The notes under the pieces are model-generated. The model saw only the letters and a list, made by a program, of their open reading frames with translations. It had not been told where the DNA came from and ran no database searches. From the NCBI GenBank assembly GCA_022571295.1, contig JACZYA010000010.1, positions 1 to 42,596 of the forward strand: a stretch of 42,596 nucleotides of DNA. The letters are read 5' to 3'. Below are positions 1 through 42,596 of the stretch, piece after piece. The stretch's first letter is position 1; the number at the start of each line of letters is the position of its first letter. Origin of the DNA: Acidobacteriota bacterium. Lineage in GTDB: Bacteria; Acidobacteriota; Terriglobia; Acidiferrales; 2-02-FULL-67-57. A program made the translations under genes and the position numbers.

Positions 1-792
1 GCCAATATGGACAAGGTGCGGCGACTGCTGGCGAAACAAGATAAATGCCTGTTGGAAAGGTCGGCCCGCAACGGCGCCCCGCAATGGGATTTTTCCGTTG
101 GTAAATTCCGGCAAGTGGCGCGTAATAACCGGTCCGCAAAGCCGGATGATCGCCGGCCCCAAGTGGCCCCCTGGAAACTGGTTATCAGGGGGTTGCAAAA
201 GTCATTCCCGGAGACCGGTTTCACCTTGCGCATCCCTAATCTGGAGCTCAGCAGGTTGCAGGTGCTTGGTATATGTGGCGAAAACGGCTCGGGAAAATCA
301 ACCTTGGCGGATTGCATGACCGGGATGATCCCACATACCGGCCGGCTCGCGGTACAGGGGATCGGCAGTAACCCGCCCCGCTGGGGCTATTTGCCGCAAA
401 TGGTGGAGACTGCGACACACGGCCGCTCCCCGGAGGAGCTGATCGGGCGTTTTACCTCGCAGGGTAAATTGACTGCCCAGGCCGCCGAACGCCTGGAACG
501 CTGGCTTCATAGCTCCCAGTCATACCGCTCTTTGTCCCAGGCCGATGGGCTGACCGGCTATCGGTTGGTACTGGTGGCCGCCCTGCTGGCCGGTGAATAC
601 GATCTGGTTCTGCTGGATGAACCCACCTATGGCCTGCCGGCAGAGAATGTGGCGTCCTTTTTGGCCGAGGCCTTGCGCGCCCTGGGTCCCAGACCGTTGA
701 TCCTGATTTCACACGATGTTAAATTCCTTTCCCTGGTGTGCAAGGACATTATACAACTGCAGGATGGAGAAATCGATGCCCGGGCGGCGTGA
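1..792 (+). CDS. ABC transporter ATP-binding protein, probably 5'-partial
   Basis: This is an ATP-hydrolysing subunit of an ABC transporter. Counting from the ATG at position 7, a Walker A GENGSGKST lies near residue 92, a Walker B followed by DEPT near 204, and an H-loop ISHD near 237. The signature region is degenerate: LSQADG replaces LSGGQ. The frame is open to the window edge, and the first ~60 residues do not look like the start of an ABC domain. The piece is therefore probably the second half of a fused tandem ATPase of the cobalt/energy-coupling-factor kind, or the end of a longer gene. The substrate cannot be told. The 3' end overlaps the next gene by 17 bases. Confidence 0.75.
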   Translation, partial: ANMDKVRRLLAKQDKCLLERSARNGAPQWDFSVGKFRQVARNNRSAKPDDRRPQVAPWKLVIRGLQKSFPETGFTLRIPNLELSRLQVLGICGENGSGKSTLADCMTGMIPHTGRLAVQGIGSNPPRWGYLPQMVETATHGRSPEELIGRFTSQGKLTAQAAERLERWLHSSQSYRSLSQADGLTGYRLVLVAALLAGEYDLVLLDEPTYGLPAENVASFLAEALRALGPRPLILISHDVKFLSLVCKDIIQLQDGEIDARAA

Positions 793-1327
793 CCGAGTCT
801 TTACCATCAGCAACGGACTGAGCCTGTTCAGGGCCTTTTTATCCCTGCCGCTGGTTATGGCACTCGAACTGGGCTTGATGAGCTGGGCTCTGATACTGGT
901 TATCCTGGCGGTGGTATCAGATTTTGCCGATGGCTACCTGGCCCGCCGGGCCGACCAGATTACCAATGTGGGCATGTTGCTCGACCCCATAGCCGACAAG
1001 TTCATTATGATGGCAGTGATGATCTTTTTAATCTTTGATCCCCAGCGCCGTTTCCCCATTCTATTTTTCCTGATCCTGGGATTGCGGGATGTTACTATCT
1101 CCATTATAGGCACTTATCTAATGGTGCGTTGCGCTGAAATATTTCAGACCAACCGGACTGGAAAATGGTTTGTGGGGATCACTACCCTGGCCATGGCGCT
1201 CTATATCTTCAATCTCGCATATTGGGGACGATGGGTGCTGCTGGTCGCTACGGTGCTGATGCTGGTCAGTTGGATCCTCTACCTGCGCTTTTACATACGC
1301 CGGCTTTATGCCCTACCGGGGCTATAA
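776..1327 (+). CDS. CDP-alcohol phosphatidyltransferase family membrane protein
   Basis: This integral membrane enzyme transfers a phosphatidyl group from a CDP-lipid to an alcohol acceptor. The full family motif D-x2-DG-x2-AR-x8-G-x3-D-x3-D is present in the stretch starting SDFADGYLAR, and several hydrophobic segments follow, ending in a basic tail. About 183 residues is normal for PgsA-like enzymes. The start at 776 was chosen because GGAG lies 6 bases upstream; an upstream ATG at 764 is possible. The acceptor (glycerol phosphate, inositol phosphate or other) is not readable. It overlaps the ABC gene and is probably co-transcribed with it. Confidence 0.85.
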   Translation: MPGRRDRVFTISNGLSLFRAFLSLPLVMALELGLMSWALILVILAVVSDFADGYLARRADQITNVGMLLDPIADKFIMMAVMIFLIFDPQRRFPILFFLILGLRDVTISIIGTYLMVRCAEIFQTNRTGKWFVGITTLAMALYIFNLAYWGRWVLLVATVLMLVSWILYLRFYIRRLYALPGL

Positions 1328-1518
1328 CCCAGGTAACTGACCGGGCGGCCACATTAGAGGAGGCCGTCATTTAAAGCTGGGCCGGACTTTAAAATTCCAA
1401 GGCGTAGTTTTTGGGCCTGGAATATCTGTGCTCAGCCATGCCTTCTTCCTGTTTGCGGGCATCATTTTGGATTAATTTATGCCCTCACTAATACAGGACC
1501 AATGAACCGCAGAAGAAC
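1328..1518. other. intergenic spacer with one imperfect hairpin
   Basis: No ORF is supported here. Bases 1394-1423 can fold into a hairpin (ATTCC/GGAAT plus AGGC/GCCT with one bulged A) but no T-run follows, so terminator function is uncertain. The region should hold the promoter of the next gene. Confidence 0.3.
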
Positions 1519-2736
1519 ATGCAACAGCTGATCGCCAGACAACCGGTTTTTACCGCGCAGGAGAAGGTTTTTGCCCACGAGCTGAGTTTCGGCTTTAATC
1601 CCGAAGAACTCTTGGCCGATCCTGAAGCCCGGGAGAAGCTCCCCGCCGATATTGCCTCTTCGGTATTCGCCGGCGTAGATCGGCCGGGAGCCCGAAAACG
1701 AAGGGTGATAGTGGAAATTACTCCGCACTTGCTCACCGATGATTCCCTCGGGCTGCTAGCACGGAAGACGGCTATTTTGCAGCTTACCGAGGCATTCCAA
1801 CCAACCGCTGAGCACTTGGAGGCTATCAAGAAATTAAAGGGGGACGGCTTCCGGTTTGCCATCGGGGCTTTTGCGCTGGAGGGCGATTTGCAAGATATGG
1901 GCGAACTGGCCGATATAATTGTGGTTGACTTCGCCAACCTGGAAGAGTCCGACCTGCGGCTGATACCTATCTGGTGTGGACGGCACAAAATCCAAACGCT
2001 GGCCTATAACCTGGTGACGCGGAAATCGTTCGAGTTGGCCAAAGACTTGAAATACGATTTCTTTCACGGCCAATTTTTCTATGAAGCTAAGATTGTCGAC
2101 CGGGATACCATACCGGCCTTCAAACTGAACTACCTGCGCCTGCTGCAGGAAATCAACCGCGGGGATATCAGTTTCAACAAGCTGGATGAGATCATCAAGC
2201 AGGACGTGTCGCTGACTTATAAGCTGCTAAGATATATAAACTCGGCCGCCTTCGGCCTGCGCAATGAGATTGAATCTATCAAGCACGCCCTAAGTATGCT
2301 GGGTACCCGGGAGGTTAAAAAATGGGCCACCATGGTCTCAATGACCAACATGGGAGAAGATCTACCCGAAGAGGCACTGGTGACCTGCGTGCTACGGGGG
2401 CGTTTTTTGGAGCAGTTGGGGAAAAAGCTGGGGCACGGCAGCCGGGGCGACGATCTCTTTTTCATGGGTATTTTCTCCATGATCGACCTATTCTTTGGCC
2501 GTCCCAAAGAAGAGGTGTTAAGAGATATTCCGATCACGGAGGATGTCAAAACAGCCCTGCTGGGGGGAGAGAGCCCCTTCCAGAACCTGTTTAAGGCCGT
2601 CCTGGCTTACGAGGATGGAGATTGGGACCCGCTGCACACCCATTTGGCCACCTTGGGCATGCCGGAAGAGGAAGTGCCGGACCTCTACTTTGAAGCCCTG
2701 GACTGGACCCAGACCATCTTCCTCTCAGATTCGTAG
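1519..2736 (+). CDS. YuxH-like signalling protein: degenerate EAL plus HDOD
   Basis: This is a regulatory protein of the EAL-HDOD (YuxH-like) class. The N-terminus IARQPVFTAQEKVFAHELSF matches the usual opening of the class (RQPIFD...YELL). The EAL half (to about residue 200) lacks the expected EAL/DDFG-type catalytic set, so c-di-GMP hydrolysis is unlikely. Residues ~205-400 form the helical HDOD domain, with KLLRYINSAAFG and IKHALSMLG typical of the family. Members usually act in signalling or chemotaxis-related control by protein contacts. There is only a weak AGAAG ribosome site. It stands alone and converges with the DUF2231 gene. Confidence 0.85.
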   Translation: MQQLIARQPVFTAQEKVFAHELSFGFNPEELLADPEAREKLPADIASSVFAGVDRPGARKRRVIVEITPHLLTDDSLGLLARKTAILQLTEAFQPTAEHLEAIKKLKGDGFRFAIGAFALEGDLQDMGELADIIVVDFANLEESDLRLIPIWCGRHKIQTLAYNLVTRKSFELAKDLKYDFFHGQFFYEAKIVDRDTIPAFKLNYLRLLQEINRGDISFNKLDEIIKQDVSLTYKLLRYINSAAFGLRNEIESIKHALSMLGTREVKKWATMVSMTNMGEDLPEEALVTCVLRGRFLEQLGKKLGHGSRGDDLFFMGIFSMIDLFFGRPKEEVLRDIPITEDVKTALLGGESPFQNLFKAVLAYEDGDWDPLHTHLATLGMPEEEVPDLYFEALDWTQTIFLSDS

Positions 2737-2810
2737 AGCGCCTGGCGGTCAATCAGCCGGCCTACTCCGATCCCATCCTGCCGTTATATCAAGGGGCCAG
2801 TGCGCCAGCG

Positions 2811-3356
2811 CTAGTGCACGTGGTCGTGCCCGTCGTCATGGGGTTCCACCGCTTTGGCGGAGTCGGCTGCGGCCGGCGCCTGTCCCGTTGATATCGTTTC
2901 GGGTAGCTGCACACCCATGCCGTGCTTGAAAACCAGCTGCCCTCCAATATCCGTCCCTACCACTAGTATTGCGGTGGCCATGATCAGCAAGCCGGGTCTG
3001 AACACTTTCCCCCAAGTGGCTGCCAGTTGGTCGCCCGCTTTTTTGGCAATGATGAAGTTTGCCGCGGCCAATACTACAATGACGGCGGTATAATAAAGCA
3101 TGAAATCCCGGTGGGTATGCACCAGGTCGTGCCCCGGGGAGTCATGCCCGAGAGTATCAGCGGCATTTAACCCGGTCACGACGGTTACAGCGGCTGCTAG
3201 TGCGCCGCTATATATGAGGGCGGTAGAGATAACCGGCGGGAATCTATCCTTGTTCAGGCGGGAGGCCCCTTCAAAAACCAGCGCCATGATGGTGATGGCT
3301 ATGGGAAAGTGGACAAACAGGGGATGGATATTCAGCAGTGCTTCAAATCCGGGCAT
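2811..3356 (-). CDS. DUF2231 family membrane protein
   Basis: This is a four-helix membrane protein of the DUF2231 type. The family hallmark HPLFVHFPIAI sits at the N-terminus, followed by hydrophobic segments at roughly residues 20-35, 45-65, 90-108 and 122-140. The C-terminal tail is His-rich (DDGHDHVH), suggesting metal contact. DUF2231 proteins often lie beside copper or heavy-metal genes, which fits the HMA-AraC regulator and CopA relic upstream on the same strand. The ATG at 3356 has AAGGA at good spacing; a TTG 6 bases upstream is also possible. The biochemical function is unknown. Confidence 0.8.
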   Translation of the reverse strand: MPGFEALLNIHPLFVHFPIAITIMALVFEGASRLNKDRFPPVISTALIYSGALAAAVTVVTGLNAADTLGHDSPGHDLVHTHRDFMLYYTAVIVVLAAANFIIAKKAGDQLAATWGKVFRPGLLIMATAILVVGTDIGGQLVFKHGMGVQLPETISTGQAPAAADSAKAVEPHDDGHDHVH

Positions 3357-3403
3357 TTCCAATTCCTTCGTATAAGTTTGTTCAACAAGCGAATAAGGCG
3401 ATG

Positions 3404-3534
3404 TTAAAGCCGAACCGGGCGGAGCCGCAAGGCGTTAGCGACCGCGATACCGACCTGAAACTCACGGCGGCGGCGATAATGGGGCGCAGGAGCAGCCCGA
3501 GTAAGGGGTACAGAACCCCGGCAATGGTCGGCCC
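3404..3534 (-). pseudogene. relic of CopA-like P-type ATPase C-terminus, frameshifted
   Basis: On the - strand one frame reads GVLYPLLGLLLRPIIAAAVS, closely resembling the penultimate helix of CopA-type heavy-metal ATPases (AAGVLYP...GLLLSPxIAAAAM). The shifted frame then gives VANALRLRPVRL and a stop at 3404-3406, matching the usual NALRLR ending. No catalytic ATPase sequence is found upstream. The piece is therefore a decayed tail of an ATPase gene with an internal frameshift. It sits between the HMA-AraC regulator and DUF2231, the expected place for such a gene. Similarity is by eye only. Confidence 0.6.
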
Positions 3535-3649
3535 CTGTTTCCCCGATCCTGCAGTTGATATAGCAGCACCCAAGGGCGGCCGCGATTAAAAGTTACTCCG
3601 GCAGCCTAGTTGAACGCGTTACAGAATTCTCGGCTATGAGTATAAGATT

Positions 3650-4222
3650 TTACTGGGTAAGCTGGTCCAGCGGCCGGCGTTTGCCTTTGCCGCGGCGGAA
3701 TGCGGTGGGTGTCAGGCCGGTCACTGCCTTGAATTGTCCCGACAGGTGCTGGGAACTGCTGTAGCCCAGGCGGTAGGCGATTTCACTGAGTGTAAATTCA
3801 TCGTAGATCAGCAGCTCCTTGGTCTTTTCGATCTTTTGGAGAATAATGAATTTCTCGATAGTAAGGTTCTCCACTTGCGAGAATAGGGTGCTCAAGTAGT
3901 TGTAGGAACGACCCACCCGCCGGGCAATGTAGTGCGAGTAGTTGAAGGGCAGTTCCTCCGAGCCACCAGAGTGAATCAGGTCGAGAATGGTGGTCTTGAT
4001 CCGGTCCACCAGTTGGGCTTGATGATCTTGCAGCAGTTCAAAGCCATTGGTTGCCAAGGTCCGGCCTACCGCCTCCAGATCCAGGCCGGCTTCCGGCGCC
4101 GTCACCTCGGCGCGCCCCAATTGTACCGCCGCCACCGTGAGACCGAGATTTTCCAGTTCTTCCCGCACCACCCTGATGCACCGGTCGCAGACCATGTTTT
4201 TAATATGCAAGGTGGTAGTCAC
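3650..4222 (-). CDS. HMA domain-AraC HTH fusion regulator
   Basis: This is a putative metal-responsive transcription regulator. Residues ~1-60 resemble a heavy-metal-associated ferredoxin-like fold whose metal-site motif is NMVCDRC (CxxC). Residues ~90-185 form an AraC-type double helix-turn-helix, including LSEIAYRLGYSSSQHLS and the family ending TGLTPTAFR. Fusions like this accompany copper ATPases in several bacteria. The CopA relic directly downstream supports a copper or related cation signal, but the ligand is inferred. The gene lies 22 bases after the GDT1-type gene on the same strand. Confidence 0.8.
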   Translation of the reverse strand: MTTTLHIKNMVCDRCIRVVREELENLGLTVAAVQLGRAEVTAPEAGLDLEAVGRTLATNGFELLQDHQAQLVDRIKTTILDLIHSGGSEELPFNYSHYIARRVGRSYNYLSTLFSQVENLTIEKFIILQKIEKTKELLIYDEFTLSEIAYRLGYSSSQHLSGQFKAVTGLTPTAFRRGKGKRRPLDQLTQ

Positions 4223-4244
4223 CTCAGCCCCCGGTCAACAGGCT

Positions 4245-4526
4245 TCAGGCCTGCCTGATAAACGACACCAACATGAAGATCCCTATGACAATAAATCCCA
4301 TTCCGGCGAGGCCTTCAAGGTAGCGGGGATTGATCCATGAGGCCAGGCGTGCGCCCACCACGACCGCTAGAACGGTTGCCGCCACCAGAGCCAGGGAAGC
4401 GGCTATTGCCACCCATAGGCGCGGGATGTCCGGCCGGGTGGCGAAGAGCAGGACGGCGAATTGGGTCTTATCGCCCAGCTCCGCTAGAAAAACAGTGGAG
4501 AATATTGTAAGTAAATTTCTAAGCAT
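4245..4526 (-). CDS. GDT1/TMEM165 (UPF0016) family half-size cation transporter
   Basis: This small membrane protein belongs to the GDT1/TMEM165 group, known for Mn2+ or Ca2+ export. The hallmark ELGDKTQ lies at residues ~16-22 in the first helix. Three hydrophobic segments follow, and the protein ends at 93 residues. That is one of the two repeats found in full-length family members (~190 residues), so it probably works as a homo- or heterodimer. No second half is visible next to it. GAGAG lies upstream of the ATG. It is the first gene of the - strand metal-linked group. Confidence 0.8.
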   Translation of the reverse strand: MLRNLLTIFSTVFLAELGDKTQFAVLLFATRPDIPRLWVAIAASLALVAATVLAVVVGARLASWINPRYLEGLAGMGFIVIGIFMLVSFIRQA

Positions 4527-4556
4527 GATAACTCTCAGTGAGTAATTCAGTTAAAA

Positions 4557-4637
4557 GATCCGACTTGATCGCGTATGGATGAAGTTAGCACTGATGATCC
4601 TTGCTCGCCATGCGTCCGGGCGCTAGCTAGTCGGATC
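4557..4637. repeat. 81-bp element with perfect 9-bp inverted ends
   Basis: GATCCGACT at 4557-4565 is exactly reverse-complemented as AGTCGGATC at 4629-4637. It lies in the 224-bp spacer between the divergent GDT1-type and TPR genes. It could be the closing stem of a structured leader RNA or a tiny mobile repeat. I could not fit it to the manganese (yybP-ykoY) riboswitch consensus. Confidence 0.4.
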
Positions 4638-4750
4638 AAAGGAGTTACCGGCTGCCGGCGGACTGCCCGTAGGGAAGAGTGTAAACAACTGGTGGATCGT
4701 GACGGAAAAGCATAAATTTGGCGGCTGTCAATTAAATTTCAGGAAGGTCT

Positions 4751-5443
4751 ATGCTCAAACCTCGCAAGAAAATTACTCGTAAAGAGCTTAAGCGCGATCC
4801 ACTGATGGAATTCGTTTACCAGGCGCGACAGACCTGGATAGAGTACCGCAGTGTGCTATCCCGCTATATCGGCTTGGTTTTGGTTGTAGTGGTGCTGGCA
4901 GTGCTGGTGATCCGCTGGCGCGGCGGCCAGAATGAGAAAGCAGCCGCAGCCGTGGGGATCGCCTTCATCGAATTTGCTCAGGGCAACTACCACACGGTGA
5001 TCGCCCAGCTAAACGGGTCCGTAGAAGAATACAGCGGCTTAAAATCGTTCGGGAACGGCTTGTTTCTCCTGGCACGCTCGGAACTGATGGTGGGGGATAC
5101 CACCGGCGCCGAGCGCCACTTTCGCCGATACATCGATGACTACGGCAAAGATCGCATGATCACAGCGGGCGCCTTGGCCGGTCTGGGGATTATAATTGAA
5201 GGGCGCAGAGGATACCAGGAAGCGGCGGAGCTCTACCTGCGGGCTAGTAAGCTGGCCCCCACAGCCGGCATTGAGCAGCGTTATGCCGTCTTTGCCGGGC
5301 GGGGCTTCATCCTGGCCGATCAGCCACAGGATGCCTTGAAAGTACTTAAACCTTTACTTGAAGCCGGCGGGCTGGATTTCAGGACCAAATCGGAGATACA
5401 GGGTTTGGTGGCCTCAGCCGAGGCAATAGCTCCGGGCAGTTAA
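4751..5443 (+). CDS. membrane-anchored tetratricopeptide-type protein
   Basis: A single hydrophobic helix at residues ~38-55 (YIGLVLVVVVLAVLVI), preceded by a basic N-terminus, suggests an inner-membrane anchor. The rest (~60-225) is Ala/Leu-rich helical pairs of the TPR type, such as FAQGNYHTVIAQLNG and RRGYQEAAELYLRASKLAP. The layout resembles YfgM/DUF2133-like periplasmic TPR proteins that take part in envelope protein handling, but no family is certain. AGGAAGG precedes the ATG. It is followed by the rimP hairpin and may share transcripts with the rimP operon. Confidence 0.65.
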   Translation: MLKPRKKITRKELKRDPLMEFVYQARQTWIEYRSVLSRYIGLVLVVVVLAVLVIRWRGGQNEKAAAAVGIAFIEFAQGNYHTVIAQLNGSVEEYSGLKSFGNGLFLLARSELMVGDTTGAERHFRRYIDDYGKDRMITAGALAGLGIIIEGRRGYQEAAELYLRASKLAPTAGIEQRYAVFAGRGFILADQPQDALKVLKPLLEAGGLDFRTKSEIQGLVASAEAIAPGS

Positions 5444-5494
5444 TGCATTTAACTGCTTGCAATATCTTTACTTGCGATAGTAAAATCACCTTCG

Positions 5495-5520
5495 GAAAGT
5501 GGGTCGGGTGACCCACTTTC
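5495..5520 (+). promoter_or_regulatory. rimP-leader-type hairpin
   Basis: A perfect 11-bp stem (GAAAGTGGGTC / GACCCACTTTC) with a 4-base loop GGGT ends 13 bases before rimP and is followed by TTGTTA. Hairpins of the form AGTGGG...CCCACT are common just upstream of rimP in many phyla and form the known rimP leader motif. It may act as a leaky terminator for the TPR gene and as a control point of the rimP-infB operon. Confidence 0.65.
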
Positions 5521-5533
5521 TTGTTATAGGACT

Positions 5534-6019
5534 ATGATGCCGGCAGTTGATTTGAGTGATTATCTGTCCCAGCTGGACCTGGGCGCCAATGTGTATCTGC
5601 TGATGGCGACGGCCAGTCACGAGGGGGCCGGCAGCCAGGTAAAAGTTGTGGTGGATACGCCTGAGGGCGTCACTGTCGACCAAATCGCCCGGATCGGCAA
5701 GTTGCTACGCAGTGATCCGGGACTGGCACAGCGATTGAACCCAGTAGGAAATGGGGGCGACTCGCCGGATTATAGAATCGAAGTGACTTCGCCGGGGGTA
5801 GCGGCCGGTCTGGAGCAGCCGTGGCAGTATCCGCGGAACATCGGCCGCCGGCTTGAGGTTCGGCTTGTGCAGCCGGAACATCAAATGGCCGACCCGGTGG
5901 TGATTGAGGGCCGGCTGGTAAACGCAGGCAGTGATGGTATAGAACTGGAAACCGCCGTCGAGGTGCGGGTGATAACCTGGGATCAGATCGACAGCGCCAG
6001 GGTAGTATTGAAATGGTAG
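5534..6019 (+). CDS. rimP: ribosome maturation factor RimP
   Basis: RimP is needed for maturation of the 30S ribosomal subunit. The protein is 161 residues, usual for the family. The conserved core YRIEVTSPGVAAGLEQPWQY near residue 77 corresponds to the YxLEVSSPGLxxPL signature, and an Sm-like C-terminal domain follows (ITWDQIDSARVVLKW). Two consecutive ATGs (5534, 5537) compete; AGGA upstream slightly favours the second. The N-terminal half is divergent and shorter in the first helix than in well-studied homologues. The next gene, nusA, begins 15 bases later, as in the conserved operon. Confidence 0.88.
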   Translation: MMPAVDLSDYLSQLDLGANVYLLMATASHEGAGSQVKVVVDTPEGVTVDQIARIGKLLRSDPGLAQRLNPVGNGGDSPDYRIEVTSPGVAAGLEQPWQYPRNIGRRLEVRLVQPEHQMADPVVIEGRLVNAGSDGIELETAVEVRVITWDQIDSARVVLKW

Positions 6020-6034
6020 ATTTGGAGGAATCGC

Positions 6035-7342
6035 TTGATTCATAAGGAAATTATCGAGTCATTTTCGGCCATCGCCCGGGAAAAAAATATTGATCGTACC
6101 CTCCTGGGGACAATCATCGAGGAACTATTTTTGACGCTGATTGAGAAGCGTTACGGTGAAGATTATACCAATTTTAGTGTGATCGTCAACATGGATAAGG
6201 GTACTATCGAAATATACCAGGAATTAACCATTGTTGAGGAGGTGGACAACCCGGTTACCGAAATCAGTTTGGAAGCAGCCCGCAAAGTGGAACCGGAGCT
6301 TGAGGTAGGCGATCCCTTTATCGAGATAATCGATCCCACCGATTTTGGGAGAAGGCTGATTGCCACCGCCAAGCAGTTCCTGAGCCAACGTATCCGGGAA
6401 ATTGAGAAGCAATCGATATACGATGAGTACTCTCAACTTATCGGGACTCTGGCGTCAGGGGAGGTCCACCAATTGCGGCGGGATAACGTCTATATAAACA
6501 TCGACAAGGTGGAGCTGCGCCTGCCTCGGTCCGAGCAGATACCCACCGAGCGCTATCGCCGTGGCAGCACCATCCGGGCGCTGATCAAATCGGTGGAGTT
6601 GACACCTAAGGGGCCGGATATCGTCATCTCCCGGGCCGACAGTGATTTTCTGATTCGCCTTTTCGAGATGGAAGTGCCGGAGATCGAGGATGGCATCATC
6701 GAGATCCGGGCGGTGGCGCGGGCACCGGGTGAGCGCAGTAAAATCGTCGTTTTTTCACACGACCGGCGAATCGACGCAGTGGGCGCCTGTGTGGGCATGC
6801 GGGGCAGCCGCATTCAATCCATTGTGCGCGAGCTCAATGGCGAAAAGATAGACATCATCCCCTGGAGCGACCAGCCGGAGATCCTGGTCTCCAGGGCATT
6901 GTCGCCTGCTAAACCGGTAAACCTGCTGATCATGGAGGACCGGCCTTACATCATGGCCGTTTTCGCCGATGAGGAGCTGCCTGCCGCTATCGGCCGTAAC
7001 GGCCAGAATATTAAATTGGCCTCCCAGGTCACAGGGTATACAATTGATGCCGTGAAGCAGTCCGAGTATGAAGGTCCCAAGCAAGAAACCATCTACCTGG
7101 ACGAACTGGCCGGTCTGACCAAGGCCCGGGTGGATGCTTTGGCGCAAATTGATGTGCATACCGCCGTAGAATTCAACGAAACCGATCCGGCGGAAATATT
7201 GGCTCTCAAGGGCTTCGGTCCCAAGACCGTGGTGAAGGTCAAAGAAATCCTGGCCGTGGCTATGGAAGCTCTGGAGAAAGAAAATGCCGCGTCGTCTGAA
7301 GAACCGGAGGAGAACGAGGTTGGCGAGGCTGTTGGGCAATAG
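6035..7342 (+). CDS. nusA: transcription termination/antitermination factor NusA
   Basis: NusA binds RNA polymerase and nascent RNA to control pausing, termination and antitermination. The domain order is an N-terminal polymerase-binding domain (~1-125), S1 (~135-200), two KH domains (~205-345, with VGMRGSRI and IGRNGQNI loops) and a C-terminal helix-hairpin-helix segment (LAGLTKARVDALAQI, ILALKGFGPKTVVKVKEIL). The acidic tail ends near residue 435. It starts at TTG 6035; GGAGGAAT lies 6-13 bases upstream and no ATG fits. Position between rimP and infB confirms the call. Confidence 0.95.
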   Translation: MIHKEIIESFSAIAREKNIDRTLLGTIIEELFLTLIEKRYGEDYTNFSVIVNMDKGTIEIYQELTIVEEVDNPVTEISLEAARKVEPELEVGDPFIEIIDPTDFGRRLIATAKQFLSQRIREIEKQSIYDEYSQLIGTLASGEVHQLRRDNVYINIDKVELRLPRSEQIPTERYRRGSTIRALIKSVELTPKGPDIVISRADSDFLIRLFEMEVPEIEDGIIEIRAVARAPGERSKIVVFSHDRRIDAVGACVGMRGSRIQSIVRELNGEKIDIIPWSDQPEILVSRALSPAKPVNLLIMEDRPYIMAVFADEELPAAIGRNGQNIKLASQVTGYTIDAVKQSEYEGPKQETIYLDELAGLTKARVDALAQIDVHTAVEFNETDPAEILALKGFGPKTVVKVKEILAVAMEALEKENAASSEEPEENEVGEAVGQ

Positions 7343-7362
7343 ACGGACATTGAGTTTTAACA

Positions 7363-9879
7363 GTGACTGATCAGGTTACCAAGAAAAGGCGCATTTTTCA
7401 AATCGCCAAGGAGCTCAATATCTCCCATACGGAGATCATTGAATTCCTGAAGCGTGAGGGGTTCGAGGCGTCCAGCCATATGTCCCCGGTTGAGCAGCCC
7501 GTTTACGAGCGCATACTGGGAGAATTTGCCAAGGAGCGGGTGATTATCGAGAGGCACCGCAAGGAGCAGGCCCGCAATATTGCCACCGCCCGACTGCGGG
7601 AAACGGCGGCCCCCAAAAACCGGTTCGATCGCATCCTTTCCTTGGATGAACAGCGCAGTATCGAGAAAGAAGAGCAAGACAAAGCGCGATTGGCCCGGGA
7701 AGCAGCCGAACTTCGTTCTCAGGAAGAGGAGCGCGATAGAAAAAAGGAAGAAGAACTGAAGCAGCTGGCTCTGGAGGAGCTCAAGAAGAGTCAGCAGGAA
7801 GAGCAGGCCAAGCGTCGAGAACGGGCTAGAGCCGCAGTAACAGACGTTAAAGGTGCGGCCCGCAGCGCCGAGCCCCCGCCCACCAAGACCAAGCTGAAGC
7901 GCGTCGACATGCGGGCCATAGCTTCTAAGGTAGACCAGGGACGGAGAAAACCTGTCGGCCGCAAAGCTGCGGGCAAGGTGGACGAAGCCAAGGCTCGCAC
8001 CGTGGACCAGACTTTAAGGCAGACCCTGGCAAGCATGGGAGCCAAGGAGCGCCGCCGCAGACCCAGCCGGAAAGAGCGGGAAGAGCTCCCTGAAACCGAG
8101 GCGAGCGAAGATACCCACCAGAGGCTGAAAATACATGATTTTATGTCCGTGGCGGAACTGGCCTCCGCTATGAAGGTATCTGCCATGGAAGTGATCAGCG
8201 CCTGCATGAAGTTGGGTATCATGGTCTCCATCAACCAACGTCTGGACATGCCTACCCTTACCATCGTGGCCGAGGATTTTGGTTTCGATGTGGATGAGGA
8301 TAGTATTCTAAGCGACATGCTGATCCTGGAAGAGATGGCAGCCAAGGAAACTGAGGCCGAATCGGTGCGCCGCCCACCGGTTGTTACCGTGATGGGCCAT
8401 GTGGACCACGGCAAGACCACCTTGCTTGATAACGTCCGCTCCAGCAATGTGGTGGCGGGAGAATCGGGAGGCATCACCCAGCATATTGGCGCCTATGAGG
8501 TAACCTTATCTTCGGGAGAACATATCACATTTTTAGATACGCCCGGCCATGCCGCATTCACCGCCATGCGGGCCCGGGGGGCCCAGATCACCGATATCGT
8601 GGTGTTGATCGTGGCCGCCGATGATGCTGTCATGCCTCAAACCAAGGAAGCCATCGATCACGCCAAGGCCGCTGGGGTGAACCTAATTGTGGCCATTAAC
8701 AAGATCGATAAGCCCGAAGCCGATGTGGAGCGGGTAAAGCGCGAGTTGTCCGAACACGGCGTTCTGGTTGAGGACTGGGGCGGCAAAGTCCAATGTGCGG
8801 AGATTTCAGCCAAGAGCGGCAAAGGGATACCGGAGCTGATGAATAAGATCCTTCTGGAGGCTGAGATGCTGGATCTGACTGCCGTGAAGGATGCACCCGC
8901 CAACGGCACTGTTATCGAATCCCGGCTGGACCGGGGATTGGGGGCGGTGGCCACCGTACTGATCCAGAAGGGAACACTGCGCCGGGGCGACACTTTTTTG
9001 AGTGGCAACCATTCCGGCCGTGTGCGGGCCTTGCAGAACGAGCGTGGGATGGCCGTAAATGAAGCCTACCCCTCCGATCCGATTTTGATTCAAGGTTTTG
9101 CGGCAGTACCTCAGGCTGGTGACCGCTTCATCGTTTTTGAGGATGATAAGGAAGCCAAGCGGATCGGTGTCGAACGAGCCCGTATCAGGCAGGAAATGGA
9201 TCGGCGCGAAAAGAGCGTCCTGACACTTGATGATATCTCAAAGGAGATTCAGGAAGGTGTAGCCCGGCAATTGCCCATTCTCCTCAAGGCCGACGTTGAC
9301 GGGTCGCTGGAAGCGCTCCGTGATTCTCTATCCGGCATGTCGACCGACGAAGTCAGTGTTGATGTTATCCATCATGCAGTGGGGAATGTCAGCGAAAACG
9401 ACGTACTGTTGGCCAAGGCCTCCAGCGCGGTAATAATTGCTTTCCGGGTCAAAGCTTCCACAGGGGCTCTGGAATTGATTAAGACCGAAGGGGTCGAAAT
9501 TCGTAATTACGACGTAATCTACGACGCAGTCGATGAGATCAAACTGGCCCTGGAAGGGTTGCTGGAGCCGGATAAAGTGGAGACGCCGCTGGGTGTGGCC
9601 GAGGTCAGAGCCACCTTCAGAGTACCCAAGTTGGGTATAATTGCCGGTTGTTATATGAAGGAAGGCAAAGCGGTGCGCGAGGCTTATTTGCGGGTCACCC
9701 GCGATGGTGAACTAATACATGAAGGTGATGTTACTTCATTGCGCCGCTTCAAGGATGACGTGAAGGAAGTGCAGGAAGGCTTTGAATGCGGCATCGGCGT
9801 CCAGGGGTTCACCGATTTCCAGGAAGGTGATCTGTTGGAAATCTACGAAGTGAAGGAAGTTAAACGCACCCTTGCCTGA
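7363..9879 (+). CDS. infB: translation initiation factor IF-2
   Basis: This GTPase delivers initiator tRNA to the ribosome. An IF2-N domain is at residues ~1-55, a charged coiled-coil linker at ~60-250, and a second IF2-N domain at ~255-315. The GTPase follows, with G1 GHVDHGKTT (~345), DTPGH, NKID and the SAK loop. Two beta-barrel domains and the fMet-tRNA-binding C-terminus complete 838 residues, a normal length. It starts at GTG 7363. The rbfA frame begins before its stop codon, which fits translational coupling. Confidence 0.96.
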
Positions 9880-10246
9880 CCAACAATACCCAGCAGTGCC
9901 CCGGTCTGTTCGGGTAGCAGAGGAAATCCAGCGCATATTAAGCCAAATTTTCCTCTCTGAGGTGCAGATTCCATCTGCCGGGATGTTGACGATAACCCGG
10001 GTGGAAACCAGTCGCGATCTCCGTAATGCCCATGTATACTTCAGTTTCTTAAATCCCAAGGCCGACGAAGAAATTATCATAGCTGCGGTGATCCGGCGCC
10101 GCAAGCAGATCCGATTCCACCTCGGATCACGGTTGGGTATCAAATATGTGCCCCAGTTGCGCTTTCACCTGGATTTAGAGGCCAAACAAGCGGCGCGCAT
10201 TGAGGAGATCATTGCCGAGTTGGGCAGCAAGGAATCACTCCCGTGA
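9872..10246 (+). CDS. rbfA: 30S ribosome-binding factor RbfA
   Basis: RbfA is a KH-fold protein that binds free 30S subunits and helps process the 5' end of 16S rRNA. The 124-residue product shows the family opening RSVRVAEEIQRILSQIF, the mid-section TITRVETSRDLRNAHVYFSF (the expected VxxSxDLxxAxVY pattern) and LRFHLD near the C-terminus. The start is uncertain: TTG 9872 overlaps the infB stop by 8 bases, and GTG 9896 is an alternative. The stop overlaps the truB GTG. Confidence 0.88.
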   Translation: MPDQQYPAVPRSVRVAEEIQRILSQIFLSEVQIPSAGMLTITRVETSRDLRNAHVYFSFLNPKADEEIIIAAVIRRRKQIRFHLGSRLGIKYVPQLRFHLDLEAKQAARIEEIIAELGSKESLP

Positions 10247-10597
10247 CGGCCATAGATATTATTCAACCTTTCTGGAAGCCGGTGGGCTGGACATCATTTG
10301 ACGTTGTAAAAAAAATACGGTCCCTGACGAAAATCCGGAAGGTAGGACATGCCGGTACCCTGGACCCTTTTGCTGAAGGGGTCCTGATACTCTGTTTTGG
10401 TGCTGCCACTAAACGGGTCTCTGAACTGATGAAATTGGAAAAAGAGTATCTGGCCCGCCTAAGGCTGGGCGTGGCTACCGATACGCTGGACCTAACCGGT
10501 TCGGTAGTGGCCGAGCGGCGCATCCCCCGGTTGAGCCCGGCGGCCATAAAGCAGCAGTTGCCGGCCTTCACCGGCCAGATCAGCCAGATGCCGCCCA
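10243..10597 (+). CDS. truB: tRNA pseudouridine synthase B, truncated at an assembly junction
   Basis: TruB makes pseudouridine 55 in tRNA. The first ~118 residues are typical: KPVGWTSFDVVKKIR, then KVGHAGTLDPFAEGVL with the catalytic Asp in GTLDP, then KEYLARLRLGVATDTLD. After GQISQMPP, where SAxKVxGxxAYxxAR should follow, the sequence becomes the reverse complement of a cusA gene. The ORF continues to a chance stop at 10662, but those last ~20 residues are not TruB. The remaining ~180 residues of the enzyme are absent. GTG start, overlapping rbfA by 4 bases. Confidence 0.9.
10575..10596. other. chimeric junction A/B: shared ~22-mer
   Basis: These bases fit two unrelated genes at once. Read on + they encode the TruB segment QISQMPP; read on - they encode GGIWLIW of CusA. 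Upstream only truB makes sense, downstream only cusA. This is the expected signature of an assembly graph crossing at a short shared word. Confidence 0.85.
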
Positions 10598-13307
10598 CCA
10601 GCGCGAACGGGACCGAGAGCAGCACGATCATCGTTTTTCCCATCGAGTTGAAATTGGCGTAGAGCAACACCACGATGATCAGCAGGGTCAGGGGCACCAC
10701 GTAGGTCAGCCGTTCCGTAGCGCGCTGCATGTACTCATATTGGCCGCTCCAGAGCAGGTGGTAGCCGGGAGGCATCTGCACCTTTTCCTGCACCACCTGT
10801 TGGGCTTCTTTGACGTAGCCGCCCAGGTCGCGCCCGGTTACGTCCACGAAGACGTAGCCCACCAGTTCCGCATTTTCGCTCTTGATGGCCGGGGGCCCCA
10901 TGGTTATGCGCATGTGCGCCAGTTGGGAGAGAGGAATCTGGGCGCCGGTGGGGGTGGCGACCAAGACGCGCTCGAGCATCTGCGGTTCGTCGCGCAGCTC
11001 GCGGGCATAGCGCACGTTGATGGGAAAGCGCTCGCGGCCTTCAATGGTGCTGGTGATGTTCTTGCCGCCGATGGCGGTTTCGATAACGTCCTGGACGTCG
11101 CCCACGGTGAGCCCATAGCGGGCCACGGCGCGGCGGTCGATTTCGAAGTCGTAGAAGTACCCGCTCACCACCCGCTCGGCGTAGATGTTGCGCGTGCCGG
11201 GGACGTCCTTGAGCGCCCGTTCTATCTCTTCGCCAATTTTCTCGATCACCTTCAAGTCGGGGCCGAGGATTTTGATGCCGACCGGGGTGCGGATGCCGGT
11301 GGTGAGCATGTCGATGCGCCCCTTGATGGGCATGGTCCAGGAGTTGGAGATGCCGGGAATCTTCAGGGCGGCATCCATCTCATTGATGAGCTTCTCCGGC
11401 GTCATCCCGGGGCGCCATTCGCTTTCCGGTTTGAGCACGATAGTGTTTTCCATCATGGTCAGCGGAGCCGGGTCGGTGGGGGTGCGGGCGCGGCCCGCCT
11501 TGCCGAAAACCGATTTCACCTCGGGAAACTGCATGACGATCTTGTCCTGGAGTTGGAGCACGCGCCCGGCTTCGGCAATCGACATGCCCGGCAAGCCGGT
11601 GGGCATGTAGAGCAACGAGCCTTCGTAAAGCGGCGGCATGAACTCCGAGCCCAGTTTCATGTAGGCAGGGACGGTGGCCAGCAAGGCCAGCAGAGCCAAC
11701 AGCAGCACCGTCTTAGGGAAGCGCAGCGCCCAGTGCACGAAAGGGTCATAGGCCCAGATCAAGAAGCGGTTGAGCGGGTTCTTGCGCTCGGGCGCAATCT
11801 TGCCGCGGATGAGCAGCAGCATCAACACCGGCACCAGCGTGACCGAGAGCAGCGAAGCGAAGAACATGGCGAAGGTCTTGGTGAAGGCCAGCGGCTTGAA
11901 CAGGCGCCCTTCCTGCGCTTCCAGGGTGAAGACCGGCAGGAAGGAGACAGTGATGATGAGCAAGGAGAAGAAGAGCGGCTTGCCCACTTCCTTGGCCGCT
12001 TCGATCACAACAACGTTGCGGCTGCCGGGCCGGCCCTCCTGCTCCCACTTCTCCAGGCGCTTGTGGGCGTTCTCGACCATCACGATGGCGGCGTCCACCA
12101 TGGCGCCGATGGCGATGGCGATGCCGGCCAGCGACATGATGTTGGAATTGAGGCCGATGTAATTCATCGCCACCAGCGACATCAGGATGGCGATGGGGAG
12201 CATGAGAATCACCACCAGCGCGCTGCGGAAGTGGAAGAGGAAGACAATGCACACCAGGCTGACAATGACGACCTCTTCAATCAGTTTTTCCTTCAACGTA
12301 TCGATGGAGCGCAGAATCAGCTCGGAGCGGTCGTACACCGGCACCAGCACGACGCCCTCAGGAAGTGACCCTTTGATCTCTTCGATCTTTTCCTTGACCC
12401 GTTCAATGACGGCCAGGGCGTTTTCGCCGAAGCGCATCACCACAATGCCGCCCACCACTTCGCCTTCGCCGTTCAGTTCGGCGATCCCGCGGCGGATGTC
12501 GGGCCCCAGGTGGACGTTGGCAATGTCGCGGATGTAGATGGGAGTTCCGTTTTCGTTGGTACCGACAGCGATCTCTTCGATGTCGGCCACGTTCCGGATG
12601 TAGCCCAGGCCGCGCACCATGTATTCGCGCCCGGAGAATTCCACCACCCGCCCGCCCACGTCGTTGTTGCTGCGGCGGATGGCGTCAATGACGCGATTGA
12701 GCGGCAGGTTGTAGGCCAGCAGGCGGTTGGGGTCGAGGTCCACCTGGTACTGCTTGACGAAGCCGCCCACGCTGGCGACTTCCGAGACGCCCGGCACGCT
12801 CGCCAGCCAGTAGCGCACGTACCAGTCCTGCAACGTTCGCAGCTCGGAGAGGTCGTGGCGCCCGCTCTTGTCCACCAGGGCGTACTCGAAGACCCAGCCC
12901 ACGCCGGTGGCGTCGGGGCCCAGGGTGGGCGTGACGCCGGCGGGGAGATTGCCCAGCACGCCTTGCATGTACTCCAGCACGCGCGAGCGAGCCCAGTAGA
13001 TGTCGGTGCCATCCTCAAAGATGATGTAGACGAAGGACAGCCCGAAGAAGGAGTAGCCGCGCACCACTTTGACCTGGGGTGCGGAGAGCAGCGCAGTGAC
13101 GATCGGGTAGGTGACCTGGTCTTCCACCAGGTCGGGGCTGCGCCCCTTCCATTCCGAAAAGACAATCACCTGCACGTCGGAGAGGTCGGGGATGGCGTCG
13201 AGCGGGGTGTTGTAGGCCGCCCAGATTCCCCAGGCGATCGCAAAGAAGGTGCCCAGAAAAACATAGAACTTGTTTCGTGCGCTCCAGGCGATGATCTGCT
13301 CAATCAT
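10575..13307 (-). CDS. cusA: CusA/CzcA family heavy-metal RND efflux pump, 3'-truncated
   Basis: This is the inner-membrane proton-driven pump of a tripartite metal efflux system. The start MIEQIIAWSARNKFYVFLG at 13307 has AGGAGA upstream. Family features run in order: SDVQVIVFSEWKGRSPDLVE, the SLAGIAIAIGAMVDAAIVMVEN helix (acidic proton-relay region), YEGSLLYMPTGLPG, and MPIKGRIDMLTTGIRTPVG. That motif set is nearest to the Cu/Ag (CusA) branch. About 911 of the expected ~1040 residues are present. The last transmembrane helices are lost at the junction after VPFALVGGIWLIW. It follows cusC and cusB on the same strand. Confidence 0.92.
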
Positions 13308-13425
13308 TGGAAGGTTCTCCTGCGGGTGATTGCTGGGACGCTGCCGGGCGCAGCAGCGCGTCCAACCGTTGGAGGCGGCCGCCAAAGCGGGCGATGAGCG
13401 CGGCGAACAAAGCTCGATAGTTCAT
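13300..13425 (-). CDS. 41-residue ORF between cusB and cusA, coupled to cusA
   Basis: An ATG at 13425 with AAAGGTG upstream opens a 41-codon frame that ends TGATTGA-style inside the cusA start (the stop at 13300-13302 overlaps the cusA ATG region by 8 bases). The product begins MNYRALFAALIARFGGRLQ and has a basic, amphipathic N-terminal helix followed by a Pro/Ser-rich tail. I recognise no family. Ribosome site, spacing and overlap suggest a real, translationally coupled gene, perhaps a small accessory or simply a coupling leader for cusA. It is too short for codon statistics. Confidence 0.45.
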   Translation of the reverse strand: MNYRALFAALIARFGGRLQRLDALLRPAASQQSPAGEPSND

Positions 13426-13447
13426 GGTTACACCTTTCTAGTGCTGC

Positions 13448-14788
13448 CTAGTGCTGGTGCGAAATGCCCCCGGCGGCGGTGCTCAAGCGGCTCTCGGAAT
13501 CGATCAAGAAATTGCCGGAGGTGACGATGGTTTCGCCCGGCTCGACGCCGCTCAGGACGATGTACTGATTTTCGAGCCGTGCGCCCAGTTGGACTTCCCG
13601 CGGCTCGAAAAATCCGCCCGGCTTGGCGATGAAAACAATCTGGCGCAGTCCGGAGTCCAGCACCGCTTCGCTGGGGATGAGGGTCTGCGTGCCATAGTCG
13701 ATCTTGAGCTCCACGTCGGCAAACATGCCGGGCTTGAGCGCGAAGCCGGGGTTGCGGAAGTCCAGCCGCACCCGGACGGTGCGGGTCTTGGAGTCGAGCG
13801 TGGGGTAGATGTAGCTGACCCGGCCGGCGTAGGACTTGCCGGGAAAGTAGCTGAGCTGCATGGTCGCGCGTTGGCCCACGCGCACGTAGGGGACTTCGTA
13901 CTCGTAGATGTCGGCATAGACCCAAATGGTGGAAAGGTCGGCCAGCATGTAGAGCTGGGTGTCGGGCTTGACGTAGGCCTGCTCGTAGAGGTTGCGGTGG
14001 GTGACGAAGCCGTTGATGGGGGAATAGATGGTCATGGTGCGGGTGACTTGGCCGGTCTCTTCCAGTTGTTGGATTTGCTCGTCGCTGATGTCCCACAGGC
14101 GCAGACGGTCGCGCGCCGCCCGCAGCAACGATTCGGCGCCGCGGGCCACGTCCTGGTAGGACGAATTCCCTAGTTCCTTCTCGCCTCGCCGGGCAATCAG
14201 ATACTCCTGTTGGGTGGAGACCAAGTCGGGACTGTAGAAGGTGAACAGGGGCTGGCCCTTCTTGACCAGCTTGCCCACGAAGTCCACATAGACCTTCTCA
14301 ACCCAGCCCGGGACTTTCACGTGGATGTGGGCGATCTTGGTCTCGTCCGCTTCCACGCGCCCCACCGTGCGGATGGTTCGCTGCAGGGGCGCGCGACGGA
14401 CTTCGGTGGTGCGGACTCCGATCAACTGCTGCTTCTTCACGCTCAGCATGACGGTGCCGGGCGGCCTGTCCTGCATGGCCTCGACTTCGTCGGCGTACTT
14501 GGGCACCAGGTTCATCCCGCAGTCGGGGGCGATGCCGGGTTGGTCGGAGGTGTAGGCGGGGTGCATGGGGTCGTACCAGAACAGCACCCGGCGTTGGGTC
14601 GGAAGGCCGGTGGCGGCCATTTCAGGCTGGCTCATGTCGAGACCGCTGTGGTCAACGGCGGCGGCGTTTTGGCCGCCAACCCAGGCGCGAAGCTCCTGCC
14701 GGTAGGCGATACCGAGCCCGATGGCTGCGCCCAGGGCGAGGGCGGCAACGGTCAGAAGGAAAAGTTTGGTTCGGCTTAAAACAATCAT
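13448..14788 (-). CDS. cusB: CusB-type periplasmic adaptor (membrane fusion protein)
   Basis: This protein links the CusA pump to the outer-membrane channel. The N-terminus has a signal-anchor helix (LFLLTVAALALGAAIGLGIAY). Next comes the heavy-metal-binding YHS-like segment VLFWYDPMHPAYTSDQPG...DCGMNLVPKY, typical of CusB proteins and likely to contact Cu/Ag through Met and Cys. Barrel-sandwich (VGRVEADETKIAHIHVKVPGW), helical hairpin and beta-barrel domains follow, and the end is His-rich (GGISHQH). The ATG at 14788 has AAGGAG at 9 bases; a TTG at 14806 is an alternative. The gene lies between cusC and cusA. Confidence 0.92.
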   Translation of the reverse strand: MIVLSRTKLFLLTVAALALGAAIGLGIAYRQELRAWVGGQNAAAVDHSGLDMSQPEMAATGLPTQRRVLFWYDPMHPAYTSDQPGIAPDCGMNLVPKYADEVEAMQDRPPGTVMLSVKKQQLIGVRTTEVRRAPLQRTIRTVGRVEADETKIAHIHVKVPGWVEKVYVDFVGKLVKKGQPLFTFYSPDLVSTQQEYLIARRGEKELGNSSYQDVARGAESLLRAARDRLRLWDISDEQIQQLEETGQVTRTMTIYSPINGFVTHRNLYEQAYVKPDTQLYMLADLSTIWVYADIYEYEVPYVRVGQRATMQLSYFPGKSYAGRVSYIYPTLDSKTRTVRVRLDFRNPGFALKPGMFADVELKIDYGTQTLIPSEAVLDSGLRQIVFIAKPGGFFEPREVQLGARLENQYIVLSGVEPGETIVTSGNFLIDSESRLSTAAGGISHQH

Positions 14789-14802
14789 GGTCCTACGCTC
14801 CT

Positions 14803-16119
14803 TCAATTCGTCAACGGGACGCCCACCAGGGGTTCCAGGCGGGCGAGGGCGATTTGGTAGTTGGACAGCTCGCGGTAGTAATTGATTTCGTAGTCCAGCA
14901 CGGTGATGAAGCTGTCGAGCACGGTGAGGAAGTCCACGCTGCCCACCTCATAGGCGGCCAGGGCTGAGTCCAGGGCGAGCGAGGATTGGGGCACGATGGC
15001 TTGCGAGTAGAGCCGCGCCAGCTCGTCCGCCGCTTTGGCGGCCAGGTAGTGTTGCTTGACCTCGAACGAGAGAAGGGTCTCGCGGTTGTCGCGGCTGCGG
15101 CGGGCGCTGAGCAGCTCCAGCGTGGCTTCGTTCACGCCTTCCCGTTGCTTGCTCTTGTAAAAGACCGGGATGTTGATGCTGAAAGTAACGCCGTGCATTT
15201 CCTGCATCAGCGGGCGGTTCTGGTACATGTAGGCGATGCTGAGGTCGGGGTAAAACTCCTTGCGGGCCAGGTTCACGGCCAACTGGTTGCGCTCGATCAT
15301 CTGTTGCTCGCGCTGCAAGCCGGTGTCGTTTTCGCGCGCCAGTTGGTAGAGGGATTCCAGGGAGTAGGTGAGATGCGATTGTTCAAGGGCTGCGGGCGGA
15401 GGGAGCGGGGCGTCGGGCTGACGGTAGAGCAGGGTGTTCAGCCGAACCTGGGCGGTTTTCTCTTGCTGCTCCAGCACCGTGAGCCGCTGCAAGATGCGGG
15501 AAAGCTCCACCTGCGCCCGGAGCACGTCCTGCTGGATGCCTTTGCCGACTTGGTAGCGCACCACGGCGATCTGGGCCAGTTTCCCCAGCAGGTCTTTATC
15601 CTTGCGGGTGATCTCGATGGCCTGGTGGTAGTAGAAGTAGTCGTAGTAGGTGATTTTCACCTGGGCGGCTACGCGGCGGCGAATGGTTTCGTAGTCCCAC
15701 CAAGCGGCTTCCGCTTCGCGGCCGGCGATCTGCCCGCGCAGCTTCAGCTTGCCGGGGAAGGGAATTTTCTGCTTGGCAGTGATGCTGCGGAAGCTGGAGG
15801 GATCGTTGCGCATGAGGCTGAACGGCCTGATCTCTCCCATCCAGCCGACCCCCAGCACCGGGTCGGGGAACGAGCGGGCCTGCGGCACGCGCCGGCGCCA
15901 CGCTTCCACCCGGCGCAGCGCGCTCTGCACCCCGGGGTTGTTTTCCAGGGCCTCCTGCACTAATGCTTCCAGTTGCAGGCGAGCTTCTTCCGCCGGCGCT
16001 TGCTGCCCGGCTGAAACAACTTCCGCAGCCACGTCCACCGTCGGCTCTGCTGGTTGGGCGAGCAACCCGGCGGGCAGCAGCAGCGCCAACAGGGGAACAA
16101 CAACTTTTACATTCGACAT
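14803..16119 (-). CDS. cusC: CusC/TolC-like outer-membrane efflux channel
   Basis: This is the outer-membrane channel of the CusCBA system. A signal peptide (residues ~1-21, ending AQPAEP) precedes two TolC-type repeats rich in long helices. The conserved segment NPGVQSALRRVEAWRRRVPQARSFPDPVLGVG is typical of metal-efflux OEP proteins, as is the closing LSNYQIALARLEPLVGVPL. At 438 residues it is full length. No lipobox Cys is evident at the signal cleavage site, unlike E. coli CusC. Its stop lies 14 bases before the chosen cusB start. Confidence 0.9.
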   Translation of the reverse strand: MSNVKVVVPLLALLLPAGLLAQPAEPTVDVAAEVVSAGQQAPAEEARLQLEALVQEALENNPGVQSALRRVEAWRRRVPQARSFPDPVLGVGWMGEIRPFSLMRNDPSSFRSITAKQKIPFPGKLKLRGQIAGREAEAAWWDYETIRRRVAAQVKITYYDYFYYHQAIEITRKDKDLLGKLAQIAVVRYQVGKGIQQDVLRAQVELSRILQRLTVLEQQEKTAQVRLNTLLYRQPDAPLPPPAALEQSHLTYSLESLYQLARENDTGLQREQQMIERNQLAVNLARKEFYPDLSIAYMYQNRPLMQEMHGVTFSINIPVFYKSKQREGVNEATLELLSARRSRDNRETLLSFEVKQHYLAAKAADELARLYSQAIVPQSSLALDSALAAYEVGSVDFLTVLDSFITVLDYEINYYRELSNYQIALARLEPLVGVPLTN

Positions 16120-16204
16120 GGGGAACCTCTCTCCCTTGCTAGAGAATTTTCAGATGGCTCGCGCGCCTGTTAGCAATGGCGCGCTAAAAGGGAAGGGGAG
16201 AAAG

Positions 16205-16591
16205 CTAGAACAGCAATACGCAGAAGAGAGCTTGCAGAGAAGGGGCGGTACTTCGGGGAACTTCACCTCCGGTCAGAACCGGTGCAGGTGTGACCGAGGA
16301 AGTGATGGCGGCAGACGGTACAGGAGCAGCCGTAGTCAAGAGATTCGTGGCCTGTGCTTTGATGGTGCGCGCTTGTGGGGTCGGCGCAGAGGATGTGATT
16401 TGGCAACAAGAGCTTCCCGCCGCAGCGCTCACCAATGGGTCCGCCGTCGAGGGTTCCTGCGGCATGGAGCAGGGAGCGGGGCAGGTGGCCCGCGCCGTGT
16501 CCTGCTGCCAACAGGCGGCCACTCCCGCCAGCGGGTGCGCAAGCAGGGCTGCTGCCAGCGCCAGGGTCAGAAATTTGGACGTGCTAGGCAA
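16205..16591 (-). CDS. small secreted Cys-rich protein heading the cus operon
   Basis: A 128-residue product with a clear signal peptide (LTLALAAALLAHPLAGVAA). The mature part holds Cys residues in small clusters (ACWQQ, ATCPAPCSMP, SSCCQI) within a low-complexity Ala/Ser/Thr/Pro background. It has no recognised domain. It lies ~85 bases upstream of cusC on the same strand, so it is probably the first gene of the efflux operon. A periplasmic metal-binding or sensing role is an inference from the Cys residues and position. Confidence 0.6.
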   Translation of the reverse strand: MPSTSKFLTLALAAALLAHPLAGVAACWQQDTARATCPAPCSMPQEPSTADPLVSAAAGSSCCQITSSAPTPQARTIKAQATNLLTTAAPVPSAAITSSVTPAPVLTGGEVPRSTAPSLQALFCVLLF

Positions 16592-16832
16592 CCTTCCTCC
16601 CTAAATACTTCGATGACAAGGATAGCACAGGAGTTGCCAAACTCCCACCGCTGATTGGGCAAGCAGCTCTCGCCTATCTTTTCAATTAGATATGGCGCTC
16701 GACCGTCACGGACAAGCACAGACAAAACCTTCGGGCTGGGTTTCTTCTCGCTGGTTGTGGGGCAATCGCCTCACCGATCGGCTTGGGCAGCCGTCTTGAC
16801 GGACGAGCAACAGAGACGGCGGGGCGGTCAGG

Positions 16833-17723
16833 CTAGGCAGCGCCTTGCGCCTGCGTCTTCACCACCTGGAGAAAAGAGCGCGCCGCGTGCGAGAGAGGAT
16901 CGCCGCGGCGATAGACCACGCGCAGCTTGCGCTCGATGCGCAGCTCCGGGATTTCCACTTCCACCACCGCCCGGTTCGCCAGCTCCGCTTCAATGCACAT
17001 GCGCGGCACCAGCGCCACCGCCTGCCGCATCTGCACAAATTTCTTGATGGACTCCACCGTGGGCAGCTCGATGTCCATGTGCAGGGGGACGCGGTGCTTC
17101 TCAAAAGTTCGCAGCACCTGCTCACGGTAGTGCGAGCGGATGTTGTGGGCGGCGAAGATCTCCTGGCCCAGCGCCTGAATGGAAACCCGCCGCCGGCGCG
17201 CCAGAGGATGGGCGGGATAGACGATGAAGCTCAGACGGTCGCGGAAGACGACCACCGACGTCAGGTGCGGGTCGCGGGGTTGGTAGGAGAGCACGCCCAG
17301 GTCGAGGCTGCGCTGGAGCAGCTCGCGCGGGATGTTGCGCCCCAGGCTGCGGACGATTTCCACCCGCACGTGCGGGTAGAGCTGGCGGTAGCGGGCGATC
17401 AGGGGCAGCAGGTAGAGCGCGCCGGTCTCATTCGCGCCCACGCGTACGCGCCCGCGGTGCAGGCTGCGCAGCTCGCTGACGGCGGCGGGAATTTCCCGGC
17501 GCAGGTTGGTGAGGCGTTGGGCGTAGTCCAGCAGCAGCTCGCCTGCGTCCGTCAGCGCGGCGGATTTGCTGGAGCGGTCGAAGAGCGACTCTCCCAGCTC
17601 CTCCTCCAGGCGGCGAATCGCCAGGCTGATGGCGGGTTGGGTGCGCAGGACAGTCTTGGCCGCGCGCGAAAAACTTCTCTCCCGCGCCACCGCCAAGAAG
17701 ACTTCCAGTTGGTGAAACTCCAT
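16833..17723 (-). CDS. LysR family transcriptional regulator
   Basis: The N-terminal winged helix-turn-helix is typical (MEFHQLEVFLAVARERSFSRAAKTVLRTQPAISLAIRRLEEELG), followed by the effector-binding domain (~90-296). The start was set at the internal ATG 17723, because the longer frame adds 42 residues unlike any LysR N-terminus and runs through the promoter region. It is divergent from the HMG-CoA synthase operon, with a T-N11-A palindrome between them, so it probably controls that operon and itself. The effector is unknown. Confidence 0.9.
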   Translation of the reverse strand: MEFHQLEVFLAVARERSFSRAAKTVLRTQPAISLAIRRLEEELGESLFDRSSKSAALTDAGELLLDYAQRLTNLRREIPAAVSELRSLHRGRVRVGANETGALYLLPLIARYRQLYPHVRVEIVRSLGRNIPRELLQRSLDLGVLSYQPRDPHLTSVVVFRDRLSFIVYPAHPLARRRRVSIQALGQEIFAAHNIRSHYREQVLRTFEKHRVPLHMDIELPTVESIKKFVQMRQAVALVPRMCIEAELANRAVVEVEIPELRIERKLRVVYRRGDPLSHAARSFLQVVKTQAQGAA

Positions 17724-17777
17724 TGCCGCACCGCCTATAAGAGTGATTCCAGGGGTACTGTCGGGCGGGAGTATAGC

Positions 17778-17792
17778 ATAAGAATAACTTAT
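17778..17792. promoter_or_regulatory. LysR-box palindrome (ATAAG-N5-CTTAT)
   Basis: ATAAGAATAACTTAT is a perfect dyad with a T-N11-A core, the general LysR binding pattern. It lies 55 bases upstream of the LysR ATG and ~21 bases before the -35 of the divergent operon, a typical activator position. Confidence 0.6.
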
Positions 17793-17813
17793 AGGTCTGT
17801 AGAAATAATAAAT

Positions 17814-17841
17814 TTGACTTTTCTTTGCCTGCCCGTACACT
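17814..17841 (+). promoter_or_regulatory. sigma70-type promoter for the HMG-CoA synthase operon
   Basis: A TTGACT -35 box (17814-17819) and a TACACT -10 box (17836-17841) are separated by 16 bases. They stand 31 bases before the ATG and just downstream of the LysR palindrome. Confidence 0.45.
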
Positions 17842-17872
17842 TTCGCCATAGTTTGGGAGGGTTTGAGGTTCC

Positions 17873-18943
17873 ATGCCGGCTCAGGGAACTCTGATGCGGA
17901 CCCAGCACGCGGTAGGCATCACCAGCTACGGTGCCTACGTGCCGCGTTGGCGTGTGCGCACCGAAGCCATCGCCGCCTGTTGGGGCCGTGAGACGAGCCG
18001 TGTGCCCATTCGCGCCAAGTCGGTTCCGGGGCCGGATGAGGACACGGCCACGATGAGCATCGAAGCGGCGCAGAATGCGCTGCGCCGGGTTGACATCCCG
18101 CCCGGCCAGATTCGCGCGGTGTGGGTGGGAAGTGAATCGAAGCCTTACGCCGTCAAGCCCACTTCCACTATCGTCGCCGAGGTTTTGGGGCTGACCCCGT
18201 TCGTCAGCGCCGCCGACATGGAGTTTGCCTGCAAGGCCGGCTCCGAGGCCATGCAGACCGCCATCGCCTACGTGGGGTCGGGCATGGCTCCCTACGCGCT
18301 GGCGATTGGAATGGACACGGCGCAGTCGCAGCCGGGGGATTCGCTGGAATACACCGCAGCGGCGGGCGGCGCCGCCTTCCTGTTCGGACGCGCCGAGCAG
18401 GCCGCGGCCGAGATCGAAGGCAGCCTGTCTTACGTCACCGATACGCCCGATTTTTTCCGCCACGCTCACCAGCACTACCCGCAGCACGGGCAGCGCTTCA
18501 CCGGCGACATGGCCTACTTCCACCATTCTCTCCACGCCACCCGCGCGCTGCTAGACGAGCTGGGGCGCACACCGAAGGACTACCGCTGGGCGGTCTTCCA
18601 TCAACCGAATCCCAAGTTCGTGCGCCGGTTGGCGAAGGAGCTGGGTTTTGGGAAAGAGCAGATTGAGCCGGGCTTTTTGGTGCCGCTCATCGGCAACACC
18701 TACGCCGGGTCGTCGCTGCTGGGGTTGGCGGCGGTGTTGGACATTGCCGAGCCCGGCGACCGGATTCTGTTCACGTCTTATGGCTCAGGGGCGGGCAGCG
18801 ACAGCATGTCCATTGTGGTCACCCCGCGCCTGCGAGCGCTGCGCAACGGCGTGCCGAGCGTGCGGGACTACATCGCCCGGCGGCGCGAAATCGGCGACTA
18901 CGGTTTGTATCTGCGGCTGATGAAGAAGATTCACCGCGAATAG
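17873..18943 (+). CDS. hydroxymethylglutaryl-CoA synthase, archaeal type
   Basis: The protein condenses acetyl-CoA with acetoacetyl-CoA, or an analogous acyl-CoA. The archaeal-type HMGCS pattern is clear: GITSYGAYVPRWRV at the N-terminus, GSESKPYAVKPTSTIVAEVLG, the nucleophile Cys near residue 120 in EFACKAGSEAMQ, and the His in FHQPNPKFVRRLAKELG. The end, RREIGDYGLYLR, is also typical. Thiolase and DUF35 genes follow directly, as in archaeal mevalonate loci where the three proteins form one complex. GGGAGG and GAGG lie upstream of the ATG. The pathway here (mevalonate or other acyl-CoA condensation) is not settled. Confidence 0.88.
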   Translation: MPAQGTLMRTQHAVGITSYGAYVPRWRVRTEAIAACWGRETSRVPIRAKSVPGPDEDTATMSIEAAQNALRRVDIPPGQIRAVWVGSESKPYAVKPTSTIVAEVLGLTPFVSAADMEFACKAGSEAMQTAIAYVGSGMAPYALAIGMDTAQSQPGDSLEYTAAAGGAAFLFGRAEQAAAEIEGSLSYVTDTPDFFRHAHQHYPQHGQRFTGDMAYFHHSLHATRALLDELGRTPKDYRWAVFHQPNPKFVRRLAKELGFGKEQIEPGFLVPLIGNTYAGSSLLGLAAVLDIAEPGDRILFTSYGSGAGSDSMSIVVTPRLRALRNGVPSVRDYIARRREIGDYGLYLRLMKKIHRE

Positions 18944-18965
18944 CTTCACCTTGAAGGGAGAGAAG

Positions 18966-20123
18966 ATGCGTCCAGTCAGCATTATCGGCGTTGGGCAAAC
19001 TCCGGTGGGCGAGCACTGGCAAAAGTCCCTGCGCGAGCTGGCGGTGGAAGCCGTGCAGGCCGCGCTGGCCGATGCCGGGGTCGAGCGCCCCGACGCTCTC
19101 TTTGCGGGCAACATGCTCTCCGGCGGTCTGTGCGAGCAGGAAAACCTGGCCACGCTGGTGGCGGATTTTTCCGGCTTCCCCGGCATCGAAGCGCTCAAGA
19201 TTGAAGCCGCATGCGCTTCCGGCGGTGCGGTGGTGCGGGCGGCGCACATGGTGGTGGCTTCCGGCGCGCACGACCTGGTGGTGGCGGTGGGAGTGGAGAA
19301 GATGACCGACCTGGGCGGCGACGGCGTCACCTCCGGGTTGGCCACCGCTGCCGATGCCGACTACGAAGCTGCCCACGGCATCACCTTCACCGCGTTGAAC
19401 GCCCTCCTGATGCGGCTCTACATGGAGCGCTACGGCTACGCCCGTCGCGATTTTTCTCCTTTCGTGATTACGGCGCATGAAAACGGCGTCCACAATCCGC
19501 AAGCAATGTTTCGCGAGGCGATCGACGAGAAAGATTTTCTCGACTCGCCCATGGTGGCCGAGCCCATTTCGATTCTGGATTCTTCGCCGGTGTGCGACGG
19601 CGCGGCGGCGGTGGTGCTGTGTCCCACCGAGAAGGCGCGCTCGTTCACCGAGCGGCCGGTGCAAATTCTGGCGTCCGCCACCGCCACCGATACGATTGGG
19701 TTGGGGCCGCGCAAGGACCCGCTCTGGTTTGAGTCCGCCTACCTGTCGGCCCAGCGGGTGTATCAGCAGGCCGGCGTGAGTCCCAAGGACATAAACTTCT
19801 TCGAGCTACACGATGCTTTTACCATTGTCTCGGCGCTGTCGCTGGAGGCGTGCGGGTTTGCGGAGCGTGGCCAGGGGGTGCGCTTCGCGCAGGAATGCAA
19901 CATCCACCGCAACGGCAAGCTGCCGATTTCCACCCAGGGCGGACTGAAGGCACGCGGCCATCCGGTGGGCGCCAGCGGCACCTACCAGATTCTGGAAGTG
20001 GTGGACCAGTTGCGCGGGCGCGCGGGCGAAGCGCAACTCGGCAACGTTCGCATCGGGATGGCGCAGAGCATCGGCGGGATGGCCTCGGTGGCGGTCACGC
20101 ATCTGCTGGGGGTGGAGGTATGA
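18966..20123 (+). CDS. thiolase family protein (acetyl-CoA acetyltransferase, SCPx-like)
   Basis: The thiolase probably forms acetoacetyl-CoA and passes it to the adjacent HMG-CoA synthase. The nucleophile Cys lies in EAACASGGAVVRAAHMV (~residue 84). The HDAF motif (FFELHDAFT) and the GHPVGASGTYQI motif near the C-terminus mark the SCPx/archaeal subclass, where HDAF replaces NEAF. It is ~385 residues. The ATG at 18966 has GGGAG at 4-8 bases; an upstream TTG at 18951 is less likely. Its stop overlaps the DUF35 ATG. Confidence 0.88.
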   Translation: MRPVSIIGVGQTPVGEHWQKSLRELAVEAVQAALADAGVERPDALFAGNMLSGGLCEQENLATLVADFSGFPGIEALKIEAACASGGAVVRAAHMVVASGAHDLVVAVGVEKMTDLGGDGVTSGLATAADADYEAAHGITFTALNALLMRLYMERYGYARRDFSPFVITAHENGVHNPQAMFREAIDEKDFLDSPMVAEPISILDSSPVCDGAAAVVLCPTEKARSFTERPVQILASATATDTIGLGPRKDPLWFESAYLSAQRVYQQAGVSPKDINFFELHDAFTIVSALSLEACGFAERGQGVRFAQECNIHRNGKLPISTQGGLKARGHPVGASGTYQILEVVDQLRGRAGEAQLGNVRIGMAQSIGGMASVAVTHLLGVEV

Positions 20124-20542
20124 ATCTGCCGCGTTACCGCCGCTTGCAGCCGGCGTTCTATCGGCTCCAAGCGGCGCGCTGCACCGCCTGCCGGCAGGTG
20201 CATTTCCCCTCCCGCACGCGCTGCCTGGGTTGCGGCTCGGCCTCGATGGAGCCGGTTCGGTTGAGCGGGCAGGGGCGCGTGCTCTCCTTCGCCCGGATGT
20301 TGCACGCGGCGCGCGGCTTTCAGGATTCGGTCGGCAGCCTGACGGCGCTGATTGAGTTGCGGGAAGGGGTTCGCCTGGTGGCGCAGTTGACCGACGTGGA
20401 GCCGGACGGAATCGGCATCGGCCAGGAAGTGGAGATGGTGCTGCGGCGGCTGCGCTCCGACGCCGAGCAGGGGCTGATTGTCTATGGCTACAAGTTCCGC
20501 CCGGTGCTGAAGCGGCAGGCGGGCGCACAGGCGCAATCATGA
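20120..20542 (+). CDS. DUF35 (zinc ribbon-OB fold) acyl-CoA-associated protein
   Basis: A 140-residue protein with an N-terminal rubredoxin-like zinc ribbon (CTAC...CLGC, residues ~17-37) and an OB fold. It is of the kind that, in archaea, bridges thiolase and HMG-CoA synthase and binds the shared CoA. The ATGA overlap with the thiolase fixes the start and implies coupled synthesis. The longer frame upstream of this ATG is a shadow of the thiolase gene. Its stop overlaps the next ATG. Confidence 0.88.
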   Translation: MNLPRYRRLQPAFYRLQAARCTACRQVHFPSRTRCLGCGSASMEPVRLSGQGRVLSFARMLHAARGFQDSVGSLTALIELREGVRLVAQLTDVEPDGIGIGQEVEMVLRRLRSDAEQGLIVYGYKFRPVLKRQAGAQAQS

Positions 20543-21561
20543 AAGCGGTGGTGCTGCACGAATTCGGCCCGGCGGAAAACCTGAGCGTGCAGGAAGTGGC
20601 CGAGCCCCGGCCGGGCGCGCGCGAACTCTTGCTGCGGGTGCGGGCGTGCGGCGTCTGCTTCCACGACGTAATCAACCGCCGGGGAAACTTGCCGCGCACG
20701 CGCCTGCCCGCCATCCTGGGGCACGAAGTGGCGGGCGAGGTGATGGAAGTGGGCGCGGAAGTAACGAAGTTTCGCCCGGGCGACCGCGTAGCCTGCTTGC
20801 AGCGCATCAACTGCGGCCGCTGCTCTTATTGCACCGACAGCCGGCCCACGCTTTGCCGGGGCGGGGCAGCGTTCTTCGGCGAGCAGGTGCCCGGCGGGTA
20901 CGCCGAGTATTTCGTCACCCCGGAGCACGTATTGGCGCGGGTGCCCGATTCTATTTCCGATGCGGCCGCGGCGGTCACGGCCTGCACGCTGGGCACGGCG
21001 GTGCATGCGCTCAAGAGCCGCGCCCGGGTCGAGCCCGGCCAAACGGTTTTGGTCACCGGCGCCAGTGGCGGGCTGGGCATCCACACGATTCAACTGCTGC
21101 GCTGGCTGGGAGCGCGGGTGGTGGCGGTGACGACCTCGGAATCAAAAGTGGAAGGGCTGAAACGCTGGGGCGCCCACGAGGTTGTTTATGCTCCGCGGCT
21201 GGAGTTTGCGCAGGCGGTGAAGAAGCTGGTGGGGCACGTGGACATTGCCTTGGAAGTAGTGGGGAGTGTCACGCTGGACGAAAGCTTGCACGCGCTCAAG
21301 AGCGGGGGGCGTTTGGTGGTGCTGGGCAACGTTGCCGGCGGCAAGGCGTCGTTCAATCCCGGCCTGGTGATTCTCAAGGAGCTGGAAGTGATTGGCTCCT
21401 ACGCTACCTCGGTGGCGGAGTTGGAGCAGGCGTTCGATCTGGTCGACACCGGCAAGGTTCAGATGGTGGTCTCCGAAAAGCTTCCGCTGGAAGAAGCGGT
21501 GCACGCGCACCACCTGCTGGAAGCCAAGTCAGTCATCGGCCGGCTGGTCCTCCAACCCTAG
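20539..21561 (+). CDS. zinc-type medium-chain alcohol dehydrogenase/acyl reductase
   Basis: This is an NAD(P)-dependent MDR oxidoreductase. The GroES-like half has ACGVCFHDVINRRG, GHEVAGEVMEVG and a structural zinc cluster (CGRCSYC...C). The Rossmann half carries TGASGGLGIHTIQLLRWLGA. The catalytic zinc ligand set looks incomplete around the first Cys/His, which is also seen in the acrylyl-CoA reductase branch. It is the last gene of the four-gene operon (ATGA overlap with DUF35). A role in reducing the product of the HMG-CoA synthase group is inferred only from position. Confidence 0.85.
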   Translation: MKAVVLHEFGPAENLSVQEVAEPRPGARELLLRVRACGVCFHDVINRRGNLPRTRLPAILGHEVAGEVMEVGAEVTKFRPGDRVACLQRINCGRCSYCTDSRPTLCRGGAAFFGEQVPGGYAEYFVTPEHVLARVPDSISDAAAAVTACTLGTAVHALKSRARVEPGQTVLVTGASGGLGIHTIQLLRWLGARVVAVTTSESKVEGLKRWGAHEVVYAPRLEFAQAVKKLVGHVDIALEVVGSVTLDESLHALKSGGRLVVLGNVAGGKASFNPGLVILKELEVIGSYATSVAELEQAFDLVDTGKVQMVVSEKLPLEEAVHAHHLLEAKSVIGRLVLQP

Positions 21562-21704
21562 CCGGCACGAACTCGGTTGCGCCGCTTCCCCTCTTCGATG
21601 GAGTACGCCCCCTTTCATTTGATGGGTGCTGAGCTTCGGTCATGGGAGAGTGTTTTTTCCTGTTGTGAGTGGTGCCTTGAAAGCCAGGTATGAACTACGG
21701 CCGG

Positions 21705-22385
21705 TTACAACTTCGCGTGAGAATCCTGCTGGTCATTCTTTCTTCGTCTGCTGACCACGCTGTAATCGTGGGTGATGATAACGTCAGCCCTGCTCTTGTG
21801 GGCTGAAATAATCCGGTGCTCGACGGCGAGGATCTCTTCAATCCAGGGGTCGGGTGCTTCGCGCGCCCGTTGCAGTCGGGCCGCCTTTGTGTCTACGTAG
21901 GTCCGATCAATAAAAATGCGCGCGTGGACATTTTGCAGGAGAGTCGTATAGGTGCCTTCTGCGATGACCACCTTGACGCCCTGGAGCTTGATCGCCTCCT
22001 GCGTGACCCGGTCTTCCTTATAGATCACCAAGGGCTTGGTGATTTCGTCTTTGTTATCGAGAGCCTCTCGGATGTTCCGGTCCAGGAGATCAAGGCGCAC
22101 CTCGGATGCTCCCACCCACTGGATGTCTTGCCGGCGCTTAGCGGCGTTGGTCTTGGGCGGGTAGACGAAGTAATCGTCCTGTTGCAGGATAATGCTCTTG
22201 AAACCTTTCTCCAGCAGTCGTTCGGCCAGCACCGCCGCCAGTTCCGACTTGCCGCTGCCGGACTCGCCGGCGATGGCAAGCGCATATTTCCCCGGGGACT
22301 GCGCGATCTCGGGCAGGAGCAGCTTCAGCACCCCCTGGGCTGCTTTCCGATGCTCCTCTCTGATATTGAGTTTATCCCCGATCAA
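21705..22385 (-). CDS. uridine kinase-like P-loop kinase
   Basis: A P-loop phosphotransferase of ~226 residues. Walker A is GESGSGKSELA (near residue 39), followed by IILQQDDYFVYPPKT, the Asp-rich substrate loop of the uridine kinase/phosphoribulokinase superfamily, then VVIAEGTYTTLL and FIDRTYVDTKAARLQRAR. The substrate is not readable. TTG 22385 with GAGG upstream was chosen because no ATG is in frame and the longer frame runs into the preceding glycosidase gene. It lies ~50 bases after that gene on the same strand, hinting that it may phosphorylate a released sugar. Confidence 0.65.
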   Translation of the reverse strand: MIGDKLNIREEHRKAAQGVLKLLLPEIAQSPGKYALAIAGESGSGKSELAAVLAERLLEKGFKSIILQQDDYFVYPPKTNAAKRRQDIQWVGASEVRLDLLDRNIREALDNKDEITKPLVIYKEDRVTQEAIKLQGVKVVIAEGTYTTLLQNVHARIFIDRTYVDTKAARLQRAREAPDPWIEEILAVEHRIISAHKSRADVIITHDYSVVSRRRKNDQQDSHAKL

Positions 22386-22435
22386 CTCGACCTCATGCCC
22401 GGAGCCACGCCCTCGGCTTGGCTCCGCCGGGATGC

Positions 22436-23671
22436 TCAGCCAAAAAACAAGCCGTGGCCTTCCAGACCGCGCCCGAGCAGCACCGCGCCGGCTGCGCTCC
22501 AGGAGCAAAAGCGAACTCCGCCGGGCGTACCCGTCCGCGCGTGCCCGTATTCATAGAATCCCCAGTTTTCCCCGGCTTGCAATTCTTTGCGATTGAAAGC
22601 ATGCACGGCGTCCAGCAGCGTGCGCGCCTCAGCAGTCCGCTCGGCGGCGCACAACGCCAAGCCCCACCAGCCGCCCACCATCGGCCAGACTCCTCCGTTC
22701 TGGTACTGGCAGGGAGCATTGCTGAACGTGTCTTTGTAGCTGGCCTGCAATTCCCGCCAACCGGGCTCCCCCTCCGCAATCGGCGGCCAGAAACTGGGAA
22801 CCATCCGCAGCGGTAAGGACTCGGAGATTCTCTGGCCGTGGTCCAACAGGTGTCGGCACTGGTCTTTGTCAGGCAAGCCTAAGAGAACGCTGAGGGCGTT
22901 GCTCAGGGCATCAAACTGACCGGAGTAGCCGCCCGGGGTCAGGGTTGCAAGCCAGTGGTCAGGTTCGCCGTGCTCTTCAAGATAGAGCCGATGGGCGCGT
23001 TGATGATAGGCCGCGGCTGAGTCCACCTGCCGGCGGCGAGGCCAATAATTCGCGCGGATCAGCTCGGCCAGTTCTCCGGCTCGCTGGGCGCTGGCCGGTG
23101 CGTCCACGGTCTGCGCGTGGCAGCGCAAAGCCCAGAGCCGCAGGAGTTGAATCGAGAGGACGTAGCCGTGCAGGATGTATTCATCTGCCCAATCGCCCCC
23201 CTGCGGAACATAGACCAGGCCGCGCCGGTTGAACTCCCACATTGTCAGCAGGTCCAGCGCTTTCTGCATGGCGGGGGCCATGCGTTCCGCAAACGCCTGG
23301 TCTTTTGTAAGGCGGGCATAGTTGCATACCCCGATGACGAACCAGGGAAGGGTGTCCACCCGACCGGCCAGACCGCCATAGCTTAGGTCGCGCACCTGCC
23401 CGTCCGAGTCGACTTCTACGTTGGAAGGAATCTGCCCCTCGGGCGCCTGGCAGCGCGCTAGAGTTTCCAAGCTGGCCCGCAAGCCGGACGTCACTTCTGC
23501 GTCGCCCGCCACCAGCCCCGCCAGACCACAGATGACGCCATCACGTGCCCAGATGCGGCGGTAGTTGCTGACTTCGCTTACGCTGGCAAGAATGCCGCTC
23601 GGGGTGGTTGCCCGGCGCAGAAGCTGGAGCGCTCGCTTGAAGCCCTCTGGCTGGATAGCTTGCGTCTTCAT
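22436..23671 (-). CDS. GH100/invertase-like (alpha/alpha)6 glycoside hydrolase
   Basis: A 411-residue protein without a signal peptide, so probably cytoplasmic. Motifs of (alpha/alpha)6-barrel glycosidases are clear: YRRIWARDGVICGLAG (catalytic Asp region), GRVDTLPWFVIGV, PQGGDWADEYILHGY and CQYQNGGVWPMVGGWWGLAL. The pattern is nearest to alkaline/neutral invertases (GH100) and related debranching-type enzymes, but the substrate is uncertain. It lies 79 bases after the sodium:solute symporter gene and before the P-loop kinase, all on the - strand, which suggests uptake, cleavage and phosphorylation of an oligosaccharide. Confidence 0.7.
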   Translation of the reverse strand: MKTQAIQPEGFKRALQLLRRATTPSGILASVSEVSNYRRIWARDGVICGLAGLVAGDAEVTSGLRASLETLARCQAPEGQIPSNVEVDSDGQVRDLSYGGLAGRVDTLPWFVIGVCNYARLTKDQAFAERMAPAMQKALDLLTMWEFNRRGLVYVPQGGDWADEYILHGYVLSIQLLRLWALRCHAQTVDAPASAQRAGELAELIRANYWPRRRQVDSAAAYHQRAHRLYLEEHGEPDHWLATLTPGGYSGQFDALSNALSVLLGLPDKDQCRHLLDHGQRISESLPLRMVPSFWPPIAEGEPGWRELQASYKDTFSNAPCQYQNGGVWPMVGGWWGLALCAAERTAEARTLLDAVHAFNRKELQAGENWGFYEYGHARTGTPGGVRFCSWSAAGAVLLGRGLEGHGLFFG

Positions 23672-23750
23672 CGAACTCAGTACGATTGGAAGGGCACGGC
23701 TCCTGCCCGCCGATCACCCGCTGACGAGGAATTTCATGGTCGCGACAGGC

Positions 23751-25343
23751 CTACCAGAAGGTCCCCACAACCAACGCGGTGAGAACCAGCAACAACAGCG
23801 AGAGCACGCGGTAATTCTTGTACCAGGGCAAGCCGATAAGCTGCTGGGTCTCGGCATCATAGACGGCGCGCGTCCAGATGTAGGCCTTGACCTGCTCTTC
23901 CTTGGGCGGCTCGGTGAGCAAACTGACCACAACGATGGTTGCCGAACAGGTAATCAGCATGAGTACAGCCATGTAGAGGAAATGGATGCGCGTCAGCCAG
24001 GTGTCCACCCCCAGCACGAGCATGGTGACGCCCGCCACCCCGATCACAAACCCCACCATCAGCGCGGCGAAGGCTCCGTGGCCGTTGGCCCGCTTCCAGA
24101 ACAACCCCACCAGAAACAGAGCGACAATCGGGGGACTCAGGTAGGCCAGCACCGACTGCAAGTACTGAAACAGCGAAGGGAAATTCTGGATTTGCGGCGC
24201 CCAGGCCGCCGCCAGTATCATAAAAACAAAAGTGAAGATTCGGCCGGCCCGCATCAGCCCTTCATTGCTGGTCTGGGGCCGCAGCTTCTTGAAGAAGTCC
24301 ATGGTAATTAGAGTCGAAGCGGAGTTCAGGGTGGAGTCAATGCTCGACATGATGGCTGCGACCAGGCCGGCCAGAACCAGTCCCAGCACTCCGACCGGAA
24401 GCAGGTCGAACAGCAGGGTCGGGTAAACCAAGTCCGGATTGGGGAGATCGGGATAGAGAACGCGCGCCATCGTGCCCGGCAACACCATAATGAAAATCAG
24501 CGGCAACTTGAGAAGACCGGCGAAGAGCACACCCCAGCGGCCGTGGTTGGCATCGCGCGCGGCCAGCACCCGCTGAACAATAAATTGATTTGTGCACCAG
24601 AAATAAAACCCCAGGATGGGAACGCCCAGCAGGGCACCCAACCAGGGCAGAAAGGGATCATCGAGCGGCATCATCAGATGCAGCATCTCAGGGGGTGTCA
24701 CAGCTTTGACGGCATCCCAGGAACCCACTTTCACAAACGCAATCACGGTGATGAGGATGGAACCGAGGGTCAGCAGAACGCCCTGGATGGCATCGGTGTA
24801 CACAACTGCGGCCAGCCCGCCGGCGATGGTGTAGAGTCCGGAGACCAGAGCCAGAGCCAGAATGGATTGCCAGATGGGGATTTGCGGGAAAATCAATTTG
24901 ATCACCAACGCGCCCGCATAGAGCGAACCGGCGGTGTCGACGATGATGGTCGCCAGAATCGTGAGCCCGGAGAAGTAGTAGCGCGAACGCGCGTCGAACC
25001 TCTTCTCCAGAAATTCCGGCATGGTATAGACCTGCGAGCGCAGATAGTAGGGCAGGAAGAAGACGGCAAAAAAGACCAGCACCACCGCCGCCATCCACTC
25101 ATAATTATAAACCGAGATGCCGGTTCCGTAAGCGCTGCCGGCCAGCCCCACCAGGCTGCTGCTGGACATGTTCGAGGCATAGAGCGACAAGCCCACCAGC
25201 GGCCAGGTCAAGGAGCGTCCCGCCAGGAAATACTCTTCCGCGTTTGTGTGCGCTTTCGCATACGACAGTCCCCGCCACACGATAAACACGAGATAGATAC
25301 CCACGATCGACAGGTCAAGGGCGCTTAGCTCAAATGTAGGCAT
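23751..25343 (-). CDS. sodium:solute symporter (SSS family), sugar-type
   Basis: A 530-residue integral membrane protein with about 14 hydrophobic helices. SGLT-like features include RGLSYAKAHTNAEEYFLAGRSLTWPLVGLSLYASNMSSSSLVG at the N-terminus (sodium-site Ser/Asn residues), QVYTMPEFLEKRF, and the SSIDSTLNSASTLITMDFF segment. These point to the glucose/galactose-type branch. The ATG at 25343 is the natural start. It is divergent from the GH31 gene across ~250 bases and is the first gene of the - strand sugar group. Confidence 0.9.
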   Translation of the reverse strand: MPTFELSALDLSIVGIYLVFIVWRGLSYAKAHTNAEEYFLAGRSLTWPLVGLSLYASNMSSSSLVGLAGSAYGTGISVYNYEWMAAVVLVFFAVFFLPYYLRSQVYTMPEFLEKRFDARSRYYFSGLTILATIIVDTAGSLYAGALVIKLIFPQIPIWQSILALALVSGLYTIAGGLAAVVYTDAIQGVLLTLGSILITVIAFVKVGSWDAVKAVTPPEMLHLMMPLDDPFLPWLGALLGVPILGFYFWCTNQFIVQRVLAARDANHGRWGVLFAGLLKLPLIFIMVLPGTMARVLYPDLPNPDLVYPTLLFDLLPVGVLGLVLAGLVAAIMSSIDSTLNSASTLITMDFFKKLRPQTSNEGLMRAGRIFTFVFMILAAAWAPQIQNFPSLFQYLQSVLAYLSPPIVALFLVGLFWKRANGHGAFAALMVGFVIGVAGVTMLVLGVDTWLTRIHFLYMAVLMLITCSATIVVVSLLTEPPKEEQVKAYIWTRAVYDAETQQLIGLPWYKNYRVLSLLLLVLTALVVGTFW

Positions 25344-25591
25344 GGTGCGGTTCGCCTCGACGGCATTTTTTTGTTCTGGTGCTGTCCCCCGAGACTAAGG
25401 CGGGGAGTATAAGGTCTGAGCGGTTGAATGCAAAGCTCGGCCTGCGAGTTGGAAGAACCGCCGTCGAATCCGAGAGCTTGGGAGCACCTGCGCCAGTCAG
25501 CCCGCCCGCTTTGACCTTTGGATGTATAATGCGCCCCGGTTTTCTTCAATCGCGAGCACAAGCTGAACCTGAGAGTTTCAAGGGAGGGAGC

Positions 25592-28021
25592 ATGAAAACG
25601 CGCATCCGGTTTCTGCTGGTCGTCACCCTGCTGGCGTCGCTGACGCCTCTTGCCGCTCTGGCCAGCGGCTGGCAGCACATCGGCGACGTAACCGGCGTCA
25701 AGAAGTTGCCCAACGGGGTGGAGTTGAAAGCGGGGCAGGCAAGTGTGCGGGTGCTGGCGGTCGGTGAGTCCACCATTCGCGTGCGGCTGGCTCCCAGCGG
25801 CGCCTTTCCTGCTGACTATTCCTGGGCGGTGCTCCCCGAGAGCCTCTCGATAGTGCGCGTCAACGTCCGCAATACCCGCCGGGCGGTGGAGTTCAGCACG
25901 CCCAGCCTGACCGTCCGAATCCAGAAGTCGCCGCTGCAAATCGTATTCTTGGACCCGGCCGGAAACGTAATTGTGCAGGACGACCCGCAACAACCGATGG
26001 CTTGGCGCCAGCAGCGTGTGCAGGTCTGGAAGACAATGCCGCCCGAGGAGCACTACTACGGCCTGGGAGAAAAGGCCGGCCCGATGGACCGGCGTGGCCG
26101 CGCCTTCACCATGTGGAACACCGACGCCTTTGGCTGGCAGGAGTCCACCGACCCGCTCTACAAATCCATCCCGTTTTTCCTGGGCTTGCGCGGCGGCGTC
26201 GCCTACGGAATCTTTTTTGACAACACCTTCCGCACCAGTTTCGACTTCGGCACCCAATCCAGCGATACCTACTCCTTCGGCGCCGAGGGCGGCGAGCTGG
26301 ACTACTACTTCTTCTACGGCCCGCACCCCAAGAAAGTGCTGGAGGCGTACACCGCGCTGGTGGGCCGCACGCCGCTGCCGCCGCTCTGGACGCTGGGCTA
26401 CCAGCAGTGCCGCTACAGTTACTTTCCCGAGGCCCGCGTGCGCGAAGTGGCGCGCCTTTTCCGCGAAAAGAGAATCCCCGCCGACGTGCTCTACCTCGAC
26501 ATTGACTACCTGGACGGCTTCCGTCCCTTCACCATCAACCGCGAGTACTTCCCCCACTTTGAAGAAATGATCGCCGACCTGCACGGACAAGGCTTCAAGT
26601 TCATCTCCATCATTGACCCGCACCTGAAGAAGCAGGAAGGCTATTTCCCCTACGACCAGGGCGTCGCCGGCGACCACTTCATTAAGAACCCGGACGGCTC
26701 GCTCTACGTGGGCGTGGTCTGGCCGGGCGAGAGCGTCTTTCCTGAATTCACCCTGGAGCGGACCCGCCAGTGGTGGGGCACGCTCTTCCAAGAGCTGATG
26801 GACGCGGGCATTGACGGCATCTGGAACGACATGAACGAGCCCGCTATCTTCTTCCGCGCCGACAAAACCATGCCGCTCGACACCGTCCACCGCACCGACT
26901 TCGGCACCACCGACCACCGCGAGGTCCACAACATCTACGGCACGCAGATGGTGCGCGGAACCTACGAAGGTCTGCTGAAGCTGCGGCCCAACCGGCGTCC
27001 CTTTGTGCTCACTCGCGCCGGCTACGCCGGCAGCCAGCGCTACGCCGCCACCTGGACCGGCGACAACACCAGCTCCTGGAACCATTACCGCATGACCGTC
27101 CCCACTTTGCTCGGCCTGGGCCTCTCCGGTTATCCCTACGTGGGGGTGGACATCGGCGGCTACGCCGGCAGTCCCCCCGCCGACCTGCTCACGCGCTGGA
27201 CGCAGCTGGGCGCATTTACGCCCCTGTTCCGCAACCACACCCAGACCGGGAGAGCAGACCAGGAACCCTGGGTGCACGGCCCCGAGCACGAAGCCATCCG
27301 CAAGCGCTACATCGAGTTGCGCTACGAATTGATGCCCTACATCTACACCAACATGGAGGAAACCACGCGCACCGGCATCCCGCTCATGCGCCCGCTCTTC
27401 CTCGAGTATCCCGAAGACGGCGGCACCTACGGCAATGATCGGCAGTTCCTCTTCGGGCGCGACATCCTGGTGGCGGCCCAGTTGGACGAGATGACTGACA
27501 GTTGGACCTTTGGACTCCCGCCGGGCGAGTGGTACGACTACTGGACGGGAGAAAAATTCGCGGGGCATCAAGTGCTGCACGAATCGCCGGAGCTCGACGA
27601 GTTGCCGCTCTACGTGCGGGCAGGCGCCATCATCCCGCAGCAACCCATAGTCCAGCACACCGACGAAGTCCCGCAGGGCCCTCTCACCCTGCGCGTCTAT
27701 GCCGGCGAGGACTGCGAGGGCTCCCTCTATCTCGACGACGGCAAAACCTTCGACTACACCCGAGGCGAATACCTGCGCATCCACTTCGCGTGCGAATCCA
27801 GCGAAGACGGCGTGCGCATCACCCTCTCCGCCTACGAAGGCAGTTACAAGCCCTGGTGGAAAAAGGTGCAGTTGGAGGTGTTCGGGTTGCGGAGGGCGCC
27901 GCGGGAAGTCCGCGTCGGAACCAAATTGGTCACTGACTGGCTCCGGTTCGGCTCGCAAGGACAACTGATGCTGGAGATTCCCGACACTCCCGCAGCCGAC
28001 GAAATCCACATCGTCTACTAG
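25592..28021 (+). CDS. secreted GH31 alpha-glucosidase
   Basis: This enzyme hydrolyses terminal alpha-linked glucose (or xylose) from oligosaccharides outside the cytoplasm. A signal peptide (FLLVVTLLASLTPLAALAS) starts the protein. The N-terminal galactose-mutarotase-like domain leads to the TIM barrel, with the nucleophile Asp in GIWNDMNEPA (~residue 413), RAGYAGSQRYAATWTGDNTSSW with the acid/base Asp (~491), and the C-terminal beta domains. The product is ~809 residues, normal for GH31. The ATG 25592 has AGGGAGGGAG upstream; the longer frame above it is non-coding. It is divergent from the symporter gene. Confidence 0.93.
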   Translation: MKTRIRFLLVVTLLASLTPLAALASGWQHIGDVTGVKKLPNGVELKAGQASVRVLAVGESTIRVRLAPSGAFPADYSWAVLPESLSIVRVNVRNTRRAVEFSTPSLTVRIQKSPLQIVFLDPAGNVIVQDDPQQPMAWRQQRVQVWKTMPPEEHYYGLGEKAGPMDRRGRAFTMWNTDAFGWQESTDPLYKSIPFFLGLRGGVAYGIFFDNTFRTSFDFGTQSSDTYSFGAEGGELDYYFFYGPHPKKVLEAYTALVGRTPLPPLWTLGYQQCRYSYFPEARVREVARLFREKRIPADVLYLDIDYLDGFRPFTINREYFPHFEEMIADLHGQGFKFISIIDPHLKKQEGYFPYDQGVAGDHFIKNPDGSLYVGVVWPGESVFPEFTLERTRQWWGTLFQELMDAGIDGIWNDMNEPAIFFRADKTMPLDTVHRTDFGTTDHREVHNIYGTQMVRGTYEGLLKLRPNRRPFVLTRAGYAGSQRYAATWTGDNTSSWNHYRMTVPTLLGLGLSGYPYVGVDIGGYAGSPPADLLTRWTQLGAFTPLFRNHTQTGRADQEPWVHGPEHEAIRKRYIELRYELMPYIYTNMEETTRTGIPLMRPLFLEYPEDGGTYGNDRQFLFGRDILVAAQLDEMTDSWTFGLPPGEWYDYWTGEKFAGHQVLHESPELDELPLYVRAGAIIPQQPIVQHTDEVPQGPLTLRVYAGEDCEGSLYLDDGKTFDYTRGEYLRIHFACESSEDGVRITLSAYEGSYKPWWKKVQLEVFGLRRAPREVRVGTKLVTDWLRFGSQGQLMLEIPDTPAADEIHIVY

Positions 28022-28037
28022 GCGGCCGGTTTGCGGC

Positions 28038-30674
28038 TTATCTGCCGGTATTGAATCGGATCAGAATTTTGCGCCGCATGTAAGTCCCATCGGCGGTGGC
28101 AGGAAACGTGACTCGAAGGTGCCCCTTACCCTGACCGGATGCCACCAACTCGGCGCCTTCCACGCCGGCAATTTGGTCCGCGCCCCATAGCGAGATTTCA
28201 TACTCGCTGCCCGCCAGCCCGGCCACTTCCACCTCCAACCGGTCGCGACGGTCATTCCAGGAGCGGGAAACCACTTTGAGATTTCGGCTGCTGCCGCCCA
28301 GGGGCGGTAGGTTGGCGGAGACGTGCAGGGCAAAGTCGTCCTGCAGCCGGATGCGCAGGGTGTTGGGGCCTCCGGGCACCGGGAAATGCACCACCACGTG
28401 CTGGTCCACGGCGCTGGTTTGGAGCCGGAAAGCAACCGGCCGGCCGTTCATCTCCACCCCGAGAACTTTCGCGCGCAGACTGACCGCAGGGGCAAACTCG
28501 AGCACAGCGTCGCCGGAGCCGCTGCGCTCGATTTCAAGCGTGATCTCGTCCCGCGACTTGCGATAAGAAAGACGCAAGGTTGCGCTGCCCACCGGCAAGT
28601 TCTGGATTTCAAACCAGTCCCAGGAAGCCGGCACGTGCGGGGCCAACGTCACGCGGTTGGCGGTGGCGTCGGACTCCAGCCCGAAGAGCCCGCGCAGCAG
28701 CGGGCTGATGACCATGGCAGCCGACCAAATCTGGTGGGGCGAACTGGTGGAGAGTTCCGAGTAATAGGAGCCGGAGAGCACTTCCGTCACGTGGCCCAGC
28801 GAGCGGTCGAGCGCAAGCAAGGCGTTGGCGCGCAGGTTGGCGTAGGCGGGGAAGGCGCGGTGGGCGCGGTACTCGCCCACGGAGGCCCAGCCCGTGAAGA
28901 GCGGCCACACGCTGCCGAAGTGGTAGCCGGTGGGGCCGAAGCGCGCGTCCTGCGAAGAAATAATTCTCATGCCCCAATCGGCGGCGTGGTCGGCGTCGGC
29001 CAGCCGGTTGATCATTGCGTTGGCTTTCTCGGCCGCGAGCAGGTCGAACCACAGCGGCACGGTGGCGAGCACGCTGGCCACTTCCACTTTTTTGTTTTCT
29101 TGGTCGAGGGCGAAGGCGAAGATATTTTTCTCGGGAACCCAGAAGGCATCGTTCAGGAGAGCCCTCTGACGGGCGAATTCCTGTTCGAGTTCATTCTGGA
29201 TTTCCTCTTTGCTGGTCAGGCGGGCCAGTTGGGCCAGCGCCCCGAGCGCCGCGACGCCCAGCCCGCTCTGGTAGAATTCCGTCCGAACCGGCAGCAACGG
29301 CCCGCCTTCCACCCAGCCGTGGCCCACGCCTTCATTCTGCGCGAAGCCCTGCGGACCTCGCGTGGATTGCAGGAACGCATGGGCCTTCCACAGGCTGGCC
29401 CAGCGATCTTGCACGAAGGTCAGGTCGCCGCTGCGCACGGCGTAATCCTTCATGGCGAGAATGAAGAGCGGGGTGGCGTCGGCGGAGGCGTATCCGTAGG
29501 GATAGTCTTCGAACCAGGGAACGAAATTCGCGCCCTGCGCAACTTCGTGCGGGATCTTTCCATCGTCGCGCTGATACTGGATAAGAAAGTCCAGCGCCGT
29601 GCGGACGTTGGCAAAATCACCGGCGGCGTTGAGCGCCAGCGCGGTCCAGAGGGCGTCGCGTCCGAAGAACCAGGCAAACCCCGGGCGGGCGTTGCTGCCG
29701 GAAGTTCGGTAGCCCGCTATCAGCCCGCTGCCCAAGAAAGGATTGTTGACCATTCCTTGCAGCACACTGACCCGCGACCAGTCGTAGGCTTGCTGGAGCT
29801 CGCGGTCGGGAAGCTTGAGCGCCACCGTCCGCTCCAAGTAGCGCCGGTAATGGTCCGCCGCCTCCTGCTGCAAGCGAGGAAAATCGCTGGAGAGACGCCG
29901 GTAGGTTTTCTCCGCTTCGGCCCGGCTCGCAACCGAAGCGGCCAGCACGATGACTTTCTGTTGCTTCCCTTTCTCCGTGCGTCCCAGCCGGAAAGAGGTT
30001 TTCCGGGAAGAGTTGGAGTTGGTGGAGTATTCCTGGCGGGGCTCGGCGGCGGAGGGGGAACCAATCAGGGCGAAGAATCTGCGCTGCTCTTCTCCCAGGG
30101 CGAAGGCGCGCAGCGTAGCATTCCAGCCCATGTAGGTTCCGCCCAACGCTGCGGGCCACATGAGTTGGAAATCGCGCTCGAAGCCGGCCTCGACTTCGAG
30201 CGGTTCAGCGGTTTCGATTTCGAGGATGATGACAGCGCCGGGCTCATCCACCGGAACGAAGAGCGTCTCCCGAACGACGAAGGAATCGCCGGTGTAGAGG
30301 ATGCTGCACGATTCGGGGCGAACGGTTACGGTCCGGGCCAGCGAGGCGGCGGGCAGGGCGCGGCCTCCGACGTGGAACGTCAAGCTGAAGTCGCGCAGAA
30401 TTTTCAGCGGATAGACCCATGCTTCCAAGCGGCCGTCTTCCCGCCCGAACAGCGCCGCGCGCGTCCCCACCGCGCTCAAGAACTCCCACGGACGGACAGC
30501 GCGGGACAGTTCAAGAGTGCGGTCTGGGGCTGGTTGCGCTTGGGCGTTGGTCTGCGCGACTGGCGGGCCGACCGCGGCCGTCGATTCCCCTGGTTGGGCG
30601 GGGAGCTCAGGAAGGGCGCAAAAGCTCAGCAGGAAAACGCAGACGGGAATCCCTATCCGTGAATGGAGCCTCAT
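28038..30674 (-). CDS. secreted amylo-alpha-1,6-glucosidase-like hydrolase
   Basis: An 878-residue exported protein. A signal peptide (GIPVCVFLLSFCALPELPAQ) is followed by a beta-sandwich domain (~45-290), an (alpha/alpha)6 catalytic barrel (~300-690) and C-terminal beta domains. The barrel carries PGFAWFFGRDALWTALALN, DGKIPHEVAQG, GHGWVEGGPLLPVRTEFYQSG and GYHFGSVWPLFTGW, as in the glycogen-debranching C-terminal (GDE_C) and GH15/GH63 superfamily. The linkage cut is not clear. It converges with GH31 (stops 16 bases apart) and is divergent from the ASPIC gene. With GH31 it would degrade alpha-glucans outside the cell. Confidence 0.8.
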   Translation of the reverse strand: MRLHSRIGIPVCVFLLSFCALPELPAQPGESTAAVGPPVAQTNAQAQPAPDRTLELSRAVRPWEFLSAVGTRAALFGREDGRLEAWVYPLKILRDFSLTFHVGGRALPAASLARTVTVRPESCSILYTGDSFVVRETLFVPVDEPGAVIILEIETAEPLEVEAGFERDFQLMWPAALGGTYMGWNATLRAFALGEEQRRFFALIGSPSAAEPRQEYSTNSNSSRKTSFRLGRTEKGKQQKVIVLAASVASRAEAEKTYRRLSSDFPRLQQEAADHYRRYLERTVALKLPDRELQQAYDWSRVSVLQGMVNNPFLGSGLIAGYRTSGSNARPGFAWFFGRDALWTALALNAAGDFANVRTALDFLIQYQRDDGKIPHEVAQGANFVPWFEDYPYGYASADATPLFILAMKDYAVRSGDLTFVQDRWASLWKAHAFLQSTRGPQGFAQNEGVGHGWVEGGPLLPVRTEFYQSGLGVAALGALAQLARLTSKEEIQNELEQEFARQRALLNDAFWVPEKNIFAFALDQENKKVEVASVLATVPLWFDLLAAEKANAMINRLADADHAADWGMRIISSQDARFGPTGYHFGSVWPLFTGWASVGEYRAHRAFPAYANLRANALLALDRSLGHVTEVLSGSYYSELSTSSPHQIWSAAMVISPLLRGLFGLESDATANRVTLAPHVPASWDWFEIQNLPVGSATLRLSYRKSRDEITLEIERSGSGDAVLEFAPAVSLRAKVLGVEMNGRPVAFRLQTSAVDQHVVVHFPVPGGPNTLRIRLQDDFALHVSANLPPLGGSSRNLKVVSRSWNDRRDRLEVEVAGLAGSEYEISLWGADQIAGVEGAELVASGQGKGHLRVTFPATADGTYMRRKILIRFNTGR

Positions 30675-30755
30675 TGCAACAGCAATCTTGTTTCAATATA
30701 GTTTAGGATGGCGCGGATTGTAGCATAACGTTTGGCACCGACAAGGAGTTTCCCT

Positions 30756-32582
30756 GTGCTTCTTTCTCGGCGAAGATTTTTGCGCTCGTTGAGCCGTTCC
30801 GCCCTGGTGCTTCCCCTGGAAGGCGTTCTGGCGATGGCACGCCCGCTGAGCTGGCGCAGCTTCCACGCGGGCACGCCTGCCCAGCCACCCGCGAGAGCCT
30901 CGGATGAACTCGGCGTCACTTTCACCGACGTGGCGCGCCAAGCGGGGCTGAACGCCAAGACGGTCTTCGGCGGCGAGCACAAGAATAAATATCTGTTGGA
31001 GACCACCGGCTGCGGCGTGGCTTTCTACGATTACGACAACGACGGCTGGCTCGACATTTTTCTCGTCAACGGCTGGCGCTTGGAAGGTTTTGCGCCCGGC
31101 GAGGAGCCGACCTGCCACCTCTTCAAGAACAACCGCGACGGCACCTTCACCGACGTAACCGTGGAGGCGGGGCTGGCAGCGTCCGGCTGGGGGCAAGGGG
31201 TGTGCGTGGGCGACTACGACAACGACGGCCACGAAGACCTGTTCATTACCTACTACGGCAAGCACGTCCTCTACCACAACAACGGCGACGGCACCTTCAC
31301 CGACGTGACCGCGCAGGCGGGGCTCGCAATCGAGCCGCCGCGCTGGAGCACCGGCTGCGCCTTCGTGGACTACGACCGCGACGGCTATCTCGATCTTTTT
31401 GTCGCCAACTACATCGAGCTGGACTTGGCCACGGCGCCGGTGCCGGAATCGGGGCCGTGCCTCTACAAAGGTGTGCTGGTGGCGTGCGGGCCTCCCGGTT
31501 TGGCGGGCGGGAAAAACATTCTCTACCATAACAACGGCGACGGCACTTTCACCGATGTGTCCGAAGCGGCAGGCATCACGCAGGCCAACGGAACCTACGG
31601 GCTGGGTGTTCTGACCGCCGATTTCGACAACGACGGCTGGCCCGACATCTACGTTGCCAACGACTCCACTGCCAGCGCGCTCTATCGAAATCAGAAGGAC
31701 GGCACGTTCATCGACGTGGGTATTATCGCCGGGGCGGCCCTGAGTCCGGATGGAAAACCGCAGGCAGGCATGGGGGTTTCAGCCGGCGACTACAACCGGG
31801 ACGGGAATCTGGACATCCTCAAGTCCAACTTCGCGGGCGACACCGACTCGCTCTATCGCAACCTGGGCGAGGCCAACTTTGAAGACAGCACCTTTGCCGC
31901 CGGGCTGGGTGTGAACACGCGGTTCCTGGCCTGGGGCTGCGGTTTTTTTGACATGGACAACGATGGCTGGCTCGACATTCTGATCTGCAACGGCCACGTC
32001 TATCCCGAGGTCGAGCAACTGAGAACGGAAGCGGGCTACGCCCAGCGCAAGACGCTCTACCGCAACCTCCGCAACGGACGCTTTGAAGAAGTGACACGCC
32101 AGGGCGGGACGGCCATCACTGCGCTTGCGGCTGCGCGGGGCTGCGCCTTCGGCGACTTCGACAACGACGGCGACCTCGACATTGTCGTTAATACCATGAA
32201 TGGCTACCCGCAGCTCATTCGCTGCGATCTGGCGCTGGACCACAACTGGATCAAGGTGCGGACAATCGGAACCAAATCCAACCGCAGCGGCATCGGGGCA
32301 CGGCTGAAGTGCGTCACGCGAGCGCCGGGGGAAGAAGATCTCCAAGAGCAAATAGATGAAGTCCGCAGTGGCGGCGGCTACTTGTCGCAAAACGATCTGC
32401 GCGTTCACTTCGGCTTGGGCAAGGCGGAAACGGTTGAGCGGTTGGAAATCCGCTGGCCCAGCGGGCAGGTTGATACGCTGAAAAACATTCCCGCCAACCA
32501 GGTCATCACCGTCAAGGAAGGCAAGGGCATCGTCCGCACGGAAACTTTCCCCGCCGCTCAGGAAAAACCGTCCAAGGAATAG
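30756..32582 (+). CDS. Tat-exported FG-GAP/ASPIC-UnbV repeat protein
   Basis: The N-terminus SRRRFLRSLSRSALVL is a twin-arginine signal. The mature part carries repeated calcium-binding-like FG-GAP/VCBS units with cores such as YDYDNDGWLDIFLVNG, GDYDNDGHEDLF, FVDYDRDGYLDLF and FDNDGDLDIVVN, each next to HNNGDGTFTDV. The C-terminal ASPIC/UnbV domain follows (SNRSGIGARL...DEVRSGGGYLSQNDLRVHFGLG). Such beta-propeller proteins are abundant in Acidobacteriota and bind ligands or surfaces; no enzyme activity is implied. GTG 30756 was chosen because AAGGAG lies 8 bases upstream and the Tat motif follows at once. Confidence 0.88.
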   Translation: MLLSRRRFLRSLSRSALVLPLEGVLAMARPLSWRSFHAGTPAQPPARASDELGVTFTDVARQAGLNAKTVFGGEHKNKYLLETTGCGVAFYDYDNDGWLDIFLVNGWRLEGFAPGEEPTCHLFKNNRDGTFTDVTVEAGLAASGWGQGVCVGDYDNDGHEDLFITYYGKHVLYHNNGDGTFTDVTAQAGLAIEPPRWSTGCAFVDYDRDGYLDLFVANYIELDLATAPVPESGPCLYKGVLVACGPPGLAGGKNILYHNNGDGTFTDVSEAAGITQANGTYGLGVLTADFDNDGWPDIYVANDSTASALYRNQKDGTFIDVGIIAGAALSPDGKPQAGMGVSAGDYNRDGNLDILKSNFAGDTDSLYRNLGEANFEDSTFAAGLGVNTRFLAWGCGFFDMDNDGWLDILICNGHVYPEVEQLRTEAGYAQRKTLYRNLRNGRFEEVTRQGGTAITALAAARGCAFGDFDNDGDLDIVVNTMNGYPQLIRCDLALDHNWIKVRTIGTKSNRSGIGARLKCVTRAPGEEDLQEQIDEVRSGGGYLSQNDLRVHFGLGKAETVERLEIRWPSGQVDTLKNIPANQVITVKEGKGIVRTETFPAAQEKPSKE

Positions 32583-32601
32583 GTTCTCCGCGCGCGCCCG
32601 C

Positions 32602-33729
32602 TTACTGTTTGGGATTGTCGGGGGGCGTCTGCACAGCTTTTCCCGTACCTTCTTTGAGGGTAACGATGGTGTCAAGGGGAAGGTCGAAGAAGCGTTCCGT
32701 CAGGCCGCTGGGCCAGCGGATTTGCAGGTAATCGATCTTGGTAGCGGAGCCCAGGCCGAAGTGCACGCGCAGATCGCTGCTGGAATTGTAGCTGGAGCCG
32801 CTGCGCACCTCATCCACCAGGGTGCGCGCGCCCACCTGCAGCGTCAGGCGCGCGCCGATGCCGCTGCGATTCGATTCGGTGCCCACAGTCTTGATACCGA
32901 CCCAGTGGTTCTGGTAGCGCACCTGGTTCACCAGCAAGCTGGGCGGCGCGTTCATGTTGCTGACCACCGCTGAGAGGCGCCCATCATTCCACAGGTCGCC
33001 CACGGCGAGGCCGCGCCCGGAGCGTTCCGCGCTGATGCCGGGGCCGGCGGCCTGGGAGATGTCGGTGAAAGTGCCGTCGCCATTATTATGGTAGAGCACG
33101 CGCGGCTGGTGGTAGGAGCTGCCGAGTTTGTGGATGTCCACTTCGGGATAGACGTGGCCGTTAATGAGCAAGAGGTCAGGCCAAGTGTCGTTGTCGAAGT
33201 CAAGGAACATGGTGCCCCAACCGAGGTACTGGGTGTTCAGCCCCATGCCGGCCGGGAAGGTCAGGTCGGAGAAGGTGCCGTCGCCGTTGTTGCGATAGAG
33301 GGTGGAGGTGTCGTCGGAGAAGTTGGTCTTGAAGATATCCAGGTGGCCGTCGCCGTCGTAGTCGCCCACGGTTGAACCCATGCCGGCCTGCTCGCGCCCG
33401 TCTTCGTTGACGGCCGCCCCGGCCAGTATGGCAACGTCGGTAAAGGTGCCGTCGCCGTTGTTGCGATAGAGAATGCTGGGAGTGCTGTCGCAGGCGATGT
33501 AGATGTCGGGCCAGCCGTCTTCATCGAAGTCGAGCGTCGAGACGCTGAGGGCGTAATAGCCGGCGGCTTGGTCGAATTTCGCTTTGGCGGTGACGTCCTC
33601 AAAGCGGCCGTCACCCCGGTTGCGGTAGAGGAGATTCGGAGCCGCCGGCAAGCCGCGCGGGCCGCACATCACGGCAATACCTTTCCAGAAGCAGTCGGCC
33701 CTCTCGCCGGGGGCGGGGGCGTTTTCCCA
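32602..33729 (-). CDS. second ASPIC/UnbV FG-GAP protein, 5'-truncated at junction
   Basis: The frame reads WENAPAPGERADCFWKGIAV and then MCGPRGLP, the standard middle of this family, followed by LYRNRGDGRFEDVT, four more FG-GAP units and the ASPIC/UnbV C-terminal domain (SNRSGIGARL...LRVHFGLG). The N-terminal signal and first repeats (~200 residues) are missing because the contig switches genome at ~33727-33741. The GTG at 33672 is an internal codon, not the true start. It converges with the first ASPIC gene (stops 19 bases apart), forming a pair. Confidence 0.85.
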   Translation of the reverse strand, partial: WENAPAPGERADCFWKGIAVMCGPRGLPAAPNLLYRNRGDGRFEDVTAKAKFDQAAGYYALSVSTLDFDEDGWPDIYIACDSTPSILYRNNGDGTFTDVAILAGAAVNEDGREQAGMGSTVGDYDGDGHLDIFKTNFSDDTSTLYRNNGDGTFSDLTFPAGMGLNTQYLGWGTMFLDFDNDTWPDLLLINGHVYPEVDIHKLGSSYHQPRVLYHNNGDGTFTDISQAAGPGISAERSGRGLAVGDLWNDGRLSAVVSNMNAPPSLLVNQVRYQNHWVGIKTVGTESNRSGIGARLTLQVGARTLVDEVRSGSSYNSSSDLRVHFGLGSATKIDYLQIRWPSGLTERFFDLPLDTIVTLKEGTGKAVQTPPDNPKQ

Positions 33730-33741
33730 CGCGGCGGCGGA
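33727..33741. other. chimeric junction B/C at a GC-rich triplet run
   Basis: Reading - the ASPIC frame is convincing up to WEN; reading + the dioxygenase frame is convincing from RRRIEDL. Between them is ACGCGGCGGCGG, which can serve both genes. Both are cut here in mid-gene and in opposite directions. Confidence 0.7.
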
Positions 33742-34187
33742 TCGAGGATTTGATCCACGACTACGCCCACTGCATCGACGACGACCGGCTCGAGGAATGG
33801 CCGGATTTCTTCACCGCCGACTGCTTCTACCAGGTGATCTCGCGCGCCGATCACGCCCGCGACATGCCGGTGGGCGTGATGACCTGCACCAGCCAGGGCA
33901 TGCTGCGCGACCGCATCTTCAGCCTGCGCAAAGCCAACATCTATGAGCCGCACTGCTACCGTCACCTGATCAGCGCCATCCGCATTCTGGGCCGGGAAGA
34001 CGGGCTGTGGTCGGTGCAAACCGGCTACGCCGTGATCCGGACCATGCAGGAGGGGGACATATCAGTGTTCAGCTCCGGCAAATACCTGGACAAGATCGTG
34101 TTCGAGAATGATCGGACCAGGTTCAGGGAGCGCGTCGTCGTCTTCGACTCGCGCCGCATCCACACCCTGATGGTGATCCCGATTTAG
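33732..34187 (+). CDS. ring-hydroxylating dioxygenase small (beta) subunit, 5'-partial
   Basis: This is a non-catalytic cone-shaped subunit of an aromatic-ring hydroxylating oxygenase such as anthranilate or benzoate dioxygenase. The product has IEDLIHDYAHCIDDDRLEEWPDFFTADCFYQV, the typical opening of the NTF2-like fold, then SLRKANIYEPHCYRHLISA and the ending RRIHTLMVIPI. The frame stays open upstream into the junction; TTG 33750 is only the first possible start codon and leaves too short an N-terminus. The alpha subunit and reductase that should lie beside it are not in this window. Confidence 0.8.
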   Translation, partial: RRRIEDLIHDYAHCIDDDRLEEWPDFFTADCFYQVISRADHARDMPVGVMTCTSQGMLRDRIFSLRKANIYEPHCYRHLISAIRILGREDGLWSVQTGYAVIRTMQEGDISVFSSGKYLDKIVFENDRTRFRERVVVFDSRRIHTLMVIPI

Positions 34188-34242
34188 GAATTCGGCCGCC
34201 ACGCCGACATTCGGGAAGCCCTTAATCTCCCGGGGCCGGGGC

Positions 34243-34417
34243 TTATACCACCCTGCGGCGATAGGTACCCGTTTCATGGCACCGAAGGCCGGGTTCTTTT
34301 GTCCGAATGCAGCGTTGCGCTTGGCTTGAAGTGCGGGCACTGCGGCGCCAAGCGCGCCTTGCCTTCGGGCAAAATAATCCCGGTGAAATGAGTGCCTATC
34401 ACCGCAGGTTGGTATAA
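34243..34417. repeat. 175-bp MITE-like long imperfect inverted repeat
   Basis: The ends are TTATACCA and TGGTATAA. The outer arms match over ~24 bases with 3 differences (34243-34266 with 34394-34417). Inner arms also pair (34289-34324 with 34347-34382, with a few mismatches and a small gap), leaving a short central spacer. No ORF is inside. Length, structure and intergenic position fit a non-autonomous mobile repeat or a large REP-type element. No target duplication is clear. Confidence 0.65.
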
Positions 34418-34420
34418 AGA

Positions 34421-34867
34421 GTGACAGGCGATCTCCCTGGCGCGGTGCTGTTCTGCTGCACCATGAATGCGATCCGCTCGCCGATGGCCGAGGCGATCAC
34501 CAAGCATCTGTTCGGCCACGCCGTCTACGTCGATTCGGTGGGCGTGCGCCGCGGCGCGCCGGACCCGTTCACGGCGATCGTGATGGACGAGATCGGCATC
34601 GACCTCAGCCGGCACCGGCCCAAGTCGTTCGACGATCTCGAGGACGAATCCTACGACCTCGTGATCCCGCTGTCGCCCGACGCGCAGCACCGCGCGGTCG
34701 AGATGACGCGGACCATGGCGTGCGAGGTCGAGTTCTGGCACACCTTCGACCCGTCGTTCGTCGAAGGCAGCCGCGAGGTGCGTCTCGACGCCTACCGCGA
34801 GGTCCGCGACGGGCTCATGGCGCGCATCGCCGACCGCTTCTCGCGGCCGCCGGCGCCCGTGGTGTGA
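34421..34867 (+). CDS. low-molecular-weight protein-tyrosine-phosphatase family
   Basis: The P-loop C-x5-R-S is present as CTMNAIRS near residue 13, and the general-acid Asp lies in the DPSFVEG loop (~residue 110). Further typical stretches are [13 protein letters not shown] and ISHRPKSF-like [15 protein letters not shown]. The 148 residues are full length. In alphaproteobacteria a gene of this family commonly stands before infA, as here. The start is GTG 34421, 3 bases after the MITE-like element, so its promoter or ribosome site may have been altered by that insertion. Whether it acts on protein tyrosine, arsenate or another phosphate is not shown. Confidence 0.85.
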
Positions 34868-34983
34868 CGCGGGGACGCATCGCCTCGCCGCCCGCCCCGG
34901 GGCCGGCGCAATCGGCCAAATGCCTTGACGCGGTTCGGGTTTGTGACCATGTTTCGGCACCGCAACCACTGGTACGAGGCGCC

Positions 34984-35202
34984 ATGGCAAAGGAAGAAGT
35001 TCTCGAATTTCCCGGCATCGTGACCGAGCTGCTGCCCAATGCGATGTTCCGCGTCAAGCTCGACAACGACCACGAGATTCTCGCCCACACCGCCGGCAAG
35101 ATGCGCAAGCACCGCATCCGTGTGCTCGCCGGCGACCGGGTGACCGTCGAGATGACGCCGTACGACCTGTCCAAGGGCCGGATCACCTTCCGTTACAAGT
35201 AA
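34984..35202 (+). CDS. infA: translation initiation factor IF-1
   Basis: A 72-residue S1/OB-fold protein with the near-invariant sequence [20 protein letters not shown], then [19 protein letters not shown] and the end [14 protein letters not shown]-1 binds the 30S A site at initiation. The downstream genes usual in alphaproteobacteria (Maf-type nucleotide pyrophosphatase, ribonuclease G/E) are not here; an IS begins 6 bases after the stop codon. Confidence 0.97.
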
Positions 35203-35208
35203 GTAGTC

Positions 35209-36687
35209 GGCCCTGAAGAATCGGTTTTCGGGTCAGGTTTGGGAGTAGATCGGCGGGTGCCGCAAGGTGTTGCGGTTTTCGGCGGCTGAGAGCAGCGCCA
35301 GGATGAGGGCAAAAAGAGCCTTCAGGTGGTTGAGGATGAGGCGCAGGTTGTGGCCGGCGGCGCACAAGAGCGCATTGACGGCGTCGCCGGCGTGGCCGAG
35401 CAGGTAGTTGCGGCCGAGCCTGCCGTCGGTTTTCATGTGGCCGATCATGGGTTCGATGGCGCTTCGTCGCCTGAGTTCGCGTTTCATGGTGGGCGTGAGG
35501 CCGCGGCGCCGGCCGGAGATGAACACACGCTCGGGCTTGTCGTAATCGTGACCGCGGTAGCCCTTGTCGGCGTAGTAGCGCGTCGGTTCCACGCCGCTGA
35601 CCCGGACCACCTGTTCATTGGTCTGGGCCAAGGTGTGGCCGTCGTAGGGATTGCCGGGGAACGCCTTCGAGGCCACGACGAAGCCCTCGCGATTGGTCGT
35701 GGCGACCGCCACCTTGCAGCCGAACTCGTACTTTTTGTGGGCCTTGCCCTTGGCGATGCAGACCACTTCAGGCGCATGGAGCGCGTAAAGCTTGTTCTTG
35801 TCGTGGCGCTGTTGGTTGAGCAGGCGTTCGACCAGAGGGAGAAGCCGGGCGAAGGCGTGCTCCAGCTCGGGCTGCCCGTCGACTTTGCGCGAGACGTCGC
35901 GGTGGACCCGGCCGAGATAGGTCTTGAGCCGCTTGATCTCGCGGCGCATCCGCTTCATCTGCCGCGCGTGGGCGTAGCGGCCGGCCCGGCGCGACGCCCG
36001 CTTGGCGAGGCGCGTGTGGCTCTGGCGCAGCTTGATCCCATGCCGCTTGGCCTGGCGCACCAGGGTGTTGAGCGCGCGCAGGTAGAGCCGGGCATCGGTG
36101 GGATGGGCGATCGCCTTGGGCTGCACCGTGGTATCGACGTTCACTCGCTCCAGGCTCGAGGGCTTGACGGCGCCACTCTCGAGACCGGCGCGCACCGTCT
36201 CGACGAGCAGCCCTTCCATGCCGTCAGCCCCGATCCGCTGGCGCCACCGCGTCATCGATGAGGGGTCGATCGGCAGCGCGTGCTGGAAGTACTCGAAGCC
36301 GCAGAACCATTGCCAGTACGGGTTCTCGATCCAGCGCTCGACGACCTCTTCGTCCGAGAGATCGAACGCGTGCTTGAGATAGCTTAAGCCCACCATCAAC
36401 CGGGTCGGCGTCCCCGGCCGGCCGCGTTCCCGGTAGAGGCGGCCAAAGGCCCGATCGAAGCTGTCCCATTCGATGAGCCCGGCCAAACGGTACAACGCGT
36501 GCCGGCAGTCGAGAATGTTGTCGAGGCGGTGGCGGAAAAGGTCGTCGCTCAGAGAGCGTTCCTGCTTCTTGGGGCGCATCGGAAAACACCGGAAATCGAG
36601 ACCAAACCAACGATATCCGGCATTTTACAATACTTCAGAACCAAAAAGAATCCCTTCGATTCAATAACTTGAACATTTTTCAGGGCC
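35209..36687. mobile_element. IS5-family insertion sequence, complete
   Basis: About 1.48 kb, bounded by inverted repeats GGCCCTGAAGAAT (35209-35221) and ATTTTTCAGGGCC (36675-36687), with 12 of 13 bases matching. A 3-bp direct repeat GTC flanks it (35206-35208 and 36688-36690). One intact transposase ORF fills it on the - strand. It lies between infA and a 5'-truncated gene. The 3-bp repeat could be chance (1 in 64), so an assembly join through the IS is not excluded. Confidence 0.85.
35233..36579 (-). CDS. IS5-family DDE transposase
   Basis: A 448-residue transposase. The N-terminal DUF772-type domain includes GRPGTPTRLMVGLSYLKHAFDLSDEEVVERWIENPYWQWFCG. The catalytic part shows the first Asp in VNVDTTVQPKAI, the second in YYADKGYRGHDY and the Glu in SAIEPMIGHMKTDGRLGRN. 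All three acidic residues and the full length are intact, so the element may be active. It is transcribed toward infA. Confidence 0.93.
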   Translation of the reverse strand: MRPKKQERSLSDDLFRHRLDNILDCRHALYRLAGLIEWDSFDRAFGRLYRERGRPGTPTRLMVGLSYLKHAFDLSDEEVVERWIENPYWQWFCGFEYFQHALPIDPSSMTRWRQRIGADGMEGLLVETVRAGLESGAVKPSSLERVNVDTTVQPKAIAHPTDARLYLRALNTLVRQAKRHGIKLRQSHTRLAKRASRRAGRYAHARQMKRMRREIKRLKTYLGRVHRDVSRKVDGQPELEHAFARLLPLVERLLNQQRHDKNKLYALHAPEVVCIAKGKAHKKYEFGCKVAVATTNREGFVVASKAFPGNPYDGHTLAQTNEQVVRVSGVEPTRYYADKGYRGHDYDKPERVFISGRRRGLTPTMKRELRRRSAIEPMIGHMKTDGRLGRNYLLGHAGDAVNALLCAAGHNLRLILNHLKALFALILALLSAAENRNTLRHPPIYSQT

Positions 36688-36690
36688 GTC

Positions 36691-37317
36691 TACCTAGTTT
36701 GGCTTCGGGGCGGAGATGAATGGCAGTTCGTCGAGGAAGTCCTCCTGGAACGGATGTATGGTGGAGAGAATCGGGTCGTGACGCGGTGGGCCAAATCGCC
36801 AACCGTCACGGCCGTGAACGCGACTGAAGAGGATATTCAGGTTATTGGCAAATTGGTTTCCGAGTTGAACGAGGTGTTGCACGGCAGCGGTATCTCGATT
36901 CGCCAAGGCGACGGCGACGAAAACGAAATCCGGATAATTTTTACACTCAAAAAATCGATTCCACGTTTGGCCGAAGAGCTTGGCGGACATCACGTGCAAG
37001 AGGGCACGGGTTACTTCGTGGCCTATCCAAACGATCGTTTTGAAATTGAACGGGCTGTTGCTGTGATTGGTTCCGAACTGACCGGGAACGATCGACGAGC
37101 CACGATAGTCCACGAGTTAACCCATACTCTCGGCCTTATGGGCCACTCTCCGGTCTTTCCCGAGAGCGCAGTGTTCGCCAGCAAAACTAAGACCTCGTCG
37201 GCCTCGCGGCTGGCGCCAATAGACCGCAAGCTCATACGTTTCCTCTATTTGCAGCTCAACCCTGGCGACCGATGGGAGGAGGTACGCTGGGCGTTTGAAA
37301 CGCACTGGCCTAGGTGA
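36691..37317 (+). CDS. DUF2927-like metalloprotease-type protein, 5' end cut by IS
   Basis: The frame is open from the IS boundary through FVEEVLLERMYGGENRVVTRWAKSP, a stretch that fits the start of the DUF2927 domain, so the ATG at 36754 is probably internal and the true start (with a signal peptide) was lost to the IS. A metzincin-like HELTHTLGLMGH (HExxHxxGxxxH) lies near residue 146 of the open frame. Related proteins are exported and uncharacterised. Without its N-terminus the product may be non-functional or mislocalised. The family call is by pattern only. Confidence 0.6.
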   Translation, partial: YLVWLRGGDEWQFVEEVLLERMYGGENRVVTRWAKSPTVTAVNATEEDIQVIGKLVSELNEVLHGSGISIRQGDGDENEIRIIFTLKKSIPRLAEELGGHHVQEGTGYFVAYPNDRFEIERAVAVIGSELTGNDRRATIVHELTHTLGLMGHSPVFPESAVFASKTKTSSASRLAPIDRKLIRFLYLQLNPGDRWEEVRWAFETHWPR

Positions 37318-37375
37318 CTTCACCGATCGGCGCAGCTTAGGCGAATTGACCTTGAAACGCGGGAGTTGCCGGGAA

Positions 37376-37399
37376 CGAAAACAGGAATTCCTGTTTTCG
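37376..37399. terminator. 24-bp perfect palindrome, possible terminator or operator
   Basis: CGAAAACAGG and CCTGTTTTCG flank a central AATT; the whole is a perfect palindrome 58 bases after the DUF2927 stop. As RNA it gives a 10-bp stem with a 4-base loop. The T-run after it is poor, so a protein-binding operator is an alternative. Confidence 0.45.
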
Positions 37400-37660
37400 A
37401 ATGGGTTTTCTGTGCGTTCGCCGGCGGCTTGTCCGCGTGAACCCTCGATAGAGAGGTAAAGCACGTCGTTACTTCGTGAATATCTCGGCCGTGATCCCGT
37501 CACGCGGGCGCAGCATTCGCCTCCCGAAAGCGGATCCAGAGGTTCCGCTCGTCCGCCTGTCGGCCAACCCGGTCATGAAAGTCGCGAAATTGACCCAGAG
37601 AGCGCGGATGACGATTCGCCGAACTTCCTGATCCGACTCTTTATCGATGTTACGGGCTGG

Positions 37661-38167
37661 TTGCGCGACACCTTTGGCGATCCAGAAATGGAACGGTTCG
37701 AAAGGAGTCCGAAATTTCCGCTGGGTGGCCCCAGAGGCGAAGTCACGCCGCGAGTGGGACCGGTTGTCGCCGGATTCACGGCAGGCATTCAAATCCGCGT
37801 GTCGGCGACTGGAGTTAGCCCGAATGTCGAACGTGCGACACGGCGCGCCGTTGCTCGCTGTGCATCAAATCTCTCCGACAATCTACGTACGAAGTTGACG
37901 GAACAATTCGGTCCTTCGCCGCCCGGCTTCCCGCCTGGCGTGCAGACCGGACGCTTGGCCGATAGCATCAAGGTCGAATTCGACTCTGATGGGTTCGGAG
38001 CAACCGTCGGGACCGATGTCCCCTACGCTTGGTTCCTGGAATTCGGTACGATGGCGATACCAGCACGGCCGTTCATCCACCCGACGTTCGAACGTTTCGA
38101 ACACCAAATTGTGAGCGACGTGACCAACGAGGTGCTTACGGCGCTTCGTCTTGACGGTGTCGCGTAG
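37661..38167 (+). CDS. HK97-gp10-like phage connector/tail-completion protein
   Basis: The C-terminal half matches the HK97 gp10 family: GRLADSIKVEFDSDGFGATVGTDVPYAWFLEFGT followed by PARPFIHPTFERFE, the hallmark YAxxxEFGT...RPF pattern. Such proteins complete head-tail joining or the tail in siphophages and gene transfer agents. The start is uncertain. The frame is open from 37460 without a good start codon; TTG 37661 or ATG 37688 are the candidates. A 51-codon GTG ORF in another frame (37476-37631) precedes it and may be a small phage gene or a decayed start. No capsid, portal or terminase gene is present nearby. Confidence 0.7.
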   Translation: MRDTFGDPEMERFERSPKFPLGGPRGEVTPRVGPVVAGFTAGIQIRVSATGVSPNVERATRRAVARCASNLSDNLRTKLTEQFGPSPPGFPPGVQTGRLADSIKVEFDSDGFGATVGTDVPYAWFLEFGTMAIPARPFIHPTFERFEHQIVSDVTNEVLTALRLDGVA

Positions 38168-38280
38168 TCGCAAGTGCACCGACTGGCGCCCGAGTTGGAT
38201 CAAACCTTTGATCGGTCGCGTACCGAAGCCCCGCCGCCGCCGTCGCGTCGGCGCTTGACGGCGTCGAGACGACGCTCGTC

Positions 38281-38487
38281 GTGCACGTCTGGGGCCGCCA
38301 GCGCGGCCACAAGGAAGTCAAGCAGATCCTCGCCGAAATCCACCGCATCCTGCACGACGCCGACCTGACGGTGCCCGGCCATGTCCTGGTTTGGCTGCGG
38401 TACGGGTTCTCGCAGACATCGCTGGACGCGGACGGCGCCACCTACCACGGCATCGCCCGTTACAACGCCCTGACCAATCAGGCGTGA
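38281..38487 (+). pseudogene. DUF3168 phage tail-terminator remnant, N-terminus lost
   Basis: The frame TTLVVHVWGRQRGHKEVKQI, then LVWLRYGF and HGIARYNALTNQA, matches the C-terminal two-thirds of DUF3168 proteins (tail terminators, gene after HK97-gp10 in siphophages and gene transfer agents). The N-terminal ~60 residues are missing: a TGA stops the frame ~75 bases upstream. A different frame (from GTG 38174, with LDQTFDRSRTEAP) may hold part of the lost start, implying a frameshift or small deletion. It follows the gp10-like gene in the usual order. Confidence 0.6.
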
Positions 38488-38489
38488 TA

Positions 38490-38700
38490 CCAGCGAGCGC
38501 ATGTTCTTGTGCTCGCTGGCAAGCGCGCCAGTTTTAATCGCAATAATTGGGCGCCGCCGCTTATGCGGCGTAAGGCTGCGTGCCGTTTGAACGCAAGGCG
38601 AGTCGATACATCGGCTCGCCGGTAGGAGAGAGCCGCCGAGAGGACAGGCGGCGTGATCGTGAGCATCGCGGCAGGTGCGCCGTATCGCGAGCAACGGCGC
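38490..38700 (+). ncRNA. tandem GC-rich hairpins, possible structured RNA
   Basis: Five separate inverted repeats lie in 211 bases with no ORF: 38490-38519 (12-bp stem with one G-U pair, loop of 6), 38555-38570 (6 bp, loop TTAT), 38597-38620 (GGCGAG/CTCGCC plus inner CGA/TCG), 38632-38652 (GCCGCC/GGCGGC) and 38677-38700 (GCGCCG/CGGCGC). They fill the spacer between the DUF3168 remnant and the lysozyme gene. This could be a structured RNA, an antitermination site or stacked terminators. High GC makes some stems expected by chance. The strand is assumed from the neighbours. Confidence 0.35.
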
Positions 38701-38743
38701 GTCGCCGCCCGGTTTTGAACGAGTCTTGAAAAGGTGGAATGTT

Positions 38744-39598
38744 ATGGAAATGCAGTCGCCGAAATTGGAGAGATTGCTGACGAATAAACGCGCAGGCTGG
38801 GCGAACATCCCAAAGACGGGATCGATACCCGGCGTGACAACCCCGGCGGGCACGGGCTCGATCCTGGTCGAGAAGGTCACCGGCTGCATCATCCTGTCCG
38901 ACGAAGGCAAGCCGTTCACGCGGCCAGAAAAGGTGTCCTTTACCTGGGCAGCCAGGATCGACGTGGACCGGTACCGGCAGAAAGTCGACGACTTCGAGGG
39001 CCACGTCACATACATGTACCTCGACATAAAGGGAAACGTTACAGTCGGGCTTGGCCATTTGATCCGAAACGCGGCTGAAGCGAAGCAGCTCCGCTTCTTT
39101 GAGCGCGGAACGACGAACCCAGTTCATCCGGCGCACATTGAAAACGCGTTCAATAAGGTGCTCAACTCGCGTCTCGCGGGCAGCAAACACACCGCCTTCA
39201 AGGACATGACCCACATCGACCTCGATCTCGACGAGATCGAAAATCTGTTCGACGACGATGTTATGCAGTTCATCCACGAGCTAAATCACAAGTTTACCGA
39301 CTTCGAGACTTACCCTGCTTCCGCTCAACTCGGCATGCTCGATCTCGCCTACAACATGGGCACCACACGTTTTGCCGAGGGGTTTCCTGTCTTTCGAGAC
39401 GCTCTAAAGTTTCGGAACTGGCTCAAAGTGGCCGAAGAGTCCCACCGTAAGGAGGTGGACGAGGAAGGGAACGTCAACGAAGGGATGCAGAACCGCAACA
39501 AAGTCGTCCGCGGATGGTTCCTGGACGCGATCAAGGACGAGCCCTTCTTCGTCAATCCCGATCGTCCGCCGAGGCGGCTATCGATGATTCCGGGCTAG
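38744..39598 (+). CDS. T4-type (GH24-like) lysozyme with N-terminal extension
   Basis: A peptidoglycan muramidase of 284 residues. The T4 lysozyme catalytic spacing E-x8-D-x5-T is exact in EGHVTYMYLDIKGNVTVGLG (near residue 86), and the helical lobe includes SAQLGMLDLAYNMGTTRF. An ~80-residue N-terminal extension has no recognised domain and no signal peptide or TM helix, so export would need a holin or other route. AAGGTGG lies 7 bases before ATG 38744. Phage genes upstream suggest prophage origin, but the following genes encode envelope-type proteins, so a domesticated role is possible. Confidence 0.8.
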   Translation: MEMQSPKLERLLTNKRAGWANIPKTGSIPGVTTPAGTGSILVEKVTGCIILSDEGKPFTRPEKVSFTWAARIDVDRYRQKVDDFEGHVTYMYLDIKGNVTVGLGHLIRNAAEAKQLRFFERGTTNPVHPAHIENAFNKVLNSRLAGSKHTAFKDMTHIDLDLDEIENLFDDDVMQFIHELNHKFTDFETYPASAQLGMLDLAYNMGTTRFAEGFPVFRDALKFRNWLKVAEESHRKEVDEEGNVNEGMQNRNKVVRGWFLDAIKDEPFFVNPDRPPRRLSMIPG

Positions 39599-39617
39599 GG
39601 ATTGGGCACGATAACGA

Positions 39618-39746
39618 GTGAATGTCAAGAATCGCGAGTGTTGGACGCGAGCGCAATCATTGAAGTGGTTCATTGCGGGTGCAACCGTTATCCTCGTCGC
39701 TATAATCATTAACGCGACCCTTTGGTTCGAACGGTCGATCGGTTAA
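39618..39746 (+). CDS. 42-residue single-pass membrane protein ORF
   Basis: A GTG-started frame encodes 42 residues: a basic N-terminus (VNVKNRECWTRAQSLKW), one hydrophobic helix (FIAGATVILVAIIINATLWF) and a short tail. Its stop overlaps the ATG of the next gene (TAATG), and it begins 20 bases after the lysozyme stop. Size, topology and position resemble a small spanin, holin or antiholin, but there is no sequence signature. No strong ribosome site is visible. Confidence 0.45.
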   Translation: MNVKNRECWTRAQSLKWFIAGATVILVAIIINATLWFERSIG

Positions 39747-41587
39747 TGGCGCTGCACAGACTGCGACGAATTCATTATCCGGACAGGTTTCTCGTCGCGA
39801 TCGTTTTCGCTGGCATGGTTTGGCTTGCGCCAGTGGCTGGCGTCGCCAACGAGGATGTTGCGAAGGCAACCTTCGCGCAGGCGGTCGAGCTGGTCGAACA
39901 GGCGCGGCAGACAGACTCGCTTAGCGAGCGGTGGACGTTCTACGAAACCGCTCGTGCTTATATGTCGCAGATTCGCGACTCGCTCTCCGGCACCGACCTC
40001 GCGCGCCGATTGGGGGATGAGGAGACCCCGGAAGGGGCGCTTTACGCCGAGGTGAAGCGGGCGGTCTTAGAGACCGGCAAGGCGGTCTGCGAACGGAACC
40101 TTACCGCCGCCTGCATCTTGCGATTCGCGCGCGACGTCCTACGAATCATCAACCCGGTTTCGGGCGACGATTTCCTGGTTGACGTCGCCAAGTCACAGGC
40201 TGCGGTGGGCGACGTTGCCGGCGCCTTCGCCACCATCGAGACGGTTCACTCGATTTCTTATCGCGAAGCCCTACCGCCGATCATGACCGCCATGGTGAAA
40301 ACAGGAGACCTTGCGGAGGCGTTGGCGAAGGCGAAAGGCTTTCCCCGCCGCCGCGACCGCGATGTCGCCCTATCGTCTATTGTTCGAGCCCTGGCCGAGA
40401 AGGGAGACGTGGCCAACGGTGGGGGCGTCGCTGCGCAGATCGGGGAGGCCGGCGCCCGCTCCCTCGCGGTGGCGACGCTGGCCGGGTCCAGCCCATTGGA
40501 GGAAGAGGGGCACGACCCGTCGGTGCTCTTTGCCGAGGCTCTCGGCCTCGCCGAGACCGTCGACGACGCCAAGGCCCGCGCCAAACTGCTGTTTAAGATC
40601 GCCGAGATCCAATTGACCGTCGACAATAATGTCGGCGCGCGCGAGACCTTCGTAGCGGCTTTCGCCGCCGCCCGCGCGATCTCCGACCCGCGGGGCCGCT
40701 ATCACTTGCTAAACGCTGGATACCGGTATTCGAATGCCGAATTATCGGACTCGGCAAGAGCGGTTAAGGACGAGTTCCGAAAAACGGCCGCCCAGATCGA
40801 CGAAACCCGGAACCCGATCGACGACCCGATCGACGATGCCAGAGCGAAGATCAAGAGCGGAGATATTGCTGGCGCCAAGGAGTCGTTGCGCCAAGCGCGC
40901 GAGATGGTCCTTGAGATCGAATCAGCGGATTCTCGCAACTTCAATCTTTACCGAATCATTAAGTTGCGATCGATGATAGGCGATATAGACGGGGCGTTGG
41001 CGGACTGGGCCTTGATGCCCAGCCCTTCACGTGACGCTTCGTATTCTCGCGCGCAAGCTGCACATGCACGAGATCCGATCGCGCGTGCGCTGGCCAAGGC
41101 AGGCGATATCGAGGGTTTGAATGGTCTGCTTGAGACGGTTGATGATCAATTAGAACGCGATAGTTTGCTCCTGTGGCAGGTCATCCCCAGCCTTGCCGAA
41201 AACGGATGGACTGGGGAGGCCCATAGGTTCGCCGGCGAGCTCGTCGAACTCTCCTGGCGTCTTTCACAGGCGATGGTCGTGATTGCGAAGGGCGAAGCTG
41301 CTGTGGGCGACTTTGAAGCTGCTTTGGCGACTGCTGGTTCTATTACCCAACGGAATGATCGGGCAAAAGCGTTCAGCGAGATTGCCGTAGCGCATTTCAA
41401 CAAGGGACGCCAAAACGAAGCGAAAAAACTTTTGATGATGGCGTTCCGGGAAATGTTCGGCCCTGGCGGAATTCTTTCGGGCAAGCGTTCGGTCTACAGT
41501 TCGGACTTGCAATACATTAGTGTATTTGATTCGGAGGCTTTCAAGAAGATCGGCGAGGTTTTGGCGGAGATTGAAACCCGCAACTGA
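39746..41587 (+). CDS. exported TPR-like alpha-solenoid protein, function unknown
   Basis: A 613-residue protein with an N-terminal hydrophobic signal (FLVAIVFAGMVWLAPVAGVA, then NEDVAK). The rest is helical repeats of ~30-35 residues with TPR-like A-G-D-x-x-x-A cores, such as AVGDVAGAFATIETV, KTGDLAEALAKAKGF, KAGDIEGLNGLLETV and AVGDFEAALATAGSI. It is probably periplasmic or membrane-tethered and a protein-binding scaffold. No partner is known. The ATG at 39746 overlaps the stop of the small membrane ORF, implying coupling; no separate ribosome site is seen. Confidence 0.7.
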   Translation: MALHRLRRIHYPDRFLVAIVFAGMVWLAPVAGVANEDVAKATFAQAVELVEQARQTDSLSERWTFYETARAYMSQIRDSLSGTDLARRLGDEETPEGALYAEVKRAVLETGKAVCERNLTAACILRFARDVLRIINPVSGDDFLVDVAKSQAAVGDVAGAFATIETVHSISYREALPPIMTAMVKTGDLAEALAKAKGFPRRRDRDVALSSIVRALAEKGDVANGGGVAAQIGEAGARSLAVATLAGSSPLEEEGHDPSVLFAEALGLAETVDDAKARAKLLFKIAEIQLTVDNNVGARETFVAAFAAARAISDPRGRYHLLNAGYRYSNAELSDSARAVKDEFRKTAAQIDETRNPIDDPIDDARAKIKSGDIAGAKESLRQAREMVLEIESADSRNFNLYRIIKLRSMIGDIDGALADWALMPSPSRDASYSRAQAAHARDPIARALAKAGDIEGLNGLLETVDDQLERDSLLLWQVIPSLAENGWTGEAHRFAGELVELSWRLSQAMVVIAKGEAAVGDFEAALATAGSITQRNDRAKAFSEIAVAHFNKGRQNEAKKLLMMAFREMFGPGGILSGKRSVYSSDLQYISVFDSEAFKKIGEVLAEIETRN

Positions 41588-41604
41588 CGGCAGCATGGAT
41601 GCTA

Positions 41605-42393
41605 TCACTGAGTGCTGCACAGGTGATAAGATTCCGGCGAGCAAACGTAATCTTCAGCATCCAATACCCAAAGCACGCCGTCGGGTTCGTCGCGGATCAG
41701 GGTGAATAATTTGTGGGCGCCCCATCGTCCCTCTTTCGCTTTCACAATGGACCTCAAAAAAATATCTTCGACGCCATCATCATTAAAATCGGCGCGCCCG
41801 AGAATTTCGATGTGGATTCGATTGATTTCCGTTTCAACGGTCATCTCGTACGGACTCGCAACGGCGACGTCGTTCGGCCTGCGCAGTTTTTGGCCCAAAG
41901 GGATACGATAGTGGTTTGCGTCGTATAACCTGCACATGCCGTCGCAGGACGGCGACCCCTGCAACATTGCCGGCAGATAATCCAATGCGTCGGCGTTGAG
42001 GACGAAATTCGCCACATAACTCTCGTTGGACGGCTTCGCATCCGGGAAGAGTTCGATGGGAGAACACTGCCTGTATAGTGTCATCCAAAGGTAGATGTCG
42101 GGGGAGTCGATTGCGCCCGAACCTTCTTTCTCATACCGCCTGATATCGGCGCAGCTGTGGGCAATGACCGTGGTTCGGTTCTTTCCGATACCGACAAAGA
42201 GTCTGAAGCCGTCATCGCCCGGCCATAGGTTTCGTTCCAGGCGTTCGTCGATCTTGTCGAGGCTCTCGAGCCCGAGCTCGGGCGACCACCAGACCGGGTA
42301 GGGGGCGGCTTCCTCGGCCCAGGCCGGGGCGCCGATCCCGAGGCAAAGCGCGACCACGACCGTCGTGATCATAAGGGCCAGTTTTCGCCGCAC
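41605..42393 (-). CDS. exported protein with FG-GAP-like segment, unknown function
   Basis: A 262-residue protein with a clear signal peptide (LALMITTVVVALCLGIGAPAWA). The C-terminal part contains GRADFNDDGVEDIFLRS, a single FG-GAP/EF-like D-x-N-x-D-G calcium loop, and the closing segment DAEDYVCSPESYHLCS has two Cys residues that could pair. Other Cys residues lie in SPSCDGMCRLYD. No family is recognised. The start is GTG 42393 or ATG 42372. It converges with the solenoid gene (stops 17 bases apart). Confidence 0.65.
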   Translation of the reverse strand: MRRKLALMITTVVVALCLGIGAPAWAEEAAPYPVWWSPELGLESLDKIDERLERNLWPGDDGFRLFVGIGKNRTTVIAHSCADIRRYEKEGSGAIDSPDIYLWMTLYRQCSPIELFPDAKPSNESYVANFVLNADALDYLPAMLQGSPSCDGMCRLYDANHYRIPLGQKLRRPNDVAVASPYEMTVETEINRIHIEILGRADFNDDGVEDIFLRSIVKAKEGRWGAHKLFTLIRDEPDGVLWVLDAEDYVCSPESYHLCSTQ

Positions 42394-42432
42394 GGGACAA
42401 TCCGTTGTGCTCGATACTCCCGGTCGAGCCCA

Positions 42433-42596
42433 TTATCGCGCTCGATGCGCCGCGCGCAAGGGTTGGGGATTGCAATTGCCGAGATCAAGCACATCCGACA
42501 CGGCGCAGGTCTTGCGACAGCGGGGCACGTGCTCGGCAGAATCCGCTTCGAGCAATCGCGGCGCCTGCACGACGCAGACCGGCTCACCCACCACGG
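42433..42596 (-). CDS. C-terminal fragment of an unknown Cys-containing protein
   Basis: The - strand frame from the window edge to the stop at 42433-42435 encodes 53 residues: VVGEPVCVVQAPRLLEADSA, then HVPRCRKTCAVSDVLDLGNC and a basic end. The Cys spacing and sensible composition suggest real coding sequence whose start lies beyond the window. It is on the same strand as the exported protein, ~40 bases before it, so the two may form an operon. Unrecognised. Confidence 0.4.
   Translation of the reverse strand, partial: VVGEPVCVVQAPRLLEADSAEHVPRCRKTCAVSDVLDLGNCNPQPLRAAHRAR

Follow-up and report, generated by a model that had tools for sequence, protein, structure and literature searches.

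Near position 33.7 kb of the DNA studied here, a minus-strand ASPIC/UnbV gene meets a plus-strand gene for a dioxygenase small (beta) subunit, and the locus raises the question of whether these two genes are neighbours in a living cell or were placed side by side during assembly. The window, the whole stretch that was analysed, is the entire contig C171 (42.6 kb) of the draft genome G000, a bin of 3.24 Mb in 287 contigs with a completeness of 98.56% and a contamination of 2.87%. It has a native segment (10604..33720) that encodes CusA/B/C-type efflux proteins, a dehydrogenase/thiolase block, a GH-type invertase, an SSF transporter and an MGH1-like GH and that includes two convergent ASPIC/UnbV genes. 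This is flanked by a plus-strand left foreign arm (1..10590) with genes for an ABC transporter, a CDP-alcohol phosphatidyltransferase, an HDOD protein, nusA, infB and a truncated truB, and by a right foreign arm (33.7-42.6 kb) with the dioxygenase beta subunit, a low molecular weight phosphatase (LMWP) family gene, infA, an insertion sequence (IS) and phage-like genes. The main finding is a chimeric joint at 33721..33731, which we regard with high confidence as a false join from metagenome assembly, an artefact rather than biology.

Position and nature of the joint

The minus-strand open reading frame at 32602-33810 contains FG-GAP and UnbV_ASPIC domains (Pfam), and its translation at the joint reads ...PRSAAAWEN|APAPGERADCFWKGIAVMCGPRGL.... 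The ASPIC/UnbV FG-GAP gene occupies 32602..33720 (minus strand; 76% identity to the ortholog in the related genome G005); in comparison with 14 intact loci of related genomes, homology begins at frame residue 29-32, at about position 33720, and never earlier, and blastn identity with G005 stops at 33721. The product resembles ASPIC/UnbV FG-GAP repeat proteins (PF07593, PF13517) in domain content, but the copy at the joint is the C-terminal part only, about 373 residues, with the 5' part of the gene missing; the open frame in the closest relatives has roughly 580-740 codons. The two ASPIC/UnbV paralogs of the window lie convergently at 30729-33720 and are about 50% identical, an arrangement also present in G005 and G019.

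The plus-strand frame to the right of the joint contains a Ring_hydroxyl_B/SnoaL_4 domain and represents a ring-hydroxylating dioxygenase beta subunit (33732..34187; PF00866/PF13577). Alignment with its closest relatives begins at residue 16/17 of P0001, corresponding to positions 33729-33732, and extends to the natural stop at 34187. It is like other such beta subunits (PF00866) in having a nearly whole domain and a natural C terminus, with 63% identity to alphaproteobacterial proteins, but differs in that its start codon and first residues are missing and no alpha subunit gene is adjacent, the neighbours being the ASPIC gene upstream and the LMWP gene and infA downstream. Both genes that flank the joint therefore lack their 5' ends. 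Since the homology on the left extends to 33720/33721 and that on the right begins at 33729-33732, the joint is placed in 33721-33731, a single point that lies inside both genes. Identity is 76% over 373 residues to the left and about 60% over 152 residues to the right, with nothing aligning across, and the break exceeds chance by far.

The first-pass annotation had described a mid-gene switch at 33727-33741 from ASPIC/UnbV on the minus strand to the dioxygenase small subunit on the plus strand, with a minus-strand frame that is normal as far as WEN and then becomes an Ala run. This description is borne out: homology is lost at 33720 and gained at 33732, the GCGGCGGCGG run that it had named, at 33731-33740, adjoins the joint and encodes AAA on the minus strand, and the interval that was given covers the joint, which the homology limits place at 33721-33731.

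A functional reading of the pair, as a gene fusion or an antisense overlap, was considered and rejected because both genes are incomplete and because the ASPIC gene is intact in the relatives, being unbroken at this locus in all 14 of those fetched.

The missing part of the ASPIC/UnbV gene

A false join predicts that the N-terminal part of the ASPIC protein is encoded at the end of another contig in the same bin, and this was tested by searching G000 with an N-terminal query of 171 residues from the G005 ortholog. The best match, at C247:1-453, covers residues 2-152 at 75% identity and starts from base 1 of the contig, whereas the next-best matches are ordinary paralogs at no more than 65%. 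On contig C67 of G005, positions 18192-19274 align with 32639-33721 of the window, 19334-19743 with 1-410 of C247, and 20282-21853 with 888-2459 of C247, and the G005 gene order is kept onward. This collinearity indicates that the true neighbour of position 33720 is C247, about 59 bp away, and not the dioxygenase gene. A change of source within two broken genes, with the lost half of the ASPIC gene opening a different contig of the bin, almost certainly reflects an error of assembly. It had been suspected at first pass that two sources were unsafely joined here, and both that suspicion and the accompanying warning against any operon or transfer story across this point are upheld by the collinear continuation at base 1 of C247.

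A real horizontal insertion would account for the same juxtaposition if an alphaproteobacterial fragment of at least 8.9 kb, with its IS, had entered the ASPIC gene and its far end joined C247. It should be noted that C247 begins about 59 bp away from the joint and does not overlap it, which counts against a false join, and that the same distance would result if a small target deletion had accompanied an insertion. There is also an IS5-family-like element 1.5 kb inside the right arm (35197..36699, minus strand; transposase at 35233-36579, PF05598 and PF01609). However, this element has its own 25-nt inverted ends (I2), 33721-33731 contains neither repeats (inverted or direct) nor an IS end, and element ends, a target-site duplication and an integrase are absent from this left joint of the arm. 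With regard to ALTERNATIVES, a natural insertion would also bring C247 near the joint, yet the arm begins inside a cut gene, the dioxygenase gene itself being severed exactly at the joint, and C247 opens directly within ASPIC, without foreign sequence at its start.

Lineage and composition of the two sides

The ASPIC side of the joint is clearly from the lineage of the bin itself. ASPIC relatives are present in 94 of the 101 genomes searched (G000 included), and the native segment at 10.6-33.7 kb has collinear blocks in the relatives G003, G005, G006, G008 and G019. Its tetranucleotide correlation with the bin contigs C247 and C193 is 0.78-0.90; with C247 taken singly, r is 0.84-0.90 for 10.6-33.7 kb and 0.90 for 22-33.7 kb, as against 0.69 for 33.7-42.6 kb. 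The right arm gives r = 0.89 with contig G337:C102, which belongs to the same class as the alphaproteobacterium G101, although this comparison is not fully independent since the same contig also matched the far end of the arm. The dioxygenase beta subunit has a match in 2 of 100 relatives of G000 and none in the other 98 (3 of 101 with G000 itself counted), and its best matches in named genomes are from alphaproteobacterial MAGs (61-63%). Lineage and composition thus both change at the joint. The right arm was not found again in the bin, the infA paralog excepted, and a plasmid search with the 30-42.6 kb stretch matched the IS transposase only, which is 74% identical to Microvirga plasmid IS5 family transposases.

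The LMWP gene (34421..34867, plus strand; PF01451) is followed by an infA of the alphaproteobacterial type (34984..35202, plus strand; PF01176), a second copy in the bin, whose native infA is at C193:17691-17882. LMWP and infA are adjacent in many genomes from the class to which G101 belongs and also in rhizobial plasmid records, and they form a conserved alphaproteobacterial pair. This pair, the best dioxygenase matches and the composition all support the alphaproteobacterial source proposed for the right side in the first-pass annotation.

These features also argue against a horizontal insertion, as the arm holds a housekeeping pair rather than mobile cargo, duplicates infA, and has a composition that is not ameliorated. 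Such an insertion is consequently considered very improbable, and it is similarly hard to credit that chromosomal DNA of an alphaproteobacterium, bringing a second, functional infA, was truly integrated into the ASPIC/UnbV gene of another lineage. The reverse arrangement, an alphaproteobacterial chromosome into which a large piece of the other lineage was inserted, is consistent with the presence of both lineages on one contig but has a very low probability, as the 10.6-33.7 kb segment has the main composition of the bin and continues collinearly onto C247. In alphaproteobacterial relatives, LMWP-infA is preceded by a gene that we take to be UPF0262-like and in some by hisD-like genes, with no dioxygenase gene there; the right arm may therefore have undergone a rearrangement of its own, or a further joint may lie between 34188 and 34420.

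The joint near 10.6 kb and the structure of the contig

A comparable break is present at 10588..10604, where a plus-strand truB frame runs into the minus-strand frame of a CusA-type heavy-metal RND pump. The motifs of the truB frame end after ...TGQISQMPP and the CusA homology ends after ...PFALVGGIWL, so that both genes are cut internally. The left arm (1-10590) has a GC content of 0.55 and differs in composition from the remainder of the contig, and its tetranucleotide profile matches the native contigs weakly; it carries nusA (6035-7342), infB (7363-9879) and the truncated truB (10243-~10600), all on the plus strand; we name the last truB on the basis of motifs in its sequence (40-43% identity to relatives). 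A second, native-like infB is located on C24, its IF2 product being 66% identical to those of relatives as compared with 49-51% for the window copy, and the bin therefore contains surplus single-copy markers in both infA (C171, C193) and infB (C171, C24). In bin G000, no contig end matches the cut-off C terminus of the CusA-type gene, and the 10.6-kb joint is therefore less completely proven than that at 33.7 kb. It is probably also a false join, and probably the first of the switches counted in the first-pass annotation. For a horizontal insertion, this other, unrelated cut-gene joint on C171 would demand another such event.

In the real genome, then, the ASPIC gene runs from 33720 across about 59 missing bases into C247, the dioxygenase-LMWP-infA-IS arm comes from an alphaproteobacterium present in the same sample, and the probable second false joint makes the contig a three-part chimera. 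We infer that the joint at 33721-33731 is an assembler or library error rather than an event in a living cell, a library chimera being less likely than assembly as its source. A usual de Bruijn k-mer is longer than about 11 nt; because the two sides of the joint have no more than about 11 nt in common, the false join may have come from a graph error, from scaffolding or from a library chimera.

Misassembly is a known source of error in metagenome-assembled genomes, although the authors of GUNC deem it rarer than mis-binning (PMC8201837). C171 resembles the interspecies chimeric contigs that they describe (PMC8201837) in combining fragments from several sources, with genes broken at the joint, and in giving one bin the marker genes of two lineages, but differs in that the place where the broken gene truly continues can be identified in the same bin (C247:1) and in having two joints within 42.6 kb.

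Recognition of the joint removes a false gene neighbourhood, ASPIC/dioxygenase, and makes it unsafe to read the sequence across 33721-33731 as an operon, a fusion or a transfer. Studies of gene transfer, operons or marker-gene phylogeny based on C171 would be misled, and a bin rated 98.6% complete and 2.9% contaminated holds a contig apparently derived from three organisms. As the only nusA of the bin is on the left foreign arm, the completeness of G000 is probably overstated. Even without read data, such cases can be decided by looking for the lost half of the broken gene at the ends of other contigs.

Two other elements were observed in the right arm. Between the dioxygenase stop and the LMWP gene there is a 175-bp MITE-like palindromic element (34243..34417; ends TTATACCA...TGGTATAA) with 34-nt inverted ends, an 85% inverted repeat and a DNA fold z of -7.0, which has no relative among plasmids or viral contigs. 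The remainder of the arm (36673..42596) encodes DUF2927, HK97-gp10-like and phage-lysozyme-like proteins (Pfam) and includes two further, unassigned genes. Within it, 38265-42596 matches G337:C102 in a circularly permuted manner, 38265-39598 corresponding to 9980-8782 and 39713-42596 to 13789-10980, both reversed, and this region, which has phage-like genes, may represent an element that is circular or mobile.
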